The notes under the pieces are model-generated. The model was not told where the DNA came from, did not search any database, and saw only the letters and a program-made list of their open reading frames with translations. From Stagnimonas sp. (GTDB taxonomy: Bacteria > Pseudomonadota > Gammaproteobacteria > Nevskiales > Nevskiaceae), in assembly GCA_030696045.1 (NCBI GenBank), contig JAUYNO010000078.1, forward strand, positions 1 through 64,000: a stretch of 64,000 nt of DNA. The letters are read 5' to 3'. Positions 1-64,000 of this stretch are shown in pieces. How positions within the stretch are numbered: the stretch's first letter is position 1; the number at the start of each line of letters is the position of its first letter. A program made the position numbers and the translations under genes.

Positions 1-2
1 CC

Positions 3-1934
3 GGCGCCAGCGGCATCGAATCGATCACCGACCTGGCCAGCGGCCTGCCGCTCGATCTCACACGTCTTGATCCGCTGCTGATCGGCAGCATCTATCCCAG
101 CCGCGGCGGCGAGGACCGGGTGCTGATCCAGCTCAGCGAGGCACCGGAGCTGCTGGTGCAGGGGCTGCTGGCGGTCGAGGACCGCAGCTTCTACAGCCAT
201 TCCGGCATCAGCCTGCGCGGCATCGCCCGCGCCGCCTTCGAGAACCTCACCTCGGGCCGGGTCCGCCAGGGCGCCTCTACCATCACCCAGCAGCTGGTGA
301 AGAATTTCTTCCTGAGTAGCGAGCGCACCTTCCGCCGCAAGCTCAAGGAAATCGTCATGTCGCTGCTGCTGGAAGCGCACTACGACAAGGACGCCATCCT
401 CGAGGCCTACCTCAACGAGATCTACATGGGCCAGGACGGCTCCCGCGCCGTGCACGGCTTCGGGCTGGCCAGCTCCTTCTACTTCAACAAGCCGCTGACC
501 GAGTTGCGCCCGCACGAGTTCGCACTGCTGGTCGGCATCGTCAAGGGCCCGAGCCAGTTCGACCCGCGCCGGCGGCCGGAACTGGTGCGGGAGCGCCGGG
601 ACCTGGTGCTGAACACCTGGGCCAGTCGTGGCCTGCTGCGCGAGGACGAACTCGAGCGCGCGCTGGCGCAGCCCCTGGGGCTGTCAGGGGGCGCGCGTGG
701 CGGCGTCGAGCGATTCCCCGCCTTCGTCGAACTGGTCAAGCGCCAGCTCAAGGATCAGTACCCCGACGAGGCGCTGACCAACGAGGGCCTGCGCATCTTC
801 ACCACCCTGGCGCCGCGCGCCCAGGAAGCCCTGGAAGCCCGGCTGCTGGCCGATCTGCCGGAGCTGGAGAAGGCACGCAAGATGAAGCCCGGCAGCCTGG
901 AGGCGGCGGGCGTCATCACCAGCGTCGAGGGTGGCGAGGTGCAGGCGGTGGTCGGCGGGCGTGACATCCGCTACGCCGGCTTCAACCGCGCGCTCGATTC
1001 CCGGCGCGCGATCGGCTCGCTGGCCAAGCCCTTTGTCTTTCTGGCGGCGTTGATGCAGCCGTCCCGCTACAACCTCGGCACGGTGCTGCAGGACGAGCCG
1101 GTGACGCTGAAGCTGTCCAAGGGCAATGTCTGGAGCCCGGCCAACTACGACAAGAAGCTGCACGGCGCCATGCCGCTGTATGTCGCGCTGGCGCAGAGCT
1201 ACAACCTGCCGACCGTGCGCCTGGGCCTGGATCTGTCGGTGAAGACCGTGCAGCAGGCTTTCGCCGGTGCCGGCTTCGACAAGACCCCGGCGCTGCCCTC
1301 GATCTTCCTCGGCGCGGTCGACATGTCGCCGCTGGACGTTGCCCAGGTCTACAACACCCTGGCAGCCTCCGGTTACCAGACGCCGCTGTCGGCGATCCGC
1401 GAGGTGCTGACCAAGGAAGGCCAGCCACTCAAGCGCTATCCGTTCAAGGTCAAGCAGACCCTGCCGGAAGGCCCGGTCTACCTGACCACTTGGGCGATGC
1501 AGAAGGTGCTGGAATTCGGCACTGCGCGGGCCGCCTACAACCTCATCCCGGCCGGTACCCGGCTGGCCGGCAAGACCGGCACTACCGACGATCTGCGCGA
1601 CAGCTGGTTCGCCGGCTATTCGGCCGATCACGTGGCGGTGATCTGGGTCGGCCGCGACGACTACAAGCCCAGCGGGCTGACCGGTGCCACTGGGGCGCTG
1701 CCGGTCTGGGCCAAGCTAATGCGCGACCTGCGGGTGCGCGGTCTCGACGCGGTTCCGCCCGCCGATGTCGAGGAAGCCCTGGTCGATCCGGCCACCGGGC
1801 TCCGGGCCGACGAGCGCTGCCCGGGCGCGATGACGATGCCCTACATTGCCGGGTACGCCCCGAGCGAGTCGGCGCCCTGCGCCGGCGGCCTGCTCGACGA
1901 GCCGGCGCAATGGTTGAAGGAGCTGTTCAATTGA
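3..1934 (+). CDS. mrcB: Penicillin-binding protein 1B, 3' part (start lies before the window)
   Basis: Bifunctional inner-membrane peptidoglycan synthase (glycosyltransferase plus DD-transpeptidase). The reading frame is open to the left edge, so the N-terminus (cytoplasmic tail and membrane anchor) is missing; 643 residues are visible against about 840 in the family. Seen: the glycosyltransferase motif VEDRSFYSHSG with its catalytic Glu, then STITQQLVKN, and the transpeptidase motifs SLAKPF (SxxK, nucleophile Ser), SYN and KTGTTDD. Residues just upstream of the first in-frame GTG (120) read DPLLIGSIYPSR, which matches the PBP1B linker, so 120 is not the true start. The next gene overlaps its stop codon, suggesting translational coupling. 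Confidence 0.95.
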   Translation, partial: GASGIESITDLASGLPLDLTRLDPLLIGSIYPSRGGEDRVLIQLSEAPELLVQGLLAVEDRSFYSHSGISLRGIARAAFENLTSGRVRQGASTITQQLVKNFFLSSERTFRRKLKEIVMSLLLEAHYDKDAILEAYLNEIYMGQDGSRAVHGFGLASSFYFNKPLTELRPHEFALLVGIVKGPSQFDPRRRPELVRERRDLVLNTWASRGLLREDELERALAQPLGLSGGARGGVERFPAFVELVKRQLKDQYPDEALTNEGLRIFTTLAPRAQEALEARLLADLPELEKARKMKPGSLEAAGVITSVEGGEVQAVVGGRDIRYAGFNRALDSRRAIGSLAKPFVFLAALMQPSRYNLGTVLQDEPVTLKLSKGNVWSPANYDKKLHGAMPLYVALAQSYNLPTVRLGLDLSVKTVQQAFAGAGFDKTPALPSIFLGAVDMSPLDVAQVYNTLAASGYQTPLSAIREVLTKEGQPLKRYPFKVKQTLPEGPVYLTTWAMQKVLEFGTARAAYNLIPAGTRLAGKTGTTDDLRDSWFAGYSADHVAVIWVGRDDYKPSGLTGATGALPVWAKLMRDLRVRGLDAVPPADVEEALVDPATGLRADERCPGAMTMPYIAGYAPSESAPCAGGLLDEPAQWLKELFN

Positions 1935-2521
1935 AGTACCTGCTTGCGCTGTCGCTGCTGCTATCGCTCGCCGCCTGCGCCGGCCTCTCGCCGCAGGCTC
2001 CCGGCTCGCCGTATCCGCCGCCGCCGGCCAGTGGTCAGGTGCCGGGCGGCGCACCGGTTCCGGGCGGTCCGGCGGGTGGGCCGGTCAGCCCCGGTCAGCC
2101 GGTGCCGGTGCCGGAGGTCAAGCCGCCCCTGCTGCCCAGCTATCCGCGCAATATCGAGGCCTCCGGCGCCGCCGCGCCGGTGCTGTCACTGGTGCGCAGC
2201 GCCCGTGATGCGCGCAAGGCTGGCAAGCCGGAGGCCGCGGCGTCCTCGCTGGAGCGGGCGCTGCGGATCGAGCCGCGCAATCCCTGGGTCTGGCAGGCAC
2301 TCGCTGGCCTGCACCTGCAGCTGGGTCAGGCCGAGCAGGCCGAGAGCGAGGCGCAGAAGGCCAATTCGCTGGCGCGCCGCAATCCCTGGATCGAGGTCGA
2401 GAACTGGCGGGTGATCGCCGCCGCCCGATCACTGCGCGGCAACGCCGCCGGCGCCGCCCAGGCGGAAGCCCGCCACGAAGACTTGCAGCGTCTGCTGATC
2501 CAGCCGCCGCTGGCGCCTTGA
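1931..2521 (+). CDS. TPR-containing outer-membrane lipoprotein
   Basis: A 196-aa predicted lipoprotein. The signal peptide LKYLLALSLLLSLAAC ends in a lipobox with the acylated Cys near residue 16, followed by a Pro/Gly-rich linker (about residues 22-70) and a helical TPR-like region (about 80-160: AARKAGKPEAAASSLERAL, then NPWVWQALAGLHLQLGQAEQAE). I chose the TTG start at 1931 because GAAGGAG lies 8-10 bases upstream and the frame starts in the mrcB stop (4-base overlap); an ATG at 1910 would add seven residues. Position right after mrcB suggests a cell-wall-synthesis accessory role, but that is inference only. Confidence 0.8.
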   Translation: MKYLLALSLLLSLAACAGLSPQAPGSPYPPPPASGQVPGGAPVPGGPAGGPVSPGQPVPVPEVKPPLLPSYPRNIEASGAAAPVLSLVRSARDARKAGKPEAAASSLERALRIEPRNPWVWQALAGLHLQLGQAEQAESEAQKANSLARRNPWIEVENWRVIAAARSLRGNAAGAAQAEARHEDLQRLLIQPPLAP

Positions 2522-2552
2522 AGCCCGGCCGTCTATCCCTGGCAGGTCGCGG

Positions 2553-4469
2553 ATGACGGCCGAGGAGCTGGCGGCGGTTTTTGGCGCGGACGGCGCCCTG
2601 GCGCGCGCCATCCCCGGCTTCGCCCCGCGCGCGGCGCAGCAGACCATGGCCGAGGCTGTCGCCGCCGCCTTCGGCAGCGGCGACAGCCTGATCGTCGAGG
2701 CCGGCACCGGCACCGGCAAGACCTACGCCTATCTGGCGCCGGCGCTGCGCTCGGGCAAGCGGGTGGTGATCTCCACCGGCACCAAGAACCTGCAGGACCA
2801 GCTCTATGGCCGCGACCTGCCGCGCCTGCTGCAGGCGCTGGACGCCAAGGTCCGCGTCAGCCTACTCAAGGGGCGCGCCAACTACCTCTGCCTGCACCGG
2901 CTGCACAAGGCGCAGATTGACGTGCGGGCGCGCCCCTACTGGCCACGACTGGCGGAGCTGGAGACCTGGCAGGGGCGCAGCGACAGCGGCGAGCTCAGCG
3001 AGCTGCCGGGTGAGCCGCTGGACGAGGCGCTGACGGCGCGCGTCACCTCCACCGCCGACAACTGCCTGGGCGCCAAGTGTCCCGAGTTCGGTGACTGCTA
3101 CGTGGTCAAGGCGCGGCGCGCTGCGGCGGCGGCCGACTTGGTGGTGGTCAACCACAGCCTGCTGTTCGCCGACCATCTCCTGCGCCAGGAGGGCTTCAGC
3201 GTGCTGCCGGGTGCCGATGCGGTGGTGATCGACGAGGCGCACCAGTTGCCGGAGCTTGCCCTGCGTCACTTCGGCCAGCGGGTTTCCACCCAGCAGTTGC
3301 AGGCCCTGGCCCGCGATTGCCTGGCCGAGGCCGAGCAGCACGGCGATCTGGCTGGCCTGCTGGAAGCGCTGGCGGTCTACGGCGAGGCGGCGGCCCGACT
3401 GGAAGGCGCCTTCGCCGGCAGTGGCCGCCAGCGCCTGCGTGAGTTCGCCGGCCGCTTCGGCGTCGGGGGCTGTCTGCAGGCGATGGGTGAGGCGCTCGAA
3501 ACCCTGACCGCCAATCTCAAGCCGCTGGAGGAGCGCAGCGCCGAACTCGGCGCCTGCCTGGAGCGCGCGCTGCGCCTCTGCGAGCGCTGGAATCTGGTGG
3601 CCGACACCGAGGCGCGCGACGTCCACGTGCGCTGGGTCGAGCCGGTCGGGCGGGGCGGGGCGCTCAATGCCACGCCGCTGGAAGTGGCCGCGAGCTTCGC
3701 CGAGATGCGCGCGGCCCATCCCGGCGCCTGGATCTTTACCTCGGCGACGCTCGCCGCCGGCGAGGATTTCCAGCACTTCTCGCGGCCGCTGGGTCTGGAC
3801 GCACTGAAGACGCTGCGGCTCGACAGCCCCTTCGACTACCGCCAGCAGGCGCGGCTCTGGCTGCCGCCGGGTCTGCCCGAGCCCAATGATCCGGCCTACA
3901 CCGGCCTAGCCGCCGAGGCCATGCTGCCGGTGATCCGCGCCAGCGGCGGCGGTGCCTTCGTGCTCTGTACCAGCCACCGCGCCCTGCAGCAGTTGACTGG
4001 CCTGCTACGAATGGCCCTGCCGGAGTTGCCGGTGCTGGCCCAGGGCGAAGGCACCAAGCCGGAGCTGCTGCGCCGCTTTGCCGAGGCCGGCAACGCCGTG
4101 CTGGTGGCCACCGCCAGCTTCTGGGAGGGCGTTGACGTGAAGGGCCCCTCGCTGCGCCTGGTGATCATCGACAAGCTGCCGTTCGCCGCCCCCGGCGATC
4201 CGGTGCTGGACGCCAAGCTGGAGGCGATCCGCAACAACGGCGGCAATCCCTTTGCCGACGACCAGCTGCCGCGCGCCATCGTCACTCTGCGTCAGGGTGT
4301 CGGCCGGCTGATCCGTGACGTGACGGATCGCGGCCTGTTGATGCTCTGTGACCCGCGCCTGCGCAGCAAGAGTTACGGCCGCAAGGTGCTGGCGAGCCTG
4401 CCGGCGATGCCGGTGCTGACCAGCCTGGCCGAGGCCGAGGACTGGCTGCGCGCCCTGCGTCCGGCATGA
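2553..4469 (+). CDS. yoaA: DinG-family ATP-dependent DNA helicase YoaA
   Basis: 638-aa superfamily 2 helicase of the XPD/DinG iron-sulfur class. Walker A GTGTGKT is at residues 51-57 and the DEAH box (VVIDEAHQ) near residue 226. Four cysteines at 113, 171, 176 and 182 (in LCLHRL and NCLGAKCPEFGDCY) fit the 4Fe-4S cluster ligands. C-terminal motifs GVDVKGPSLRLVIIDKLPF and RQGVGRLIRD (motif VI) are present. YoaA is known to act with HolC in repair of stalled replication forks. It lies 7 bases before tsaB, a neighbour pairing common in gammaproteobacteria. Length and motifs are complete. Confidence 0.92.
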   Translation: MTAEELAAVFGADGALARAIPGFAPRAAQQTMAEAVAAAFGSGDSLIVEAGTGTGKTYAYLAPALRSGKRVVISTGTKNLQDQLYGRDLPRLLQALDAKVRVSLLKGRANYLCLHRLHKAQIDVRARPYWPRLAELETWQGRSDSGELSELPGEPLDEALTARVTSTADNCLGAKCPEFGDCYVVKARRAAAAADLVVVNHSLLFADHLLRQEGFSVLPGADAVVIDEAHQLPELALRHFGQRVSTQQLQALARDCLAEAEQHGDLAGLLEALAVYGEAAARLEGAFAGSGRQRLREFAGRFGVGGCLQAMGEALETLTANLKPLEERSAELGACLERALRLCERWNLVADTEARDVHVRWVEPVGRGGALNATPLEVAASFAEMRAAHPGAWIFTSATLAAGEDFQHFSRPLGLDALKTLRLDSPFDYRQQARLWLPPGLPEPNDPAYTGLAAEAMLPVIRASGGGAFVLCTSHRALQQLTGLLRMALPELPVLAQGEGTKPELLRRFAEAGNAVLVATASFWEGVDVKGPSLRLVIIDKLPFAAPGDPVLDAKLEAIRNNGGNPFADDQLPRAIVTLRQGVGRLIRDVTDRGLLMLCDPRLRSKSYGRKVLASLPAMPVLTSLAEAEDWLRALRPA

Positions 4470-4476
4470 TGACGCG

Positions 4477-5199
4477 ATGAAACTGTTCGCCCTCGACACC
4501 GCTACCGAAGCTTGCTCCGTCGCCCTCTGGCTCGACGGACAGGTGATCGAACATTTCGAGGTCGCCGGCCGCGATCACACCCAGCGGCTGCCGGCGATGG
4601 CGCAGGCGCTGCTGGCCGAGGCCGGGCTGCGCTGGTCGCAGCTGGACGGTCTGGTCTGCGGTGTCGGCCCCGGCAGCTTCGCCGGCGTGCGCATCGGTGT
4701 CGCCTATACCCAGGGACTGGCGCTGGCGCACGATCAGCCGGTAGTGGGTGTCTCCTCGCTGGCGATGCTGGCGCAGGCGGCCCTGCGCCAGCCCGGAGCG
4801 GAGCGGGTGCTGGCCGCCATCGACGCGCGCATGGACGAGGTCTACTTCGCGTCCTATCGGCGCGGCCCGGACGATCTGGCGCTGGCCGAGGCCGACGCGC
4901 TGGTCTGCCGACCCGAAGCGGTGGCGCCGCAGCCCGGCGACTCTTGGGCGGTCGGCACCGGCTGGGGTCGCTATGAAGCGCCGCTGCGCGCGGCCACCGG
5001 CGCGACGCTGAAAGGCCTGGATGGCGCGGCGCTGCCGCATGCCGTCGAAGCGCTGCAACTGGCGATGCCGGCGTTCCTCCAGGGCCGGGCCGCTGACGCG
5101 GCGACCCTGGCGCCGATTTACCTGCGCAACCGGGTTGCGCTGACTCTGGTCGAACAGGCCCTGTTGCGAGCGAAAAACCAGGCGACGGCAGGGGGCTGA
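4477..5199 (+). CDS. tsaB: tRNA threonylcarbamoyladenosine biosynthesis protein TsaB
   Basis: 240-aa cytosolic ASKHA-fold protein, partner of TsaD and TsaE in forming t6A at position 37 of ANN-decoding tRNAs. Diagnostic stretches: LFALDTATEACSVAL at the N-terminus, the HTQRLPAMAQALLAEAG segment, and GVGPGSFAGVRIGVAYTQGLA around residues 62-81. TsaB lacks the metal-binding HxxxH of TsaD, as here. Starts 7 bases after yoaA, probably in one transcript. About 190 bases follow before gyrA; they hold only a GC-rich stretch and a possible gyrA promoter. Confidence 0.93.
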   Translation: MKLFALDTATEACSVALWLDGQVIEHFEVAGRDHTQRLPAMAQALLAEAGLRWSQLDGLVCGVGPGSFAGVRIGVAYTQGLALAHDQPVVGVSSLAMLAQAALRQPGAERVLAAIDARMDEVYFASYRRGPDDLALAEADALVCRPEAVAPQPGDSWAVGTGWGRYEAPLRAATGATLKGLDGAALPHAVEALQLAMPAFLQGRAADAATLAPIYLRNRVALTLVEQALLRAKNQATAGG

Positions 5200-5298
5200 A
5201 AAAGCCGGCTCCGGGCGACCCGTCCGGCAGTCGCCAGCCGGGCCTGTCGCCCGGCGGCAAAACCAAGTGGCGTCAGGACTTTAGCGGCCTTGGCGTGG

Positions 5299-5304
5299 TA
5301 TCAT
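5299..5304 (+). promoter_or_regulatory. Possible gyrA -10 element
   Basis: TATCAT in an otherwise GC-rich spacer, 85 bases upstream of the gyrA ATG. No convincing -35 hexamer is visible 16-18 bases upstream, so this is a weak call from base composition and position. Confidence 0.3.
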
Positions 5305-5389
5305 CGCGCGCGTTTCGCGGGGCTACCGAAAGCACCTAAAAACAGCCCCATTCCCGGCACTCGAAAAATACAGTTTAGTCACTCGATAA

Positions 5390-8089
5390 ATGACCGATTT
5401 CGCCAAAGAAGTCTTGCTGATCAATCTCGAAGACGAGATGCGCCGCAGCTACCTCGATTACGCCATGAGCGTGATCGTCGGCCGCGCCCTGCCGGATGCC
5501 CGCGACGGCCTCAAGCCGGTGCACCGCCGCATCCTCTGGGGCATGAAGGAGCAGAACAACGACTACAACAAGCCCTTCAAGAAGTCGGCGCGCATCGTCG
5601 GCGACGTGATGGGTAAGTACCACCCGCACGGCGACTCGGCGATCTACGACTCCATCGTCCGCATGGCGCAGTCGTTCTCGCTGCGCTATCCGCTGGTGGA
5701 TGGTCAGGGCAACTTCGGTTCGGTCGACGGCGACAACCCGGCGGCCATGCGCTACACCGAAATCCGCATGTCGAAGATCGCCCACGAGATGGTGGCCGAC
5801 ATCGGCGAGGACACGGTCGACTTCCAGGACAACTACGACGGCTCCGAGCACGAGCCGATGGTGCTGCCGGCGAAGATCCCCAACCTGCTGGTCAACGGCT
5901 CGTCCGGCATCGCCGTGGGTATGGCGACCAACATCCCGCCGCATAACCTCACGGAGATCATCGAGGGCTGTCTGGCGCTGATCGAGAATCCCGATCTGGA
6001 CTTGGCTGGCTTGATGAAGCTGATTCCGGCGCCGGACTTCCCGACCGCCGGCCTGCTGCTCGACGCCCATGAGCTGGTGAATGCCTACGCCACCGGGCGC
6101 GGCCGCATCGTGCTGCGCTCGCGCACCCATTTCGAGGAATACGGCCAGAACCGGCAGTCCATCGTCGTCACCGAGCTGCCCTACCAGGTCAACAAGAAGA
6201 CGCTGCAGGAAACCATGGCCGAGTTGGTCAAGGAGAAGCGGCTGGAAGGCATCAGCGGCATCCGCGACGAGTCCGACAAGGACGGCATGCGTCTGGTCAT
6301 CGAGCTGAAGCGCGACGAGAACGCCGAGGTGGTGCTGAACAACTTGTTCCAGCTGACGCAGATGCAGACCGCGTTCTCGCTGAACATGGTGGCGCTGGAA
6401 AACGGCCAGCCCAAGCGCCTGGGTCTGAAGCCGCTGCTGGAAATCTTCCTGCGTCACCGCCGCGAGGTGGTGACCCGGCGCAGCCGCTACCGCCTGGCCG
6501 AGGCACGCCGCAAGGCGCATGTCGCCGAGGGCCTGGCCATCGCGCTCGCCAACATCGACGCGATGATCGAGCTGATCAAGACCAGCGCCAATGCCGCTGC
6601 GGCCAAGATCGGGCTGATGGAACGGGCCTGGAATCCGGGCCTGGTGACTTCGCTGCTGGAGCGGGTCGATCTGGCCAGCACCCGTCCGGTCGATCTGCCT
6701 GCCGGGCTGGGCGTGCAGCCGGATGGCAGCGGTTACAAGCTCAGCGAGCCGCAGGCCACGGCGATCCTCGAAATGCGCCTGCAGAAGCTCACCGGTCTGG
6801 AGCAGGACTCCATCCGCGAGGAGTTCAAGGGCTATGTCGAGAAGATCATCGACCTGCTCGACATCCTCGGCAGCGAGACCCGCCTGCTGTCGGTGGTCCG
6901 GGACGAGCTGACCGAGATCCGCGACCAGTTCGGCGACAACCGCCGCACTGAGATCACCGGCGCCGCCCTCAATATGGCGCACGAGGATCTGGTGCAGCCG
7001 CAGGACATGATCGTGACCCTGTCGCATGCCGGCTACGTCAAGGCGGTGGCGCTGTCCGAATACCAGGCCCAGCGCCGTGGCGGGCGCGGCAAGATCGCGG
7101 CAACCACCAAGGACGAGGATTTCCTCGAAAAACTCTGGGTCAGCCACACCCACGACACCCTGCTGTGCTTCAGCAGCCACGGCAAGGCCTACAAGCTGCG
7201 GGTGTTCGAGCTGCCGGAAGGCTCGCGCGGCGGTCGCGGCCGGCCGTTCAACAACCTGCTGCCGTTGGAGGATGGCGAGAAGATCAACGCGGTGCTGCCG
7301 ATCAAGGCCTTCAGCGCCGAACAGAGCGAGGCCAGCGAGACCGGGCCGTTCATCTTCATGGTCACCCGGCGCGGCACGGTCAAGAAGACCGTGCTGGCCG
7401 CCTACGCCAACATCCGCTCCAATGGTCTGATCGCGGTCGACCTGCGCGCCGACGACGAACTGATCGCCGTCGCCCTGACCACTGGCAGCGACGACGTGCT
7501 GCTGTTCAGCGACGCCGGCCGGGTCATCCGCTTCAGCGAAAGCCACGTCCGGCCCATGGGTCGCGGCGCCACCGGCGTGCGCGGCATGCGCCTGGTACGG
7601 GTCGCCGCAACGGCCGAGGACGAAGCCGGCGAGGGCAGCGAGGAGGCGGTGGAGGACGGCAGCAGCGTGCTGCCGATCGCGGCCCGCATCATCAGCATGA
7701 TCGTGCTGGAGGCCGGTGTGGACATCCTCAGCATCACCGAGCAGGGCTTTGGCAAGCGCACCCCGATCGAGCAGTTCCCGGTGCGCGGCCGTGGCGGCAT
7801 GGGCGTGATCGCCCAGGCGGTGACCGACAAGACCGGCGATCTGGTGGCGGCCATTGCCGTCCACGACCGCCATGAGCTGATGCTGATCACCGAGGGCGGC
7901 AACCTGATCCGTACCCGTTCGCACGAGGTCCGTGTTGCCGGCCGCAATACCCAGGGCGTGCGGATCATGCGGCCGGAGCCGGGGGATCGCATCGTCGGGG
8001 TGGATCGCTTCGAGCCGGAACCCGAGGCGGCGGTCGATGCCGGGGCCGAGCCGGGTGCCGAGCCGCCGGCGGCGCCAGAGGCCGGATAA
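5390..8089 (+). CDS. gyrA: DNA gyrase subunit A
   Basis: 899-aa type II topoisomerase subunit that breaks and rejoins DNA and carries the DNA-wrapping domain. Numbering coincides with E. coli through the active site: catalytic Tyr122 (in RYTEIRM). The quinolone-determining region reads [11 protein letters not shown], so Ser83 and Asp87 are both the susceptible residues. The GyrA box is QRRGGRG near residue 562, followed by repeated beta-pinwheel blades. An acidic/Ala/Pro-rich tail (about the last 30 residues) makes it slightly longer than the 875-aa E. coli protein. ATG at 5390 gives the family N-terminus MTDFAKEV; no strong ribosome binding site is visible. Confidence 0.98.
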
Positions 8090-8209
8090 CCCGCAAACAA
8101 CGGTCGAAGTCGCTAAGTGGCTTTATTTTCGACAGAAAGTCGTTAAACTACGCGACCTTTTTTGGGCCGGGAGTCATTTCCGTCCCGGTCTCACAGGCAG
8201 GAAAACCGC

Positions 8210-8473
8210 ATGGTCAAGATTCGTCTCGCTCGCAGCGGCGCCAAGAAGCGCCCCTACTACCACGTTGTCGCCACCGACAGCCGCAGCTCCCGCGATGGCA
8301 AGTTCATCGAGCGTCTGGGCTATTACAACCCGGGCGCCCAGGGCAAGGAAATCAAGCTGAAGCTGGACGTCGCCAAGATCGAAGGCTGGGCCAAGAACGG
8401 TGCCCAGATCTCCGAGCGCGTGGCCTTCCTGGTGAAGTCCGCGCCCAAGGCCGCGGAAGTCGCCGCGGCCTAA
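8210..8473 (+). CDS. rpsP: 30S ribosomal protein S16
   Basis: 87-aa small-subunit protein, first gene of the conserved rpsP-rimM-trmD-rplS operon. Start chosen at 8210 ([20 protein letters not shown]), the universal S16 N-terminus; GGCAGGAAAA lies just upstream. An upstream in-frame ATG at 8162 would add a non-conserved 16-residue extension and is rejected. The 120-base leader contains an AT-rich stretch (about 8120-8165) that may hold the promoter and a CCGGGA/TCCCGG inverted repeat (8167-8188). Ala/Lys-rich C-terminus is normal for high-GC species. Confidence 0.97.
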
Positions 8474-8479
8474 GACGCC

Positions 8480-9049
8480 ATGAGCGCCGAAGCGCCCCGC
8501 GCTGAAAAGCGGGTGACGCTGGGGCGTATCGCCGGCGTCTACGGCATCAAGGGCTGGGTGAAGCTGGTTTCATCCACCCGGCCGCTGGAAGCCATCCTGC
8601 GTTATCCCCGTTGGTGGATCAGCCGGCCGGGCTCGCAGGACGGCTATGAAGCACGCCAGCTCGAAGGGCGTATCCACGGAGCGGGGCTGGTCGCACAGAT
8701 CAGCAATCCGGACGGGACCCCGGTCGAGGACCGCGACAGCGCCGCCCGGCTGGTGGGGCTGGAAATCGCGGTTCCACGGTCGGCGCTGCCACCGGCGGGG
8801 CCGAACGAGGTTTATCTGATGGACCTGGTCGGCATGACCGTGAAGTCCATCGAGGGTGAGGGGCTCGGCACGGTCGAGTCGGTCACCAGCAACGGCGCCC
8901 AGGACGTACTGGTCCTGCGCGACGCGGCGGCGCTGGATGAAACGGGTGCGCCCCTGCGCAGGCTGATTCCGTTCGTGCGGGGCCCGATCATCGAATCGGT
9001 GAGCCTGGACAGGAACGAGATCGTCGCGCACTGGCAGCCCGATTGGTGA
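8480..9049 (+). CDS. rimM: Ribosome maturation factor RimM
   Basis: 189-aa 16S rRNA processing factor that binds S19 and helps mature the 30S head. N-terminal RimM domain: VTLGRIAGVYGIKGWVKL (family GxxxxxGxxGxxKV pattern). C-terminal PRC-barrel: VYLMDLVGMTVKSIEGEGLGTVESV and the ending IPFVRGPIIESVSLDRNEI. It starts six bases after rpsP and is followed eight bases later by trmD. The central region has a short SRPGSQDGYEAR-type insertion of the kind seen in several gammaproteobacteria; otherwise ordinary. Confidence 0.95.
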   Translation: MSAEAPRAEKRVTLGRIAGVYGIKGWVKLVSSTRPLEAILRYPRWWISRPGSQDGYEARQLEGRIHGAGLVAQISNPDGTPVEDRDSAARLVGLEIAVPRSALPPAGPNEVYLMDLVGMTVKSIEGEGLGTVESVTSNGAQDVLVLRDAAALDETGAPLRRLIPFVRGPIIESVSLDRNEIVAHWQPDW

Positions 9050-9057
9050 GCTAGGCA

Positions 9058-9813
9058 GTGCGGGTCGAGGTGCTGACGCTGTTCCCCGAATTGGTGGGGC
9101 AGCTCACCACGGTCGGTATCCCCCGCATCGCGGCAGAAAGTGGCGCGCTGACCCTGGTCACGCGCCAGCTGCGCGACTACAGCGGCAATCGCTGGAATCG
9201 CGTTGACGAACGCCCCTTCGGCGGCGGTCCGGGCATGGTGATGCAGCCCGAGCCCCTGGCCCAGGCGGTGGCGGCGGCTAGGCAGGAGTGCGGTGCACAC
9301 GCGCCGGTCCTGGTGATGTCGCCGCAGGGTGAACGCTTCGACCAGCGATGGGCGGAGCGGCTGGCCAAGGAGCCAGCGTGGATTGTGGTATGCGGGCGCT
9401 ACGAAGGCATTGATGAACGCTTTCTGGCGAACGAGGTGACGGCGGAGTTGTCGATGGGCGACTTCGTGCTGTCCGGTGGTGAACTCGCCGTGATGGCCAT
9501 GGTGGACGCGGTGACGCGGCTGCTGCCGGGAGTACTCGGTGATGCGGGGTCGGCGGTCAGCGATTCCTTCAGCGCCGGGCATCTCGATCACCCGCACTAC
9601 ACGCGGCCGGTCAACTGGCGTGGGAAGCCGGTGCCGGACGTGTTGTTGTCAGGAGATCACAAGGCGATCGCGCAGTGGAGGCTGGCGAACGCACTGGGTC
9701 AGACCTGGTTGAAACGGCCGGATTTGTTGGCCGGATTGGAGTTGAAGGCAGCACACCATATGTTGCTGCGGGAGTATCTTTCCGAATACGCCTCGCAGTG
9801 GCCTGATAAATAG
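9058..9813 (+). CDS. trmD: tRNA (guanine-N1)-methyltransferase TrmD
   Basis: 251-aa SPOUT-class methyltransferase that makes m1G37 in tRNAs reading CUN, CCN and CGG. GTG start at 9058 gives RVEVLTLFPELVGQ, the normal N-terminus. The trefoil-knot AdoMet site is visible: VLVMSPQGERFDQ, VVCGRYEGIDERF and the MGDFVLSGGELAVMAMVDAVTRLLPGV block. The C-terminal helical domain includes HYTRP and HHMLLREYL. Third gene of the S16 operon; a 26-base gap with GAGAGG precedes rplS. Confidence 0.97.
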   Translation: MRVEVLTLFPELVGQLTTVGIPRIAAESGALTLVTRQLRDYSGNRWNRVDERPFGGGPGMVMQPEPLAQAVAAARQECGAHAPVLVMSPQGERFDQRWAERLAKEPAWIVVCGRYEGIDERFLANEVTAELSMGDFVLSGGELAVMAMVDAVTRLLPGVLGDAGSAVSDSFSAGHLDHPHYTRPVNWRGKPVPDVLLSGDHKAIAQWRLANALGQTWLKRPDLLAGLELKAAHHMLLREYLSEYASQWPDK

Positions 9814-9839
9814 CGCAGTACGTTTGAGAGGTTTAAATC

Positions 9840-10205
9840 ATGAACTTAATCCAGCAGCTTGAAGCCGAAGCCATCGCGGCCCAGACCAAGAAGATCCCCG
9901 AGTTCGGTCCCGGTGACACCATCGAGGTCAAGGTCAAGGTCAAGGAAGGCGAGCGTGAGCGCCTGCAGGCCTACGAAGGCGTGGTCATCGCCATCCGCAA
10001 CCGCGGCCTGAACTCCGCGTTCACCGTGCGCAAGGTCGCCCACGGCGAAGGTGTCGAGCGCACCTTCCAGACCTACAGCCCGCAGGTCGCCGAGATCACC
10101 GTCAAGCGCCGTGGCGACGTGCGCCGCGCCAAGCTCTACTACCTCCGCGATCTGGCCGGCCGCGCCGCCCGCATCAAGGAAAAGCTGAGCCCGCGCGCGG
10201 AGTAA
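9840..10205 (+). CDS. rplS: 50S ribosomal protein L19
   Basis: 121-aa large-subunit protein at the 30S-50S interface. Complete family sequence: [35 protein letters not shown] and [21 protein letters not shown]. Ribosome binding site GAGAGGT is 8-13 bases upstream of the ATG. Last gene of the operon, followed by a strong intrinsic terminator. The run of Lys-Val repeats early in the protein is normal for L19. Confidence 0.97.
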
Positions 10206-10260
10206 TCCGCGACGCGGCCGGGCCCGGAGGGCGCGGTCGCGAAGCACCGCCGCTGCAAGC

Positions 10261-10301
10261 AAGCGGGCGATGGACTCCAGGTCCATCGCCCGCTTTCGTT
10301 T
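10261..10301 (+). terminator. Intrinsic terminator of the rpsP-rplS operon
   Basis: A 15-base-pair perfect stem (10261-10275 with 10281-10295) with loop TCCAG, ending in CGCTTTCGTTT. Located 56 bases after the L19 stop. Confidence 0.85.
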
Positions 10302-10399
10302 GTCCGGCGCCCTTGAAGCCGGGCCGGAAAACCCCAGTAAGTTGCTGGGATTCAACGCCGTCCCGGTCTTCCATCCATACCCGATCCAAACCGCCTGCC

Positions 10400-12268
10400 A
10401 TGACTGAAACCGTCGAGACCCAGGAATTCCAGTCCGAGACCCGCCAGATCCTGAAGCTGGTCATCCACTCGCTCTACTCGAACAAGGAAATCTTCCTGCG
10501 CGAGCTGATCTCCAATGCCTCCGACGCCTGCGAGAAGCTGCGCTTCGAGGCGCTGTCGAAGCCGGAGCTGCTGGGGGGCGATACGCCGTCGGTGGAACTG
10601 GTGGCGGACGCGGCCGCCGGCACCCTCAGCATCAAGGACAACGGTATCGGCATGGCGCGCGAGGAGGTGGTCGAGAACCTCGGCACCATCGCCCGCTCCG
10701 GTACCAAGAAATTTTTCCAGTCCCTGAGCGGCGATTCCGCCAAGGACTCGCAGCTGATCGGCCAGTTCGGAGTCGGGTTCTACTCGGCCTTCATCGTCGC
10801 CGAGCGCGTCACCGTGCTCAGCAAGAAGACCGGCTGCGAAGCGGTGCGCTGGGACTCCGACGGCGAGGGCAGCTTCCAGGTGCAGCCGCATCACAAGGCG
10901 GACCGTGGCACCGAGGTGATCCTGCATCTGCGCGCCGAGGACCGGGAATTCCTCGACAGCGAACGCCTGACCGGCCTGGTGCACAAGTACTCCGACCACC
11001 TGGCGCTGCCGATCCACCTGGTGAAGGAGGGCAAGAGCGAGCTGATAAATCAGGCTAAGGCCTTCTGGACCCGCCCCAAGTCCGAGTTGAGCGACGCCGA
11101 CTACCAGGCTTTCTACAAGCATCTCTCGCACGACTGGGACGATGCCCTGGCCTGGGCCCACCACAAGGTCGAGGGCAATCTCGAATACACCTCGCTGCTC
11201 TACATTCCAAAGCGCGCGCCGTTCGATCTGTTCAATCGCGACGAGCAGAACGGCGTGCAGCTGTATGTGAAGCGCGTGTTCATCATGGACAAGGCGGCGG
11301 AGCTGCTGCCGCCCTGGCTGCGTTTCGTGCGCGGCCTGGTGGATTCCGCCGACCTGCCGCTGAATGTCTCGCGCGAGCTGCTGCAGGGCAACCGCGTGGT
11401 CGACAAGATCAGGGCCGCGCTGGTGAAGCGTTCGCTCGACCTGCTCGACGATCTCGCCGCCAACAAGCCGGAGCAGTACGCCGAGTTCTGGACCAGTTTC
11501 GGCGCGGTGCTGAAGGAGGGCGTGATCGAGGACGAGGGCCAGCGCGAGCGCGTTGCCAAGCTGCTGCGCTTCGCCAGCAGCGCCCATCCGGACGGGCAGA
11601 CGGTGACGCTGGCCGACTACGTCAGCCGCATGAAGCCGGAGCAGAAGAGCATCTACTACGTCACCGCCGACAGCCTGACGGCGGCGCGCAACAGCCCGCA
11701 TCTGGAAGGCTTTGTCGCCAAGGGCTACGAGGTGCTGCTGCTCAGCGACCGTATCGACGAATGGGTGAGCAGCCATCTGCGCGAGTTCGAGGGCAAGAAG
11801 CTCGACAGCGTTGCCCGCGCCGCCAAGGACATCGAGTCGGCAATCGAGACCCCGGAAAAGGCGGCGAACGAGTCTGCCTACAAGGAGACCCTGGAACGCC
11901 TGAAGCAAGCTCTGGCTGGCCGGATCAGCGACGCCCGGCTGTCCTCGCGCCTGACCGAATCGCCGGCCTGCCTGGTGGCCGACGAATACGGCCTGTCACT
12001 GCGCATGGCGCGGATGATGAAGGCGGCCGGCCAGGCCATGCCCTTCGGCGGCCAGCCGGTGTTCGAGATCAATGCCAGCCACCCGCTGGTGGCGCGGCTC
12101 AAGGACACCACCGATGCCGCCGCCTTCGCCGATCTCGCCGGCCTGCTGCACGATCAGGCGGTGCTCGCCGAGGGCGGTCAGCTCGACGACCCGGCCAGCT
12201 TCGTCAAGCGCCTCAACAAGCTGATTCTCGACGGCCTGGGCGAACAGCCGCGCATCCTGATCGGCTGA
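10400..12268 (+). CDS. htpG: Molecular chaperone HtpG (bacterial Hsp90)
   Basis: 622-aa homodimeric ATP-dependent chaperone. The GHKL ATPase domain shows [21 protein letters not shown], the DNGIGM nucleotide-binding motif and [14 protein letters not shown]. The middle domain includes [11 protein letters not shown] with the Arg that contacts ATP. Start chosen at 10400 ([18 protein letters not shown]), the family N-terminus; an in-frame upstream ATG (10313) lies in the downstream flank of the rplS terminator and would add a 29-residue non-conserved leader. It stands alone, convergent with the voltage-sensor gene 18 bases downstream. Confidence 0.96.
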
Positions 12269-12286
12269 GCTGCGCCGCCGCCGCGC

Positions 12287-13066
12287 TCACGACGAGGGCG
12301 GCGGTGGACGGCCCACCGGTTCCACCTCGGGATGCTTGACCGCCACCGCCGCGCGTATCTGCTGGATGTTCTCGCGTAGCAGGTCGGCGACGAACTCGTC
12401 GGTGCGCGGGTCGTGGAGCAGTTCGGAGGCGACCCGCAGGGCGGCCTCGACGGCGGCATTGTTGATGTCGTCGAAGAAGGGAATGCGCTGGAAGCGCTTC
12501 ATCTGCGGATCGGCGCGGATCTTCTCCAGCGCCATCAGCCGCAGGCTTTCGCTGTTCTCGTCCAGCGCCCGCGCGATATTGCGGGTGTAGTGACCCTTCT
12601 GCAGCACCTCGGCGACCTCGTCGAGCACCGCCAGGGTGACCCGGCCACTGATTGCCTGCATGAGCCGGTCGCTGAGCCGGTTGACCAGGTGATAGGTGTA
12701 GCCGCGCCCCAGCGCGCGGTCGGTGGCGACCCCGAAGCGGCCGAGCAGGATCAGGATGCGGATCACCCGGAACAGCCGGAAGCCCCGCAGGGCCGGGCTC
12801 GATACCGGGATCATGCCGAGGATCTCGTACCAGTTGCGCAGCAGGTAGCCGCGCTGCCAGCGGTCCTGCCGCCAGCGCCACAGGAATTCGGCGGCGAAGA
12901 TCGCGCAGACGGCGTAGTCGGCGGCGAAGATCCAGCGCCGCTGCGCCGCGCTGACCGCGCCCCAGGTTTCCCAGCAGAGCAGGCCGATGGAGATCAGGGC
13001 CAGGGCCAGCATCAGCCAGTCCAGCGGACGGATGCGAGGCGGAGCGGCAGCGACGGTCTGGCTCAT
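12287..13066 (-). CDS. Voltage-sensor-domain membrane protein without an evident pore
   Basis: 259-aa inner-membrane protein with an N-terminal ion-transport-type voltage sensor. S1 is about residues 15-36, S2 about 45-65 (CAIFAAEFLWRW), S3 about 75-88, and S4 shows arginines at every third position (94, 97, 100, 103; RGFRLFRVIRIL). After S4 no S5-pore-S6 or selectivity filter is seen; residues about 115-259 are hydrophilic and helical with a Pro/Ser tail. Annotated relatives are usually called ion transporters. ATG at 13066 lies two bases after the stop of the TauE/SafE transporter, so the two are co-transcribed. Function unknown; a proton-conducting or signalling role is conjecture. Confidence 0.8.
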   Translation of the reverse strand: MSQTVAAAPPRIRPLDWLMLALALISIGLLCWETWGAVSAAQRRWIFAADYAVCAIFAAEFLWRWRQDRWQRGYLLRNWYEILGMIPVSSPALRGFRLFRVIRILILLGRFGVATDRALGRGYTYHLVNRLSDRLMQAISGRVTLAVLDEVAEVLQKGHYTRNIARALDENSESLRLMALEKIRADPQMKRFQRIPFFDDINNAAVEAALRVASELLHDPRTDEFVADLLRENIQQIRAAVAVKHPEVEPVGRPPPPSS

Positions 13067-13068
13067 GG

Positions 13069-13836
13069 CTAGGCTGCGCGCCAGATGTCGAAGGCCATGC
13101 GCGCGATCAGGGCCGCAACGATGACGATGAACAGCTGGCGCACGAAGCCGCTGCCTTTTCGGATCGCCAGCTGCGAGCCGATGTAGGAGCCGGCGATGTT
13201 GCAGGCGGCCATCGGCAGTGCGACCCGGTACATCACCTGACCGTGCGGAATGAACCAGGCGAGTGCCGCCAGGTTGGTGGAGAAGTTCACCAGCTTGGCG
13301 GCCGCGGAGGCGACCAGGAAGGAAAAGCCGAACAGGCCGACGAAGGCGAAGATCAGGAAGCTGCCGGTGCCAGGCCCGAAGAAGCCGTCGTAGAAACCGA
13401 TGGCGGCGCCCACAAAGAATCCTGTGATGAACTGATGGCGCTCGCTGAGTTTCGGCGCGTGCAGGCTGCCGAAATCCTTCTTCCAGAGCGTGTAGGCGAA
13501 CACGGCGATCATCATCATCAGGATCAGTGGCCGCAGCAGGGCCGGATTGAACAGGCTGATCGTGCGCGCGCCGAGGAAGGAGAAGGCGAAGGCCGTCAGC
13601 ATGGTCAGGCCCAGCACCTTCCAGGGCAGCTGCACCCGCCGAGAGTATTGCCAGCTGGCATTGGCAGTGCCGAACACGCTGGCGAACTTGTTGGTGCCGA
13701 ACAGCGTCGCCGGCGACAGCTCCGGATGCAGCACGAACAGCGCCGGCACCTGCACCAGGCCGCCACCACCGACCACGGCGTCGATGAAGCCGGCCAGGAA
13801 GGCGAAGCCGCAGAGGGCGAGAAGGCTGAGGTCCAA
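13069..13836 (-). CDS. TauE/SafE (TSUP) family sulfite/anion exporter, YfcA-like
   Basis: 255-aa polytopic inner-membrane protein with about 7-8 hydrophobic segments. It has the two internal repeats of the family, each beginning with a Gly-rich helix: FLAGFIDAVVGGGGLVQVPAL (residues 13-33) and FFVGAAIGFYDGFFGPGTGSFL (about 140-161). The substrate (sulfite, sulfoacetate or other organic anion) cannot be told from sequence. ATG at 13836. It leads a two-gene operon with the voltage-sensor protein. Confidence 0.88.
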   Translation of the reverse strand: MDLSLLALCGFAFLAGFIDAVVGGGGLVQVPALFVLHPELSPATLFGTNKFASVFGTANASWQYSRRVQLPWKVLGLTMLTAFAFSFLGARTISLFNPALLRPLILMMMIAVFAYTLWKKDFGSLHAPKLSERHQFITGFFVGAAIGFYDGFFGPGTGSFLIFAFVGLFGFSFLVASAAAKLVNFSTNLAALAWFIPHGQVMYRVALPMAACNIAGSYIGSQLAIRKGSGFVRQLFIVIVAALIARMAFDIWRAA

Positions 13837-13861
13837 TTCGCCCCCTACACCTTGCCGGTCT

Positions 13862-13966
13862 CCCTCCCCCGCGAGCGGGGGAGGGTCGGGGTGGGGGCGT
13901 TTTGGTCGGGGTGAGTGCGCGCTGTAACCGCCCCCCTCCCAACCTCCCCCCGCAGGCGGGGGGAGG
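13862..13966. repeat. Pair of very GC-rich intergenic hairpins
   Basis: Two 11-bp stems with 2-base loops: CCCTCCCCCGC/GCGGGGGAGGG (13862-13885) and CCTCCCCCCGC/GCGGGGGGAGG (13943-13966), separated by G-rich spacer with GGGTCGGGGTGGGGGC. This is the type of dispersed palindrome common between genes in high-GC proteobacteria. It may act as a transcription barrier between two minus-strand genes. A related hairpin follows fur. Confidence 0.7.
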
Positions 13967-13987
13967 AGCGGGCACCGCTCACCCGCT

Positions 13988-14320
13988 TCACAGCAGCTTG
14001 GTCACCGCGCCCGGCAGCTTGTAGCGCTTGTCGGTGAAGAACCGCTGCAGCATCAGGGTCAGCCATTCCCTCGAGCTGGAGAATTTCTTCAGCACGATGT
14101 AGCTGTCCTCGCCCTCGCGTTCCAGTTCGTAGCGCTCGATGGAGGCGGTCACGGTCTGCGACTCCCCCTTGAGGTGGGCCTTGAGCGTGACCCGGTTGGA
14201 CTTGGTGTCCACCGCGCATTCGACCACCTCGCCGTACAGGCCGAGCTTGTCGTTGAGAAAGGCCTTCATGGAAATGGCCAGGGCGCCGTCCTTGGCGCCG
14301 CGCATCAGCGAGCCGAGCAT
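13988..14320 (-). CDS. Conserved hypothetical protein (110 aa)
   Basis: 110-aa soluble protein, no signal peptide or membrane segment. Sequence is beta-strand rich (NRVTLKAHLKGESQTVTASIERYELEREG) flanked by helices, ending in LQRFFTDKRYKLPGAVTKLL. I do not recognise a named family. It is 30 bases downstream of the PhoH-type gene on the same strand and probably shares its transcript. Codon use resembles the core genes. No function assigned. Confidence 0.75.
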   Translation of the reverse strand: MLGSLMRGAKDGALAISMKAFLNDKLGLYGEVVECAVDTKSNRVTLKAHLKGESQTVTASIERYELEREGEDSYIVLKKFSSSREWLTLMLQRFFTDKRYKLPGAVTKLL

Positions 14321-14350
14321 GGGTTCCTCCGGGGTCTTGTGCTTGTTGGC

Positions 14351-15781
14351 CTAGAGGATATCCGAGGCGTGCGCCGCCAGCCGCGAACGCTCGCCGCGCG
14401 CCAGGGTGACATGGCCGCCGTGCGGCCAGCCCTGGAAGCGGTCGACCACATAGGTCAGGCCGCTGGTGGTTTCCGACAGGTAGGGGGTGTCGATCTGCGC
14501 CAGATTGCCCAGGCAGACCATCTTGGTGCCCGGACCGCAACGGGTTATCAGGGTGCGCATCTGCTTGGCGGTCAGGTTCTGCGCCTCGTCGATGATGACG
14601 AAGCGATTGAGGAAGGTGCGGCCGCGCATGAAGTTGAGCGAGCGGATCTTGATGCGCTTGCTGAGGATGTCGTTGGTGGCGGCGCGCTCCCAGTCGCCGG
14701 CATTGCTGGTCTGGGTCAGCACTTCCAGGTTGTCCATCAGCGCGCCCATCCAGGGCGTCATCTTTTCTTCCTCGGTGCCGGGCAGGAAGCCGATGTCGTC
14801 GCCCAGCGGCACGGTGACGCGGGTCATGATGATCTCGCGGTAGCGGTTCTCGTCGAGCACCTGGGCCAGGCCGGCGGCCAGGGTCAGCAGGGTCTTGCCG
14901 GTGCCGGCGGTGCCGAGGATGGTGACGAAGTCGATGTCCGGATCCAGCAGGAGATTCAGCGCGAAGTTCTGTTCGCGGTTCTTGGCATGGATGCCCCAGA
15001 CCGGCGTCTTGCCGTGCTGATAGTCGCGGATCACCCGCAGCGTCGCGGCATTGCCATCGATGCCCTGGACCACCATGTCCAAGCCGTCGTCGTCGGCATC
15101 GTCGGCCAGGTGCAGGAACTGGTTGACGTGCCACTGCTTCACCAGCGGGCCGCGAATCTTGTAGCAGGCGCGGGCGCGCTCGTCCTGCCAGCTCTCCATC
15201 TTGTCGCTGTGCTGGTCCCAGAAGTCCTTGGGCAGGCTGGCGTAGCCGCTGTAGAGCAGGTCGGTGTCTTCCAGCACCTGATCGTTGTGGTAGTCCTCGG
15301 TGTGGACGCCGACGATGGCGGCCTTGATCCGCAGGTTGATGTCCTTCGACACCAGGGCCACCGGCCGCCCCGGATGCGCGGCCTGCACCGCCAGCGCGGT
15401 GATCAGGATGGAGTTGTCCGGCTTGTTGCCGGGCAGGATGCCGGGCAGCGAGGTGTCGGTCGGCTGGGTCTGGAAGAACAGCTTGCCGGTCGCCGCCGCG
15501 CCGTGGCGGCCGCCGCCACTGCCGCTCTTCTTTTGGGTGGTGGTCGGCAGGCTGATGCCGCTCTCGATCTGCCGGTGGTCCTTGCCAGCGACCAGATCGT
15601 CGAGCAGGCGGCTGACCTGACGCGCGGTGCGCGCCGGCTCGCTGGTGCCCTTCTTGAGACCGTCGAGTTCCTCCAGGACCACCATCGGGATGAACAGATC
15701 GTGTTCCTCGAAGCGGAACAGGCTGCTCGGGTCGTGCATCAGCACGTTGGTGTCGAGGACGAAGATCTTCTTCTTGGGCAT
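14351..15781 (-). CDS. PIN domain-PhoH ATPase fusion (PhoH2-type)
   Basis: 476-aa cytosolic protein. The N-terminal PIN nuclease domain begins FVLDTNVLMHDP (acidic residue Asp10) and continues through VVLEELDGLK and ALVSKDINLRIKA. The C-terminal PhoH P-loop ATPase has Walker A GTAGTGKT at 290-297 and Walker B VIIDEAQ at 393-399. PhoH2 proteins are described as sequence-selective RNA unwinding and cleaving enzymes; here no antitoxin-like gene precedes it. ATG at 15781. A Ser/Gly-rich linker at about 84-95 joins the domains. Full length for the family. Confidence 0.9.
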   Translation of the reverse strand: MPKKKIFVLDTNVLMHDPSSLFRFEEHDLFIPMVVLEELDGLKKGTSEPARTARQVSRLLDDLVAGKDHRQIESGISLPTTTQKKSGSGGGRHGAAATGKLFFQTQPTDTSLPGILPGNKPDNSILITALAVQAAHPGRPVALVSKDINLRIKAAIVGVHTEDYHNDQVLEDTDLLYSGYASLPKDFWDQHSDKMESWQDERARACYKIRGPLVKQWHVNQFLHLADDADDDGLDMVVQGIDGNAATLRVIRDYQHGKTPVWGIHAKNREQNFALNLLLDPDIDFVTILGTAGTGKTLLTLAAGLAQVLDENRYREIIMTRVTVPLGDDIGFLPGTEEEKMTPWMGALMDNLEVLTQTSNAGDWERAATNDILSKRIKIRSLNFMRGRTFLNRFVIIDEAQNLTAKQMRTLITRCGPGTKMVCLGNLAQIDTPYLSETTSGLTYVVDRFQGWPHGGHVTLARGERSRLAAHASDIL

Positions 15782-15824
15782 GCGAGCTCGGTGCGGGTGG
15801 GGTGGGTACGGCTCTACAAAGCAA

Positions 15825-15856
15825 GAAGGCCGGCGACGCGGAGCGCCCCGGCCTTC
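15825..15856 (-). terminator. Intrinsic terminator after bcp
   Basis: Stem GAAGGCCGG/CCGGCCTTC (15825-15833 with 15848-15856), followed on the minus strand by TTGCTTTG. It lies 36 bases after the peroxiredoxin stop and before the phoH-type gene. Confidence 0.7.
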
Positions 15857-15892
15857 GGGAAAGGTTTACTGGGTAGTGCTCGGCGCAAGGCC

Positions 15893-16360
15893 CTAGAGTT
15901 CCTTCACGGCAGCCAGTACTTCTTCGGCATGGCCCTTGGCCTTCACGCTGCGCCAGGCCTGCACCAGCTTGCCCTTCTCGTTGAACAGGAAACTGCAGCG
16001 GTCGATGCCCAGGTACTTCTTGCCGTACATGCTCTTCTCGACGATGGCGCCGAAGGCGGCGCAGGCCTGCTCCTCCCCATCGGACAGCAGGGTGAATGGA
16101 AACCCAAACTTGGCGCAGAAGTTGTCGTGCGATTTCACGCTGTCTTTCGACACTCCGACGATGTCGGCCCCGGCCTTCTGGAACTCGGGGTAGAGGCGGG
16201 TGAAGTCCTGGCCCTCCAGGGTGCAGCCCGGGGTGTTGTCCTTGGGGTAGAAGTAGACCACCAGCTTCCTGCCGGCGTAGTCCTTGTTCAGCGTCACGGT
16301 CTTGCCGCCGCTGGCCGGTAGGCTCAGTGCGGGCAGCTTGTCGCCAGTGGCTATGCTCAT
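15893..16360 (-). CDS. bcp: Thioredoxin-dependent peroxiredoxin (Bcp/PrxQ)
   Basis: 155-aa cytosolic thiol peroxidase that reduces H2O2 and organic peroxides. The peroxidatic Cys is in KDNTPGCTLEGQDF (near residue 44). The resolving Cys five residues later, present in E. coli Bcp, is replaced (LEGQD), so this is either a 1-Cys form or resolves through another Cys, such as the one in DNFCAKFGFPF. Start chosen at 16360 (MSIATGDKLPALSL); an upstream in-frame start would give a Pro/Arg leader. Seven bases after gcvR on the same strand, the usual pairing, with dapA divergent. Confidence 0.92.
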   Translation of the reverse strand: MSIATGDKLPALSLPASGGKTVTLNKDYAGRKLVVYFYPKDNTPGCTLEGQDFTRLYPEFQKAGADIVGVSKDSVKSHDNFCAKFGFPFTLLSDGEEQACAAFGAIVEKSMYGKKYLGIDRCSFLFNEKGKLVQAWRSVKAKGHAEEVLAAVKEL

Positions 16361-16367
16361 CGTCGGC

Positions 16368-16904
16368 TCAGGTCTTGATCGGGTCCAGCATGCCATCCGC
16401 GTTCAGATCGTCGCAGAGATCCATGAACGATTCGCGTAGCGCCTGGGGATGCTGGTTGACCGGCACATGCAGGGTCATCTGCACGCTGCACATCGAGGCG
16501 CCGGTGTGACCGGACTGGTACTTTTGCGAATTCATCTCCGCCACCTGCACGTCCTGGGCGCTGAAGAATTCCAGCAGATGCACCAGCAGCTCTGGCTGCT
16601 GCGGGGCGATGACGTCGGCGGCGTAGGGGCGGAAGGCGGGATTCTGCTCGCGCGGGCCGCAGCGCTCGAAGCGCACCTGCAACTCCAGTTTCTCGGCGAT
16701 GCCGGGCAGGGCCGTCTCCAGCCGGCCCAGGGTGCTCCAGTTGCCGGACACCACCAGATTGGCGGTCAGGCGGTCGCCGATGGGGGCGATGCGGCAATCC
16801 TCGACCTCGCCCCCGCGTTCGCGGATGGCACGGAACAGTTCCAGCGCGATCTGGGGGCGCGGAGCCGCCAGGACGGAGATGCTGAGGAATTCGGAAGAGA
16901 GCAT
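16368..16904 (-). CDS. gcvR: Glycine cleavage system regulator GcvR-like (tandem ACT)
   Basis: 178-aa cytosolic protein with two ACT-type halves: LSISVLAAPRPQIALELFRAIRERGGEVEDCRI (about 7-39) and LLVHLLEFFSAQDVQVAEMNSQKY (about 105-128). GcvR binds GcvA in E. coli and blocks activation of gcvTHP when glycine is low. ATG at 16904 is chosen; a further upstream start overlaps the dapA promoter region. It is divergent from dapA, as in many gammaproteobacteria. No gcvA is in the window. Confidence 0.85.
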   Translation of the reverse strand: MLSSEFLSISVLAAPRPQIALELFRAIRERGGEVEDCRIAPIGDRLTANLVVSGNWSTLGRLETALPGIAEKLELQVRFERCGPREQNPAFRPYAADVIAPQQPELLVHLLEFFSAQDVQVAEMNSQKYQSGHTGASMCSVQMTLHVPVNQHPQALRESFMDLCDDLNADGMLDPIKT

Positions 16905-16993
16905 GTGTGGGTATCTTGCCGCGAACCTGCGGCGTTCTGAGTTTAAGCCGCTTTGAGCGTCCTGCAAGGCGAAGAGATGGGCAGGCGCTCGGC

Positions 16994-16999
16994 TATACT
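16994..16999 (+). promoter_or_regulatory. Probable dapA -10 element
   Basis: TATACT 31 bases before the dapA ATG in the dapA-gcvR divergent spacer. A clear -35 is not visible, so only the -10 is proposed. Confidence 0.4.
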
Positions 17000-17029
17000 T
17001 GTGCCCCTTTTCCGAAACTCAAGAATTCC

Positions 17030-17914
17030 ATGCCAATCCGGGGCAGCATCGTCGCGTTGGTGACGCCGATGCACGAAGACGGCGCGGTCGACTGGAACTG
17101 TCTGGCCGAGCTGGTTGAATGGCATATCGCCGAGGGCACCGACGGCCTGGTGGCGGTTGGCACCACCGGCGAATCCGCCACGCTGGACGTGGACGAGCAC
17201 CTGGAAGTGGTGCGCCGGGTGGTCAGCCAGGCCCGCGGTCGGGTGCCGGTGATCGCCGGTACCGGTGCCAACTCCACCCGTGAAGCCATCGAGCTGACCC
17301 GGGCCGGCCTCGCCGCCCGCGCCGACGCCTGCCTGGTGGTGACGCCCTACTACAACAAGCCGCCGCAGGAAGGCTTGTACCAGCACTACAAGGCGGTCGC
17401 CGAGGCCACCGGCGCGCCGATCCTGCTCTACAACGTGCCCGGCCGCACCGGCTGCGACCTGCTGCCGGAAACCGTCGCGCGACTGGCGCCGATCCCCAAC
17501 ATCATCGGCCTGAAGGAAGCGATCGGCACGCCCGAACGCCGCCAGGCCCTGCTGGGTCTGGGCCTGGGCAAGGATTTCTTGCTGCTGTCCGGTGACGACG
17601 AGACCGCGCGCGAGGCGATCCTGGCCGGCTTTGTCGGCGATATCTCGGTCACTGCCAATATCGCTCCTCGCCTGATGCACGAGATGTGTGCCGCCGCCCT
17701 CGCTGGCGACGCCGAGCTGGCCGCCGAGCTGGATGCGAGGCTGCTGCCGCTGCACCAGAAGCTGTTCGTCGAACCCAATCCGATTCCCGCCAAGTGGGCG
17801 CTGCAGGTCATGGGCCGCATCCCGGCCGGCCTGCGTCTGCCGCTGGTGCCGCTATCGCCATCCCTACACGCTGTCGTACGCGAGGCCCTGCGCGCCTCCG
17901 GAGTGCTCGCATGA
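17030..17914 (+). CDS. dapA: 4-hydroxy-tetrahydrodipicolinate synthase
   Basis: 294-aa TIM-barrel enzyme condensing pyruvate with aspartate semialdehyde in lysine/diaminopimelate synthesis. Seen: GTTGESATL (pyruvate-binding Thr-Thr), YYNKPPQEGLYQHY with the catalytic Tyr, YNVPGRTG and the Schiff-base Lys in IIGLKEAIG (near 161). Start at 17030 (MPIRGSIVALVTPM) matches the family. The following lipoprotein overlaps its stop by four bases. Confidence 0.97.
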   Translation: MPIRGSIVALVTPMHEDGAVDWNCLAELVEWHIAEGTDGLVAVGTTGESATLDVDEHLEVVRRVVSQARGRVPVIAGTGANSTREAIELTRAGLAARADACLVVTPYYNKPPQEGLYQHYKAVAEATGAPILLYNVPGRTGCDLLPETVARLAPIPNIIGLKEAIGTPERRQALLGLGLGKDFLLLSGDDETAREAILAGFVGDISVTANIAPRLMHEMCAAALAGDAELAAELDARLLPLHQKLFVEPNPIPAKWALQVMGRIPAGLRLPLVPLSPSLHAVVREALRASGVLA

Positions 17915-18231
17915 CCAAGCTTTTCCCGCTCGCCGTCCTGGCCCTGGCTCTCGGGGGCTGCGCCAGCGGTCGTTGCGACGGCGACAGCCGCTATCGCGAG
18001 GCCGAGTCGATTGCGCCGATCCAGGGCACCGGGGAGTTGTTGTTGCCGGAATCGCCGGCCGCACTGCGGGTGCCGCCGCTGTCGGAGGCCGCACGCACCG
18101 CCGCCGCGCAGCCGGTCGACAACGGTGGCGGTCGCCGCAAGGCCTGCCTGGATGTGCCGCCGCGCCTGCCCCCGGTTGAGCCCGAACCGGCACCGGCAAC
18201 CCCGCCGCCGGCCGCGCCGACTGCCCAATAA
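17911..18231 (+). CDS. Small lipoprotein downstream of dapA
   Basis: 106-aa predicted lipoprotein: signal MTKLFPLAVLALALGGC with lipobox Cys17, then an Arg/Asp-rich segment (CASGRCDGDSRYREAESIAPIQGTGEL) and a Pro/Ala-rich C-terminus. The ATGA overlap with dapA implies coupled translation. Its place after dapA is that of bamC in E. coli, and the SRYREAESIAPI segment resembles the conserved unstructured N-terminal region of BamC, but the helix-grip domains are absent. It may be a reduced BamC-like protein; this is inference. Confidence 0.75.
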   Translation: MTKLFPLAVLALALGGCASGRCDGDSRYREAESIAPIQGTGELLLPESPAALRVPPLSEAARTAAAQPVDNGGGRRKACLDVPPRLPPVEPEPAPATPPPAAPTAQ

Positions 18232-18263
18232 GGCCGTTTGCCGCTAGAATTGCGCCCCTTCAA

Positions 18264-18353
18264 GGACAGGTGTCCGAGTGGTTTAAGGAGCAAGCCTGGA
18301 AAGTTTGTAAACGGGTAACCGTTTCGCGGGTTCGAATCCCGCCCTGTCCGCCA
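18264..18353 (+). tRNA. tRNA-Ser(GGA)
   Basis: 90-nt class II tRNA with encoded CCA. Acceptor stem GGACAGG/CCTGTCC; D arm TGTCCGAGTGG; anticodon stem CAAGC/GTTTG (one G-T pair) with loop CTGGAAA, anticodon GGA; a long variable arm; T arm GCGGG TTCGAAT CCCGC. Closely resembles E. coli tRNA-Ser(GGA). TAGAAT 14 bases upstream may be its -10. Its 3' end is the insertion site of the island. Confidence 0.97.
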
Positions 18354-18355
18354 AA
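18331..18355. other. attL-like core in the tRNA-Ser 3' end
   Basis: The T arm to CCA region of the tRNA gene aligns with 56320-56343: TTCGA at the same offset, then CGCCCTG-CCGCCAA with one base (T) missing on the right. Integrases of this family recombine at tRNA 3' ends, and the tRNA remains whole. Confidence 0.55.
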
Positions 18356-18386
18356 TAATCATCCGAGGGAGTCCGAGGATGACCTG

Positions 18387-18415
18387 AAACCCCCGAGAAA
18401 TTGGGGGTTTTTCTT
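18387..18415 (+). terminator. Intrinsic terminator after tRNA-Ser (island side)
   Basis: AAACCCCC (18387-18394), loop GAGAAATT, GGGGGTTT (18403-18410), then TTCTTT. It lies within the island end and would end tRNA transcription before int. Confidence 0.8.
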
Positions 18416-18455
18416 TGCCCGCTGTCCGGTGACGTCCACTGGTGTCCTGTTGCAT

Positions 18456-18520
18456 CTACCCCCAGCCGGGGGTACTAATGAGGGTAGAAAGTAGATCTCT
18501 GGAAATCGCTACCCCCAGCC
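18456..18520. repeat. Integrase arm-type repeats, left end
   Basis: CTACCCCCAGCC occurs twice (18456-18467 and 18509-18520), the second copy ending at the int start codon; GGGGGTA in inverse orientation at 18468-18474 forms a palindrome with the first. The same GGGGGTA heptamer recurs at the right end of the island. Occupancy near the start codon could also repress int. Confidence 0.6.
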
Positions 18521-19729
18521 ATGTCGCTCACTGATATCAAGGTCCGCAGCGCCAAAGCTCAAGCAAAACCCTACAAGCTTTCGGACGAAAAGGGGCTTTT
18601 CCTGCTGATTACGGCAGCCGGATCGAAGGGTTGGCGAGTCAAGTACCGCTGGCAGGGCAAGGAGCAGCTGCTCTCTTGTGGTGTCTACCCTGAGACCTCT
18701 TTGGCCGCCGCACGAAAGGCCAGGGATGATCTGCGCGAGCAACTGGCCGCTGGCATCAATCCATCTTTGAGTCGCAAGCAGGCCAAGTTGCAGGCCTCTC
18801 AAGCTGCGGACGATTCGTTTGAAGCTGTGGCTAAGGAGTGGATGCTCAAGCACTCCGAGGAATGGACGCCGATCTATGCCGAGCGTATGGCTGACCGTCT
18901 GGCGAAGGACATTTTCCCTTGGCTTGGCTTGCGACCTATAAGCCAGATCAAGGCAGTCGAGCTGCTGATGGTCCTTAAGCGCATTGAGTCGCGCGGCGCG
19001 CTGGTAATCGCGAAAAGGATGCGTCAGAGCTGTGGGGGCATCTTTCGCTATGCCGTCGCGACCGGTCGCGCAGAGCGGGACATCGCCGTCGATCTCAAGG
19101 ATGCTCTGAAGTCAGGCGCCGAGAAGCACCATGCTTCCATCATCGAGCCCAAGGCGGTAGGCGAGCTGCTGCGCGCAATTTCGGGCTATACAGGGGAGTT
19201 CATCACCAGCTGCGCCCTTCGTCTGGCGCCAATGGTATTCGTGCGACCGGGTGAGTTGCGGCACGCCGAGTGGAAAGAGATCAACCTTGATGCCGCCGAG
19301 TGGCGCCTGCCTGCCGAGAAGATGAAGGCGAGGGTGCCCCATGTGGTTCCGCTGAGCTTGCAGGCTGTGGCGATACTCCGCGAGCTGGAACCTTTGACGG
19401 GGCGTGGCAAATACGTGTTCCCAGGGGTGCGCAGCAGGCAGCGTCCGATGAGCGAGAACACGGTCTTGGCTGCGCTTCGCCGGATGGGCTACCCCAAAGA
19501 GCAGATGACCGGCCACGGCTTTCGCAGCATGGCCAGCACGCTCCTGAACGAACAGGGCTGGAACAAGGATGCCATCGAGCGCCAGCTGGCCCACGGCGAA
19601 CGCAACAAGGTTCGTGCCGCATACAACTACGCCGAACACCTACCGGAGCGTCGCCGCATGATGCAGGCGTGGGCGGACTACCTCGACAAGCTCCGCGAAA
19701 GCCGTGCCTCTGCGGTGCGTGCTGCATAG
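18521..19729 (+). CDS. P4-type tyrosine site-specific integrase
   Basis: 402-aa integrase with the N-terminal DUF4102 arm-binding domain (LTDIKVRSAKAQAKPYKLSDEKGLFLLI, about residues 3-85), a central SAM-like domain (about 100-190) and the catalytic domain. Catalytic residues seen: Arg in FVRPGELRHAEW, His/Arg in GHGFRSMASTLLNE, His in QLAHGERN and the nucleophile Tyr in AAYNYAEHL. Reads away from the tRNA gene, the usual P4-type layout. Full length, no frameshift, so possibly active. The AlpA-like gene at 22049-22270 is a candidate partner for excision control. Confidence 0.95.
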   Translation: MSLTDIKVRSAKAQAKPYKLSDEKGLFLLITAAGSKGWRVKYRWQGKEQLLSCGVYPETSLAAARKARDDLREQLAAGINPSLSRKQAKLQASQAADDSFEAVAKEWMLKHSEEWTPIYAERMADRLAKDIFPWLGLRPISQIKAVELLMVLKRIESRGALVIAKRMRQSCGGIFRYAVATGRAERDIAVDLKDALKSGAEKHHASIIEPKAVGELLRAISGYTGEFITSCALRLAPMVFVRPGELRHAEWKEINLDAAEWRLPAEKMKARVPHVVPLSLQAVAILRELEPLTGRGKYVFPGVRSRQRPMSENTVLAALRRMGYPKEQMTGHGFRSMASTLLNEQGWNKDAIERQLAHGERNKVRAAYNYAEHLPERRRMMQAWADYLDKLRESRASAVRAA

Positions 19730-19833
19730 CAAGCCTACTTGCCGTGCCGGGATGAACCCCCAGCGCTGCCGGCACTGTCACTTGTGGCTAATCACGATGA
19801 CTATTGGGACAAGAACTCCACTGGCAACCCCCC

Positions 19834-20601
19834 ATGTCCATGTTCTTTATCCGCGAAGGAGCCTACCGCAGCAAAGGTCCAACGCCGTCTCTGCCTGCCT
19901 GCCTAGAAGCAGCTCGGTTCGCGATCTTGTACCAACACGCCGTGCGGGTAGAAAAGGGCGGCGAAATTAGTCCTGCTCCGGCGAATCGAGCAGTTGCTTT
20001 TCTGCGCGAGGTACGCGACTGGCTTGAGGTGCCCGGTAACGATGCTACCAACTTGGCCAACGAGATTCGGCAAAGTGGTGTTGTTCGAGAAGGGCGATGG
20101 GTTCCGGAGGCATTGCGTTCGCTTGCTACTGCTGCTGCGTACTGGTTTGAGGCGGAGAAGAACGCTCGCCAAATGGACACTGATCGAGCTTGGTCGGCTC
20201 TGCTTCAGTGCCACTACTATCTGGGCAGGGCAAGCGGACCTGAATCACATAAAGAACGCTCATCCCGAGCAGGGACAGCAGGGAAGAGGCCCTACGACGA
20301 GATGCGCCAAAAGCTGATTGAGTGGTTGGCGGAACTCCCTGCGAAGGAATTCAAATCAGTCGGGTCGGTGGTTGCGGCAATCATGCCCAAGGCGCTGGCA
20401 TTCGCGGTTGAGCAAGAGCGCAGTCCTGGCGTAAAGGCAAGAGTGGGCCACGCGACTAGCGAAGGGCTCGGGAAGCTCTTTGTGGGCTGGACCCAGTCGG
20501 ACGATGCCATTCGGACTGCCGTCGAGCGAGCAATGAAGAATCCGATCCAGCTTGGCGCGCCTCGCAAAAGCGCTCCCAAGTCGGCACCGCAAGCCAAGTA
20601 G
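19834..20601 (+). CDS. Hypothetical island protein (255 aa)
   Basis: Soluble, mainly helical protein of about 255 aa; no recognised domain. Features: an Ala-rich helical N-terminal half (ACLEAARFAILYQHAV, RSLATAAAYWFEAEKNARQMD), the segment RPYDEMRQKLIEWLAELPAKEFKSVGSVV in the middle, and a basic tail (PRKSAPKSAPQAK). ATG at 19834 (MSMFFIREGAY) is preferred over an in-frame ATG at 19804; no clear ribosome binding site is seen for either. Lies between int and the Gp2-like gene and converges with the latter (9-base gap). Composition is lower in GC than the core genes. Confidence 0.65.
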   Translation: MSMFFIREGAYRSKGPTPSLPACLEAARFAILYQHAVRVEKGGEISPAPANRAVAFLREVRDWLEVPGNDATNLANEIRQSGVVREGRWVPEALRSLATAAAYWFEAEKNARQMDTDRAWSALLQCHYYLGRASGPESHKERSSRAGTAGKRPYDEMRQKLIEWLAELPAKEFKSVGSVVAAIMPKALAFAVEQERSPGVKARVGHATSEGLGKLFVGWTQSDDAIRTAVERAMKNPIQLGAPRKSAPKSAPQAK

Positions 20602-20610
20602 TTGTTTATC

Positions 20611-21777
20611 TTATTTATTGCGTTTTTTACTTTTCTTAAATATCGCGATAGGATTATTAAGGTTATCCATTTTCTCTTGTAATTCACGATTAAATCCGCG
20701 CGGTCGTCCGAGTTTTGTTCCATTCGCCGCCCTGTTGAGCCCGTGAGTAAAGGTTTTCCACTTCGGAGGCCAACATAGTCGCACGTAGTAGTCGATTTTT
20801 ACCAAATACATGGCAACCCGCTCGAGGTTTTTTCGCATATCTTTGTCGGAGTGATGAATCATTCCGACGCCTAAAGTGCCTTTTTCCCTAAATTCATCCT
20901 TCTTCAAATTGCAATTATAAAATTTCCCATTTCCGTCGGTGACCTTCTCCCAGTACTTGCCGACCATGTCGCCAAGAGTAATATCTTCTCGGACCTTGCT
21001 GCCGTTAAAAAAAAGAAGCAGGTGGAAGTGGTACTTCTTCACGGGTCCGTATTCGAGTTTTCGAGCATAGCCGACCAGTGAAGGAAACTTTCTATCCAGA
21101 TGCTTCAGAAAGCGCGCGAAGCTGGCCTGGACATACTCATGATTTATGTCGCGGTTTCCGAGCGATTTTCGCAGCTCTTTTGAGAACCCCAAATCGAGCC
21201 GCACAACGAGGAGGCGCGCGTAATCCTCGAACAGGTTGTGAAGATAAGATTTTAGACTGGCCTCGTTTCCTGCTACGGCTCGCTTTTGGGCGGCGATGTT
21301 CTTTTTCAGGCTGCTAGCCTCGGCATCCTCCCTCAGCGTGGCCAAGAAGGCCTTAAGTTTATCGACACCGTCCGCCTTAAAATCAGATTCAGTCAAGCCA
21401 CTTTTCGCTACCGCTCCAAAAAAAAGCTCGATATAGGAGCCGAATTCGTGTTTCGGGTAAGAGCGTCGGATCAGTTCCCAGTCGGTCCTGAAGCAGCGAA
21501 TAAGTCGCCGACCAAGTTTGCCGATGCAGATGCTTGGAGGCAGCCGCGGCTTATTGGGCATCGATTCAAAAATCGAGTCGTTGCCCAGCAGGACTTGTTG
21601 AACACAGTCGTCGATTTCGATTATGAAATGCGGAATATCGACGTCGTGGTCTAATACGATAAATCCATCTTCGCGAATCATTAGGGCCATCTGCCATTGC
21701 TGTATCATCGATGGTTCTGTGTGACTGGCTTTTTGCCTATTTCCTCCCCAATCGCGATTATTCTGCTTTCTTTTCAT
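20611..21777 (-). CDS. Inovirus Gp2 / YagK-YfjJ family protein
   Basis: 388-aa protein of the inovirus-type Gp2 family, found in CP4-type cryptic elements and phage satellites. Three blocks resemble a rolling-circle Rep core: LVVRLDLGF (about 190-198), YHFHLLLFFNG with an HxH at 250-252, and MYLVKIDYYVRL with tyrosines. This fits an HUH-like replication role, although the family is not well characterised. Basic C-terminus (KKSKKRNK). AT-richer than the core, with many Lys/Asn/Phe. AlpA lies upstream on the same strand, the arrangement seen in CP4-like elements. Confidence 0.8.
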   Translation of the reverse strand: MKRKQNNRDWGGNRQKASHTEPSMIQQWQMALMIREDGFIVLDHDVDIPHFIIEIDDCVQQVLLGNDSIFESMPNKPRLPPSICIGKLGRRLIRCFRTDWELIRRSYPKHEFGSYIELFFGAVAKSGLTESDFKADGVDKLKAFLATLREDAEASSLKKNIAAQKRAVAGNEASLKSYLHNLFEDYARLLVVRLDLGFSKELRKSLGNRDINHEYVQASFARFLKHLDRKFPSLVGYARKLEYGPVKKYHFHLLLFFNGSKVREDITLGDMVGKYWEKVTDGNGKFYNCNLKKDEFREKGTLGVGMIHHSDKDMRKNLERVAMYLVKIDYYVRLCWPPKWKTFTHGLNRAANGTKLGRPRGFNRELQEKMDNLNNPIAIFKKSKKRNK

Positions 21778-21982
21778 AATTGAGTGTCGATTGTTTTGGT
21801 GAAACCAATGGCTGGTTAGGTGGCTGAGTGATGGTTATATAAAGTACAAAGATTAATATATATACAAATACAAAAATAAACAATCCGTTTGTTATTGGTC
21901 TGATTGTATATTTAAGTGCTCGATGCCTCCTGTAGAAAAAATGCTTTGGCTGCCGATACGGCCGCCTTCTGGTATTGGGCAA
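21758..21982 (-). CDS. Possible small membrane protein
   Basis: 74-codon frame with a basic N-terminus (RRRPYRQPKHFFYRRHRALKY) and one strong hydrophobic stretch (GLFIFVFVYILIFVLYITI). Only a TTG start is available and it has no ribosome binding site; an AGGAGG sits inside the frame about 30 codons before the hydrophobic segment but with no ATG behind it. Overlaps the Gp2 start by 20 bases. The region is very AT-rich, which alone favours hydrophobic codons, so this is a weak call. Alternatively the stretch is a regulatory or replication region. Confidence 0.25.
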   Translation of the reverse strand: MPNTRRRPYRQPKHFFYRRHRALKYTIRPITNGLFIFVFVYILIFVLYITITQPPNQPLVSPKQSTLNYEKKAE

Positions 21983-22048
21983 GTTAATGTAAATGTGGCC
22001 GCTATTACTCGTTGTATGGTTTTGTCGAATAAAATATCGAGTCCAGGT

Positions 22049-22270
22049 TTAGGGTGCGCGGTAGTTTTTAGGGTCGGATAGGTAGCGCCGAAACTCTCCG
22101 GCGCGGCAGCCGCTGCTACTGCCATTTCCGATTTTCTCAATCGGCGGAAAGGCGCCAACCTTGGACTGCGCATAGATCGACGCGCGGGATTTTCCGGAGA
22201 TTTGCCTCAGGACTGGAATGCGAAGAAAGGCCTGGTCCGGCAGGTCGTCGAAATGGAGTGGCTGTCTCAC
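22049..22270 (-). CDS. alpA: AlpA-family DNA-binding protein
   Basis: 73-aa MerR-like helix-turn-helix protein. AFLRIPVLRQISGKSRASIYAQSKVGAFPPIEKIG matches the AlpA pattern (R-hydrophobic-x-x-V, then S-x-x-S-I-Y and G-x-F-P), followed by the usual Gly/Ser segment and an alpha helix (EFRRYLSDP). GTG start at 22270. AlpA is known as an activator of excision of CP4-57-type elements. Here it lies upstream of the Gp2-like gene and 2.3 kb from int. An intrinsic terminator (22323-22353) insulates it from genes to the right. Confidence 0.8.
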   Translation of the reverse strand: MRQPLHFDDLPDQAFLRIPVLRQISGKSRASIYAQSKVGAFPPIEKIGNGSSSGCRAGEFRRYLSDPKNYRAP

Positions 22271-22322
22271 GGTTGCGGTGCCCGAGCTGAAATCGAGACC
22301 TGACCGTATCCCTGATCCCGAA

Positions 22323-22353
22323 GAAAAAAAAACCCTTGAACCGCTTCAAGGGT
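22323..22353 (-). terminator. Intrinsic terminator upstream of alpA
   Basis: Perfect 9-bp stem ACCCTTGAA/TTCAAGGGT with a 4-base loop, followed on the minus strand by a run of T (complement of 22323-22332). It ends transcripts arriving from the 22505-22687 side. Confidence 0.85.
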
Positions 22354-22415
22354 AATTTCAGGCTGGTGCGGCATAAATTCGCTCATCGGAAAAATTCTTT
22401 CTTAATCAAAGAGAA

Positions 22416-22463
22416 GAACCAACTTCCCACCCGATTTTGGAACCAACTTTCCCAAATTGAAAT
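22416..22463. repeat. 24-bp tandem direct repeat
   Basis: GAACCAACTT begins at 22416 and again at 22440, two diverged 24-bp units in an AT-rich stretch between the terminator and the small ORF. Might be a protein-binding or iteron-like site; two units only. Confidence 0.45.
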
Positions 22464-22504
22464 ATGCAGAAAAAGGTATTATAGAAGTAAATTACATTAC
22501 CAAA

Positions 22505-22687
22505 TCACTCGTTCGACTTTGCAATTCTGTAGATTGCGTAGGCCATTAGGCCCAGTACGACAAGGTCACTCCAGAGCGGCCAGATCAATGCCAGTACGGC
22601 GACTCCGCGTTCGACGTTTCCTGTTGGCCGGTCACCGCTGCGGGCTAGAGTGGCGAGGACGCCGTAAATGACGGTGGAAGTCACCAA
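22505..22687 (-). CDS. Possible small membrane protein (60 aa)
   Basis: 60-codon frame, TTG (or adjacent GTG) start, with two hydrophobic segments (residues about 2-16 and 28-52: GVAVLALIWPLWSDLVVLGLMAYAIYRI) and a charged end AKSNE. Codon use and composition are protein-like, but no ribosome binding site or homolog is recognised. Its transcript would run into the terminator at 22323-22353. The 120 bases to its right contain a hairpin AAGGCACG/CGTGCCTT (22690-22713) with no T tract. Confidence 0.4.
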   Translation of the reverse strand: MVTSTVIYGVLATLARSGDRPTGNVERGVAVLALIWPLWSDLVVLGLMAYAIYRIAKSNE

Positions 22688-22807
22688 GTAAAGGCACGAC
22701 GCCGGGCCGTGCCTTCGAGGGTTGCGACATTTGCAGTTTCTTGAGCCCCTAACGTCGACAAAGCTCTATTCGGTATGTGGATAAAACCACCGGGATGCGC
22801 TGGCCCC

Positions 22808-23053
22808 TCACTGGCCGGCTGATGGGCAGCTACTCGGCCCCTCCGCAGTCGCCTGGATCGGCATGGGCGGGAGCAGAGCAGTGTCCGGCGCCTTGTGCTG
22901 CTCGGCGTCCCACTGGCGGGAGCGGCGGCGCCATGAGTAGATCGTGGCGCTGCTGATCTGGTACTCGCAGCACAGCTTCAATACGGGCCTGCCGATATCC
23001 AGCTGGTGGACGATGTGCCGCATCTGCTCGGTCGAAAACTTCGACTTCTTCAT
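22808..23053 (-). pseudogene. IS3-type transposase OrfA remnant
   Basis: 81 codons beginning MKKSKFSTEQMRHIVHQLDIGRPV, the typical OrfA helix-turn-helix start, through SSATIYSWRRRSRQWD. The usual downstream leucine-zipper region (ELRRLRQLEEENARLK type) is replaced by an unrelated Pro/Ala tail, and no OrfB with a DDE domain follows, so this is an immobile fragment. I see no clear terminal inverted repeats around it. The 280 bases to its right (23054-23333) hold no recognisable gene. Confidence 0.7.
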
Positions 23054-23333
23054 GGTGGATTCCTGATCGTGGATGGAGAGATCGGCGCGATCCGGGACGA
23101 TGGGTTCGCGCCACACGATGTGAATACTTCTGAAGTTTTCGCAGAGCCGAGTTGGATCACTCTGCGACGGATTCAGGAATCTTCGGTGTCCCCAAGTACC
23201 CACGACTCATCCGGCACTCACGCGGCATGCGTGAGCGCCAGTCAGCCAGGGTCTGGACGGTGCCGCCGCAGCAATCTAACCGTCGTCAACGGAGATCGCG
23301 TCGCCGATGACTACGTCGAAGTTGCTCATCGAT

Positions 23334-24647
23334 CTATTCCGAGCGCTGAGGAAGTTCAGCCTTTGGCTGACCCGAAGGTGGTTTTACGCAAAGCGTGCCG
23401 ATAGGGCGGTAAAACGAGCCCCCGGAGGGACTCATCGACAGCGTGTTGCCATATACAAGGCCGACGATATTGACACGGCCCTTCTCGTAGCTGTTGGTGC
23501 TACCCATGGGTCCGGCATCGTGCAAGTCGCTACTCCAGAACCAGCTGGTGGAAAGATCGAAGAGACTCGACACAATGCATACATCGCTGCCTCCACATTT
23601 CGCTCTACCCGCCCTTTCATTGATGAGACTTTTGAGAATCTTTTCATGCGGCAACTGCCAACCGCCCCCGTCAGCAGTCAAGGCCTTGCAGTAAGCCTTT
23701 GCCTCCTCCCAGCCAAGGTTTCCACCAGCGTCACTTTTCGTCCACTTCAACCGGGTTCTCGGTTGCAACAGAACACCCCCGCCCAGATCAGTGATGGCCC
23801 AGATCGGTGCTGAAGAAGACGCGGACGCTGGAAGTTGACTGTCGCTACCCGTAGACCGCACGCACAACTCACCGATCGGCTCGTCAACCGAGCCCGCCAT
23901 GCTGATCACTTTTATCGATCCGTCATCGAGACTCACGAGTTCGGCCGAAAAAGGCCCTGACTTGCTTGCGCTCCAGGCCAGCCGATTCGGCAGCACAAAC
24001 AGCGGCGAGACCTTGCAGGTGTATGCCACGCCACAGCGGATTCCTGAGATCTTCGGATCCACGATGCTCTGGAGTTCGGCTGTTTTTGGCAGGCGCCAAC
24101 GGCCGCCAGCGAAGTCAGACTTGCTGCAGAAAGCGCTTGCGGCGTCCCAACTCAAATTCTTGCCGTATTGGACGCGCATCCACTGCAGGCCGGATTTCTT
24201 CTGCAGCAGCACATTGCCGCCCTGGTCTGCCATCGCCGCCGGCGAATCGGGCGCCGGTGTCGAGGCACCCGCTCCCGCCTGGGGTGCGAGCGAGTCGCGG
24301 TATGACGACATCAGGTTCTCGCAGTAGCCGGCCTTCGCCCAGTCCTTGACCGTCGACAGGTTCGACGAGTCGCCATCGGGAAAGGCACGCAGGCTGGCGC
24401 CTTCAATCGCCTGCTGGGACAGTCGTAGACAGTGTCGCGGATCGCTGGCATCGCATTCTTGGCCGATCAGTTCAGAGAGACGCTTGGACGCTGCTCGATC
24501 CAGGAGCTTGGATTGTTCGCCGTAATTCATGTACCGGCTGACGATGACGCACTGCGCGGCATCGTCCTTCTCCGTCGAAAACAAACTGAATCCCGACAGC
24601 AAGCAAACTGCCCCCGCCGCCAATGCAAACCTCGCTAAAGACTTCAT
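23334..24647 (-). CDS. Secreted protein with two DUF1566 (Lcl) domains
   Basis: 437-aa exported protein. Signal peptide MKSLARFALAAGAVCLLSGFSLF, a Cys-containing N-terminal region (about 25-130), then two similar DUF1566/Lcl-type modules: GGNVLLQKKSGLQWMRVQ...GGRWRLPKTAELQSIVD (about 145-265) and GGGVLLQPRTRLKWTKSD...GGGWQLPHEKILKSLI (about 290-430), each ending in a GxLCV strand. These modules occur in surface and fimbrial-associated proteins; their ligand is generally unknown. ATG at 24647 chosen because it gives the signal peptide. Last gene of the operon led by the 46-aa protein; 109 bases follow the J-domain gene. Confidence 0.75.
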   Translation of the reverse strand: MKSLARFALAAGAVCLLSGFSLFSTEKDDAAQCVIVSRYMNYGEQSKLLDRAASKRLSELIGQECDASDPRHCLRLSQQAIEGASLRAFPDGDSSNLSTVKDWAKAGYCENLMSSYRDSLAPQAGAGASTPAPDSPAAMADQGGNVLLQKKSGLQWMRVQYGKNLSWDAASAFCSKSDFAGGRWRLPKTAELQSIVDPKISGIRCGVAYTCKVSPLFVLPNRLAWSASKSGPFSAELVSLDDGSIKVISMAGSVDEPIGELCVRSTGSDSQLPASASSSAPIWAITDLGGGVLLQPRTRLKWTKSDAGGNLGWEEAKAYCKALTADGGGWQLPHEKILKSLINERAGRAKCGGSDVCIVSSLFDLSTSWFWSSDLHDAGPMGSTNSYEKGRVNIVGLVYGNTLSMSPSGGSFYRPIGTLCVKPPSGQPKAELPQRSE

Positions 24648-24756
24648 GATTTCTCCCGTAGATTGTGTCGCGGGGCATCGGCGATGCACCCCGGCAAGCT
24701 CGAGTGTTGGGTGGTGGTTGTGGGTATTGCCGCGCCTACCCGATGTCAGTGCTTGA

Positions 24757-25848
24757 TCAGCGCGCCAGAATGTCGCGCGCGCGATTGATGTCCTGCGTTT
24801 TTTCCTTGACCAAGTTCTGCACGACCTCCGGCAGACTCGCGTACTTGTCCGGATGCAGCTCCGAGACCTTCTTGCGCCACGCCTGCTGGATCGCCTCCGG
24901 CGAGGCACCCATCTGGACGCCCAGTACCTGACAGGCCCAGCCGACATCGCCGCCGTTGCTTTGAGACCCTCGGCTTGAAGACTGCCCGGTAGCTTGTCCC
25001 TTCGCCTCCTGGATCATTTCGGGCGAGACCTGCATCCTGCGCCCCAGTGCATCCAGCTCGGACCCGATGACGCTCTCGGCACAACCCGACAGTCGCAGCA
25101 GCCCGGCGATGCCGGCCAAGATGCTGACCGACAACGCTTCGGCATCAAATCGCCGGAGGTACGCCGAGACACTCTCCTCGACGGTCGGACGCACAGTGAG
25201 CTTGAGCCGATCTCGTAGTGCCCCCGACTCGTCGCCGTCGAGTTCGAGGAACTCGCTGAAAACACTCTTGATCAGCCTGATCTTCTCGCCAGTCCAGGGC
25301 CCTGAACGAAGCGCATACAGCGCCAGCAAATCGACCGCCGGCGCCAACCAGCCGATGTTGCTCCACGGCTCAAAGCCGACTCGAACCTGGGCTGTCGCGA
25401 TGAGGTGCCCGACATACTCCTCATCCTTCAAGGCCACCACAACCACCTCTACGGTGCTCGCCTGGGTGCGGTTGATCGACAGGACATGCAGCGGGACGTC
25501 GAGCGACACGGTTCGGCTCGTGACCTCCCTGCCAAGGACGAAGTCCCCGTCATCGTCCCGGAAATGCTCGACGTGGCTCTTGAGGAAGGCCTCGCCCTGC
25601 TTCAGCCGCACCGCGATGACGTCGACGTTCACCCGCGCCGGTAGCGTGGCGGTCACCCGGAGCACGTTCCCGGACTGAGCCAGCGCGAGGGACCCGCTGC
25701 CGATGGCATTGGGCGCACTGCTGCCGTCCTCGCTGCCGTTGCCATCGGAGTCCTCGAAGCCGGCGCCGAGAAGAACCCCGATGCCGGCTCCGACGGGACC
25801 GCCCATGGCCGCCCCGATCACGCCACCAATGACTTTTCCCCAGGACAC
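24757..25848 (-). CDS. J-domain protein with N-terminal glycine zipper and TerB-like region
   Basis: 363-aa protein. Residues 1-30 are a glycine-zipper-like hydrophobic segment (GVIGAAMGGPVGAGIGVLLGAG) that could insert in a membrane. A beta-rich region follows (about 50-160), then a helical segment resembling TerB/DjlA (about 165-280; IRLIKSVFSEFLELDG, AILAGIAGLLRLSG). A C-terminal J domain carries HPD at 332-334 (WACQVLGVQMGASPEAIQQAWRKKVSELHPD). It should recruit DnaK at the membrane, in the manner of DjlA; partner proteins may be its operon neighbours. ATG at 25848, 12 bases after the 93-aa gene. Confidence 0.78.
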   Translation of the reverse strand: MSWGKVIGGVIGAAMGGPVGAGIGVLLGAGFEDSDGNGSEDGSSAPNAIGSGSLALAQSGNVLRVTATLPARVNVDVIAVRLKQGEAFLKSHVEHFRDDDGDFVLGREVTSRTVSLDVPLHVLSINRTQASTVEVVVVALKDEEYVGHLIATAQVRVGFEPWSNIGWLAPAVDLLALYALRSGPWTGEKIRLIKSVFSEFLELDGDESGALRDRLKLTVRPTVEESVSAYLRRFDAEALSVSILAGIAGLLRLSGCAESVIGSELDALGRRMQVSPEMIQEAKGQATGQSSSRGSQSNGGDVGWACQVLGVQMGASPEAIQQAWRKKVSELHPDKYASLPEVVQNLVKEKTQDINRARDILAR

Positions 25849-25860
25849 GGAATACCTCGA

Positions 25861-26142
25861 CTATTTCTTGTCGCGGGTGTTTGCCATCAGAAGGATGACG
25901 CTGATGAAAATCACGATGACGATCGCCCCGACGATCTCGCCGAAGACCGGAAAGATCTGGAACGGCCAGACCAGCGACTTGCCGAAGGCGAAGAAGAAGC
26001 CCCGGTAGCTCTCCGCGCCGAACAGCCAGTTGTAGAGGGTGAACAGGATCGCCACCAGCGCATACGCCCCTATGAACAGCTCCTTGGTGGTGAATTTGGT
26101 ATCGGCGTTTTCGGCAGGCTTGTTTTCTTCGTTCTCTGACAC
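25861..26142 (-). CDS. Small two-helix membrane protein
   Basis: 93-aa protein with a charged N-terminus (MSENEENKPAENADTK) and two transmembrane stretches (about 24-42: LFIGAYALVAILFTLYNWL, and about 66-86: EIVGAIVIVIFISVILLMA), with an aromatic loop between. Basic end NTRDKK. Unrecognised family. Lies 40 bases after the lipoprotein gene in the XRE-associated operon and is followed by the J-domain gene. Confidence 0.65.
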   Translation of the reverse strand: MSENEENKPAENADTKFTTKELFIGAYALVAILFTLYNWLFGAESYRGFFFAFGKSLVWPFQIFPVFGEIVGAIVIVIFISVILLMANTRDKK

Positions 26143-26182
26143 GGTGTATCTCCTTGGATGCTGAGTGAGGACGTGAAAGGAC

Positions 26183-27130
26183 TCATTCCCAGTCTTGGGT
26201 GAGTGCTTCGTAACAACGCTCGCTGGCTTCCAGATCCAGCGTCATGCAGTTCTGGAAATCGACGAGTTCCTGCTGGCAGGAGCCTTCCAGCCCTGGCTGC
26301 TGCAAGGCCTCCTCCCGGCTTACGCCGCCCAGTCGTCCGGCCGACTCGACGTAGTGCTCGATGCAGTCCGGGACATACGACTGAGGGTTCTCGACGATCT
26401 GTTTTTGGATCGCCTGCCAGCCCGGAGAAGGAAACGTGCTGGTGCTGGAAACGGTGTTCTCGGGAGATGTCGCTGCCGGTGACTCGCCATTCGGTTGCTC
26501 GAGAGGGGCGGGCTCGCCGCCTGCCGCGTCGCTCGACGGCGTGACGGGGGAGGTCACGCCCTCCGTCGCGAATCGGGCGGCAATTTCCGGGCTGGGCGTC
26601 CAGCCGGATTCCTTGAGCTGCGCCAGGAATTGCCTCTGGATCTCGTGCTTGATCGGGACCAGGTCCTGGGGCCCCACGAACGCCCGAACACCGCCGTCCA
26701 AGGGACGGCGTTCGCCCAGGAACCACCGGGAGAAAAATCCCGGACGCCGGCTTTGCAGATGCTCGATGGCCTGGTCACGAACGGAATTGACCGACTCCTC
26801 GAACATCATCCAGCCGGCCTCCCCGAACACCTCGATCATCTGTTCCTTCGTCCGGACCTCGTTGAACGGAATCCAGGTCTCGGCGTCGTTGGCCCTCAGC
26901 ACCGCGATGTTGAACTTGATGCTTCGGTTGGTGCAGCTGTTCGTGGATTGCCCGAAGCACTCCTGACGTAGCGTCTCCTGGAGGTAAATGAGCTTTCCTG
27001 CCTGGTAGGTGTCGCAGCTCGACAGCAGCAGCACCGCCGTCAGCAGAGGTACGACTCGGTTGATTCGTCGCTGGGGTGGGCGGGCCGACGGCAAGGCACT
27101 CGGCGCGCCTTCGGGAATCGGAATGCGCAT
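26183..27130 (-). CDS. Large hypothetical lipoprotein
   Basis: 315-aa predicted lipoprotein: a basic N-region (PPQRRINRVV), hydrophobic VPLLTAVLLLSSC with lipobox Cys near residue 39. The mature part has six further cysteines in pairs (ECFGQSTNSC; PDCIEHYV; GSCQQELVDFQNC; ERC), suggesting disulfides, and a Ser/Thr/Pro linker (about 195-240) dividing two helical regions. An ATG further in could trim the unusually long n-region, but the initial ATG at 27130 has no competitor with a better ribosome site. No family recognised. Operon place suggests an envelope complex with the neighbouring membrane proteins. Confidence 0.7.
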   Translation of the reverse strand: MRIPIPEGAPSALPSARPPQRRINRVVPLLTAVLLLSSCDTYQAGKLIYLQETLRQECFGQSTNSCTNRSIKFNIAVLRANDAETWIPFNEVRTKEQMIEVFGEAGWMMFEESVNSVRDQAIEHLQSRRPGFFSRWFLGERRPLDGGVRAFVGPQDLVPIKHEIQRQFLAQLKESGWTPSPEIAARFATEGVTSPVTPSSDAAGGEPAPLEQPNGESPAATSPENTVSSTSTFPSPGWQAIQKQIVENPQSYVPDCIEHYVESAGRLGGVSREEALQQPGLEGSCQQELVDFQNCMTLDLEASERCYEALTQDWE

Positions 27131-27175
27131 GGCGGGTTGGTTGTTCCTGGTTGGAAAAGCGAGTGATTGGAGGGC

Positions 27176-27472
27176 TTAGCCGACCTTTCGGACGGGTACG
27201 ACGTAGGTGATCGCGAGGGCTGCCAGGATCAGCGTCGTGGTCACAATGGCCACCGCGCTTCCGGCGCCCGGTCGCACGGAGCCGCTCAACCAGGCAAGGC
27301 CGATCAAAATCGGCATGCTGGCAATGGCAAGCAGCGAAACGACGACGGACCAGCTGGAGACTCGCCAGCGGTTCCCGCAGCGGACGCAGCGGAATTTGAA
27401 GATCGGTCCGAAGACCAGCTTTTTGACCAAGCTGATCCGGGCGATTTGGCAATGAGGGCAGCGCTGGGTCAT
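27176..27472 (-). CDS. Zinc-ribbon membrane protein (98 aa)
   Basis: 98-aa protein with an N-terminal zinc ribbon, CPHC (residues 5-8) and CVRC (about 29-32), followed by two transmembrane helices (about 42-64 and 71-92) and a short basic tail. Start codon overlaps the stop of the 46-aa gene by four bases (ATGA), indicating coupled translation. Zinc-ribbon/two-helix proteins of this kind are poorly characterised; a second Zn-ribbon membrane protein occurs at 30820-31227. Confidence 0.7.
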   Translation of the reverse strand: MTQRCPHCQIARISLVKKLVFGPIFKFRCVRCGNRWRVSSWSVVVSLLAIASMPILIGLAWLSGSVRPGAGSAVAIVTTTLILAALAITYVVPVRKVG

Positions 27473-27609
27473 GGAGCTTTGTCATCCCCGCCAGCGGCGC
27501 GCAGCAGAAGCCATCCGACAGCGATGCCAATGGCCCACAGCGGCCCCAAGACCCAGAAAAAGATGAACAGACCGATCAGGCCGACAAGTAGTTGTGCGAG
27601 TGATTGCAT
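27469..27609 (-). CDS. Very small membrane protein (46 aa), first gene of operon
   Basis: 46-aa protein, almost entirely hydrophobic: MQSLAQLLVGLIGLFIFFWVL then WAIGIAVGWLLLRAAGGDDKAP. Start chosen at 27609; longer in-frame extensions run through the divergent control region. Four-base overlap with the Zn-ribbon gene. It is the first gene transcribed from the spacer shared with the XRE regulator, so its leader is the likely control point of the operon. Confidence 0.6.
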   Translation of the reverse strand: MQSLAQLLVGLIGLFIFFWVLGPLWAIGIAVGWLLLRAAGGDDKAP

Positions 27610-27676
27610 ACGTTCCCTTTTCCCGACGCCCTCGTCCCAGCCGGCTTCAAACCGAGGAGATAGGTATTTATGCTGA

Positions 27677-27703
27677 CTGTGAAACCGACAGAAGTATCCT
27701 GTC
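27677..27703. promoter_or_regulatory. Probable operator of the XRE regulator
   Basis: Two overlapping palindromes in the 127-base spacer between the divergent operon and regulator: CTGT-N7-ACAG (27677-27691) and GACAGAAGTATCCTGTC (27687-27703), both built on the same CTGT/ACAG half site. Typical size and place for an XRE-family operator. Confidence 0.55.
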
Positions 27704-27736
27704 AATGGCCAGCCTGCTGGATGAGCCTTTGCCGCT

Positions 27737-28105
27737 ATGGCAAAGCAATCTGCTGGGCGAAAATCGACCCCGTCACTACGGTCAAGAATCTCGGGCAGCC
27801 TCGTCACGAAGCGAGTGGCCCTGGGCTGGTCTCAAGAGCAGTTGGCGACTGCGGCTGGAATCAATGCAGAAACGATCTCCCGCTATGAAAGGGGTGTCTC
27901 GTTGCCTTCGATTGAGGCGCTTGAACGGCTAGCAAAGGCGCTGAGCGTTGATCTGTCGGAACTTGTATCTAGCCCTTCAAATCAGCCGCCGGAAGACGCG
28001 CAGCTGATCTCGGCTTGGCTAACCGGCTTGAATTCAGATGACCGCGCGTTCCTGACGACACTCATCGATAGCGCAGCTCGGCATTTGAAGCGTCGCAAGC
28101 CCTAG
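27737..28105 (+). CDS. XRE-family transcriptional regulator
   Basis: 122-aa DNA-binding protein. Helix-turn-helix at about residues 23-77: LVTKRVALGWSQEQLATAAGINAETISRYERGVSLPSIEALERLAKALSV, with the standard SQEQLA and TISRYERG recognition elements. The C-terminal 40 residues are helical with no sensor domain. Divergent from the small-membrane-protein/lipoprotein/J-domain operon, with palindromes between, so it most likely represses that operon and itself. ATG at 27737. Confidence 0.85.
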   Translation: MAKQSAGRKSTPSLRSRISGSLVTKRVALGWSQEQLATAAGINAETISRYERGVSLPSIEALERLAKALSVDLSELVSSPSNQPPEDAQLISAWLTGLNSDDRAFLTTLIDSAARHLKRRKP

Positions 28106-28116
28106 GGCCGTGCGGT

Positions 28117-28590
28117 CTACAACAGGCCACGCTCCGCGAACGAAAGCGGCGTCGCCATGCCGCCCACGATGAAGTGGTCCAGCACACGCACATCGACCGT
28201 CTGCAGCGCCTCCTTGAGTCGCCTTGTCAGCAGGACATCGGCGCCGCTATGAACCGTGCAACCCGTGGGGTGGTTGTGGGCAAAGATGACCGCGCAGGCG
28301 TTGTGCCTGATTGCAGCTCTCACGACCTCGCGTGGATACACCGCCGCCTCCGAGATGGTGCCTTGGGCGAGCTCCTCCCAGGCGATGAGCTGATGCTTGG
28401 TGTCGAGGAAAAGCGCGCAAAACACCTCGCGGTCCTTCACGGCCAGATTCATCTGGCACCAGCGGCGTACCAAGTGGGGTTCATTCAAGACCGGCCCGGC
28501 CGTGCGAAGCCTTTGCTCCAGAATCCGCAGGGCGCGATACACCGTGCGGTCCTCTCTGGTTTGCTGCTTCGCGCCATCAAGTTGAGTCAT
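28117..28590 (-). CDS. radC: RadC-like JAB-domain protein (mobile-element type)
   Basis: 157-aa protein with only the C-terminal JAB/MPN domain of RadC; the N-terminal HhH part of full RadC is replaced by a short helix. Metal-binding motif HNHPTG at 105-110 with Ser115 and Asp118, and an upstream Glu in WEELAQGTISEAAVYPRE. Such short RadC proteins are common on plasmids and integrative elements; their function is unsettled. ATG at 28590 overlaps the stop of the upstream gene by four bases. Last gene of a translationally coupled set. Confidence 0.85.
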   Translation of the reverse strand: MTQLDGAKQQTREDRTVYRALRILEQRLRTAGPVLNEPHLVRRWCQMNLAVKDREVFCALFLDTKHQLIAWEELAQGTISEAAVYPREVVRAAIRHNACAVIFAHNHPTGCTVHSGADVLLTRRLKEALQTVDVRVLDHFIVGGMATPLSFAERGLL

Positions 28591-28952
28591 GCAGCCTCCA
28601 ATGGGTTGTATGTGATAAGGGCTTGAGCGCACGCAACGGCTTCGCGTGCCTCGGTAGCGCCTGGAAAGTTCGGGTCTTCGTTGCCGGCGGCCTTGAACGC
28701 TTCAAGATCCTCGGCGCGGCTTTCGGCGTACGGCAGGACCTCGGCGAGCGCAGCGCGCAAGCGTTCGATTTCAGCGCTGCAGGCGGTCAGCGGGTGCTCA
28801 ATTCCTTCGAACTGAAACAACGCATCGCGATAGAGGTCGATGAGTTCTCGGTCTTCAGGATCGTCGGACGATTCGCGCGCCGTCACCGCCTCCAATGCGA
28901 GGCCGGCGACGATGCGGAATAGTTCAGCGGGTTCAAAGCGTTGACGGGACAT
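28587..28952 (-). CDS. Hypothetical protein (121 aa) in RadC cassette
   Basis: 121-aa acidic helical protein: AELFRIVAGLALEAVTARES, then RLRAALAEVLPYAESRAEDLEAFKAAG. No named domain. Start at 28952 (MSRQRFEPAELF) is supported by GGAG about ten bases upstream; it overlaps the end of the DUF6915 gene by 20 bases. The stop overlaps the RadC start. Occurs with plasmid-type DUF genes, so it is likely part of an element-maintenance or anti-defense set, by association only. Confidence 0.6.
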   Translation of the reverse strand: MSRQRFEPAELFRIVAGLALEAVTARESSDDPEDRELIDLYRDALFQFEGIEHPLTACSAEIERLRAALAEVLPYAESRAEDLEAFKAAGNEDPNFPGATEAREAVACAQALITYNPLEAA

Positions 28953-29325
28953 GGGGTGTTTGCTCCGGTGCCGGAACGGCGCTTTCGGTTTCGTCATGGC
29001 GGTACCCCCGGCTCATCCAGCCCTCCCGGGGAATCCGGGATAGCCAGTCGGCCAGGCTCGGCACGATCCCGCCGCAGTCCTCCTGGATGTGCTGCTCGGC
29101 GATGTAGCGCACCGGCACCGCCCGCCCGGCGGAGTTGGTGATCGCCCGCCCGAAGTGCTGCTCCGCCTCGAAAACGCCAAAACTGTGATGCCGCAGCGCC
29201 CGGTGGCGGAAATCGCAGAACGCCACCTTGCTGCCGTCCAGCCATTCGTGGATGGGCAGGTAGTCGGCGACGTCTCCGCCCCAACGCTTCACCGAGGTCT
29301 GCGCGTGATAGCAGGGATGGGTCAT
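28933..29325 (-). CDS. DUF6915-family protein
   Basis: 130-aa protein. Family hallmarks: the N-terminus MTHPCYHAQTSVKRWGGDVADYLPIHEWLDGSK, the central FCDFRHRALRHHSFGVFEAEQHFG, and VRYIAEQHIQEDCGGIVPSLADWLSRI. The conserved His-rich HRALRHH and EQH elements look metal- or nucleotide-binding, but no activity is known to me. ATG at 29325 overlaps the DUF6878 gene by four bases. Confidence 0.75.
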   Translation of the reverse strand: MTHPCYHAQTSVKRWGGDVADYLPIHEWLDGSKVAFCDFRHRALRHHSFGVFEAEQHFGRAITNSAGRAVPVRYIAEQHIQEDCGGIVPSLADWLSRIPREGWMSRGYRHDETESAVPAPEQTPHVPSTL

Positions 29326-29735
29326 GGTTCGTCTCCGATCGCGACCTCGAACCCGTCGTGCGTCGAGGTGCTGTAGTCGGTGAAGCGCGCGTTGTGATCG
29401 TGCTCCAGCGTTCCGTCGGCAAGATGCCAACGGAATGAGCCGTAGGCGCCTTCGTTGTTCTCCCAGCCGCCGTGGCGCAGGTTCAGGAGGGCGTAGAGCA
29501 GATCTTCGACCCGCCGGCCGGTCGAGGTATCGACCGGGATGAAGCGGCCTGGCTCCGAGGCATCCAGGTAGCGGATATCTTCAATCTGCCCGGAATCACC
29601 GACGCCGTCGTAGTCGGCCTGGACATCGGAAATGCCCAGCGTCGACAGTTCGGCGCGCAGGGCGGGCTCGGTGGCCAGAATGTCTCGCTGGCGCGCGTTG
29701 TAGTCCTTCAGGAAGGTGCTGGTGGTGATGCTCAT
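29322..29735 (-). CDS. DUF6878-family protein
   Basis: 137-aa protein with the family segment LGISDVQADYDGVGDSGQIEDIRYLD (about 33-58) and NNEGAYGSFRWHLADGTLEHDHNARF (about 93-118). The acidic GDSGQIEDI motif is diagnostic. These proteins are found on integrative elements and plasmids, usually beside DUF6915; activity unknown. First of four coupled genes (DUF6878, DUF6915, 121-aa protein, RadC). Confidence 0.75.
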   Translation of the reverse strand: MSITTSTFLKDYNARQRDILATEPALRAELSTLGISDVQADYDGVGDSGQIEDIRYLDASEPGRFIPVDTSTGRRVEDLLYALLNLRHGGWENNEGAYGSFRWHLADGTLEHDHNARFTDYSTSTHDGFEVAIGDEP

Positions 29736-29777
29736 GAGGGCTCCTCAATCTCGGGCCGGCGGCTGGCCGGCAAAAAG

Positions 29778-29810
29778 AAACCCGGCGCGCGCTTGAGGCG
29801 CGGCCGGGTG
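29778..29810 (-). terminator. Intrinsic terminator after the DUF932 gene
   Basis: GC-rich stem ACCCGGCCGCGCC/GCGCGCGCCGGGT (one mismatch) with loop TCAA, followed on the minus strand by TTCTTTTTG. It lies between the DUF932 gene and the DUF6878 operon. Confidence 0.8.
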
Positions 29811-29853
29811 GTTTGGTGTCGCCGAAATGGCGGAAAGACGCGGTACCAGGGGG

Positions 29854-30810
29854 TTACGCCACCAACTTCAGGGCCTCGTCCCAGGCCCTCTGCTTGACCG
29901 CCGCCCCTTGCCCGAACCAGGCGGTATCCCGCCGGTGATCGTCGCTGCGGGAACGGCGGTGGTGGTCGACGTACTCGGTGACGCTGTTCAGGAGCCCCCA
30001 GGCGGTTCCGGTGCTCGATGCCAGTTGCGCACCGAGCCCCTTGCCGGCGTAGAGCGCATGGACTGCCTTGAGCGAGCGCTCACCGGCGGACTGGCCGTCT
30101 GTCGGAGCAGTGCTCGAGCCCGTCAGCACCCGGCGCAGCAAGGTCTCGGCCGAAGCGTCGGTGAGTTTTCGCTCCGCCAGTGCCTTCATCCGGGCCATGA
30201 AGCCGTCCCAGGACGAGATGGCGATACCCAGCTGCTGCTTCACCGCCTGCGCGTCGAACTTGCTCCGGTGTCCTACCTTGACTGCTCCGCCATCGTCCCG
30301 AAGCGCGATAGCCAGGGTGTTTTCGCAGACGACGCGGATCGACGTGAACTGCGCCGTGGTCGCCAGAGAGCCGTCACAGGCGGTGGCCAGTAGCAGATAG
30401 CCCCGGACCTCGTCACGGCCCTTCAGCAGGACGCTCTGACCGGTTCGGGCGAGCGCCCAGAGCTTGCGCCCCTCCTTGAGGACGCCGGCGGTCTCCAGCT
30501 GGAAGCCACCCGCCTCGGTCAGATCTCGGTAGAACTCCAGGATCTCGGCCGGCTGGACGACCTGGTATCGCTGGGAAACCACTGACAGGGGACGCTGGGT
30601 GTCGGAGCGGTACAACACCTTCTGCTCCGGAAAGGCATGAATCGACCCCAGGCCGTCGCCGGAAGCGACGAAGCGGACGTCGGCGGAGCGGATGGACCAG
30701 TCCATGCCGGCTTCGCGGGCCCAGGCTTCGAGAGACTGGTTGGGCGGCAGGACGGTTCCCAGAGAGTGGCGGGTAGCGGCACGTCGAGCGCCGATGGATG
30801 CGAGTGACAT
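29854..30810 (-). CDS. DUF932 (phage/plasmid-like) protein
   Basis: 318-aa protein of the DUF932 family carried by phages, plasmids and ICEs. Seen: VRFVASGDGLGSIHAFPEQKVLYRSDTQRPLSVVSQRYQVVQPAEILEFYRDL, the conserved front half, and SIRVVCENTLAIAL, the conserved core. The C-terminal part is helical (AVKQQLGIAISSWDGFMARMKAL) and ends VKQRAWDEALKLVA. Molecular role is not established. Nine bases after the Zn-ribbon gene on the same strand; the start ATG is at 30810. Confidence 0.85.
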   Translation of the reverse strand: MSLASIGARRAATRHSLGTVLPPNQSLEAWAREAGMDWSIRSADVRFVASGDGLGSIHAFPEQKVLYRSDTQRPLSVVSQRYQVVQPAEILEFYRDLTEAGGFQLETAGVLKEGRKLWALARTGQSVLLKGRDEVRGYLLLATACDGSLATTAQFTSIRVVCENTLAIALRDDGGAVKVGHRSKFDAQAVKQQLGIAISSWDGFMARMKALAERKLTDASAETLLRRVLTGSSTAPTDGQSAGERSLKAVHALYAGKGLGAQLASSTGTAWGLLNSVTEYVDHHRRSRSDDHRRDTAWFGQGAAVKQRAWDEALKLVA

Positions 30811-30819
30811 GGGTGCTCC

Positions 30820-31227
30820 TCAGTGCGATGGGTGGAAGGGGGAGTGCGCAGGCGAGGGTGGTCCGACGAACTCGTCGTCGGGATCCACGAAGCCTTGCGG
30901 GAACGGTCGGTCGCGGATCAGCTCAGGACCTCGGTCACCGAAGGTGTGACCGCATGCGACACAGCGATGGTTGTCGAGGACGTTGCTGTCGATGGCGTCA
31001 CCAATGCTGACGCCGGCGGCGGCCCCGCTGGCTCCGCCCAACAGCGCGCCGACGATGGCGCTGGCGATGCGGCCGACGAGGGTGCCGCTATTGCTGCTGT
31101 GAAGCGAGGACACGAAGCCAACGATGAAGCCAGCGATCGCGCCAACGGCACCGCAGAAGCGGCGGGCATGGTGCTGTGTCGTGACCCGGGTCGAGCCGCA
31201 CTTGGAACAGATCGGGATTGAAAACAT
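30820..31227 (-). CDS. Zinc-ribbon/glycine-zipper membrane protein
   Basis: 135-aa protein. CSKCG (8-12) and CVACG (about 97-101) make a split zinc ribbon whose halves flank a glycine-zipper hairpin (GAVGAIAGFIVGFVSS and GRIASAIVGALLGGASGAAAGVSIGDAI, about 34-85). The acidic tail ends in DPDDEFVGPPSPAHSPFHPSH. ATG at 31227 gives MFSIPICSKCG; the longer frame upstream has no Zn or hydrophobic logic. Similar glycine zippers occur at the start of the J-domain protein (24757-25848). No function known. Confidence 0.65.
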   Translation of the reverse strand: MFSIPICSKCGSTRVTTQHHARRFCGAVGAIAGFIVGFVSSLHSSNSGTLVGRIASAIVGALLGGASGAAAGVSIGDAIDSNVLDNHRCVACGHTFGDRGPELIRDRPFPQGFVDPDDEFVGPPSPAHSPFHPSH

Positions 31228-31331
31228 GGATCTCCTCTCCGACGATTTGGGACGAAAGGCATTCGTCCAAGCACGCGGGGATGCGGGCTCAGGAGAGGTA
31301 TATGTGGTCAAGAAGCGATTAGAAAGGCACG

Positions 31332-32132
31332 TTAGCGACGGCGCGCGATAACTGACTGCAGTGCCGTGATTCCCTCGCTAGGAAGTCGCTGATTAGGTAC
31401 CAGCTGAACTCCAGAAGCCCACATACCGAGGCCGGAGCGCCGGAACATCACTTCCTCCACCCCGATACTGAAGGCTTCACCGACCTCAGCCCCTCGGACC
31501 TTCTGTTCATGCTCCCGCAGCTGGGTCTTGTGATTCCAGCTGCTCATGAAGGCCCGGTCCACGAAATGGAGAGCTCCGTTTGGACATAGCAGCTTCAGCC
31601 CCAGATCACGACAGCGGCCCTGTACCGCTTGTCGATACACAGGGCCCGTGGCGCCGGAGTGCTCGGCAATCGGGACCCCTATCGTCTTCGTTATCTGCGT
31701 CGGATTGGCGCCAATGAGCCAGCAGGTGACGGCCTTGAAAGCGCCTGCCGGCAACTCATCCAACGCAGGGTCCATCAGATCTCCCTTCACAAGCAACACA
31801 GTGCCGGGTGGTCCTTGGTGGTGACTGACCACTTCGACGACGTCGCAGACGGACACCGGGATATGCATCAGTGTCAGATAGGTGGCAGCCTCCTTAAGCA
31901 GGCGGGCATTGATCTCCACACAGATCACCCGCGCACCATTGCGGGCAAGTTGGTAGAGGCCACGTCCTGCACCAGCGCCGACGTCCAGCACGAGGTGTGC
32001 CGATCCCAGTTGCGATGCCATCCAGGCATAGTCGTTGTCGCGATCCAACGCCACCGAACTCGCGACCCAGTTCTCTCCGTACTCGTCGTCAGTCATCGCG
32101 GTGCCAAAGGCGTTTTTTATGGAAGCGCTCAT
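31332..32132 (-). CDS. Class I SAM-dependent methyltransferase
   Basis: 266-aa Rossmann-fold methyltransferase: motif I LVLDVGAGAGRGLYQL (48-62), acidic loop VICVEINARL (69-78), and a following strand VLLVKGDLMDPALDELP. There is no DPPY/NPPY or PC motif typical of DNA base methylases (nearest is CWLIGANPTQ), so substrate is open: small molecule, RNA or protein. Lies 120 bases after the HEPN-motif gene on the same strand and is the last gene of the proposed defense module. ATG at 32132; composition is lower in GC than the core. Confidence 0.8.
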   Translation of the reverse strand: MSASIKNAFGTAMTDDEYGENWVASSVALDRDNDYAWMASQLGSAHLVLDVGAGAGRGLYQLARNGARVICVEINARLLKEAATYLTLMHIPVSVCDVVEVVSHHQGPPGTVLLVKGDLMDPALDELPAGAFKAVTCWLIGANPTQITKTIGVPIAEHSGATGPVYRQAVQGRCRDLGLKLLCPNGALHFVDRAFMSSWNHKTQLREHEQKVRGAEVGEAFSIGVEEVMFRRSGLGMWASGVQLVPNQRLPSEGITALQSVIARRR

Positions 32133-32252
32133 CGAGTCCGTTCTCCGTGGAAGCGTTCAGTGAAATGAGGTGAATCGCTATGTATTGGCCATCAGGCAAG
32201 TGAGTGCCGATGGCAGGCGTTGGCAACTCAGCAACTGCAAGCTAAATCGGTG

Positions 32253-33953
32253 TCACTCTGATGTGCGGTCTTTTGGTAAAAGGATCGCTTCCCACTCGAT
32301 CGAGTTGATCCCGTCAAAACTCGCCTCGAATTCGCGCAGGCCGACGTGCGCTGGATGTGCTTCAAAAGCACGCTCAACAAATAGCTTCGAGTTCGAACTC
32401 TCTCCGGCGATGCGATACTTCTCTGCAAGGGCGAGGCAGGCCGCAGCCTCGAGTAGTCGGGGCGCGTGAAGGCCTTTGGGTCGAGTCCGTTCGGCGAAAT
32501 ACAGCTCCAATGCGGTCCGATGTTCCTCACGCGTCCAGTCCTTGTGTGCGTTAAGGACCGTAGAGACGACAACCGTTTCAATGCTGGGGCGGCTCGCCTC
32601 CGCGCTGTGCTCGTTTAAGAAGGCATCGAACCCGGGCGTTCGCTGATCTGGGTTGACCAGAAGATTGAACAGGATGTGCAAGGCAAGCAGTGCGGGCCGG
32701 TGCGCCGCCGCTGCCTGGGGTAGCAGGCGCTCGATGTCGGCGAGCATCGGCCGCAGGTCGACAAGCTTGGCGTCGGGTTCACGATTGAGAACCGATGTAG
32801 TCAGACTGAGCATCCCTTCTAACCTTCGGCGCGCATCTGCCGGGTCGGTCAGTGGACGCCATACCCAGTATTGAGGAGCAAACTCCATCGAGACGACGCC
32901 CGCTTGCTCAAGCGTGTAGTTGTAGGTTTCCTTCTCGATCTTCGGGCGCTCGGTTACAAATGTTCTGATGACGTGACGAGTAAGTCGGAACAGTCCTTGA
33001 AAAGTCAGCGCGGGCCGGCGCTCGACAGTGATCGTTTCCCAATGCCCGTGCGGCAACGCGATAGGTGTGGGTAACGGTCGCAGCCGGTGGATGTATGCGG
33101 AACGCATCTCGTACGCTTGCCGGAGAGCCCCGTCGAGTTCGAAGCGCGTCACGGGGTGAACGCCGGCATTGGGCTCCCGGAAATAGTTGGCGTTGACATG
33201 AGCTTGAACAAAGGCGCGATAGCGCCGCGCCAGCGCGACGTGTTCATGTTCAAGGATGGCCGATCGAACGGCGTCCGCTCGGACCGCGATTACGTCAGTG
33301 AGAGCGGCATCGACCGCATTCCGCTTACGGCCATCTAGGTCAGACCATGCTGGTGCGAAGCCGTCGAAGTCCTGCGCGAGCGACTCACACGATGACACGA
33401 TCAGGGTGTAGGCAAGCGCAAGATCGTCAGGGATGCTGTGCAGGCCAGCCACGAAGGTCCGCATGGCACGCATGGCACCGAGATAGCTTCGACGCTCCAG
33501 CGCAAGTAACGCATCAACAAAGACAACGAATGCGTCCGCCTGCTCGTCTGAAATGTAAGTCGTTCGGTCGAAGAAGCCGGTGACAAATTTCTCGGGCGCT
33601 TCGTAGGACGAAAACCCTGGACGCCCTCCAGTAAGGGCGCGGACTGTCTCCGGCTCGCGCGAGAAGACACCGCCAAGACCGAACGAGGCGACCACAGCAA
33701 AGTCGTCGAGGAAAGGACCCACCGTATGTGAGACCAAAACGCCCACTTTCCGATCAGTCTTCTCGATTCGCTCCTCAAGTTCGTAGACGAGAGCTAAGTC
33801 CGCCGGCCCAGAGCCGGTTGATCGAAGAGTCCCGGCTCTCGTGACAATTGCGCGGTTATACGGAAGACGGACGTTGGCGTAGAGGACGCCTGTGAGCTGG
33901 TTAGTTCGACCAACACCGTGTTCATAGAGCTTTCCCGTGTTGATCTGCAGCAC
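32253..33953 (-). CDS. HEPN-motif protein, candidate RNase effector
   Basis: 566-aa soluble protein without a named full-length match. Residues 1-130 are beta-rich. A helical region (about 135-295) ends with YEMRSAYIHRL, an R284-x4-H289 pair as in HEPN ribonucleases, preceded by a helix with an acidic residue (LALAYTLIVSSCESLA, Glu190), the usual HEPN layout and close to ApeA-type HEPN proteins. The remainder (about 310-566) is helical, with TPR-like ends. It lies 55 bases after the NTPase-nuclease gene on the same strand. RNase activity is inferred from the motif only. Confidence 0.6.
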   Translation of the reverse strand: MLQINTGKLYEHGVGRTNQLTGVLYANVRLPYNRAIVTRAGTLRSTGSGPADLALVYELEERIEKTDRKVGVLVSHTVGPFLDDFAVVASFGLGGVFSREPETVRALTGGRPGFSSYEAPEKFVTGFFDRTTYISDEQADAFVVFVDALLALERRSYLGAMRAMRTFVAGLHSIPDDLALAYTLIVSSCESLAQDFDGFAPAWSDLDGRKRNAVDAALTDVIAVRADAVRSAILEHEHVALARRYRAFVQAHVNANYFREPNAGVHPVTRFELDGALRQAYEMRSAYIHRLRPLPTPIALPHGHWETITVERRPALTFQGLFRLTRHVIRTFVTERPKIEKETYNYTLEQAGVVSMEFAPQYWVWRPLTDPADARRRLEGMLSLTTSVLNREPDAKLVDLRPMLADIERLLPQAAAAHRPALLALHILFNLLVNPDQRTPGFDAFLNEHSAEASRPSIETVVVSTVLNAHKDWTREEHRTALELYFAERTRPKGLHAPRLLEAAACLALAEKYRIAGESSNSKLFVERAFEAHPAHVGLREFEASFDGINSIEWEAILLPKDRTSE

Positions 33954-34008
33954 GATTTGGTCTCAATCCTTAGCTATCTTCAATGAGTCAACGCTATGGA
34001 GTGGCATT

Positions 34009-37000
34009 TCAGAATCCGGCTCCTGCGGATAGATCGAGTACCACGACATCGATCAACGAGCGCTTGGCTGGCGAAATCCTTTCCGCAAGCATTACTTTCA
34101 TCTGACTCGCGCTGGTTGGCGCCTCTAAACCGTCTGGATGAGCTTTCAGCCGACGCCCACTGTCAGACCTCCTATCGCCGAACCAAAGCACGCAATAGAT
34201 GCCCCGTTGGTTCGAGCGCCAATCGATCAGATACCTTGCATCCAGTTGAGTGGTCGCCGCGTCCCACACTTCGTTATGCCATTGACCTTTTACTTCCATG
34301 GGCATCTGCAACTCGCCCGCCTGAAATGCCAAGTCCACCCGCTTGTCCTTGGGCATGTCGGCTTCCGTGAGGCGATAGACGTCGTATCTAGCGAGCTCAG
34401 GTCCTAGCATTCCTGCTAGACGATCCCTGCAACGATTTTCGTCGCGCGGATTTCCGTCGTCTCCCCAGAAATCCCTGACCTGGTCAATGTCCTCACCTAG
34501 CAGCTTTGCTTGAACGACGCTCAGTTCCTCGAGAACCGTAGCCTTCAAGTCTTCGGCGTTAGATGGGCGAGCAGAGTCGAGCAGCGCACGCAGTTCGGCC
34601 GGCGCTAGCGGGTCGAAGGTCATCTCCGCGCGCTTCTGTCGTTGTTCGGCAGCCATATGGCGAATCAAGTCGGTATAGCTGTCGCGAGGCTGAGCAATCA
34701 ACCTTTCGAGCGCCACGCTGGCATCACTACTTGGGTCATTGGCTAGGCGACCAATTAACGACCGTAGAAAGTCCGTAGCGTCATAAGGGTTGCAATCTCC
34801 TGCGCCATGACCTCTGAGTTCCGCGTACGGCCATGGCACACGGAATTCCGAAATCACCCACTCGACCAAATCGCTCCGCGGCGTGCTCAACGCGCCACCG
34901 CGGCTCCAGCCGAGTCGCTCGCGAACGGCCCAAATGAAGTCCCGATCGCGGGTTCCGATGCTGGTCAGCCGATGAGACGCTTCGTCGAACCGAACCAGAA
35001 GATCAACTGCCTGCCAGAATCTTCCTTGCGCAACGTCGCGATACCCTGCACGGGCTTTTGAGTTCGAGAGCTCCGCTAAGTCCTCGATCCTCCCGTTGCG
35101 GGCAAGGCACTCCACGAGGTCCAGTTCCACAGACAAAGGCAATTCTGTATACGTCCGCAACCAAGTAGCGGCAAGCTTGCCTCCAGTGTGCTGCCAACGG
35201 CCTTCGCTTTTTAGCTTGTAAAGCCCCGACACATGTTCTTGCCGAGCTTCCAACTGCGGCTCAATCCAGATTCTTGCAAACGCCTCACGGTCGGACTCGC
35301 TACTGACCACAATTTGCTCCAAGGCGGTGCTCAAGTCGTCAAGACTGGCGTCTTTCACGTAGACGAGAGTTCCAACGCATATCCGAAGCGAATGAAGCAA
35401 TACTTCTTTCGGCAGATCGTCGAACGAGCGCCCTTGCCGCATGCGCTCCAGCAGAGCGGCAATCACCGCGTGACTTACATAGAAGGTCTTTCCTTCTGCA
35501 GCCGACTTGCCGATCTGCTCCAGGGTTGGCAGATCGGATCGATGCAGAACTGCCTCAAACCCTTGAAGCGCGTCTTCGGCCAAATCAGGGTTTAGCCATG
35601 TAGCGATCCTTTCGGGGCCTAGGTCTAACTTCGCCGATTGTGAGAAGTGCCCAAGATATGCCCGGGCAGGATCGGCAATGACCCGAGGCGCGCCTGCGCG
35701 TAACGCTTCACGATGGCGTTCATAACTGCGGCAGAGCTCGATTTTCTTTCTCTCCTGCTCGACTCGATACTTTTCGTTTCTCTGCTCGGATTCCACCTGC
35801 CAGCCTGGCTTTTTAGGGTGAAAGAGATCATCTAGAAACCTCGTCAACTCAGCATCCCCAGTCGCGAATGCCTTCGCGAGCTCGTACGTGCGCTCACTCA
35901 ATCCAGATGGAGTGCGAGCCCAGCGCATGAGGTCTTGCCAGTCCGTTCGTACCTCTTGGTTTGACCGATCCAACTCAGCGAATCTTTCGAGGTGCCATTC
36001 AGCATCATTCTGGGCTGCCGAAAATCCAACTTGGCGATTCCCCAACTCTCCCACGAGCTCGAACAGTCGCCGGCCAGCTCGCGCTTCGAGTAGTGCGTGG
36101 AGTTGGATTGCCCTGCGGACGTCCGCGTGTTCCGAAAAGAACTCGCGAATCTTTTCCCCCAGTGTGAATTCACCCCGAGGAACGAACGTCAGTGCTCGGA
36201 GCCACCGCCACACACTACCCGCGATACTCGTGCTGACCAGATTCTCGCGGACCGCTCGCAGGATCAGCCTTGGAACAAGTTCAGCAAGATCGTAGGAACA
36301 ATCAAAGTCGTGGTCGTCCAATAGGCAAAGGTAGTCGGCCATCCGATCTAACACAGGAACGACTCGATCCACGCTGAGCGAGTCTACAAGCCGACGATAG
36401 TCGTGAATCGTCGAGGATCGGTTGTCAGATTTCGGCAGGCAGCAGATTGTCAAGCCGATCTCGGCGAAAACAACGTCGACGAGAAGCTCGTCAGGTACAT
36501 CACAGCCACTCATTTCGATGACGTCTTTTGCCAGTCGAATGGAGTCTTCGCTTGCTTGGTCCCGCAATTTTGAAGAAACCGAAATCGCCCACGCACGATC
36601 ACGCAAAGGGTGCAACGCTTCTGCTGCGTCAAGTCGCTCGCTGTAAAACCGCTGATCGGACACCAGGATCTCTTCGAGCTCTGACGAGAGATCTCGTGCC
36701 AGCGACGTTCCCTTAAGACCTTCAATCAATAGCCACCGCAGATGCGAGTTGCTACTTGCTGACCCGACAACCGCACGGATCTTCTCGCGCAGGGCCGGTA
36801 GCATGATCCCCGCTGCGATTTGCGTATCCCATTCCTCTGCTCGAAAGTAGGGGTCGCTTTCAGCCAGCGAACGTAGCGATTCAAGCAGAACATCAGCTTG
36901 AGTGAGAGTGAGTGTTGAAGACTCTCCATAACGGAGCAGCCCGTAGGGGTCCGCTTGGGCGATGGCCTCGAACATCGTCGGGCTATGGAATGCCAGCCAG

Positions 37001-38046
37001 GCATGCACCCCGCGCAAGCTAGCGGGAACGGCGCCCGCACCATGAAACTGAGCCAGCAAGCGGCGCTGAATCTTTGGTGTGTCAGCACATCTCGTCAACC
37101 ATCGGGCAGCGAGAAACTCAGACACTACGCGGTGGATCGGCTTGAGGCGTTGAGTACCAACACTTACGAAAAGCTTTGAGCCCAAGATCGCGTTCGTGCC
37201 GCTTGCGTTTGGCAGGATGGAGATTTCCGAGTGCGGCAGATCGCCTAGCGATCTCGCAGTGGGCACAGCATCGCTGACCGCTTCCGCTCCAGAGAAGAGC
37301 AGTGCGGCGCAGATTGCACCGGCAGCGTCTAATCCACCCTCCTCAGTCAGCTGTGCGAGCCCCGATTGGCTTCTGTCTGGATCGTGCTCATACCAAACTA
37401 GCGCGGTAACTCGACCAAACAGCGCTCCTCTGGTTGCTGGGAGCTTGGCATCGCGCGAGGCAACCGTTCCCATCAAGCCAAGCGTGAGCGGGTTGGCGTA
37501 GATATCCTGTAGACCGTTGGAATCGAGATGCTCCAAAACATGCGCGGAATTGACGCTCGGGTACTGCAATTCAAGGAACTCTTTCGCTTCACTACGTACG
37601 AGCGGCTCCAGGCTGAATACTTTGGGTGCCTCACCATAGATCTGCCGCAAGCCTGACTCGTGGCGCGACTGCCACTCGCGACTCCGACAGGAAATAATGA
37701 AGTCAGGAGAACCCGCCGACTCAAGCTGCGCCAAGATGCGATCCATTGCATCACCATCGCGCTTCGACATGGCTTCATCGAGTGCATCGATGAGAAGGGG
37801 CTTTCCCGACGCGACAAACTGCCTAGGATCGTGCGAGTGCATGAAGCGAACTGCCGTGACGGTCGCAACTTGCAAACGCTTTCCGAGTTCCGACATCAAG
37901 CCCGATTTGCCCATTCCTGGCTCCCCCAGGACTACCGTGGCCTTAGGGGATGTCCCTAGCTGGCTCTCGCTCACCAAGCGGCTGGTGCCGTCATTGGCCT
38001 GGATACGAAGCTTGCGCGGAATTCTCACTGGCGATTCTTGGGTCAA
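34009..38046 (-). CDS. NACHT/STAND-like NTPase with C-terminal PD-(D/E)XK nuclease motif
   Basis: 1345-aa protein. The N-terminal P-loop domain has Walker A GEPGMGKS (41-48), Walker B LLIDALDE (84-91), FIISCRSREW (sensor-like, about 116-125) and NPLTLGLMG, a NACHT/STAND arrangement with almost nothing before the P-loop. About 1000 residues of helical repeats follow. The C-terminus carries a restriction-endonuclease-like motif: Asp1238 (RVDLAF), then MEVKGQW with Glu1251 and Lys1253. STAND NTPases use repeats to sense phage proteins and trigger an effector; here sensing repeats lie between switch and nuclease. ATG at 38046. Frame intact. Confidence 0.75.
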   Translation of the reverse strand: MTQESPVRIPRKLRIQANDGTSRLVSESQLGTSPKATVVLGEPGMGKSGLMSELGKRLQVATVTAVRFMHSHDPRQFVASGKPLLIDALDEAMSKRDGDAMDRILAQLESAGSPDFIISCRSREWQSRHESGLRQIYGEAPKVFSLEPLVRSEAKEFLELQYPSVNSAHVLEHLDSNGLQDIYANPLTLGLMGTVASRDAKLPATRGALFGRVTALVWYEHDPDRSQSGLAQLTEEGGLDAAGAICAALLFSGAEAVSDAVPTARSLGDLPHSEISILPNASGTNAILGSKLFVSVGTQRLKPIHRVVSEFLAARWLTRCADTPKIQRRLLAQFHGAGAVPASLRGVHAWLAFHSPTMFEAIAQADPYGLLRYGESSTLTLTQADVLLESLRSLAESDPYFRAEEWDTQIAAGIMLPALREKIRAVVGSASSNSHLRWLLIEGLKGTSLARDLSSELEEILVSDQRFYSERLDAAEALHPLRDRAWAISVSSKLRDQASEDSIRLAKDVIEMSGCDVPDELLVDVVFAEIGLTICCLPKSDNRSSTIHDYRRLVDSLSVDRVVPVLDRMADYLCLLDDHDFDCSYDLAELVPRLILRAVRENLVSTSIAGSVWRWLRALTFVPRGEFTLGEKIREFFSEHADVRRAIQLHALLEARAGRRLFELVGELGNRQVGFSAAQNDAEWHLERFAELDRSNQEVRTDWQDLMRWARTPSGLSERTYELAKAFATGDAELTRFLDDLFHPKKPGWQVESEQRNEKYRVEQERKKIELCRSYERHREALRAGAPRVIADPARAYLGHFSQSAKLDLGPERIATWLNPDLAEDALQGFEAVLHRSDLPTLEQIGKSAAEGKTFYVSHAVIAALLERMRQGRSFDDLPKEVLLHSLRICVGTLVYVKDASLDDLSTALEQIVVSSESDREAFARIWIEPQLEARQEHVSGLYKLKSEGRWQHTGGKLAATWLRTYTELPLSVELDLVECLARNGRIEDLAELSNSKARAGYRDVAQGRFWQAVDLLVRFDEASHRLTSIGTRDRDFIWAVRERLGWSRGGALSTPRSDLVEWVISEFRVPWPYAELRGHGAGDCNPYDATDFLRSLIGRLANDPSSDASVALERLIAQPRDSYTDLIRHMAAEQRQKRAEMTFDPLAPAELRALLDSARPSNAEDLKATVLEELSVVQAKLLGEDIDQVRDFWGDDGNPRDENRCRDRLAGMLGPELARYDVYRLTEADMPKDKRVDLAFQAGELQMPMEVKGQWHNEVWDAATTQLDARYLIDWRSNQRGIYCVLWFGDRRSDSGRRLKAHPDGLEAPTSASQMKVMLAERISPAKRSLIDVVVLDLSAGAGF

Positions 38047-38177
38047 GGGTCATGTCCTCCCAAGTTTCGGTGGCGCAAGATGGCCCAGCGCTGGGTTAGT
38101 ACTCGAACTGAGCCAGCGGCACAGTGGAAATACCAACCGACTGACTCGATCGCGTTCATTTCGACCCGTCCCCGTAT

Positions 38178-38555
38178 TCATTTACCAACCGGGCGTTCCC
38201 AGCGCCCATGTTCGATGCTGCATCGACGACCAAGCAGATGCAATATCGACTTCGTTAACGACAGTTCGCTTTGGGCTGGGCTGCGGTACCTTAAATCACC
38301 AAGATGCGGAAACTCTGCCGCTGTACGAACGGTCACGCGCCCGGTTTCGTCCACCTCAACCACTTCTCGCCCTTTTGCTAGTAGGACAACATCGAGACGA
38401 AGTGCGTTGCGCGCTTCCTGAATCCTCGTGGCCCAGGTCGCCCGAACCAACTCCTGCCTTCCTTGGTCATCTCGTAATAGCTGCTCATAGAGCTGAATGC
38501 TATCAACGAATAGCCGCCGACCGCTTTGAGCTGAGGCTGTGTGAAAACGCGCCAC
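38178..38555 (-). CDS. Hypothetical protein (125 aa) upstream of the NTPase-nuclease gene
   Basis: 125-aa protein from a GTG at 38555, mostly helical at the N-terminal half (LFVDSIQLYEQLLRDDQGRQELVRATWATRIQEARNAL) with a short beta segment (REVVEVDETGRVTVRT) after. No recognised domain, signal or membrane helix. Same strand, 131 bases upstream of the 1345-aa gene; may be co-transcribed with the candidate defense genes. No ATG start or strong ribosome site supports it, so it is a moderate call. Confidence 0.5.
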   Translation of the reverse strand: MARFHTASAQSGRRLFVDSIQLYEQLLRDDQGRQELVRATWATRIQEARNALRLDVVLLAKGREVVEVDETGRVTVRTAAEFPHLGDLRYRSPAQSELSLTKSILHLLGRRCSIEHGRWERPVGK

Positions 38556-38845
38556 CCGTGCGCCGCTCAGCTCAACTCCGCCGGTGTGCGCGAAATCTGT
38601 AGCTAGAAACGTCTGCAGTCACTCCAGCTTTCTTCTAGGAGGGCCTGATTTTGAGATTTCTAGCCCGCACCCACGTGCTCGAATTGTTTTCACACAGTCT
38701 CGGCTGAATGGCGACGACACAGAGGTGCCAGAATCAGCTGGACCCGATTGGTGGCTTTCTGGCGGATCAACGCTTGCGCCGAGTGATATCCAGCGATGCT
38801 TGGGAACTCTACTCAGCCGCATCAGCTGTCTTGGGGGTGAAGGAG

Positions 38846-39166
38846 CTACGACGTTCGGAACAGATCATCGGCCAAGCTTCCGTGTGTAACGACACTTTGG
38901 ATATCGGGTACAAGCCAAGAATGGTCCGTATTGGATGCCCGTAGCAAGCCCTTCGCGTTGAACGCGGGAGAAGCTCCAGCGGCGTGGAGATCTTCGACGA
39001 TTTCACGAGCCCAGCGTACGCGGCGGACGAACATCTCGGGTGAGGCCGTGGTCAGCACGATTCGCGACAGCTTGAACCAGAAATTGTCTTGGTCGCGAGA
39101 GAACGGAACCATGCCAGGCCCGTCGAACCGGTACTCCGGCATACGGGCTACCAGCCTTCTAGTCAT
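38846..39166 (-). CDS. Hypothetical protein (106 aa)
   Basis: 106-aa protein: PEYRFDGPGMVPFSRDQDNFWFKLSRIVLTTASPEMFVRRVRWAREIVEDLHAAG and ASNTDHSWLVPDIQSVVTHGSLADDL. Unrecognised; aromatic and basic, no membrane segment. ATG at 39166 is preferred over an alternative start 30 bases upstream. Separated by 290 featureless bases from the 125-aa gene on the same strand, and at the left edge of the iron-uptake block. Its membership in the defense module is uncertain. Confidence 0.5.
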   Translation of the reverse strand: MTRRLVARMPEYRFDGPGMVPFSRDQDNFWFKLSRIVLTTASPEMFVRRVRWAREIVEDLHAAGASPAFNAKGLLRASNTDHSWLVPDIQSVVTHGSLADDLFRTS

Positions 39167-39220
39167 GGCCCCCACCCTTGAAGTAAGTGGCTCCAAGGGG
39201 CGCGCCTGTCATGCCGTCCT

Positions 39221-39559
39221 TCATGGCCGTGCCTCACAGCCAGCCAACCAGGCTAAGGCCTTCAGCCAGCCAGGCCGCCAGGTTAGGGTGCATGTGACAA
39301 CCAACGCGGCTGCGCTCAGGGCCATGATCCACACGAGCACCGCCATGGAGGCGTGATCGACCCGCAAGCACGCTGCCAGTCCGCAGGCCAAACCGAGCGC
39401 GCCTAGCACGCGCAGCCGGCGCACGGCACCACGTGACGGTGCCGTGCCCTGGACCTGCTGCCAGTGCACGTCCATCGACAGCGCAACCCAGGCCATGCCG
39501 ACTCCGTTCGCCACGATGGCGGCGAACAGGAGGAGCGCGGCGGCGCCTCCTTCAAGCAT
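39221..39559 (-). CDS. DUF3325 membrane protein of siderophore-uptake operon
   Basis: 112-aa inner-membrane protein with three to four helices (LLLFAAIVANGVGMAWVALSM, VLGALGLACGLAACL, MAVLVWIMALSAAALVVTCTL) and ending WLAGCEARP. The family accompanies PepSY and DUF3649 proteins in Pseudomonas and Xanthomonas xenosiderophore operons. Its start overlaps the end of the PepSY gene by eight bases. Probably supports reduction or release of siderophore iron in the periplasm; this role is inferred from context. Confidence 0.8.
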   Translation of the reverse strand: MLEGGAAALLLFAAIVANGVGMAWVALSMDVHWQQVQGTAPSRGAVRRLRVLGALGLACGLAACLRVDHASMAVLVWIMALSAAALVVTCTLTWRPGWLKALAWLAGCEARP

Positions 39560-41234
39560 GTCCTGCCTCCGTGCTCTGGGCGAGCTGGTCGGCCCCGAGG
39601 CGGGCCTTCAGCCGGTGCGCTGCCACCGTTGCCAGCGCTGCGCTGGCCAGCAGGAACAAATCCACTCCGGCCACCGGCCAGTAGGGGTGGGTGAACACGG
39701 TCTTGATCAGGTGATCGCCGGTTGTAATCCAATTCAAGAGCACGGCTGCCAGCGCCATCGCCGACACGGTCCGGCACTGCTCATACCAGGCTGGGTTCGC
39801 GCGCTCCTGGGCTACCGGAGCGCTGCGCACGAAGGCATGCGCCATCGCCAGCGCCCAGCCGGCCCAGAACAGATACACCTCCAGGTCGCCACGAGACGCC
39901 CAAGCGGCAGGAAGTCTCTCGGGCAGCAGCCGGTTGACGATCAGGAGGGTCAGGGTGGCGATCAGCATGCCGGTGACGGTGGTCACTGCCAGCGCGTCCA
40001 CCACCCGACTGCCCTGGTTACCGGTCTTGGCATGCTGCTTCTTGCGCTTCTCGACAAAGAAAATGAAGCCGGTGGCGATGCACGCCGCGCCCGTTAACCC
40101 ACCCAGCACATACAGCCAGCGCAGCAGCCAGTGCCGGAAATGTTGCAGATGCAGGCCGGTGAGGAACTCGCTGACCCGAGCGACGGGCGTGGCCGGCGGG
40201 TCCTCGTGGATCACCGCACCTGTAGAGGCTTTGAAATGGATACCGTCGCCAACCAGGGCGATGCGGTCGGTGCCGGCGCGGTACACGCTGACGTAGCCGT
40301 TAGCGTCGCCGACGTGCTGCAGCACCAGAAAGCCGACCTCGCCGGCCTTGCCGTGCTCGTGCCATCGGCGCTGTGCCTCGGCCACCATCGCATCGACATT
40401 GGCCAGTCCGGCGGACACGTCGGCACGCGCGTGCGGCAGGCCGGTTTCGCGCGCCTCCGCTTGCTCGTGCCGCTCGTGCAGGCCATGCAGCTGGGTTTCA
40501 CCCAGCGGGAAGTAATAGGTCGATGCAAAGATCAGCAGGCCGGTGAGCGCGAAGAAGAAGTGGAATGGCAGCGCCACCACGCCGGTCAGGTTGTGCAGGT
40601 CCAACACGCTGCGCAGCGGCGCCTTGCCGGGGCGGAAGGTGAAGAATTCTCGGAACAGCTTGCGGTGCATGATCACGCCGCTCACCAGTGCCGCCAGCAT
40701 CATCAGCGCGGAGAAGCCGACGATCCAGATGCCGAGGTTCTTCCAGTCCAGCGTCAGTCCGTAATGCAGCGGAAAAAAGAAGCCGCTGCCGATCTTCAGC
40801 TGCTCGTCCGGCAGCAGCCGGCCATCGCGCGGGTCGATGGTGGCGTAGGCCCAGATTCGTTCCTCGGCATCCTTCGCGTGCGGCACTTGGTAGCCGGCGT
40901 ACAGCGCCAGCACCGGGTCGCGATGGGTGGTGTAGGCACTCCAGCTGTCCACCGTGTCGAAATGCGCCGGCATCGGCCCGTCAACGCGTGGCCGCATCGC
41001 GTCGATTGCCAGTGGGGTAGGCTGCATGCGCTCGAACGCTGGCCTCAGAAGCTTCTCGTAGGACGGCATCGGCTGTGGCGCGATGCGGGTTTCCGGGATC
41101 GCCCAGCGGTCGATCTCGCGGTCGAACACCGACAGCGCGCCGAAGAAGAATGCCGCCATCAGCACGAAGCCCAGCACCAGGCCGAACCAGGTGTGCAACC
41201 AGGCCATGGCCTGCCGGAAGCTCTGGAACATCAC
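39552..41234 (-). CDS. PepSY-TM protein, ferrisiderophore reductase-like
   Basis: 560-aa inner-membrane protein. It starts SFRQAMAWLHTWFGLVLGFVLMAAFFFGALSVFDREIDRWA, the typical PepSY-TM helix 1. Further helices include IVGFSALMMLAALVSGVIMHRKLF, VVALPFHFFFALTGLLIF, RWLYVLGGLTGAACIATGFIFF and, at the C-terminus, four more. Conserved His in the helices (HTWFG, HNLTG, HFRHW) could bind heme. Relatives (FoxB, FiuB, PiuB-type) act in iron release from siderophores. It lies ten bases after the DUF3649 gene and downstream of a TonB receptor. Confidence 0.85.
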   Translation of the reverse strand: MMFQSFRQAMAWLHTWFGLVLGFVLMAAFFFGALSVFDREIDRWAIPETRIAPQPMPSYEKLLRPAFERMQPTPLAIDAMRPRVDGPMPAHFDTVDSWSAYTTHRDPVLALYAGYQVPHAKDAEERIWAYATIDPRDGRLLPDEQLKIGSGFFFPLHYGLTLDWKNLGIWIVGFSALMMLAALVSGVIMHRKLFREFFTFRPGKAPLRSVLDLHNLTGVVALPFHFFFALTGLLIFASTYYFPLGETQLHGLHERHEQAEARETGLPHARADVSAGLANVDAMVAEAQRRWHEHGKAGEVGFLVLQHVGDANGYVSVYRAGTDRIALVGDGIHFKASTGAVIHEDPPATPVARVSEFLTGLHLQHFRHWLLRWLYVLGGLTGAACIATGFIFFVEKRKKQHAKTGNQGSRVVDALAVTTVTGMLIATLTLLIVNRLLPERLPAAWASRGDLEVYLFWAGWALAMAHAFVRSAPVAQERANPAWYEQCRTVSAMALAAVLLNWITTGDHLIKTVFTHPYWPVAGVDLFLLASAALATVAAHRLKARLGADQLAQSTEAGHA

Positions 41235-41244
41235 GCCCTCCGTC

Positions 41245-41559
41245 TCAGACCAGCCACGATTGCACCCAGGAACCCGTGCCGGCTAACAGCGCGCCGCCGC
41301 TGGTCAGCACCGCCCACACCCGCCACAGGCGGCGCGCGGCGAACGTCCACAGAAACACCACCAGGAAGGCCAGCACGCCCAGCAGATTGCCCAGGAATTC
41401 GGCGTCGTGGAACTCCAGGCCGGCTGCGGACAGCAGCGCCATCGTCACCGCGTTGATGCCCCAGGCGAAGCCATAGCCGCCCAGAACGGCTGCGCCCACG
41501 CGCGCCGCGATATGCAGGCGCGGGGAGCCGCTTGTATCGATGGTGAAAGTGCGTGGCAT
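41245..41559 (-). CDS. DUF3649 membrane protein
   Basis: 104-aa protein with three predicted helices (ARVGAAVLGGYGFAWGINAVTMALLSAAG, LLGVLAFLVVFLWTFAARRLW, AVLTSGGALLAGTG). The family is a regular partner of DUF3325 and PepSY-TM proteins in iron-siderophore operons; usually called iron transporter or iron uptake protein without biochemical proof. Located 39 bases after the TonB receptor and 10 bases before the PepSY gene on the same strand. Confidence 0.8.
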   Translation of the reverse strand: MPRTFTIDTSGSPRLHIAARVGAAVLGGYGFAWGINAVTMALLSAAGLEFHDAEFLGNLLGVLAFLVVFLWTFAARRLWRVWAVLTSGGALLAGTGSWVQSWLV

Positions 41560-41598
41560 GTCGTTGGCTACGTCGGGGAGTTCGGCGGAGCGACGGGG

Positions 41599-43794
41599 TC
41601 AGAACCGCCAGTCCAGACCCAGCGAGTAGTTGCGCGGAGCGCCGTAGTAACCGATCTGGTACATGCTGTTGATGTACTTCTCGTCGGTCAGGTTGCCGAT
41701 GTTGGCGCGCAGCGTGAGGTTTGGGCGCACATCCCAAGCAGCGAAGGTGTTGACCACCGCGTAGCTGCTCTGGCGCACGACCATGGCGGTGTAGCTTTCC
41801 TCGGCGTAGGTCTTGCTCTGCCAGCGGCCACCGATACCGAACGACAACGGGTTGTAGCTCGGCAGACGGGTGCTGAGCGTCAGGTTGGCAGTGCTACGCG
41901 GCACCCACGGGAAGGTGGCGCTGCCATCCGCGCCGTCGATCTGTAGGTGGGTGAAGCCGAACACCAGGTTGGTGTTCCTGTCGAGCTTGCCGGTGGCCTC
42001 GAATTCAAAGCCCGTCGATTCCACATCGACGGCTTCGTAGTAGTAGCGGCCGCTGTCGAAGTCGTAGCCGACGTAGCTGGCCAGCCCTTCCTGCTTGGCG
42101 CTGAACCAGGCCAGCGTGGTCAGCAAGCGCTTGTTGAGCCACTCCGCCTTGACGCCGGCTTCGTAGTTCACGCCCTTGGTTGGCGCCAGATACTCGCCAG
42201 TGATGTCGTTCTGGTCCTGTGGCTGGTAGATGTCCGAATAGCTGACATAGCCGAGGATCTTCTCGGTGAAGTCAAATGTCAGGCCGGCGTAGGGGCTGGC
42301 CTTGTTCTGGCTGAAGGCTTCGCCGACGTTCTCGCCATCGCGCTTGTAACCCGCCCAGTTGATGCCGACGACGGCCTTGAGGCGTTCGGTGAGCGATACG
42401 CGGGTCGCGCCGTAGGCGCGCTTGAGATGCTGGTTGGTCCGGCTGTCCAGCGTGCGCGCGTCCCAGACTGGTTCGGCGACGACGTTGCCGTCGTATGGGA
42501 AAGCAGGCAGCGCGCCGAAAGCCGGACCGCTGGTGTCGGTCGGGTGGTACCAGTAGTTCTGCGTGCTCATGGCCAGACTCAGGCCGAACATCGCTTCCTG
42601 CTTGCGGCCGAACAACTCGTAGCCGCCGTTGATAGTGATGTCGCCCAGGTGCGAGTCGACGCCATCCACGCCCTTGTAGGCAAAGCCCACCAGGCCCTCA
42701 TGGGTGACCGGATCGAGGCCGGTGAGGGTGTAGGCGAAGAACAGCTGGTCGTCACTGTCGTTGCCGCGGTAGTTGTAGGACGCCTTCAGCCTCCAGTTCG
42801 CGCTCAGCCGATGGGTGTATTCGACGAAACCGGCCTTGGTGATCGTGTTCCAGTAGGTCCAATCCTGCGTGGTGGAGGCGCTGCGGCCCCATTCGGCCTG
42901 ACTGCCGTCGCTGTTGTTGAAGGTCAGCGCGCCCCACATGTTCTGGTCGGAGTCGGCCTTCTGCCAGGAGTAGCCGAAGGTCAGGGTGCCGTTGTCGCCG
43001 ATCTGACCATCAACCACGCCGTACACGAAGCTGCGGTCGGTGTCGTAGTCGCGCAGGTAGGAATCGGCGTCTTCGCGCACTGCGACGACGCGACCGGCCC
43101 AGCGGCCGTCGGAGGTGAACGGCGTGGAATAGTCGGCTTCCACGCGACGGTCGTTCCACGAGCTGTAGCTGACGCCGACCACGCCCTGCGCTTGGTTGGT
43201 CGGGCGCTTACGCACGTAGTTGATCGTGCCGGAGGAATTGCCGACACCGGTGAGCAGGCCGTTGGCGCCGCGGATGACTTCCAGCTTCTCGTAGCCGAAG
43301 GAATCCATCGCGCCGGTGACGATGCCCCAGTCGTTGGGCAGGCCCACGCCGTCAATCTGAGTGTTCTTGATCTCGAAGCCGCGCGACAGGTAGTTGGTGC
43401 GGTTGGTTTCCCATTCCTCCACCTGAATGCCAGTGGCCAGGCGCAGGGCGTCATTGAGGCTATCGGCGCCGAACTGCTGCATCTGCTCCGCGCTCACCAC
43501 GCTTATCGACTGCGGGGTTTCCTTGATCGCCAGGTTGAGGTTGGTTGCACCACTGCTAACGCGGTCGGCGCGCTGAGCGACGACCAGGACGGGCTCCAAG
43601 ACCTTCGGGGCATCGGTGGTCTGCCCCTCCTGCGCCTGCACCTCTTGAGTCTGCGTCTCTTGTGCTGCGGCCAGGGCCGTACCCGACTGGTAGGCCAAGG
43701 CGATCGCGATCGCGAAGTACCGGCGGCCGTCGACGAGGCGGCGGAAATTCGGGCGACGGCAATGGGCCGAGTGGGAAGGACGGAGCGGGTGCAT
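41599..43794 (-). CDS. TonB-dependent siderophore receptor (FhuE/FpvA/FoxA type)
   Basis: 731-aa outer-membrane receptor. N-terminal signal region with hydrophobic YFAIAIALAYQSGTALAAA, then a plug domain: KETPQSISVVSAEQMQQFGADSLNDALRLATGIQVEEWETNRTNYLSRGF, IDGVGLPND and LEVIRGANGLLTGVGNSSGTINYVRKRP, all hallmarks of the FhuE/FpvA subfamily for hydroxamate-type siderophores. The barrel ends in GLDWRF with terminal Phe. No signalling domain before the plug. First gene of a four-gene operon whose promoter region holds a Fur-box-like palindrome. Confidence 0.93.
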   Translation of the reverse strand: MHPLRPSHSAHCRRPNFRRLVDGRRYFAIAIALAYQSGTALAAAQETQTQEVQAQEGQTTDAPKVLEPVLVVAQRADRVSSGATNLNLAIKETPQSISVVSAEQMQQFGADSLNDALRLATGIQVEEWETNRTNYLSRGFEIKNTQIDGVGLPNDWGIVTGAMDSFGYEKLEVIRGANGLLTGVGNSSGTINYVRKRPTNQAQGVVGVSYSSWNDRRVEADYSTPFTSDGRWAGRVVAVREDADSYLRDYDTDRSFVYGVVDGQIGDNGTLTFGYSWQKADSDQNMWGALTFNNSDGSQAEWGRSASTTQDWTYWNTITKAGFVEYTHRLSANWRLKASYNYRGNDSDDQLFFAYTLTGLDPVTHEGLVGFAYKGVDGVDSHLGDITINGGYELFGRKQEAMFGLSLAMSTQNYWYHPTDTSGPAFGALPAFPYDGNVVAEPVWDARTLDSRTNQHLKRAYGATRVSLTERLKAVVGINWAGYKRDGENVGEAFSQNKASPYAGLTFDFTEKILGYVSYSDIYQPQDQNDITGEYLAPTKGVNYEAGVKAEWLNKRLLTTLAWFSAKQEGLASYVGYDFDSGRYYYEAVDVESTGFEFEATGKLDRNTNLVFGFTHLQIDGADGSATFPWVPRSTANLTLSTRLPSYNPLSFGIGGRWQSKTYAEESYTAMVVRQSSYAVVNTFAAWDVRPNLTLRANIGNLTDEKYINSMYQIGYYGAPRNYSLGLDWRF

Positions 43795-44149
43795 TCAGGG
43801 GGGGCCTTGTCGGAGGTAGGGGGAAGCAAGGCAGGCCATCGAACTGCTGCCGCCTACTTCAGGGTGTCGCCGAGGCCCAGACCTTGGGGTCATGGGTACG
43901 GCGGGATGTCGGATTGGTGACGTATTAAATGCGAATGAATATTATTACGCAAGTGAACTGTCGCCTGGCGGGCTGTCCCGATCCGTGTATCGGTTGGCCC
44001 GAACGTGGCTTATTGGCCGGCTTGCCAGAGAGAGCCAAGAGGCAAGGGATCCGACGATCCACTGCTGGCACCGAGTCGCCGGTTGCGGAGACGCCCGGGG
44101 CCAAAGTAGGCGCAACGCCAACCTAGGAGCAGCTGCACGCTGACTGGTC
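43795..44149. other. Intergenic region between two iron operons
   Basis: 355 bases. Contains the Fur-box-like palindrome and the promoter region of the leftward receptor operon. I find no convincing gene or intrinsic terminator after the receptor that ends at 44150. Confidence 0.6.
43930..43951. promoter_or_regulatory. Fur-box-like palindrome before the FoxA-type receptor
   Basis: A 22-base imperfect palindrome with outer arms TGCG/CGCA and centre AATATT, including GAATGAATATTATTA. It lies 136 bases upstream of the receptor start, resembles the box at 55326, and both share TGCGAATGA. Known function of the downstream genes supports Fur control. Confidence 0.65.
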
Positions 44150-46504
44150 TCACAGACAGAACTCCATCAGCACGCCGAACGTTCGCGGCGCGTTGTAGCT
44201 GGCGTAGCCGCGCGGCGTGTCGGCACCGGCGTAGCCATCGGGGAACTGGTAGGTCTCGGTGACGAAGTCGGCGCTCAGCAGATTGCGGCCGTAGACGTAG
44301 AGCCGCCAGCGCGCACCCTCCAGGCCGACGCGGCCGTCGAGCAACTCGCGCGCCTCGCTACGCTCGGCCGGATCATTCTCCGGCGTGCTGTAGCTGTGGC
44401 TGCGCTTCGAGTAGTTCAGCGCCGCCATCACGCCCTGGTGGCGCCAGACCGCGCCGAGGCTGCCGGTGAAGCGCGGCGCGAAGATGAACCGGTTGCCGCT
44501 GTGGTCGGCGTTGGAGGTCTGGTACTCGATGAACTTCGTGTTGGTGGTGCCCAGCGACAGCTGCAGGCGCAGCGGCGGCAGCGGCCGCCAGCCGAAGCTC
44601 GCTTCGGCACCGTACAGCCGCGAGCGCGAGGCGTTCTCGGTGACGAAGAAGCGCCCGCGCGGCACCGGCACCTGCTGGTCGCGCCAGTCGGTGTAGAAGA
44701 CATTGGTGGCGAAGTCGAAGACGCGGTAGTCGGCGCGCAGGCCGACTTCGTAGTTCTGCGTGTATTCGGGGTCGAAGGGCACCGACTCGCCGGTCTCGGT
44801 ATCAACATCGACGCCGCCGGCGCGATAGGCCTCGCTGTAGCTGGTGAAGGTCGACCATCGCGGCGCGAAGGCCCAGCGCAGGCCCAGCTTTGGCAGCAAT
44901 GCCGAGTACTGGGTGCGGCCGCGTTGCACGCCGCCGGAATCCGGCAGCACGCCCGGTGCCTGGATCAGCACCGGCCGCAGGTCGATGCCCGGCTGCAAGG
45001 CCAGCAGCTGCTCCAGCAGCGGCCCGGCCAGCGGCAGGCTGGCGAGGCCGTCCGGCGTGGCGATGATCGCGTCGGCGCGCGAGGTGCGGCTCTCGCTGAC
45101 GGTGTCGAGCGTCTCACGGTCGTAGCGTAGACCCAGGGTCGCGGTCATCTGCCAGGGCAGCTTCACGTCGAACTCGGCGAAGCCGGCGAGGTTGCGGGCG
45201 TCCTTGTCGGCCTGGCTGCTGAAATCGAGCTCGGCGCCGACCAGATCGCCCACCACCGGCAACGGAACGCCGGTCGCTTCCGGCACCGTCACGAACACAT
45301 CGCTGGAGTAGTAGATGTTGTGGTCGGCAAAGCGGCCACCGTAGACGCCGACCACGCCGGTGAAGCGACCAACCTCCTTCAGGTTCAGGCGCAGCTCCTG
45401 CGACCAGTTGCGGCCGTGGTTGTACACCTGGTTGGTGGCATCGCCCTCGGCCAAGCCGTCGAAGTCGCGGATGTAGTCCTGCTGGGTGCGCATATAGGCG
45501 CTGAGGGCGGTCAGGGTCCAGCCCTCGGCAAAGCGCCAGCGGTTGCGCCAGGACGCCAGGCCGCTACGTGTGAGGTCGTAGCTCGGCGCGTTGACCGTGC
45601 TGGCGCGTGCCTCGGCCGCGTCGCTGCCGGCCTCGCCGGGTTCGATGTTGTAGTCGGGCTGGCCGCTGGCGCGGTCGGCACCGACGGTGAGCAGGCTGTC
45701 GAAGTTGGCGGCCGGCGTCCAGGCCAGCTTGGCGCGCGCCAGGGACTTCTGCATGCGGGCGAAGTCCTGATTGCCGTCCGGCCGGTGGGTGATGAAGCCG
45801 TCGTCGTTCTCGAAGCTGCCCAGCAGACGGAAGGCCAGCGTGTCGGAGATCGGACCGCCGCCCGCCGCCGCGAATTCGCGGCCGTCACGCTGGGCGAGCC
45901 CGAGGCGCGTGCGCAGCTCCCAGTCGCGGGTCGGCTCGCGGGTGTTGATGACCACCGCGCCGGCCAGGGCGTTGCGGCCCTGGCTGGTGGATTGCGCGCC
46001 GCGCAGGATCTCGACCTGCTCGACGTCGAACAGGCCGTCCAGCGCACCCTGCTGCGAAGTGCGGTCCAGCGTCACGCCGTCGACCTGCACGCTGATCAGC
46101 GGTGCGCCGGTGCCGCCGCCGGCGCCGGCCTGGGAGATGCTGCGAATGGAGAGGTTGCCCTCCTCGTTGGCACTGGTGTTGGCGGCGCGGCGCAGCAGGT
46201 CGCCCAGGCTGGCGTCGCCCTGGTCCTCGATGTTCTTGCCGCTGAAGACGCTGACCGAGGTGCTGGTCTCCGACAGCTTGCGGCCGAGCTTCTCGCCCTG
46301 CACCACGACGGTGTCGAGTTGAACGGCGCTGGCGTCGCGCTCGGCCGTCGGCGTCTCGCTTACGCTGGACAGTGACTGCACCGGAAGGGTATCGACTTGC
46401 CCGGAGCTGCCGTCCTGCGCACCGGCGGGCAGCGCGAACAGCAGGGCGGCAGCCAGCAGCAGGGACCGGAGCGGTTTCGGAGGCGGGAAGGTTTTCAGTT
46501 TCAT
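44150..46504 (-). CDS. TonB-dependent receptor, paralog 1 of 3
   Basis: 784-aa outer-membrane protein: signal peptide (LRSLLLAAALLFALPAGAQ), TonB-box-like region VQLDTVVVQGEKLGRKLSETSTSVSVFSGKNIEDQG, plug motif VEILRGAQSTSQGRNALAGAVVINTREPT, then a barrel with repeated YSEAYRAGGVDVDTETG and GLRADYRVFDFATNVFYTDWRDQQVPVPRG. It belongs to the iron-complex receptor group rather than the FhuE group. The last residues are EFCL, not the usual terminal Phe/Trp. Last gene of an eight-gene operon; starts seven bases after the DUF998 gene. Confidence 0.9.
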   Translation of the reverse strand: MKLKTFPPPKPLRSLLLAAALLFALPAGAQDGSSGQVDTLPVQSLSSVSETPTAERDASAVQLDTVVVQGEKLGRKLSETSTSVSVFSGKNIEDQGDASLGDLLRRAANTSANEEGNLSIRSISQAGAGGGTGAPLISVQVDGVTLDRTSQQGALDGLFDVEQVEILRGAQSTSQGRNALAGAVVINTREPTRDWELRTRLGLAQRDGREFAAAGGGPISDTLAFRLLGSFENDDGFITHRPDGNQDFARMQKSLARAKLAWTPAANFDSLLTVGADRASGQPDYNIEPGEAGSDAAEARASTVNAPSYDLTRSGLASWRNRWRFAEGWTLTALSAYMRTQQDYIRDFDGLAEGDATNQVYNHGRNWSQELRLNLKEVGRFTGVVGVYGGRFADHNIYYSSDVFVTVPEATGVPLPVVGDLVGAELDFSSQADKDARNLAGFAEFDVKLPWQMTATLGLRYDRETLDTVSESRTSRADAIIATPDGLASLPLAGPLLEQLLALQPGIDLRPVLIQAPGVLPDSGGVQRGRTQYSALLPKLGLRWAFAPRWSTFTSYSEAYRAGGVDVDTETGESVPFDPEYTQNYEVGLRADYRVFDFATNVFYTDWRDQQVPVPRGRFFVTENASRSRLYGAEASFGWRPLPPLRLQLSLGTTNTKFIEYQTSNADHSGNRFIFAPRFTGSLGAVWRHQGVMAALNYSKRSHSYSTPENDPAERSEARELLDGRVGLEGARWRLYVYGRNLLSADFVTETYQFPDGYAGADTPRGYASYNAPRTFGVLMEFCL

Positions 46505-46511
46505 GGCGGGG

Positions 46512-47204
46512 TCAGCTCCGGCGCCGCTGCAGCGCCCAGGCCAGCGCTGACAGCGCTCCCCAGATCACCGGCAGGCTGGCCCACATCGGGCGGAAGTCGA
46601 ACTGCGCGACGGCACGCACGGCAGGGTCGCTGTGCTGTGCCTCGAAGCAGCCGGCATAGACCGAGATGGCAATCACCATGACCGGCGGTAGCAGCGCGAC
46701 CGCGCACCATCGCGTCTCGCCACGGCGATGGAAATGCCAGGCCAGTACCGCGCAGGCAGCAGCCAGGGCGTTGAAGCCGACGAAGCCGAAGACACTGTGC
46801 AGCACCGCGTGGGTGCTGGCCTGGTCGTAGGCCGGCAGGCCCGCTGGAGTGCCGGGGCCGGGCGGGAATCCGAAGGCCGGATCGGTGGAGAAGATGCCGA
46901 CGCCGACGTGCGAGAGCGCGAACACCGCCATCAGCCCGGGCGCCCAGCGGCCGCCGGCTTGGCCTTCCAGTGTGCGTCGCAGGCCGAGGCTGAAGGCCAG
47001 CATCAGTAACCCGGCGACGATGAAGTTGAGCGACTGCACCCAGCCGCCGTCGCCGAGCGCGAGCTGGCTGCTGGCATGGCGCCGCAGGTCGAAGCCCTCG
47101 CGCGTGAAGGCGAGGGTGAATTCGACCGCCAGCACCAGCGGGCTGGCGAGGATTCCGGCCGCAAGCAGGCGCCGCGTGGAGGCAGGGTTCATGGTGGATG
47201 TCAT
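46512..47204 (-). CDS. DUF998 membrane protein
   Basis: 230-aa polytopic membrane protein with about six helices: LLAAGILASPLVLAVEFTLAF, SLNFIVAGLLMLAFSLGL, GLMAVFALSHVGVGIFSTDPAFGFPPG, HSVFGFVGFNALAAACAVLAWHF, VALLPPVMVIAISVYAG, SLPVIWGALSALAWAL. The F(S/P)TDP segment in a loop and the conserved His are typical of DUF998. Start ATG shares one base with the stop of the upstream receptor. Role in siderophore uptake unknown; its position between receptors is unusual. Confidence 0.8.
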   Translation of the reverse strand: MTSTMNPASTRRLLAAGILASPLVLAVEFTLAFTREGFDLRRHASSQLALGDGGWVQSLNFIVAGLLMLAFSLGLRRTLEGQAGGRWAPGLMAVFALSHVGVGIFSTDPAFGFPPGPGTPAGLPAYDQASTHAVLHSVFGFVGFNALAAACAVLAWHFHRRGETRWCAVALLPPVMVIAISVYAGCFEAQHSDPAVRAVAQFDFRPMWASLPVIWGALSALAWALQRRRS

Positions 47205-49489
47205 CAGCGGAACTGGAATTCGAGGCCGCCCATCAGCCGCCGTCCCTCGCCGAGACTGACCACGTCCACGTCGCTGAAGGAGTAGCCGTTCGCATCGCGG
47301 CGGTAGTGCTCGTCAGTGAGATTGCGGCCGGCGAAATAGAAGCCGACCGGGCCGAAGTGCCAGCGCAGCGCCAGGTTCACCAGTTGGTAGGCCGGCAGTT
47401 CGTAGGCGGCGGTGTTCTCGGAGTCGGCGGCGGCGCGCCCGCCCCACTGCAGGTCGGGCCGGATCAGCAGGCCGGGCAGCGGCATCCATTCCAGCGCCAG
47501 GGTCCCGGAGTACGAGGGTGCCTTGGGCAGGCGGTGGCCGGAGAGGCTGACATCGTCACTGGTGGTGACGCCGTCGCCGAAGCGGCCCCAGGTGACGCCG
47601 TAGCCGCCGATCAGCCGCAACGCGCGCACCGGCCGCCAGCGCAGCTCCAGCTCGCCACCGCGGATGAACGCCGGGCCGGTGTTGCCCATGTAGTTGTCGG
47701 TGCCGGTGCCCTGCTGGATCTGCATGTCGTCCCAGCGGGTGTGGAACAGGTTCAGCGCGGTCTCCAGCTTCCAGGAGCGGCGGCGGCCCTTGAGCGAGAG
47801 TTCGACATTGCGGGTCTTTTCGGAATCGAAGCTGAAATAGCGGCCGGACACCTGGTTGTAGCCGTCGCCGCCGGGCCGATAGCCCTCGGTGTAGGCGGTG
47901 CCCAGGTACCAGTCGGTGACCAGTTCGTAGCGGGCCGCGAGCTTGGGCAGGAACTCGGAGAACTGCCGGGACACCGGGATGTTGACATCGTTGGGCAGTA
48001 CGCCGGCGCCATCGAGCAGCAGGATCGCCGCGGTCGCGGTCGGGCTGTCGCCGGTGTAGGTGCTGGTGATGACGCGGCTGTTGCGCTCGCGGTCGAGACG
48101 GGCGCCGGCAGTGAGGGTGAGTCGCGGGGTCAGCACCCAGTCCAGCTCGCCGAACACGGCGACGTCCTCCACCCGCGTCGGGCTGCCGGCCTCGAACAGG
48201 ATGTTGCCCAGCGGCGCGGCGCAGACGATCTGCACGCCGCAGGCGCCGGCGATGGCGAGCAGGGCGTTGACGTTGATGAAGCCGTCCTGCAGGTCGCGGG
48301 TACGGTCGCGGTAGTAGTAGGCGCCGAAGCTGCCCTGCAGGCGCTCGCCGGCGTACTTGGCGCGCAGTTCCTGCGAGAAGGCGCGGGCGTTCTCGTGCTG
48401 GACCGTCGCGTTCTGCGCCTCGGCGGTGTAGTCGCCGTCGAAGCGGCTGCGCGTCTTCGAGTTCACCAGGGCACTGATCGCGCGCAGCTGCCAGGCCTCG
48501 CGCAGCGACAGCCTTTGCTCCAGCGTGTAGAGCCAGGCGTGGTTGCGGTAGTCCTGCGGCGCGTCGGCGCGCGCGGTACGGCTGTCCTCGTCGCTCAGCG
48601 GGACGTAGCTGCTGCCCTGGGTGTGGCGCAGTTCGGCGACGCCGAGCAGGGCCTGGTAGGCGCCATCGTCGCCGCCCGGGCGCCAACCCAGGCGCAGGCG
48701 CGCGCTGTCGCTGCGCCGCCCGGCCCAGTCGTGCTCGTCGCGGGTGGCGTTGTAGGCGTCGCCGTCGTCCTGCCGGTGGTCGTAGACCAGCCGCCCGGCC
48801 AGCGCCTGTGGCCACAGCGTGGCGCCGAGGGCGCCGGCGTACTGCCGCATGCCGACGGTGCCGGCACTGAGCCGGCCGCGCAGTTCCGGCGAGACGCTGT
48901 CGCCGGGCTCCGGCGCGAAGCTGTTGAGGATCACCGCGCCGGCCATGGCGTTGCGGCCCTGGCTGGTGGACTGCGGACCGCGCAGGATCTCCACCGAGGC
49001 GAGGTCGAAGGCCGAGAGGTCGGCGTAGCCCAGCGCCGAGCGCGGCAGGCCGACGCCGTCGAACACCACCGCCGAGGAGGTGCCGTAGGCGGCGTAGGCG
49101 CCGGAGCCGCTGGCGCCGTAGCTGCCGATGCCGCGCAGGGTCATGCCGCCGACGCCGTAGTCGCTGTCGTCGCGGCTGGCGTTGGGCGTGGCGCTGATCA
49201 CGTCGTAGACATCGACCGCCGTGCTGCGCTCGATCTCGGCGCCGGAATAGACCGCGACGCTACTGGTGGTGCGGTTGACCTCGCGGGTTATCAGTTCACC
49301 GGTGACGGTGACCTTTTCCAGCTTCACCGGCGTCGCCGCCGCCGCCTCGGCGGCGGGTGCGGCGCTGGCGGCATCCGGCAGCAGTTCCACGGGCACCGTG
49401 TCCACCGTCTCCTGCGCCTGCGTGCCGGCGGCGAGCAGACAGAGGCAGGCGGCGGCACCCAGCCGGATCGGTCCGGTGGAGTGCCTCAT
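47204..49489 (-). CDS. TonB-dependent receptor, paralog 2 of 3
   Basis: 761-aa outer-membrane receptor. Signal peptide AACLCLLAAGTQAQ; TonB-box region PVKLEKVTVTGELITREVNRTTSSVAVYSGAEIERSTA; plug DGVGLPRSALGYADLSAFDLASVEILRGPQSTSQGRNAMAGAVIL; barrel segments YELVTDWYLGTAYTEGYRPGGDGYN and FSFDSEKTRNVELSLKGRRR. C-terminus is GGLEFQFR, so aromatic residues precede a terminal Arg. Starts inside the stop region of paralog 3 (four-base overlap). Ligand cannot be told from sequence; tandem duplication and divergence from paralog 3 is likely. Confidence 0.9.
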   Translation of the reverse strand: MRHSTGPIRLGAAACLCLLAAGTQAQETVDTVPVELLPDAASAAPAAEAAAATPVKLEKVTVTGELITREVNRTTSSVAVYSGAEIERSTAVDVYDVISATPNASRDDSDYGVGGMTLRGIGSYGASGSGAYAAYGTSSAVVFDGVGLPRSALGYADLSAFDLASVEILRGPQSTSQGRNAMAGAVILNSFAPEPGDSVSPELRGRLSAGTVGMRQYAGALGATLWPQALAGRLVYDHRQDDGDAYNATRDEHDWAGRRSDSARLRLGWRPGGDDGAYQALLGVAELRHTQGSSYVPLSDEDSRTARADAPQDYRNHAWLYTLEQRLSLREAWQLRAISALVNSKTRSRFDGDYTAEAQNATVQHENARAFSQELRAKYAGERLQGSFGAYYYRDRTRDLQDGFINVNALLAIAGACGVQIVCAAPLGNILFEAGSPTRVEDVAVFGELDWVLTPRLTLTAGARLDRERNSRVITSTYTGDSPTATAAILLLDGAGVLPNDVNIPVSRQFSEFLPKLAARYELVTDWYLGTAYTEGYRPGGDGYNQVSGRYFSFDSEKTRNVELSLKGRRRSWKLETALNLFHTRWDDMQIQQGTGTDNYMGNTGPAFIRGGELELRWRPVRALRLIGGYGVTWGRFGDGVTTSDDVSLSGHRLPKAPSYSGTLALEWMPLPGLLIRPDLQWGGRAAADSENTAAYELPAYQLVNLALRWHFGPVGFYFAGRNLTDEHYRRDANGYSFSDVDVVSLGEGRRLMGGLEFQFR

Positions 49490-51795
49490 AGGCGGACCTC
49501 GATCTGGGCGCCGATCAGGCGCGGCGGGCCGTAGGCGATGCTGCGGCCTGTCGGCACCGAGTAGCTGCCTGCGATGCCATAGCGGTAGACGGCGTAGTCC
49601 TGGTCGAGCAGGTTGCGGCCATGGCCGTAGACCGACCAGTGACGACCCTCGTAGCCCAGCCGCAGGTCCAGCAGGCGGCGCGCGTCACCGTTCTCGTCCG
49701 GGTCGTTCTCTGGTGTCGTGTAGTAGCCGGAACTGAAGGTGTAGCTAATCGCCGAGAACCAGCCGCCAGCGCCGCGCCAGGCGGCGCCGGTGCCGGCGGT
49801 CCATTGCGGCGCGTTGACGAAGCGGTTGCCGGAATAGTCGTTGCCGTTGTTCTGGTAGTCCTCAAAGCGCGTGTAGGCGTAGCCGAGGTTGGCGTAGAGC
49901 CGGAACCGGCCCAGCCGCAAGTTGTTCTCGAACTCGCTGCCGTAGAGCACCGAGTGCGCGGCGTTCTCGGTGCGGAAGCTCTGGATGTTGCTGCCGTTGT
50001 CGAAAGGCACGCGCACCTGTTGGTCCTGCCAGCGGGTGCCATAGACGTTGATGCGGGTGTTGAGCCGGCCCTGCCAGAGCGCGGCGCGCAGGCCGGTCTC
50101 GAGCGTCTGCGTGTACTCCGGCTCGTAGGAGTAGAGGTCGCCGGTCTGGATGTCGACGTCGCCGCCGCCGGCCCGGTAGGCCTCGGTGTAGCTCAGGAAT
50201 ACCGTCAACGCCGGCGTCAGTGCGTAGCGCCCGCCCACCTTGGGCAGCAGCGCGTGGTAGCTCGCCCCGATGGCCTGGCCGCCGTCGGTGCCGGGCACGA
50301 TGCCAGCGAGCTGGAACACCGGCAGCAGCGGCAGTTGTACCCGCCGCAGATAGTCGCCAATCGCCGCCAGCTGCTCCGGCGGCACCACGTAGGTATCGGC
50401 GCTGGTGACGAGGTAGTTGCCGCGCAGCTCGCTGCGCTCGAAGTCGTAGCGCAGGCCGGCGGTCAGCGTCAGCCGCTCGCTCGCCGCCCAGTCGATTTCG
50501 CTGAACACCGCGAAGTTCTTGGCGCGGCGCCGCTCGGCCTGGTCGTAGTCGACATCCGCCGCGATGTTGTCGCCACCGACCGGTTGGCCGGTCACTTCCG
50601 ACAGCAGGACCGGCGAGTCGTACAGGTGGTAGTCGAAGCTGTCGCGGAACCGGCCGGCGTAGAGGCCGACCAGACCGGTGAGGCCGTGCCAGTCGCGCAG
50701 GTTCAGGCGCAGCTCCTCGGTCAGCGAGCGGCCGATGCGGTGGTAGTCGTAGTAGCCGTGCTGCTCGGCGGTACCGTCGTAGTCCTCGGTGAAGTTGGCC
50801 TCGGTGTCGATGGTGCCGGTGGTCGAACTCAGCTCGAAGTGCGGGCCGAAGGACTGGCGCAGCCGCAGCGAGGCTGGTAGCGAGCGCTGCTCGCCGCTGC
50901 GTGGGTGGTCGCTGGGGTCGGTGCGGTGCGCGGCCTCGCCGTCGGCCTCGGCTTCGCGATGGACGAGGTCGAGCGCGCCGTCGCGCCGCGCGTGGCCGAG
51001 CGTGGCGAGCGCCGAGAAGCCGGAGTCGCCGTCCGGCACCCAGACCAGCTTGCCGCGCCAGAGCTGGTCGCGACGGGCGTCCCAGTCCGGGTCGTTGCGG
51101 GTGGGGTTGTCGATGTAGCCGTCGTCGCGCCGGTAGTCGCCCACCAGCCGGAACCGGAAGCCGCCGCCCAGCGGCCCACCGCCGGCCGCGGCCAGCTGCC
51201 GCTCGCCGAGTTGGCCATAGCGCAGGCGGGTGCGGAAGTCCCAGCGCGCGGTCGGCTCGCGCGTCTCCACCACTATGGCGCCGGCCAGCGCGTTGCGGCC
51301 CTGGCTGGTGGACTGCGCGCCGCGCAGGATCTCGACCTGCTCGACGTCGAACAGGTCGAGCAGGTTGCCGGTCTGCGCGGTGCTGTCGACGGCGACGCCA
51401 TCGACGTAGGTGCTGATCACCGGCTGGCCGAAGCCAGTGTCGTCGGCGCCATCGGAATCGACGCCGCGCAGGCTGAGCTGGCCTTCCAGGCTGGCCAGCG
51501 CGTTGGCGGTGCGGTCGGCGGCGTCGGAGACCGAGTCGATGCCGAAGTCTTCCAACTCGCGCCGGGTCTTCACCGCGACCGAGCTGCTGGTCTGCTGCTG
51601 CGAGCGGCCGAGCTTTTCGCCAGTGACGATCACCCGTTCCAGTTCCACGGTCTTCAGCTGCTCGACGGGCGCCGCTTCAGCCGTTGGTTTTGGCAGCGTC
51701 TGCACTGGCAGGCTGTCGGTACTGTCCTGGGCCTGGGCGGCGGCAGTGCCTAGCCACAGGCAGAGCAGCAGGCGCCGTTGGCGCAGCGCCCTCAT
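49486..51795 (-). CDS. TonB-dependent receptor, paralog 3 of 3
   Basis: 769-aa outer-membrane receptor closely resembling paralog 1: VELERVIVTGEKLGRSQQQTSSSVAVKTRRELEDFG, VEILRGAQSTSQGRNALAGAIVVETREPT, LSYTEAYRAGGGDVDIQTGDLYSYEPEYTQTLETGLRA. The plug states YVDGVAVDSTAQTGN. Signal peptide LLLCLWLGTAAAQAQ. Ends in QIEVRL rather than an aromatic residue. Overlaps the esterase gene upstream and paralog 2 downstream by four bases each, so the three receptors and the esterase are translationally linked. Confidence 0.9.
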   Translation of the reverse strand: MRALRQRRLLLCLWLGTAAAQAQDSTDSLPVQTLPKPTAEAAPVEQLKTVELERVIVTGEKLGRSQQQTSSSVAVKTRRELEDFGIDSVSDAADRTANALASLEGQLSLRGVDSDGADDTGFGQPVISTYVDGVAVDSTAQTGNLLDLFDVEQVEILRGAQSTSQGRNALAGAIVVETREPTARWDFRTRLRYGQLGERQLAAAGGGPLGGGFRFRLVGDYRRDDGYIDNPTRNDPDWDARRDQLWRGKLVWVPDGDSGFSALATLGHARRDGALDLVHREAEADGEAAHRTDPSDHPRSGEQRSLPASLRLRQSFGPHFELSSTTGTIDTEANFTEDYDGTAEQHGYYDYHRIGRSLTEELRLNLRDWHGLTGLVGLYAGRFRDSFDYHLYDSPVLLSEVTGQPVGGDNIAADVDYDQAERRRAKNFAVFSEIDWAASERLTLTAGLRYDFERSELRGNYLVTSADTYVVPPEQLAAIGDYLRRVQLPLLPVFQLAGIVPGTDGGQAIGASYHALLPKVGGRYALTPALTVFLSYTEAYRAGGGDVDIQTGDLYSYEPEYTQTLETGLRAALWQGRLNTRINVYGTRWQDQQVRVPFDNGSNIQSFRTENAAHSVLYGSEFENNLRLGRFRLYANLGYAYTRFEDYQNNGNDYSGNRFVNAPQWTAGTGAAWRGAGGWFSAISYTFSSGYYTTPENDPDENGDARRLLDLRLGYEGRHWSVYGHGRNLLDQDYAVYRYGIAGSYSVPTGRSIAYGPPRLIGAQIEVRL

Positions 51796-53012
51796 GGCGT
51801 CGCCGCTCCGGTCGCCGGCGGGGCCGGCGGCAGTGTGCCGGCGCGCAGGGTGGGGCCGAGCAGGCGGGCGGTCTCGTTGGCGGCACGCTCGGCCTCGGCG
51901 ACTACGCCGGAGAACTGCAGGAAGCTGTGGGTCAGCGGGCCGTAGCGCAGGTCGGCGACTGGCACGCCGTCGGCGGCGAGGCGCGCGGCGAAGGCGCGGC
52001 CGGAGTCGCGCAGGATGTCGAAGCCGCCGGTGGCGACAATGGTGGGTGGGAAGCCGCGCAGGCTCGCCGCCATGTGCAACGGGTCCATCAGCGCATCGGC
52101 CTGATCATGGTCGCTGATGCCGGGGAACACCCGAGGCAGCAGGAAGTCGATGAAGCTGGCGTCGAGCCCGTAGCCGCGCGCGAACAGCCGCATCGAGCGG
52201 TCGCCGCGCGGCAGGCCGGTGCCGGGGTAGTAGAGCAGCAGCGCGCGCGGAACCGGCCGGCCGGCGGCGAGCTGGCGCTGCACGGTGTTGATCGAGATAT
52301 GCCCGCCGGCGCTGTCGCCGCCGACCGCGACCCGTGCCGGATCGCCGCTCAGCGCCGTTGCGTTGGCGATTGCCCAGAGGTAGGCGTCCTCGCCGTCGTC
52401 ACTGGCGGCGGGATAGGGGTGCTCGGGCGCGCGGCGGTAATCGACCGAGAGCACGATCACCCGCGCCTCGTTGGCGAGCAGGCGCACCGCGCGGTCGAGC
52501 GCGGCGACGCTGGCGAACAGCCAGCCGCCGCCGTGGCAGTAGACCAGCACCGGCAGCGGGCCGGGCTCGTTGGTCTGCGGCCAGTAGAGGCGCACCGGCA
52601 CCGGTCCGTCGCGGCCAGGGATCTCGCGGTCCTCTATGCGTCGCATCGGCGCCGTGATCTTGGTGTAGAGCGTCCACTCGCGGTCAATGCTGTCGCGCAC
52701 CCAGCGGCGGCCGGGCGGCGTGGCGAAGATCGCCGGCATCAGCCGCTCGAACCAGGGGCCCATCGGCCGCATCCGCTCAGCGAGGTATTGCAGCTTGGGG
52801 TCCAGGGTCGCGCCGTCGATGACCTCGGGCGGCCCCTGCAGATGGGCGAAGAACCAGTCTTCCGGCTGCTGGAACAGGGCGAGCTTCTCCTGCTCGCTCT
52901 CGGTCGGCACGAAGGGGCTCGGGGTGGCGGTGCCGAACTGCGTCCAGGACCACCCGAAGGCGGCGGCCAGAAACAGGACAGCGAGAGGAACGATCAGCTT
53001 GCGCTTGCGCAT
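51792..53012 (-). CDS. HSL-family alpha/beta hydrolase (esterase)
   Basis: 406-aa hydrolase with an N-terminal signal anchor (LIVPLAVLFLAAAFGW, residues 6-21), so it acts outside the cytoplasm. Hormone-sensitive-lipase family signature: oxyanion HGGGW (160-164), SVDYRRAPEHPYPA, and GDSAGG (232-237) with nucleophile Ser234; catalytic Asp and His are likely in VATGGFDILRDSG and GPLTHSFLQF. In this iron operon it could hydrolyse an ester siderophore or release a linked ligand; that is inference. Overlaps the first receptor gene by four bases; 53 bases after the small membrane protein. Confidence 0.87.
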   Translation of the reverse strand: MRKRKLIVPLAVLFLAAAFGWSWTQFGTATPSPFVPTESEQEKLALFQQPEDWFFAHLQGPPEVIDGATLDPKLQYLAERMRPMGPWFERLMPAIFATPPGRRWVRDSIDREWTLYTKITAPMRRIEDREIPGRDGPVPVRLYWPQTNEPGPLPVLVYCHGGGWLFASVAALDRAVRLLANEARVIVLSVDYRRAPEHPYPAASDDGEDAYLWAIANATALSGDPARVAVGGDSAGGHISINTVQRQLAAGRPVPRALLLYYPGTGLPRGDRSMRLFARGYGLDASFIDFLLPRVFPGISDHDQADALMDPLHMAASLRGFPPTIVATGGFDILRDSGRAFAARLAADGVPVADLRYGPLTHSFLQFSGVVAEAERAANETARLLGPTLRAGTLPPAPPATGAATP

Positions 53013-53065
53013 TGGCGGTGGTCAGTGGAGGTGCTGGCGACCGCGACGCGGGCTTGCAAGAAAGG

Positions 53066-53365
53066 TCAGTCGAACTCGGGGTCGGGCGGCGCGGCGCTGC
53101 CGGGAGCCAGCCATTGCGTCAGCGCCCAACCTAGGCTGCAGCTGGCGCCGAGCCAGATCAGCAGCGCCGGCCACTGGCCGAACAGGCCGAGCGCCAGGCC
53201 AGGAAACGGCAGCAGCGTGGCCAGCGCGCGACGCTGTCCGGGCGTTAGCGGCGTCTGGCCATTGCCGGGCAGGTTGCGCAGGCGCTTGGGGTCGCGCAGC
53301 GCCAGCAATACGAGCAGCACGGTGCTCGGCAGCAGGGCCAGCAGACTCGCCGCCAGCGTGCTCAT
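53066..53365 (-). CDS. Small membrane protein of PepSY operon (99 aa)
   Basis: 99-aa membrane protein: TLAASLLALLPSTVLLVLLALRDPKRLRNL and RALATLLPFPGLALGLFGQWPALLIWLGASCSLGWALTQWLAP, giving about three helices; it resembles DUF3325 in size and layout. Start ATG at 53365 overlaps the PepSY stop by four bases. Likely counterpart of the DUF3325 protein in the first iron operon, judging by position. Confidence 0.65.
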   Translation of the reverse strand: MSTLAASLLALLPSTVLLVLLALRDPKRLRNLPGNGQTPLTPGQRRALATLLPFPGLALGLFGQWPALLIWLGASCSLGWALTQWLAPGSAAPPDPEFD

Positions 53366-54951
53366 GCCTGCATCGCCGGGCCGGCGGCCGGCGTGGCCTC
53401 GTCGGTGGCGCTGCGACGCAGCGCCAGGCGCAGGTACAGGGCGCCGGCGACGAACAGCGCCAGCTCCACCGCCAGCAGGCTGGCGAGTCCCTGTTGCCAA
53501 GCGGCGCTCCAGCCGATGCCGCCGCTGGCCAGCCGCGCCAGCGGCAGGCCAGCGAGGGCAACGCCCGTGGCGGCGAGCAGCCGGCGCCGGTAGCGAGTCA
53601 GGTCGTCGGCGACGGCAGCGCAGACGATCAGCGTCGCCGCGACGGCGAGGAACAGCACCCCCTGCGTATCAGCCGGGTGCGGCCCGCGGTCGCGCAGCAG
53701 GAAGTAGGCATAGGGCGCGACGGCCAGCGCCAGGGGCAGGCCGTAGCCGACCAGGTGCACGGCGCGGTCCATGATCCGCCAGCTGCGCTGCTCTTGGCGC
53801 CGGCGTGTCCACAACAGCATGCCGGTGAGCGTGACGTAGGCGCCGGCGAAGCCAAGTGCGAACCAGACGCTCTTCGAGACCACGCCGGCGAAATTACCGA
53901 AGTGCAGCGGACTCATCAGCAGTACCAGACTGTTGCCGGTCGAGGGCACATGGCCGAGGAAGGGCTGCTCGCGGATGAACTCTCCGCTAGCCAGGCTGTA
54001 GAGGTAGGCGGTGTTGAGAAGGCCACCTTCCCGGGCTTCGAGCTGCACGGTGGCGCGGGCATCGGCACGGCCCCAGTGCTCAAGGCTGACGAAGCCGACG
54101 CGGGCCCCGCCGCGCTGCCGCGCGTCGGCGAACAGGGCATCCAGATTGGCCGGCGTGACGGGGCTCGGGTCTTCCGGGAGCTTCTTGGCGGTGAGCGCGG
54201 CGGTGGCGGCCTCGATGTCGCCGTTGAAGGCGACCATCGCCATCGCCGGCACGCCAATCGTGGTGGCGAAGCTGAAGAAGCTGCCGGTGAAGGCGAGCAG
54301 AAAGGCGAACGGCAGGTTCCAAGCCCCGGCGACCACGTGCACATCGCGGGCGGTGAGCAGGCCGCCGCGCCGACGCAGCGTGAAGATTTCCTTGAACAGA
54401 TGGCGGTGGAGGAACAGGCCGCTGACCGCCGCCACCATCATCATCAGGCCGAGCGTACCGGTTAGCAGCAGGCCCCAGGGATTGGGCAGATGCAGGCGCA
54501 CATGCAGGTCGACCAGGAAGTCGGCGACGGCATTGCTGCGGCGCTGGTCGGCGATCTCGTCGAGCAGTCCATCGCGGCGCGCCAGCGGCTTGAGCGTCTT
54601 GGGATCCAGCTCGAATTCGGTGCCGCGTTCGACCGGCTGGCCCTTGGCGTCCTTCTCGTCGACATGGAAAAGCACATTCCAGCGCCCGCCCGCCGTCGGA
54701 AACAGGAAGACCTCGTGCAGGAACAGGGGGTCGACCTGGCGCGCGAGATCGCGGTAGGCGGCGTCGAAGCCGGTCGGCAGTTCCTGGCCGGAGGGCCGCG
54801 AGAGCGGGCTGGACCAGTCGCTGATCTCCTTCGCGAACACTGCGGCGACGCCGGTACAGATCACCGCGTACAGCAGCAGGCCGAGCAGCACGCCGGACCA
54901 GCCGTGCACGGCGAGTAGTGACTGAGTCTGCTGCTTGGGGAGCTTGATCAT
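53362..54951 (-). CDS. PepSY-TM protein, second copy
   Basis: 529-aa inner-membrane protein: QSLLAVHGWSGVLLGLLLYAVICTGVAAVFAKEISDW (helix 1 with His), VADFLVDLHVRLHLPNPWGLLLTGTLGLMMMVAAVSGLFLHRHLFKEIFTLR, VVAGAWNLPFAFLLAFTGSFFSF, LMSPLHFGNFAGVVSKSVWFALGFAGAYVTLTGMLLWTRRR and five or so more helices. His pairs across helices could bind heme, as proposed for siderophore reductases. ATG at 54951 (MIKLPKQQTQ) overlaps the stop of the 103-aa gene by four bases. Distant from the first PepSY protein (39552-41234) but the same family. Confidence 0.87.
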   Translation of the reverse strand: MIKLPKQQTQSLLAVHGWSGVLLGLLLYAVICTGVAAVFAKEISDWSSPLSRPSGQELPTGFDAAYRDLARQVDPLFLHEVFLFPTAGGRWNVLFHVDEKDAKGQPVERGTEFELDPKTLKPLARRDGLLDEIADQRRSNAVADFLVDLHVRLHLPNPWGLLLTGTLGLMMMVAAVSGLFLHRHLFKEIFTLRRRGGLLTARDVHVVAGAWNLPFAFLLAFTGSFFSFATTIGVPAMAMVAFNGDIEAATAALTAKKLPEDPSPVTPANLDALFADARQRGGARVGFVSLEHWGRADARATVQLEAREGGLLNTAYLYSLASGEFIREQPFLGHVPSTGNSLVLLMSPLHFGNFAGVVSKSVWFALGFAGAYVTLTGMLLWTRRRQEQRSWRIMDRAVHLVGYGLPLALAVAPYAYFLLRDRGPHPADTQGVLFLAVAATLIVCAAVADDLTRYRRRLLAATGVALAGLPLARLASGGIGWSAAWQQGLASLLAVELALFVAGALYLRLALRRSATDEATPAAGPAMQA

Positions 54952-55259
54952 GTCACGGCCCCTTTCGCGGCCATCAGGTGTACGAGGATCAGCCCGAGCT
55001 GCAGCAGCGCGGCGCCGCCGACGACGGCGAAGCCGCGCAGCAGGCGCGGGTCGAGGCAGGCGTAGAGGAACCAGCCGGCCCAGAGCATCGGGAAGAACAC
55101 CACCGGCACTACCAGGTGATCGAGCCCGGCGGCGCCCTCCGGCAACCAGAGCGCGCCGCCCATCATGGTCAGCAGGGCGGTGAGCAGGGCCAGCGGTCCG
55201 GCCAGCAGGCCGCGTAGCCAGGCGCGGGCACGGGAGGGGAAGGCAGCGGTCACGGACAT
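54948..55259 (-). CDS. Small membrane protein leading the second iron operon (103 aa)
   Basis: 103-aa protein, about three helices: WLRGLLAGPLALLTALLTMMGGALWL, VVPVVFFPMLWAGWFLYACLDPRLLRG, AVVGGAALLQLGLILVHLMA. Similar in size and place to DUF3649/iron-uptake small proteins beside PepSY genes. First gene after the Fur box at 55326-55346 and coupled to the PepSY gene by a four-base overlap. Confidence 0.7.
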   Translation of the reverse strand: MSVTAAFPSRARAWLRGLLAGPLALLTALLTMMGGALWLPEGAAGLDHLVVPVVFFPMLWAGWFLYACLDPRLLRGFAVVGGAALLQLGLILVHLMAAKGAVT

Positions 55260-55325
55260 GACGATCAGGTCGCTTGAGGGGGCGCAAAAGGGAAGGACGG
55301 CGACGAGGCGACGTCGGTTGGCTTT

Positions 55326-55346
55326 TGCGAATGATAAGAGTTCGCA
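55326..55346. promoter_or_regulatory. Fur-box-like palindrome before the eight-gene iron operon
   Basis: 21-base sequence with inverted arms TGCGAA/TTCGCA around TGATAAGAG, containing the Fur-consensus GAATGATAA. It lies 67 bases upstream of the first leftward gene (55259) and 74 bases before a rightward ATG (55420), so it could control both directions. Shares TGCGAATGA with the box at 43930. Confidence 0.7.
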
Positions 55347-55419
55347 TTAGAGAGCGCCAGCGAATAAGCTCGGGCTCCCGCCAGCCTGCTGCCAGCGAAT
55401 CCCACCGGAGAGCCTGGAC

Positions 55420-55605
55420 ATGCTGACCCTCAAACTTTCGATCCCTACTGTCGCGTCTGTCGGCGAACTGCCGGCGCGGCTGATGCCCGCCGCGGCTGCA
55501 GGGCGTTGCCTGCGGTGCCCCGGCTGCGCGGCGGCCGGTACTGCCGCCGCAGCCCGTTGTGGCTTGCCGTTGCAGCGCCAGCGCTGCGGGGACGGCGGGC
55601 GATGA
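55420..55605 (+). CDS. Possible small Cys-containing leader protein (61 aa)
   Basis: 61 codons: LTLKLSIPTVASVGELPARL, then an Ala-rich stretch with five cysteines (CLRC, C, C, C). GGAGAG is about nine bases before the ATG. Its stop overlaps the start of the AraC-type gene (ATGA), so it would be translationally coupled to it. High GC alone can create such a frame, so the protein is uncertain. It may be a regulatory leader peptide. Confidence 0.35.
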   Translation: MLTLKLSIPTVASVGELPARLMPAAAAGRCLRCPGCAAAGTAAAARCGLPLQRQRCGDGGR

Positions 55606-56015
55606 GCTTCAACGACGAGGGTCTTGGCCCGCCGCTACCGACCTCGACGACGGATCGCCCCGCGCCTGAGCGACCGCGACCCTCGCCGCGCTTGCTCAAG
55701 GTGCGCAAGCTGATCGAGCGCTGCTACGCCGATCCGCTCAGCGCCGGCCGCATGGCCCGCCATGCCGGCTTCACCGCCACCGAACTGCGCCGACAGTTCG
55801 CGGCCTGCTACGACTGCACGCCCGAGGCCTACCTGATCGCCTGCCGCATGCGCGCCGCCGAGGCCCTGCTGGCACTCGGCAGGACCGAACACAACGTCGC
55901 GCTCCTGGTCGGCTACACCAGCTATCGACGCTATCTCGGTGATCGTCAGCGCCATCAGCGGAGCCAGAGGATCGCTGCAGGCGAGGCCGCGCTGCGGGAA
56001 TTCCTGCAGCGATAG
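55602..56015 (+). CDS. AraC-type DNA-binding domain protein (137 aa)
   Basis: 137-aa protein with no sensor domain, only the AraC double helix-turn-helix: RMARHAGFTATELRRQFAACYDCTPEAYLIACRMRAAEALLAL (about 50-92) and NVALLVGYTSYRRYLGDRQRHQRSQ (about 98-122). The second motif departs from the consensus after VGYTSYRRY (usually FSRAFKRxxGxSP), which may mean decay or a frameshift. Divergent from the eight-gene iron operon, so probably its regulator, like PchR-type proteins but truncated. It is the last gene inside the island. Confidence 0.65.
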   Translation: MSFNDEGLGPPLPTSTTDRPAPERPRPSPRLLKVRKLIERCYADPLSAGRMARHAGFTATELRRQFAACYDCTPEAYLIACRMRAAEALLALGRTEHNVALLVGYTSYRRYLGDRQRHQRSQRIAAGEAALREFLQR

Positions 56016-56245
56016 CAGGACGGCTCCCCATTCGAGGCAGGCGGGGACACCCAGCACGATGTGGCGGAGGTGAAGGTGGCGCCGCTGAGGGTGGACCAGC
56101 CTCCGAGGCAGACCGCTCTTCCCGTCGCGGCGATGCCACTTCACGGCAATGAGGTGTGGGCGTGGCATAGCCATCTTCAGCCGAGCGGAGCCGACGAAAC
56201 GTTTTCGTGATTTCGTTGACGGTATAGGGGCAGCGGCCGGGTGGT

Positions 56246-56264
56246 GGGGGTACTTTTGGGGGTA
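56246..56264. repeat. Integrase arm-type repeats, right end
   Basis: GGGGGTA at 56246-56252 and again at 56258-56264, spaced 12 bases start to start. Same heptamer as at the left end (18457-18516). Confidence 0.55.
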
Positions 56265-56319
56265 ATCTTATTAAGCCGAATCCTAGAATCTTAGTGACGA
56301 CAATGCTTATTTGGAACAA

Positions 56320-56343
56320 TTCGAGTGACGCCCTGCCGCCAAG
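56320..56343. other. attR-like degenerate copy of tRNA-Ser 3' end
   Basis: TTCGA, four differing bases, then CGCCCTGCCGCCAA; aligns to 18331-18355 with one missing T and four substitutions. Spacing between the TTCGA and CGCCCTG blocks is the same in both copies. Confidence 0.5.
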
Positions 56344-56386
56344 ATGTCCTGGGTTGGCCCATTCAAATGGGAGAACCCGCAAAAAT

Positions 56387-56407
56387 GCCCGCGACTGCGG
56401 GCTTTTT
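56387..56407 (+). terminator. Intrinsic terminator outside the island
   Basis: GCCCGC-GACT-GCGGGC followed by TTTTTT, preceded by AAAAA, so it can act in both directions. With the island excised it would sit about 50 bases after the tRNA-Ser gene, a normal place for a tRNA terminator. Confidence 0.85.
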
Positions 56408-56501
56408 TGTGTGGGTATGAAACTTTGGAAGGGGATTCGCGGCCGCTCCTGAGCGGGGTCCCCCCAATTTTCCAAGGGGCGCATTGCCGGGGCTGCCCTC
56501 G

Positions 56502-57329
56502 CTACTGACACTGCACCAGCTTGAAGAAGCGGGGGTCTGCAATGACGGACGGCGGGATGCCAAAGGTGTCAATAAACACCTTGTCGGCATGGGCTAGGTC
56601 GTGAAACCCAGCCTCAACGGCGACGTCAGTCAGCTTGCGCCCACTCCGCCAAAGGTTGGCCGCGCGCCAGATGGCCTGCCAGCGTGAGTATTCGCCGATG
56701 GTTGCGCCGACCTGGAGCTTGAACAGCTCACGCAGCCGCGACTCTGACAGATGCACCTGGGCCGCCAGCCTGTCGATGCGCACTTCATTCAGCGGCAATT
56801 GGTCAACGAGTTGACGTGCTTTCTCGATGCGTGGGTCGAGCGGGTCCGCCGGGCGCGCCAGCTTGCCCGTCGTGGCATGGACTGCCTGCTGGAACAGATC
56901 CTTGGCGATGCTACCGGGTAGACGACCAGCCATCGCTTCGCGCAATGCGGGCAGCATGTGTTCGAACGGCTCGAACGGGAGATCAATGACGGCTTCGCCG
57001 TGCAGAAACTCCTTTAGTCCGGCGTACTCCGTCATTTCCAGCGGGAAGTAGAACAGGGCGATATCGCTATCCACCGCGGTGATGCGCCTGCGTCCGGAAC
57101 GCGGCGCAACCAGGGAGGCTCGCGTCCGCAGTTTCCGGCCTTCGACTTCGAGGTCGTATGGGGCCTTGCAGCCCAGCCTTAGGGTTGCTGTCAGCGGGCT
57201 GGTAGGGCGATCAAGCACCAGCGTGTTCGCGAGCATCAGCAAGCCTCGTGACCAGTAATAAATGGTGGCGCCGTGGCTCACGGGATGCTGCGGCCTGGCG
57301 GATGTTTCGAGCTCGGCTTGCAGGCTCAT
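56502..57329 (-). CDS. AraC-family transcriptional regulator
   Basis: 275-aa regulator. N-terminal cupin-like sensor (about 20-150; SPLTATLRLGCKAPYDLEVEGRKLRTRASLVAPRSGRRRITAVDSDIALFYFPL) and a C-terminal double helix-turn-helix: RIDRLAAQVHLSESRLRELFKLQVGATIGEYSRWQAIWRAANLW and LTDVAVEAGFHDLAHADKVFIDTFGIPPS. The longer frame upstream lacks conserved sequence; ATG at 57329 (MSLQAELETS) is chosen. Points at the divergent M28-like/lipase pair across about 180 bases, which it may control. Confidence 0.85.
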   Translation of the reverse strand: MSLQAELETSARPQHPVSHGATIYYWSRGLLMLANTLVLDRPTSPLTATLRLGCKAPYDLEVEGRKLRTRASLVAPRSGRRRITAVDSDIALFYFPLEMTEYAGLKEFLHGEAVIDLPFEPFEHMLPALREAMAGRLPGSIAKDLFQQAVHATTGKLARPADPLDPRIEKARQLVDQLPLNEVRIDRLAAQVHLSESRLRELFKLQVGATIGEYSRWQAIWRAANLWRSGRKLTDVAVEAGFHDLAHADKVFIDTFGIPPSVIADPRFFKLVQCQ

Positions 57330-57330
57330 G

Positions 57331-57531
57331 TCACTCCGGATGGAAGTCGCCGGCCAGAGGATCGGCGTCTGATACAAGCGTCAGCAGTTTAACCAAGCCC
57401 ATCATGCCGACATGGTCGTCAAGGCCAAGGCGAGCAGAAGCCGCCAACTCTGCCCAGGGGATCGCCAGCCCAGGGTAGTCAAAATAACAAATGGCGGAGG
57501 AGTGGAACCATGCTGAATTCGCGCGCCCCAT
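57331..57531 (-). CDS. Possible short gene or remnant before the AraC gene
   Basis: A frame ending one base before the AraC start codon; its last 50 residues (DYPGLAIPWAELAASARLGLDDHVGMMGLVKLLTLVSDADPLAGDFHPE) look protein-like. Its only ATG (57531) lies inside the M28-like gene on the other strand. It may be the 3' end of a lost gene, or chance. Tight spacing to AraC would fit an operon. Confidence 0.3.
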   Translation of the reverse strand: MGRANSAWFHSSAICYFDYPGLAIPWAELAASARLGLDDHVGMMGLVKLLTLVSDADPLAGDFHPE

Positions 57532-59099
57532 TCGCGGTGCTGCTTGTCGCCTGTGCCGCAGGTCTGATCGCCGGCTGCGGCGGCAACAGCGCCCTATCGA
57601 ACCTGTCGGCAGAGGAGGCCGCGATCATTGATGCGCCCCCCTGTGCACGCAACACCGCGGCGGAGTCGATGGGCATGCCGAGCGAGGAGCGCATTTTCGG
57701 TTGGATCCGTGACCTGACGCTGTTCGGCAACCGGCGGACCGGCAGCATCGGCGGCATGAAGGCCGCTGCCTACATGAAGTGTCAGTTCGAGTCGCTTGGT
57801 CTGGTGGACGTGCACTACGAGACCGCGCAGACGATGAGCTGGGAGGCCAGAAAATCCAGCCTCAGCGTTGCCGGAGAGCCCATCGACAGCTCGCCGGTGC
57901 CGTTCACGATGATCACGTCCTCCAAGCCCAACAACTTCTCGACTCCGCCCGGCGGCCTGAATGCCGAACTGGTCGACATCGGCCTCGGCACCCCTGCCGA
58001 GGTCTATGCCAAGGGCGTGAAGGGCAAGATTGCCGTTTTCGATCTCAAGTTCCTGGTGCCGACGCTGGCGCTTGCGCCGCTGATGGAGTTCTTCTGGGAC
58101 CCCGGCCTCACTATCGCAGACCCCTCTTCGCTGAATCCCAATCCTTTCCAGACGCAGTACTCGTACATCATCAAGACCATCGTCGACGCCGGCGCGGTTG
58201 GCTACATCGGCGTACTCGCCGATTACTTCGATTCCAACAAGTACTACAACGAGTCCTACCATCTGCAACTGCCCGTCCCCGGCATGTGGGTGGCACCGAA
58301 GGATGGCCAGAAGGTTCGTGCGCTGATGGCGGCGTCCGGAAACGCCACTGCCAACATTGTGATGGAGGGTAAAAGCAACGGTGAGGCCATTGGTCGCGCG
58401 GTGATGGGTGTGCTACCCGGCAAGAGCAAGGACACCATCCTGATCACGTCACATCACGACGCCGCCTGGAACGGTGCGGTCGAAGACGCCAGCGGTGCCG
58501 CCAGCGTGCTGGCGCAGGCCCAGTACTTCGCATCCCAGCCGGCGGAGTCGCGCGAAAAGACCTTGCTGTTCGCCACCATGGACAGTCACTGGACCGGTTA
58601 CGAGGTGCACAAGGCATTCGGTCAGAAATACATCCTCGATCCGAACTCACCCTACAAGGTCGTTGGCGACGTCAGCATCGAGCATATCGGCAAGCAGGGC
58701 GTGAAGGACGCTGACAACAAGCTCAAGATCGTCGACCAGCCGGAGTACCGCGGCATCTTCGAGAACCTGTCGCCGGCCTTGAAGCAGACGATGATCAGCG
58801 GGATCATCAAACATGATCTTCGCCGCATAGCGTTGCTGGATGCGGTCGCGCTGTGCCCCACCGTGGGCATCCCCACGGATGCGTTCTCGTGCGTTGCCGG
58901 TGTGCCCACCGCAAGCCTGATTGCCGGCCCGAACTATCTCTACGACGAGGCCGATACCCTCGACAAGATCGCCAGGGATCAGTTGGTTCCGGTTGCACGG
59001 TTCTTCGCGGAACTGGTTGAGGCCATGGACGCGACGCCGTCGGCCCTGATTGGCGTGGGCATTGCCTCGCCAGTTGTCAATCCGCCGAGCCTGCCGTGA
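57510..59099 (+). CDS. M28-like peptidase-fold lipoprotein, catalytic residues missing
   Basis: 529-aa predicted lipoprotein: MLNSRAPFAVLLVACAAGLIAGC with Cys23 lipobox. PA-type insert about 130-290 and an M28-like domain about 300-510: ILITSHHDAAWNGAVEDASGAASVLAQ with His316?/Asp317 region and the bridging Asp in EDASG. Where M28 enzymes have the EE pair, this reads LLFATMDSHWTG (357-361), and where the last Zn-binding His is expected it reads NYLYDEADT (476-482). So the fold is kept but peptidase activity is doubtful. Ribosome site GGAGGAG before ATG 57510. Coupled to the next gene by GTGA. Confidence 0.75.
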   Translation: MLNSRAPFAVLLVACAAGLIAGCGGNSALSNLSAEEAAIIDAPPCARNTAAESMGMPSEERIFGWIRDLTLFGNRRTGSIGGMKAAAYMKCQFESLGLVDVHYETAQTMSWEARKSSLSVAGEPIDSSPVPFTMITSSKPNNFSTPPGGLNAELVDIGLGTPAEVYAKGVKGKIAVFDLKFLVPTLALAPLMEFFWDPGLTIADPSSLNPNPFQTQYSYIIKTIVDAGAVGYIGVLADYFDSNKYYNESYHLQLPVPGMWVAPKDGQKVRALMAASGNATANIVMEGKSNGEAIGRAVMGVLPGKSKDTILITSHHDAAWNGAVEDASGAASVLAQAQYFASQPAESREKTLLFATMDSHWTGYEVHKAFGQKYILDPNSPYKVVGDVSIEHIGKQGVKDADNKLKIVDQPEYRGIFENLSPALKQTMISGIIKHDLRRIALLDAVALCPTVGIPTDAFSCVAGVPTASLIAGPNYLYDEADTLDKIARDQLVPVARFFAELVEAMDATPSALIGVGIASPVVNPPSLP

Positions 59100-60406
59100 C
59101 GCGCCCGCTGCACGCTGCTGCCGCCTCGCTGTTGCTGGTTGGGTGCACTGCAGAACCAGCCGCCATCTTGCCCGCGCCGATATCGACAGCGACGCTCGCC
59201 TATGGCGCAGGGCCGAGTGGCCGCTTTTACGCGCCGCCGGCGGATGGAAAGGGCAAGAGCCTGAAAACACATTGGCCCATCGTGCTGTCGCATCCGTTCT
59301 CCTATACCGCCGCCAATTCCTTTCGCGGCGATACGCTGGATTCGGCCGGCAGCTTTGATGCCTACGGCGTGAAGGCAATGCTGGAAGCGGGAGGCGCGGT
59401 GGTCTATCAGCCGGACAAGCTGGCCTATGCCTCCAGCGAGAATCGCGGCCAGCTGCTCTACAAGAAGTGCGCCGGCACCACATTGGACGAACAGCTGTGC
59501 AAGGGCAGCAACCCGGTCGAGATCGATGGCATCCATCTGGCGACGCGGCAGTACTGCGCCGATCCGGCGCTGCGTGCCCGCAACGGCTTTGCTGACGAAA
59601 GCCAGTGTCAACGCGGCCTGCAGTTCAATGTCATCTGCCATTCGCAGGGCTGCCTCGATTCGCGCTACATGCTGGCTGCGGTACGCAATGAATTCAGCGG
59701 CGAGCTGATGTACAGGCACATCGTCAGCTGGTCCTCGATGGCCGGAGCCAACAAGGGTACGGCGCAGGCGGATGCCTATCTGGAACTCTCGGCATCCTGC
59801 CTGTCCCCTGACTGCAAGTCCCCGGTGTTTGATCTGGCTTTGGCGGCGGACTCGATGCGGCAGGGCCAGGGGCTGATCCTCAATGGCAGCGACTCGGCGG
59901 TCGCCCTGACGCGCAAGTACGTGCTGCTCACCACCGACATGGACTGCAATCCCGACGAAGGGCAGACCTGTGCGCCGAGCTTCAATCAGCTCTACCCCTT
60001 GCCGGTCGACCCGACGCATCCAATCCTCTACCAGACCTTCAGCTCGCAGATATTCAACATCGATCACCCCTGCTATAGCGGCAAGAAGACCAACTGGCAG
60101 ATCGTCGAAGGTCGTGAGGGGCCCAACGACGGCAATATCTCGGTAGATTCGCAGATGTTCACGACCTACGGATGGGGCGGCACCGGCGCCGCCACGCCGG
60201 TCTTGCCACGCTGGGTGAGCGGTATCACGCTCGACCCCGCGCATCCTCACCCGGGCCTGGAACACATGGCCTACTGCGATCTGAAAGTGCCAGGCATGAG
60301 CGATGGACAGCTCAGCTGCAACGGCGAGGACAACAGCATGTACCGGTTCAGCCGCATTGACCTCTATCGCGACATCGTGGCTGAACTGGTAGGGGCTGGC
60401 TTCTAA
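59096..60406 (+). CDS. Lipase-like alpha/beta hydrolase lipoprotein
   Basis: 436-aa lipoprotein from GTG 59096: LHAAAASLLLVGC lipobox (Cys17). Lipase core: WPIVLSHPFSYTAANSF with the oxyanion region, then FNVICHSQGCLDSRYMLAAV, where the nucleophile Ser183 sits in C-H-S-Q-G (first Gly of GxSxG replaced by Cys181); later HPHPGLEHMAYC likely contains the catalytic His. Many cysteines (KKCAGTTLDEQLC, SASCLSPDCKS, MDCNPDEGQTC) suggest disulfides. Resembles family I triacylglycerol lipases/PHA-depolymerase-like proteins. Start overlaps the M28-like stop by four bases, so they function together. Confidence 0.78.
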   Translation: MTRPLHAAAASLLLVGCTAEPAAILPAPISTATLAYGAGPSGRFYAPPADGKGKSLKTHWPIVLSHPFSYTAANSFRGDTLDSAGSFDAYGVKAMLEAGGAVVYQPDKLAYASSENRGQLLYKKCAGTTLDEQLCKGSNPVEIDGIHLATRQYCADPALRARNGFADESQCQRGLQFNVICHSQGCLDSRYMLAAVRNEFSGELMYRHIVSWSSMAGANKGTAQADAYLELSASCLSPDCKSPVFDLALAADSMRQGQGLILNGSDSAVALTRKYVLLTTDMDCNPDEGQTCAPSFNQLYPLPVDPTHPILYQTFSSQIFNIDHPCYSGKKTNWQIVEGREGPNDGNISVDSQMFTTYGWGGTGAATPVLPRWVSGITLDPAHPHPGLEHMAYCDLKVPGMSDGQLSCNGEDNSMYRFSRIDLYRDIVAELVGAGF

Positions 60407-60468
60407 GCTTTCCCTTGCCCGTCGCTCATGGAGGGCCGGGCAAGACCGCCCGCAGCCAGGCCAGGCTC

Positions 60469-60951
60469 CTAGGCGTGATGCCGCATGATCCGGCCCTGCT
60501 CGCGCTGCCAGTCCCTGTCCTTGATGGTCTCGCGCTTGTCGTGCTGCTTCTTGCCCTTGGCCAGACCCACTTGCAGCTTGGCGCGGCCGTTGCTCCAGTG
60601 CAGGTCCAGCGGCGCCAGGGTATAGCCGGCGCGCTCGACCTTGCCGACCAGGGTGCTCAGCTCCTTCTTGTTGAGCAGCAGCTTGCGGGTGCGGGTGGAG
60701 TCGGTGAGTTCGTGGGTGCAGGTCTGCCGGAGCGGGGTGATGTGGGCGCCGATCAGCCAGGCCTCGCCGTTCTTGATGATCACGTAGGCTTCAGTGATCT
60801 GGGCGCGGCCTTCGCGCAGGCTCTTCACTTCCCAACCCTGCAGCATCAGGCCGGCTTCGTAGCTGTCTTCAATGAAGTACTCGTAGCGCGCGCGCTTGTT
60901 GAGCGCGATGTTGCGCTCGGGCTCGCGGCCTTTCTCTTTCGGCTTGTTCAT
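60469..60951 (-). CDS. smpB: SsrA-binding protein SmpB
   Basis: 160-aa tmRNA-binding protein for trans-translation. Complete family sequence: [44 protein letters not shown] and [29 protein letters not shown], with the basic C-terminal tail [31 protein letters not shown] at 60951 (MNKPKEKG); an in-frame upstream start enters the ratA promoter region. Divergent from ratA, the usual gammaproteobacterial arrangement. The tmRNA gene itself is not in the window. Confidence 0.96.
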
Positions 60952-60997
60952 TGAAGAATTATAGGTGCCCACCCTCACTTCCCAAGGATTCATTTCA

Positions 60998-61447
60998 ATG
61001 GCGCGTGTCGAACGCTCTGCTTTACTGGCCTTTCAGCCCGCGCAATTGCTGGCGCTGGTGCAGGACGTGGCGCGCTATCCGGAGTTCCTGCCGGGCTGCA
61101 TTTCCGCCAGCATCGAGCCGGGCGAGGGCGAGCTGGTGCGCGCACGCCTGGGTTTCCGCATCAAGGGCCTGAGCGACAGCTTCGCCACTGAGAACCAGGC
61201 CCTGATCGGCGAGGACGGCGTGCACGGCCTGCGCATGCGTCTGGTGCAGGGGCCGTTCCGGCGCCTGAGTGGCGAATGGCGCTTCCTGCCGCTGGGCGAG
61301 GGTGCCAGCAAGGCCAGCCTGGCGGTGGACCTCGACTTCGGCCTGCGGGCGCTGGAAAGCCTGTTCGGCAGTCAGATGGAGCAGGCGGTGGCCGGCGTCA
61401 TCGCCGCCTTCAAGGCCCGCGCCGAGGCGCTCTATGGCCGGGGCTGA
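60998..61447 (+). CDS. ratA: RatA/COQ10-like START-domain protein
   Basis: 149-aa helix-grip protein: [37 protein letters not shown] is the typical start, followed by [20 protein letters not shown] and [32 protein letters not shown]. coli RatA was described as a toxin blocking 70S association, while homologs bind ubiquinone (Coq10); the biological role here is not settled. ATG at 60998 selected for the conserved N-terminus. Overlaps rnfH by 14 bases. Confidence 0.9.
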
Positions 61448-61730
61448 GACGATCCGCGTCGAGCTGGTTCACGCCCTGCCGGATCGGCAGGAGCTGCTGG
61501 TGCTGACCCTGCCCGCGGGCACCAGCGCCGCCGAGGCGCTGCGCCGCTCGGGGCTGTTGCGGCAATTCCCGGAGCAGGCTGCGTCACCCAGCCTGGCGGT
61601 GTTCGGCCGTCTGGTGCAGGCCGGCACGGTGCTGCATGACGGCGACCGGCTGGAGTTGCTGCGGCCCTTGCTGGCCGATCCGAAGCAGCGGCGCCGGGAG
61701 CGTGCGCGCGTCGAGCGCCGTCGCCGCTGA
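61434..61730 (+). CDS. rnfH: RnfH/RatB ubiquitin-like protein
   Basis: 98-aa beta-grasp protein: IRVELVHALPDRQELLVLTLPAGTSAAEALRRSGLL, LAVFGRLVQAGTVLHDGDRLELLRPLLADPKQRRRERARVERRRR. The RPLLADPK ending is the family signature. Starts inside the end of ratA (ATG 61434). Converges with bamE, six bases away. Confidence 0.92.
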   Translation: MAGAETIRVELVHALPDRQELLVLTLPAGTSAAEALRRSGLLRQFPEQAASPSLAVFGRLVQAGTVLHDGDRLELLRPLLADPKQRRRERARVERRRR

Positions 61731-61736
61731 GGCAGC

Positions 61737-62183
61737 TCAGGGAGCCGGCGTGCCCGGTGGCGTCAGGATCACGCCGCTCTCGGTCGGTTCCGCCGCGCGC
61801 TCGGCGTCGACTTCGTCCTTCTTCTGCTCGCGGATCAGCTGCTTGGCGCTGGTGGGGGCGCCGACCGTGGCGGTGTCGGCGGGAGCGGCCACGCCGTCCA
61901 TGCGGGCGAGGCTGTCGCCCTCGAAGAACAGGGTGACGGTGCGGCTGGCGACCTGGCCGCGCGGCGACTTGTAGTAGCCCACATAGTCCCAGCGGTCGGC
62001 GCGGAAGGGGCTGGCGGCGATCGGCGTGCCCATCAGGAACAGCACCTGGTCGCGGGTCTGGCCGAGCTTGAGCTGGTCGAGCTGCTTCTGCTCGATGACA
62101 TTGCCCTGGCGGGTGGGCAGCTTGTAGATCAGGTTGCAGGCGGATAGGGCCAGGCCCAGCACCGCAATCAACAGCACGCGCAT
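61737..62183 (-). CDS. bamE: Outer-membrane assembly factor BamE
   Basis: 148-aa lipoprotein of the BAM complex: signal MRVLLIAVLGLALSAC (Cys16), NLIYKLPTRQGNVIEQKQLDQLKLGQTRDQVLFLMGTP, and RWDYVGYYKSPRG, all family hallmarks. A C-terminal extension (about 100-148, TVGAPTSAKQLIREQKKDEVDAE...PPGTPAP) is longer than in E. coli (113 aa). Divergent from fur, 77 bases away, as in many gammaproteobacteria. Confidence 0.95.
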   Translation of the reverse strand: MRVLLIAVLGLALSACNLIYKLPTRQGNVIEQKQLDQLKLGQTRDQVLFLMGTPIAASPFRADRWDYVGYYKSPRGQVASRTVTLFFEGDSLARMDGVAAPADTATVGAPTSAKQLIREQKKDEVDAERAAEPTESGVILTPPGTPAP

Positions 62184-62260
62184 GTCGTTTGCCGGAATTA
62201 ATCGAGCGGCGATAATAGCGGAAAGCCTCCGGCCCGGAGTGCAGCCGAGCTGACGCCGCC

Positions 62261-62683
62261 ATGGAATCCCAAGACCTTCGCAACGCCGGCCTCAAGGTCA
62301 CCCTGCCGCGACTGAAGATCCTCGAAATCCTCGAGGGCAATGCCATGCGGCACATGTCGGCGGAAGACGTCTACAAGCTGCTGCTGACCGAGGACGCCGA
62401 CATCGGTCTGGCCACCATCTACCGGGTACTGACCCAGTTCGAGCAGGCCGGCCTGGTCAAGCGCCACCACTTCGAGGGCGGTCACGCGGTGTTCGAGCTG
62501 GAGCGGGGCGATCATCACGACCACATGGTCGATGTCGATTCCGGCCGGGTGGTCGAGTTTGTCAGCCCGGAGATCGAGCGCCTGCAGCACGAGATCGCCG
62601 ACCGCCACGGCTACGAGATCGTCGGCCACAGCCTGGTGATGTACGTGAAGTCGCGGGAGCCGCAGGGCGGCAGGAAGCGCTGA
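62261..62683 (+). CDS. fur: Ferric uptake regulator Fur (cysteine-free)
   Basis: 140-aa iron-responsive repressor. DNA-binding winged helix KVTLPRLKILEILEGNAMRHMSAEDVYKLLLTEDADIGLATIYRVLTQFEQAGLVKRHHFEGG and metal/dimer domain VFELERGDHHDHMVDVDSGRVVEF...DRHGYEIVGHSLVMYVKSRE. His/Glu ligands of the regulatory site (HHDH, E near 81, H about 125) are present. The structural-zinc CxxC of E. coli Fur is replaced by DVDS, and no Cys occurs anywhere. The candidate regulator of the two Fur-box operons in this window. Own spacer with bamE is 77 bases. Confidence 0.95.
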   Translation: MESQDLRNAGLKVTLPRLKILEILEGNAMRHMSAEDVYKLLLTEDADIGLATIYRVLTQFEQAGLVKRHHFEGGHAVFELERGDHHDHMVDVDSGRVVEFVSPEIERLQHEIADRHGYEIVGHSLVMYVKSREPQGGRKR

Positions 62684-62699
62684 GTCGAGGTTTTACTGC

Positions 62700-62720
62700 C
62701 TCCCCTGCAGCGCAGGGGAG
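62700..62720. repeat. Hairpin between fur and recN
   Basis: CTCCCCTG-CAGCG-CAGGGGAG, 8-bp stem between the convergent genes. It resembles the GC hairpins at 13862-13966. Weak T run (TTTT) follows on the plus side, so it may double as a terminator. Confidence 0.5.
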
Positions 62721-62734
62721 ACATTTTCCACGGC

Positions 62735-64000
62735 TTATCCGGCCCGCTTTAGCAGGTCGCGCGCCAGTGCCTGGGTCGCGGCGCTGATGTCCTGGCCGCC
62801 GAGCATGCGCGCCAGCTCCAGCATCCGCGCGTCCTTCTCGACCGGGCGCACCCGGGTGTAGGTCTGGCCGTCGAGCACTTCCTTGCGGATGCCGAGGTGC
62901 TGGCGCCCCTGCGCCGCGACTTGCGCCAGGTGGGTGACGCAGAGCACCTGCCGGTGCGCGCCCAGCTGCCGCAGCTTCTGGCCCACCACTTCGGCGACGC
63001 CGCCGCCGATGCCGGCATCGACCTCGTCGAAGATCATGGTCGCCGCGCCTTCACCGCGCGCGCTCTGGCCGCAGACCTGGATCGCGAGCGACACCCGCGA
63101 CAGCTCGCCGCCGCTCGCCACCTTCGCCAGCGGTCGTGGCGCCTGGCCGGCGTTGGCGGAAAAATCAAAGCGCACCTCGTCATCGCCGTGGCTGCGCACC
63201 CGCTCGCCGCCGGCTGCCTCAACCGCCACTTGCAGCTGGGCGTTGCCCATGCCGAGCTGGCGCACCACCTCGGTGATGGCCGCGGCGAAGCGGCCCGCCG
63301 CGCGTTTGCGCGCCGCGCTCAGGAGGGCGGCGGCCTTGCGGTAGCGCGCCAGCAGCTGCTCCTGCGCCGCCAGCAGGGCGTCGAGGCCGCCCGCCGCATG
63401 CTCCAGCGCATCCAGCTCGGCGCGTAGCGCGGCCTGGTGGCCGGGCAGCTCGGCCAGTCGCACCCGGTGCTTGCGCGCCATGTCGTGCAGGGCCGAGAGC
63501 CGCCGCTCGCTGCGCTCCAGGGCCTCGGGGTCCAGTTCCAGGCGGTCGAGCAGACGCTGGATCTGGTCGGCGGCCTCCCGCACCTGGGCTTGGGCGCCGG
63601 CGGCCAGGGTCTCGGCCTCGGCAAAGCCCGGCTCCAGCGCCGCTAGCCCGGACAGCAGGCCGACCGCCGCCGAGAGCTGGTCGTAGATCGCCGATTCGCC
63701 GCCGTAGAGCAGCTCCTGGGCGCGACCGCCGTCTTCGATCAGCCGGCCGGCGTTGGCGAGCCGGCGGTGCTCGGCTTCCAACTGTTCGAGCTCGCCTTCG
63801 CGCAAGTTCAGGGCTTCCAGCTCGCGCACCTGGAAGCGCAGGTAGTCGAGCTGTGCCGGATCACGGCTGGCGGCGGCGCGGGCGGCGGCGATGGCCTGCT
63901 CGCCCTGCTGCACCGCCTGCGCGGCGGCGCGCACCGTGGACAGTTCGGCAGCGTGGCCGCCGTAGTCGTCGAGCAGGGCGCGCTGCACGTCGGGGCGCAG
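62735..64000 (-). CDS. recN: DNA repair protein RecN, C-terminal part (start beyond the window)
   Basis: 421 C-terminal residues of an SMC-like ATPase for double-strand-break repair; about 560 in the family. The frame is open to the window end, so the N-terminal Walker A and first coiled-coil arm are missing. Seen: long coiled-coil segments (Ala/Glu/Leu-rich, about the first 250 residues), the ABC signature VASGGELSRVSLAIQ, Walker B MIFDEVDAGIGG and the D/H loop VLCVTHLAQVAAQ. The internal GTG near 63988 is not the true start. Convergent with fur. Confidence 0.95.
   Translation of the reverse strand: MRPDVQRALLDDYGGHAAELSTVRAAAQAVQQGEQAIAAARAAASRDPAQLDYLRFQVRELEALNLREGELEQLEAEHRRLANAGRLIEDGGRAQELLYGGESAIYDQLSAAVGLLSGLAALEPGFAEAETLAAGAQAQVREAADQIQRLLDRLELDPEALERSERRLSALHDMARKHRVRLAELPGHQAALRAELDALEHAAGGLDALLAAQEQLLARYRKAAALLSAARKRAAGRFAAAITEVVRQLGMGNAQLQVAVEAAGGERVRSHGDDEVRFDFSANAGQAPRPLAKVASGGELSRVSLAIQVCGQSARGEGAATMIFDEVDAGIGGGVAEVVGQKLRQLGAHRQVLCVTHLAQVAAQGRQHLGIRKEVLDGQTYTRVRPVEKDARMLELARMLGGQDISAATQALARDLLKRAG

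Follow-up and report, generated by a model that had tools for sequence, protein, structure and literature searches.

Analysis of a 64,000-nucleotide stretch of DNA (the window) leads us to a tentative proposal, one we regard as possible but short of probable: an operon within it may be a divergent member of an undescribed envelope module of mobile elements, acting at the inner membrane in exclusion or phage defence, with repression by XRE and recruitment of DnaK. Gene content, recurrence, a fixed slot, HPD motifs, sharing of the BnzA domain among relatives and palindromes were all seen directly. A sequence-only reading knew of no such described system, and we found no description of one in the open-licence literature.

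Six genes and a divergent XRE regulator

The window's list of open reading frames agrees with the six co-directional genes read earlier: g1 to g6 all lie on the minus strand with short gaps between them. The divergent gene (27,737–28,105, plus strand; 122 aa) encodes an XRE-family regulator, as had been claimed (HTH_3, 61.8 vs 23 bits), and its product is RstR-like, yet under the cut-off of the RstR model. Between it and g1 lies a candidate operator, CTGT-N7-ACAG-N7-CTGT (27,677–27,702), which bears out the CTGT/ACAG palindromes of the sequence-only reading and occurs once in 64 kb. When the 127-bp intergenic region was shuffled base by base 2000 times, comparable triples (any 4-base half-site, spacers of 3–10) appeared in 25 of the shuffles. 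Palindromes between the XRE gene and the operon are clear in several related loci, for example CTCTATCTTAAAGATAGAG (L058, L084). From the sequence, we infer that the XRE protein controls the operon. Expression may be triggered by stress or phage, as had been suggested. A scan revealed no sigma-70-type promoter and no terminator.

The operon opens with g1 (27,469–27,609, minus), a 46-aa hydrophobic membrane peptide whose gene overlaps g2 by 4 bp. By eye, small hydrophobic peptides are also operon openers at L040 (78 aa) and L089 (42 aa), and at L090 a 49-aa hydrophobic peptide follows g4 (E 0.018 to g1). The product of g2 (27,176–27,472, minus; 98 aa) has two hydrophobic segments and is zinc-ribbon-like. 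The earlier assignment as a Zn-ribbon protein holds for its two CxxC pairs (C5/C8 and C29/C32), but the protein stays under the cut-off of every zinc-ribbon family listed (Zn_ribbon_8, E 0.0018; TIGR04104, E 3.7e-4). It may bind metal, and we found no relatives of it in plasmids. At the other end, g6 (23,334–24,647, minus, ATG at 24,647; 437 aa) encodes an exported protein whose two Lcl_C/DUF1566 stretches, recognized in the sequence-only reading, exceed the Pfam cut-off (69.8 vs 34.9 bits). One other locus, L050, has an Lcl_C protein directly 3' of its g4 homolog, the one such case found in a Pfam scan of part of the loci.

A two-gene core recurs in other genomes

The fourth gene, g4 (25,861–26,142, minus; 93 aa), encodes a two-helix membrane protein that serves as the marker of the module; its family is about 72 aa long, with two helices and the motif G[RK]x[LI][VI]WP...FPxxG. 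Loci were found by the g4 profile or g4 tblastn only, leaving J, lipoprotein and XRE genes unselected, and the set comprised 27 loci, the window and 26 outside it. Among the 26, a small, cysteine-containing lipoprotein of family A or B was encoded within 450 bp of g4 in 25, a divergent XRE gene lay within 2.1 kb in 15, and a same-strand J-domain gene lay within 500 bp in 13, all 13 of which also had XRE and DUF932 genes (L058 only a DUF932 fragment); some of these same loci supplied the sequences for the HMMs of J, lipoprotein A, lipoprotein B, XRE and DUF932, and those members match by construction. The J domain exceeded the cut-off in 7/13 outside proteins by Pfam and in 11/13 by genome search (the sets overlap), the assignment at L059 came from blastp and our J HMM, and the HPD motif was present in all 14 J proteins. 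Because the background density of J-domain genes is about 0.76 per Mb (genome sizes rounded), the chance of meeting one at 13/26 loci is negligible, with three independent events giving P of about 6e-6. The co-occurrence of g4 and J genes is thus not scatter, and searching for the gene order elsewhere gave the opposite of scattered homologs, g4 lying near a lipoprotein in nearly every outside locus.

These counts sustain the earlier idea of one envelope machine with a DnaK recruiter and an XRE gene as gene anatomy, but not as a fixed six-gene machine. The core of the module is g4 plus a lipoprotein, the commonest combination; J proteins of two architectures occur, and g1, g2 and g6 are accessory. 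The J domain is borne by Xanthomonas relatives, Variovorax and the window, and neither g3 nor g5 of the window is orthologous to the lipoproteins or J proteins found elsewhere in the set. Independence cannot be assumed for the 26 loci: L042 and L054 have identical g4 sequences, and those of L043 and L044 are nearly identical.

The module is rare, with g4 modules in 8/297 genomes of the G455 family (two seeds, one fragment), in 3/299 of the G454 family (one a seed) and in none beyond the window's own among 85 genomes of its order. Rescanning viral contigs with a larger g4 profile gave no new locus. Weak g4 matches in frames of ~700 aa in G123 and G409 were discarded as chance, and G712 (L088), with a 32-position g4 match only and no g4 frame in the ORF set, was left out of the 27. 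That match adjoins an XRE gene, a family-A lipoprotein and DUF932.

Thirteen outside loci have no J gene, which we count against an exclusion or anti-phage role; some of them, on small plasmids of Enterobacteriaceae and Acinetobacter, consist of g4 and a lipoprotein. On 4.1–4.5 kb plasmids this pair sits with rep and mob genes, as it might if the two-helix protein and lipoprotein acted against related elements in conjugation, like TraS/TraT or TrbK. The lipoprotein of L056 matches TrbK weakly (E 0.017), but its 15.1 bits fall short of the cut-off of 23, and part of the match is signal peptide. The predicted lipoproteins of the slot described below differ between elements, as exclusion specificity would predict, yet no conjugation family was found among the scanned island proteins (part of the ORFs), and the J protein with its BnzA domain would be left unexplained. 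We therefore consider conjugative entry or surface exclusion improbable. The lipoprotein of L085 comes just under the cut-off for the LprI (lysozyme inhibitor) domain (21.5 vs 22 bits), which we count in favor of an exclusion or anti-phage role.

The J protein and lipoprotein of the window

The J-domain protein g5 (24,757–25,848, minus; 363 aa) had been read as combining glycine-zipper, TerB-like and J regions. Its J domain exceeds the Pfam cut-off (30.6 vs 27.8 bits), with an intact HPD at 332, and in hhalign comparison with a 26-sequence DjlA profile it resembles DjlA at both ends: the glycine-rich membrane anchor (residues 2–38, E 1e-12) and the C-terminal J domain with its HPD (residues 298–361, E 3.7e-16). 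The TerB part found no support: with a single-sequence hhalign query, which a very divergent TerB could escape, residues 160–300 gave E 0.089 against the DjlA TerB region and E 0.4 against plasmid TerB. A TerD-like middle was also rejected (E 0.52). g5 differs from DjlA in being longer, with a middle part that has no match, in falling far under the NCBIfam DjlA equivalog cut-off (67.7 vs 162 bits), and in being encoded in an operon on a mobile element. As a query it found no relatives in plasmids, genome contigs or viral contigs; among 369 genomes of the class it matched 66 including its own, the 65 outside matches covering only the DjlA-like N-terminus (within residues 1–80). The structure model of g5 was unusable (pLDDT 41).

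The g3 product (26,183–27,130, minus; 315 aa) is a lipoprotein, as the sequence-only reading had it, and has the lipobox LSSC-D and six further cysteines. Its +2 residue is Asp, and Asp at +2 of a lipoprotein is an inner-membrane retention signal. This residue and the DjlA-like ends of g5 would also suit a modulator of envelope stress, in which a lipoprotein and a DjlA-like co-chaperone switch on Cpx- or Rcs-type pathways so that the element profits from a changed capsule or membrane quality control and phage are affected, if at all, indirectly. E. coli DjlA, a membrane-anchored DnaK co-chaperone, is described as activating Rcs when overproduced, a property that depends on the J domain and on anchoring in the membrane (PMC11709261). 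Unlike DjlA, however, the 13 J proteins from outside the window carry the J domain towards the N-terminus (frames of 222–610 aa, HPD within the first 150 residues), and those tested contain a BnzA-type domain.

Residues 25–190 of g3 are about 41% identical, in the best hits, to lipoproteins of large Pseudomonas plasmids, which we take to be of the IncP-2 type; we found no relatives in phage records. A CCPS-type tail closes all five aligned plasmid proteins but is missing from g3, and no J gene is annotated alongside in the five annotated regions. In 2/6 plasmid regions the g3-type lipoprotein gene lies directly 3' of ter genes (three lie otherwise, and one is unannotated), and a ...DDPxCCPS tail is common to plasmid g3-type and module lipoproteins. 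Together with possible metal binding by g2, these points could indicate a Ter-linked general stress or fitness cassette that chaperones secreted or metal-stressed envelope proteins and has no role in conflict. We think this very unlikely: g5 has no TerB or TerD similarity, and the module is rare and sits on mobile elements.

A slot beside DUF932 in CP4-57-like elements

The window's element resembles CP4-57. Its tyrosine integrase (18,521–19,729, plus) shares 36% identity with CP4-57 IntA across 388 aa (E 5e-78) and stands beside a tRNA-Ser gene (18,264–18,353). No convincing copy of the tRNA end was found as an att direct repeat. A YagK/YfjJ-type gene (20,611–21,777, minus) exceeds the PF11726 cut-off, and an AlpA candidate reaches 17.3 vs 21 bits (blastp E 0.003 to K-12 AlpA). 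A RadC-like gene over the cut-off (28,117–28,632, minus), with 50% identity to LfgB from the CP4-57 element of E. coli, and a DUF932 gene, also over the cut-off (29,854–30,810, minus), are flanking landmarks. In CP4-57-like elements the module takes the slot next to DUF932; in E. coli CP4-57 that slot is filled by yfjR-ypjK-yfjS-yfjT. By eye, the predicted lipoproteins in this slot vary between elements. Twenty-three genomes had a DUF932 match: five with g4, 17 examined, and G514 (partial match), which was left out. Eight of the 17 slots without the g4 module held no XRE cassette and nine held another. L060 is a CP4-57 relative with a g4 homolog, and the slot of L089 holds a YfjT homolog (E 4e-5).

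This type of element carries antiphage genes, since the window's element encodes an EruA-family NACHT protein (NCBIfam, 1297 bits vs a cut-off of 1000) and CP4-57 carries abpA, annotated as an anti-bacteriophage protein, and rnlAB, for which we assume a phage role. The slot also speaks for the stress modulator outlined above. YafY, an inner-membrane lipoprotein from the CP4-6 slot, is one of only 2 among 90 lipoproteins reported to activate Cpx when overproduced (PMC6538781), and the role reported for it is this activation, not exclusion. In sequence, though, YafY and YfjS match neither g3 nor any frame from the module loci, and overall we consider a stress modulator unlikely.

A BnzA-type domain and a possible role in exclusion

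Six J proteins from modules outside the window were tested, and all six contain a domain of BnzA, a protein of the Bunzi anti-phage system (E 6.8e-11 to 6.2e-33). BnzA matches were found in 1/143 sampled class genomes, to another part of BnzA, and in 0/14 control genomes. Among 13 genomes with g4 loci, 11 had a BnzA match, with a BnzA-type J gene at the locus; G000 and G451 had none. The window's g5 has no BnzA match, and its genome, G000, none at E <= 1e-5. For the L053 J protein (model pLDDT 86), the Foldseek and VIA-align matches listed were J-domain only, the second domain having no structural assignment. PADLOC was nearly silent: TniQ for g5 (E 0.025) was the sole match among the six operon proteins at E <= 0.1. 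None of five g4-family proteins gave a PADLOC match at E <= 10 with HMMER filters on, a result that would bear on BnzB only if the library includes a model of it; other module proteins were covered in part.

Our preferred reading, of exclusion or anti-phage activity, draws on recurrence, the BnzA domain, the palindromes, the antiphage genes of the element type, the LprI-like lipoprotein and exclusion precedents. It is weakened by the missing BnzA domain in g5, the near-empty PADLOC results, the loci without J genes, the non-independence of loci and the Cpx role of YafY. We infer repression, DnaK recruitment, complex formation and exclusion as follows. The XRE protein would bind the intergenic palindrome and keep the operon low; once it is relieved, the two-helix protein and lipoprotein would form an inner-membrane and periplasmic unit and hinder a competing phage or element from entering. 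The J protein would bring host DnaK to this unit, for its assembly or for action on the target. A broader and more doubtful idea is that such loci represent conflict systems of a new class. The element's own J protein would recruit host DnaK to the inner membrane, to act there with a two-helix protein and a variable lipoprotein sensor and stop incoming phage or plasmid DNA, the lipoprotein being swapped for specificity while membrane protein and regulator type are kept.

If the exclusion or anti-phage reading is true, mobile elements would be using chaperone recruitment in their warfare at the envelope, and the domain known from Bunzi would gain a wider setting, with a J fusion, a membrane partner and a lipoprotein. 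The envelope genes of the E. coli cryptic prophages CP4-57 and CP4-6 would then be one of many contents of a slot in which numerous elements place regulated envelope cassettes, giving a handle on the poorly understood ypjK, yfjS, yfjT, yafY and ykfB. More members can be found and tested with simple markers, namely the g4 family, its lipoproteins and the slot.

Comparison with known systems

The cassettes of CP4-57 and CP4-6 occupy the same place, after DUF932 (YfjQ/YafZ), and that of CP4-57 likewise puts a regulator together with a small hydrophobic protein, an inner-membrane lipoprotein and YfjT. However, YpjK, YfjS and YfjR have no match to g4, g3 and the XRE protein, ruling YpjK out as a recognizable g4 homolog, and no J gene is annotated in the two E. 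coli slots.

Bunzi, which a review table groups with Shango under the TerB domain (PMC10952713), is linked to the relatives' J proteins through BnzA residues of about 15–91 of 544. The relatives lack the full 544-residue BnzA, the domain alone being common; a J domain and lipoproteins are additions of the module, and the window's g5, as noted, does without the domain.

T4 Imm is a small membrane protein of the exclusion type. Precedents for exclusion by a lipoprotein or periplasmic protein include Ltp (PMC3952083) and T4 Spackle (PMC7677548). By analogy, the module may resemble Imm, Spackle and Ltp in using a small membrane protein and a periplasmic protein or lipoprotein to block entry.

The operon and its relatives

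The sequence-only reading had proposed six co-directional genes with a divergent XRE gene, and this arrangement held: the ORFs g1 to g6 lie on the minus strand at 23334-27609, with gaps of -4, 45, 40, 12 and 109 bp from g1 through g6, and the XRE gene, with an HTH above the Pfam cut-off, runs the opposite way from 27737. The products of g1 (46 aa), g2 (98 aa) and g4 (93 aa) have hydrophobic segments, g3 (315 aa) has a lipobox, and the J domain of g5 (363 aa) and the two Lcl_C/DUF1566 stretches of g6 (437 aa) score above their Pfam cut-offs. For g2, read earlier as a Zn-ribbon membrane protein, the zinc ribbon falls under the Pfam cut-off. At the downstream end of the operon, a lone ORF (22808-23203, minus strand) carries an IS-type transposase helix-turn-helix.

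In the 104-contig draft genome from which they come, g4 and g5 each have a single match. As a search query, g5 gave no useful relatives. Profile searches with g4, a two-helix membrane protein, led to loci in Xanthomonas, Stenotrophomonas, Rhodanobacter, Silanimonas, Variovorax, Acinetobacter and two viral-collection contigs, and tblastn led to small plasmids of Enterobacteriaceae and Acinetobacter and to a Variovorax plasmid on which the g4 homolog is surrounded by a J-domain gene, a divergent HTH gene and DUF932. One 4.1-kb plasmid (L043), annotated with rep and mob genes only, has an unannotated g4 homolog and small Cys-lipoprotein at 185-400 and 429-683. The module is rare: it occurs in 8 of 297 genomes belonging to the family of Xanthomonas genome G455 (two being seeds and one a fragment), in 3 of 299 belonging to that of genome G454 (one a seed), and in 1 of 85 from the window's taxonomic order, namely its own.

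A search for the gene set elsewhere had been proposed, and its parts do recur around g4. A same-strand J gene lies no more than 500 bp away in 14 of 27 loci including the window (13/26 outside), a divergent XRE gene is present in 16 (15/26 outside), and a small Cys-lipoprotein of family A or B lies within 450 bp in 25, all outside the window; the exceptions are the window, where g3 is the lipoprotein, and L060, where a different predicted lipoprotein lies upstream. HPD is kept in 14/14 J proteins. The 13 genomes examined (56.9 Mb) hold 55 J-domain matches, or 0.76 per Mb after subtraction of the 12 in modules, so the chance of a J gene beside a locus is 0.0014 and that of three independent hits about 6e-6, close relatives not being independent. 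The J gene precedes g4 in Xanthomonas relatives and follows the lipoprotein in the Variovorax loci and L059; in the window a DjlA-like J gene follows g4. In agreement with the earlier statement that no such described system was known, no description of the module was found in open-licence papers, which is weak evidence of absence.

Palindromes between the XRE gene and the operon

A perfect palindrome, CTCTATCTTAAAGATAGAG, lies between the XRE gene and the operon in L058 and L084, with close variants in L051, L053, L086 and L087. The Variovorax loci have another kind (ACTAAGGATTCCTTAGT in L040, CTAAGGAATCCTTAG in L055), L057 has a GC-rich palindrome, and in six loci (L049, L059, L083, L085, L089 and L090) half-sites of 4-5 bases are all that is seen. 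The window's version is CTGT-N7-ACAG-N7-CTGT; triples of this kind arose in 25 of 2000 shuffles.

Lipoproteins

The head of g3 is common to lipoproteins in 128 plasmid records, nearly all from Pseudomonas. Such lipoproteins directly follow ter genes in 2 of 6 plasmid regions, the others being arranged differently or unannotated. Five proteins of the Pseudomonas-plasmid type have a DDPxCCPS tail or a near variant of it, and so do several of the module lipoproteins that stand next to J and g4. This links g3 loosely to the module lipoproteins, although g3 itself lacks the tail. The lipoprotein of L085 has an LprI lysozyme-inhibitor domain near the cut-off, and an ArdA-like antirestriction protein (8000-8527; 26.5 bits against a cut-off of 27) adjoins it.

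J proteins and the BnzA domain

In the J proteins outside the window, the J domain comes early and is followed by further sequence, in which no Pfam family scored above cut-off in six proteins. The PADLOC model for BnzA, a protein of the Bunzi anti-phage system, matched the non-J part in 6/6 of those tested. This domain is uncommon: the model matched in 1 of 143 genomes of the class, at residues 300-424 and outside the module-matching part, and in 0/14 controls. The 11 genomes that carry a J module have 14 BnzA matches, of which 13 fall within the module's J frame and the remaining one (G450 C212) adjoins another J-domain match; there is no match in the window's genome or in G451, where the locus lacks a J gene.

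Unlike the J proteins tested from other loci, the window's g5 has no BnzA match, and its ends resemble those of DjlA. This difference makes it less safe to extend the anti-phage hint to the window's operon. In the draft genome, J-domain matches at E <= 1e-4 number only three: g5 and two more, whose frames are 395 and 315 aa long. A separate DjlA was thus not evident.

The island and the slot beside DUF932

A tRNA-Ser and an IntA-like integrase mark the start of the island, which also contains a YfjJ-type gene, a weak AlpA match, RadC, DUF6915, DUF6878, DUF932 and an EruA-family antiphage NACHT protein; its far att site was looked for and not found. The NACHT protein (34009-38046, minus strand; 1345 aa) scores 1297 bits against an NCBIfam cut-off of 1000, and no open-licence paper was found that combines EruA, NACHT and phage. 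Beside DUF932, a 163-aa protein (30820-31311, minus strand) has Cys pairs on either side of a glycine-zipper-like stretch, and similar proteins occur near DUF932 in L049, L050 and L055.

We compared 17 DUF932 loci without g4 from the family of G455. Eight have no XRE cassette; in these YqaJ comes next, either immediately or with RadC or one small ORF in between. Nine have an XRE gene, followed in seven by a predicted lipoprotein of differing sequence, as judged by eye; by the same inspection none was seen after XRE in L128 or L132. A 63-aa J remnant is kept in the XRE-bearing slot of L127.

Exclusion of competing phages or elements would best fit the module, because it combines an inner-membrane protein, a lipoprotein, a putative DnaK recruiter and an XRE gene in one cassette, its host elements carry antiphage genes, its relatives have a rare domain in common with Bunzi, and the lipoproteins in the slot differ. 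The main rival, that the module would control envelope stress, draws on work on DjlA (PMC11709261) and YafY (PMC6538781).

The position itself has parallels in E. coli. CP4-57, read in K-12, has integrase, AlpA, YfjJ, DUF932 and RadC gene types in common with the window's island. Its relative L060, with IntA 85% identical (over 203 aa) and YfjQ 81%, has a g4 homolog; the protein upstream of that homolog (3858-4529) matches AdfA, an anti-DarT factor, at 24.5 bits against a cut-off of 27. In CP4-57 the slot holds yfjR, ypjK, the lipoprotein gene yfjS and yfjT, in CP4-6 yafY and ykfB, and in L089 a YfjT homolog. Because the content beside DUF932 varies from none to other XRE cassettes to these CP4-57 and CP4-6 genes, the operon appears to be one occupant of a position that serves for regulated envelope cassettes.
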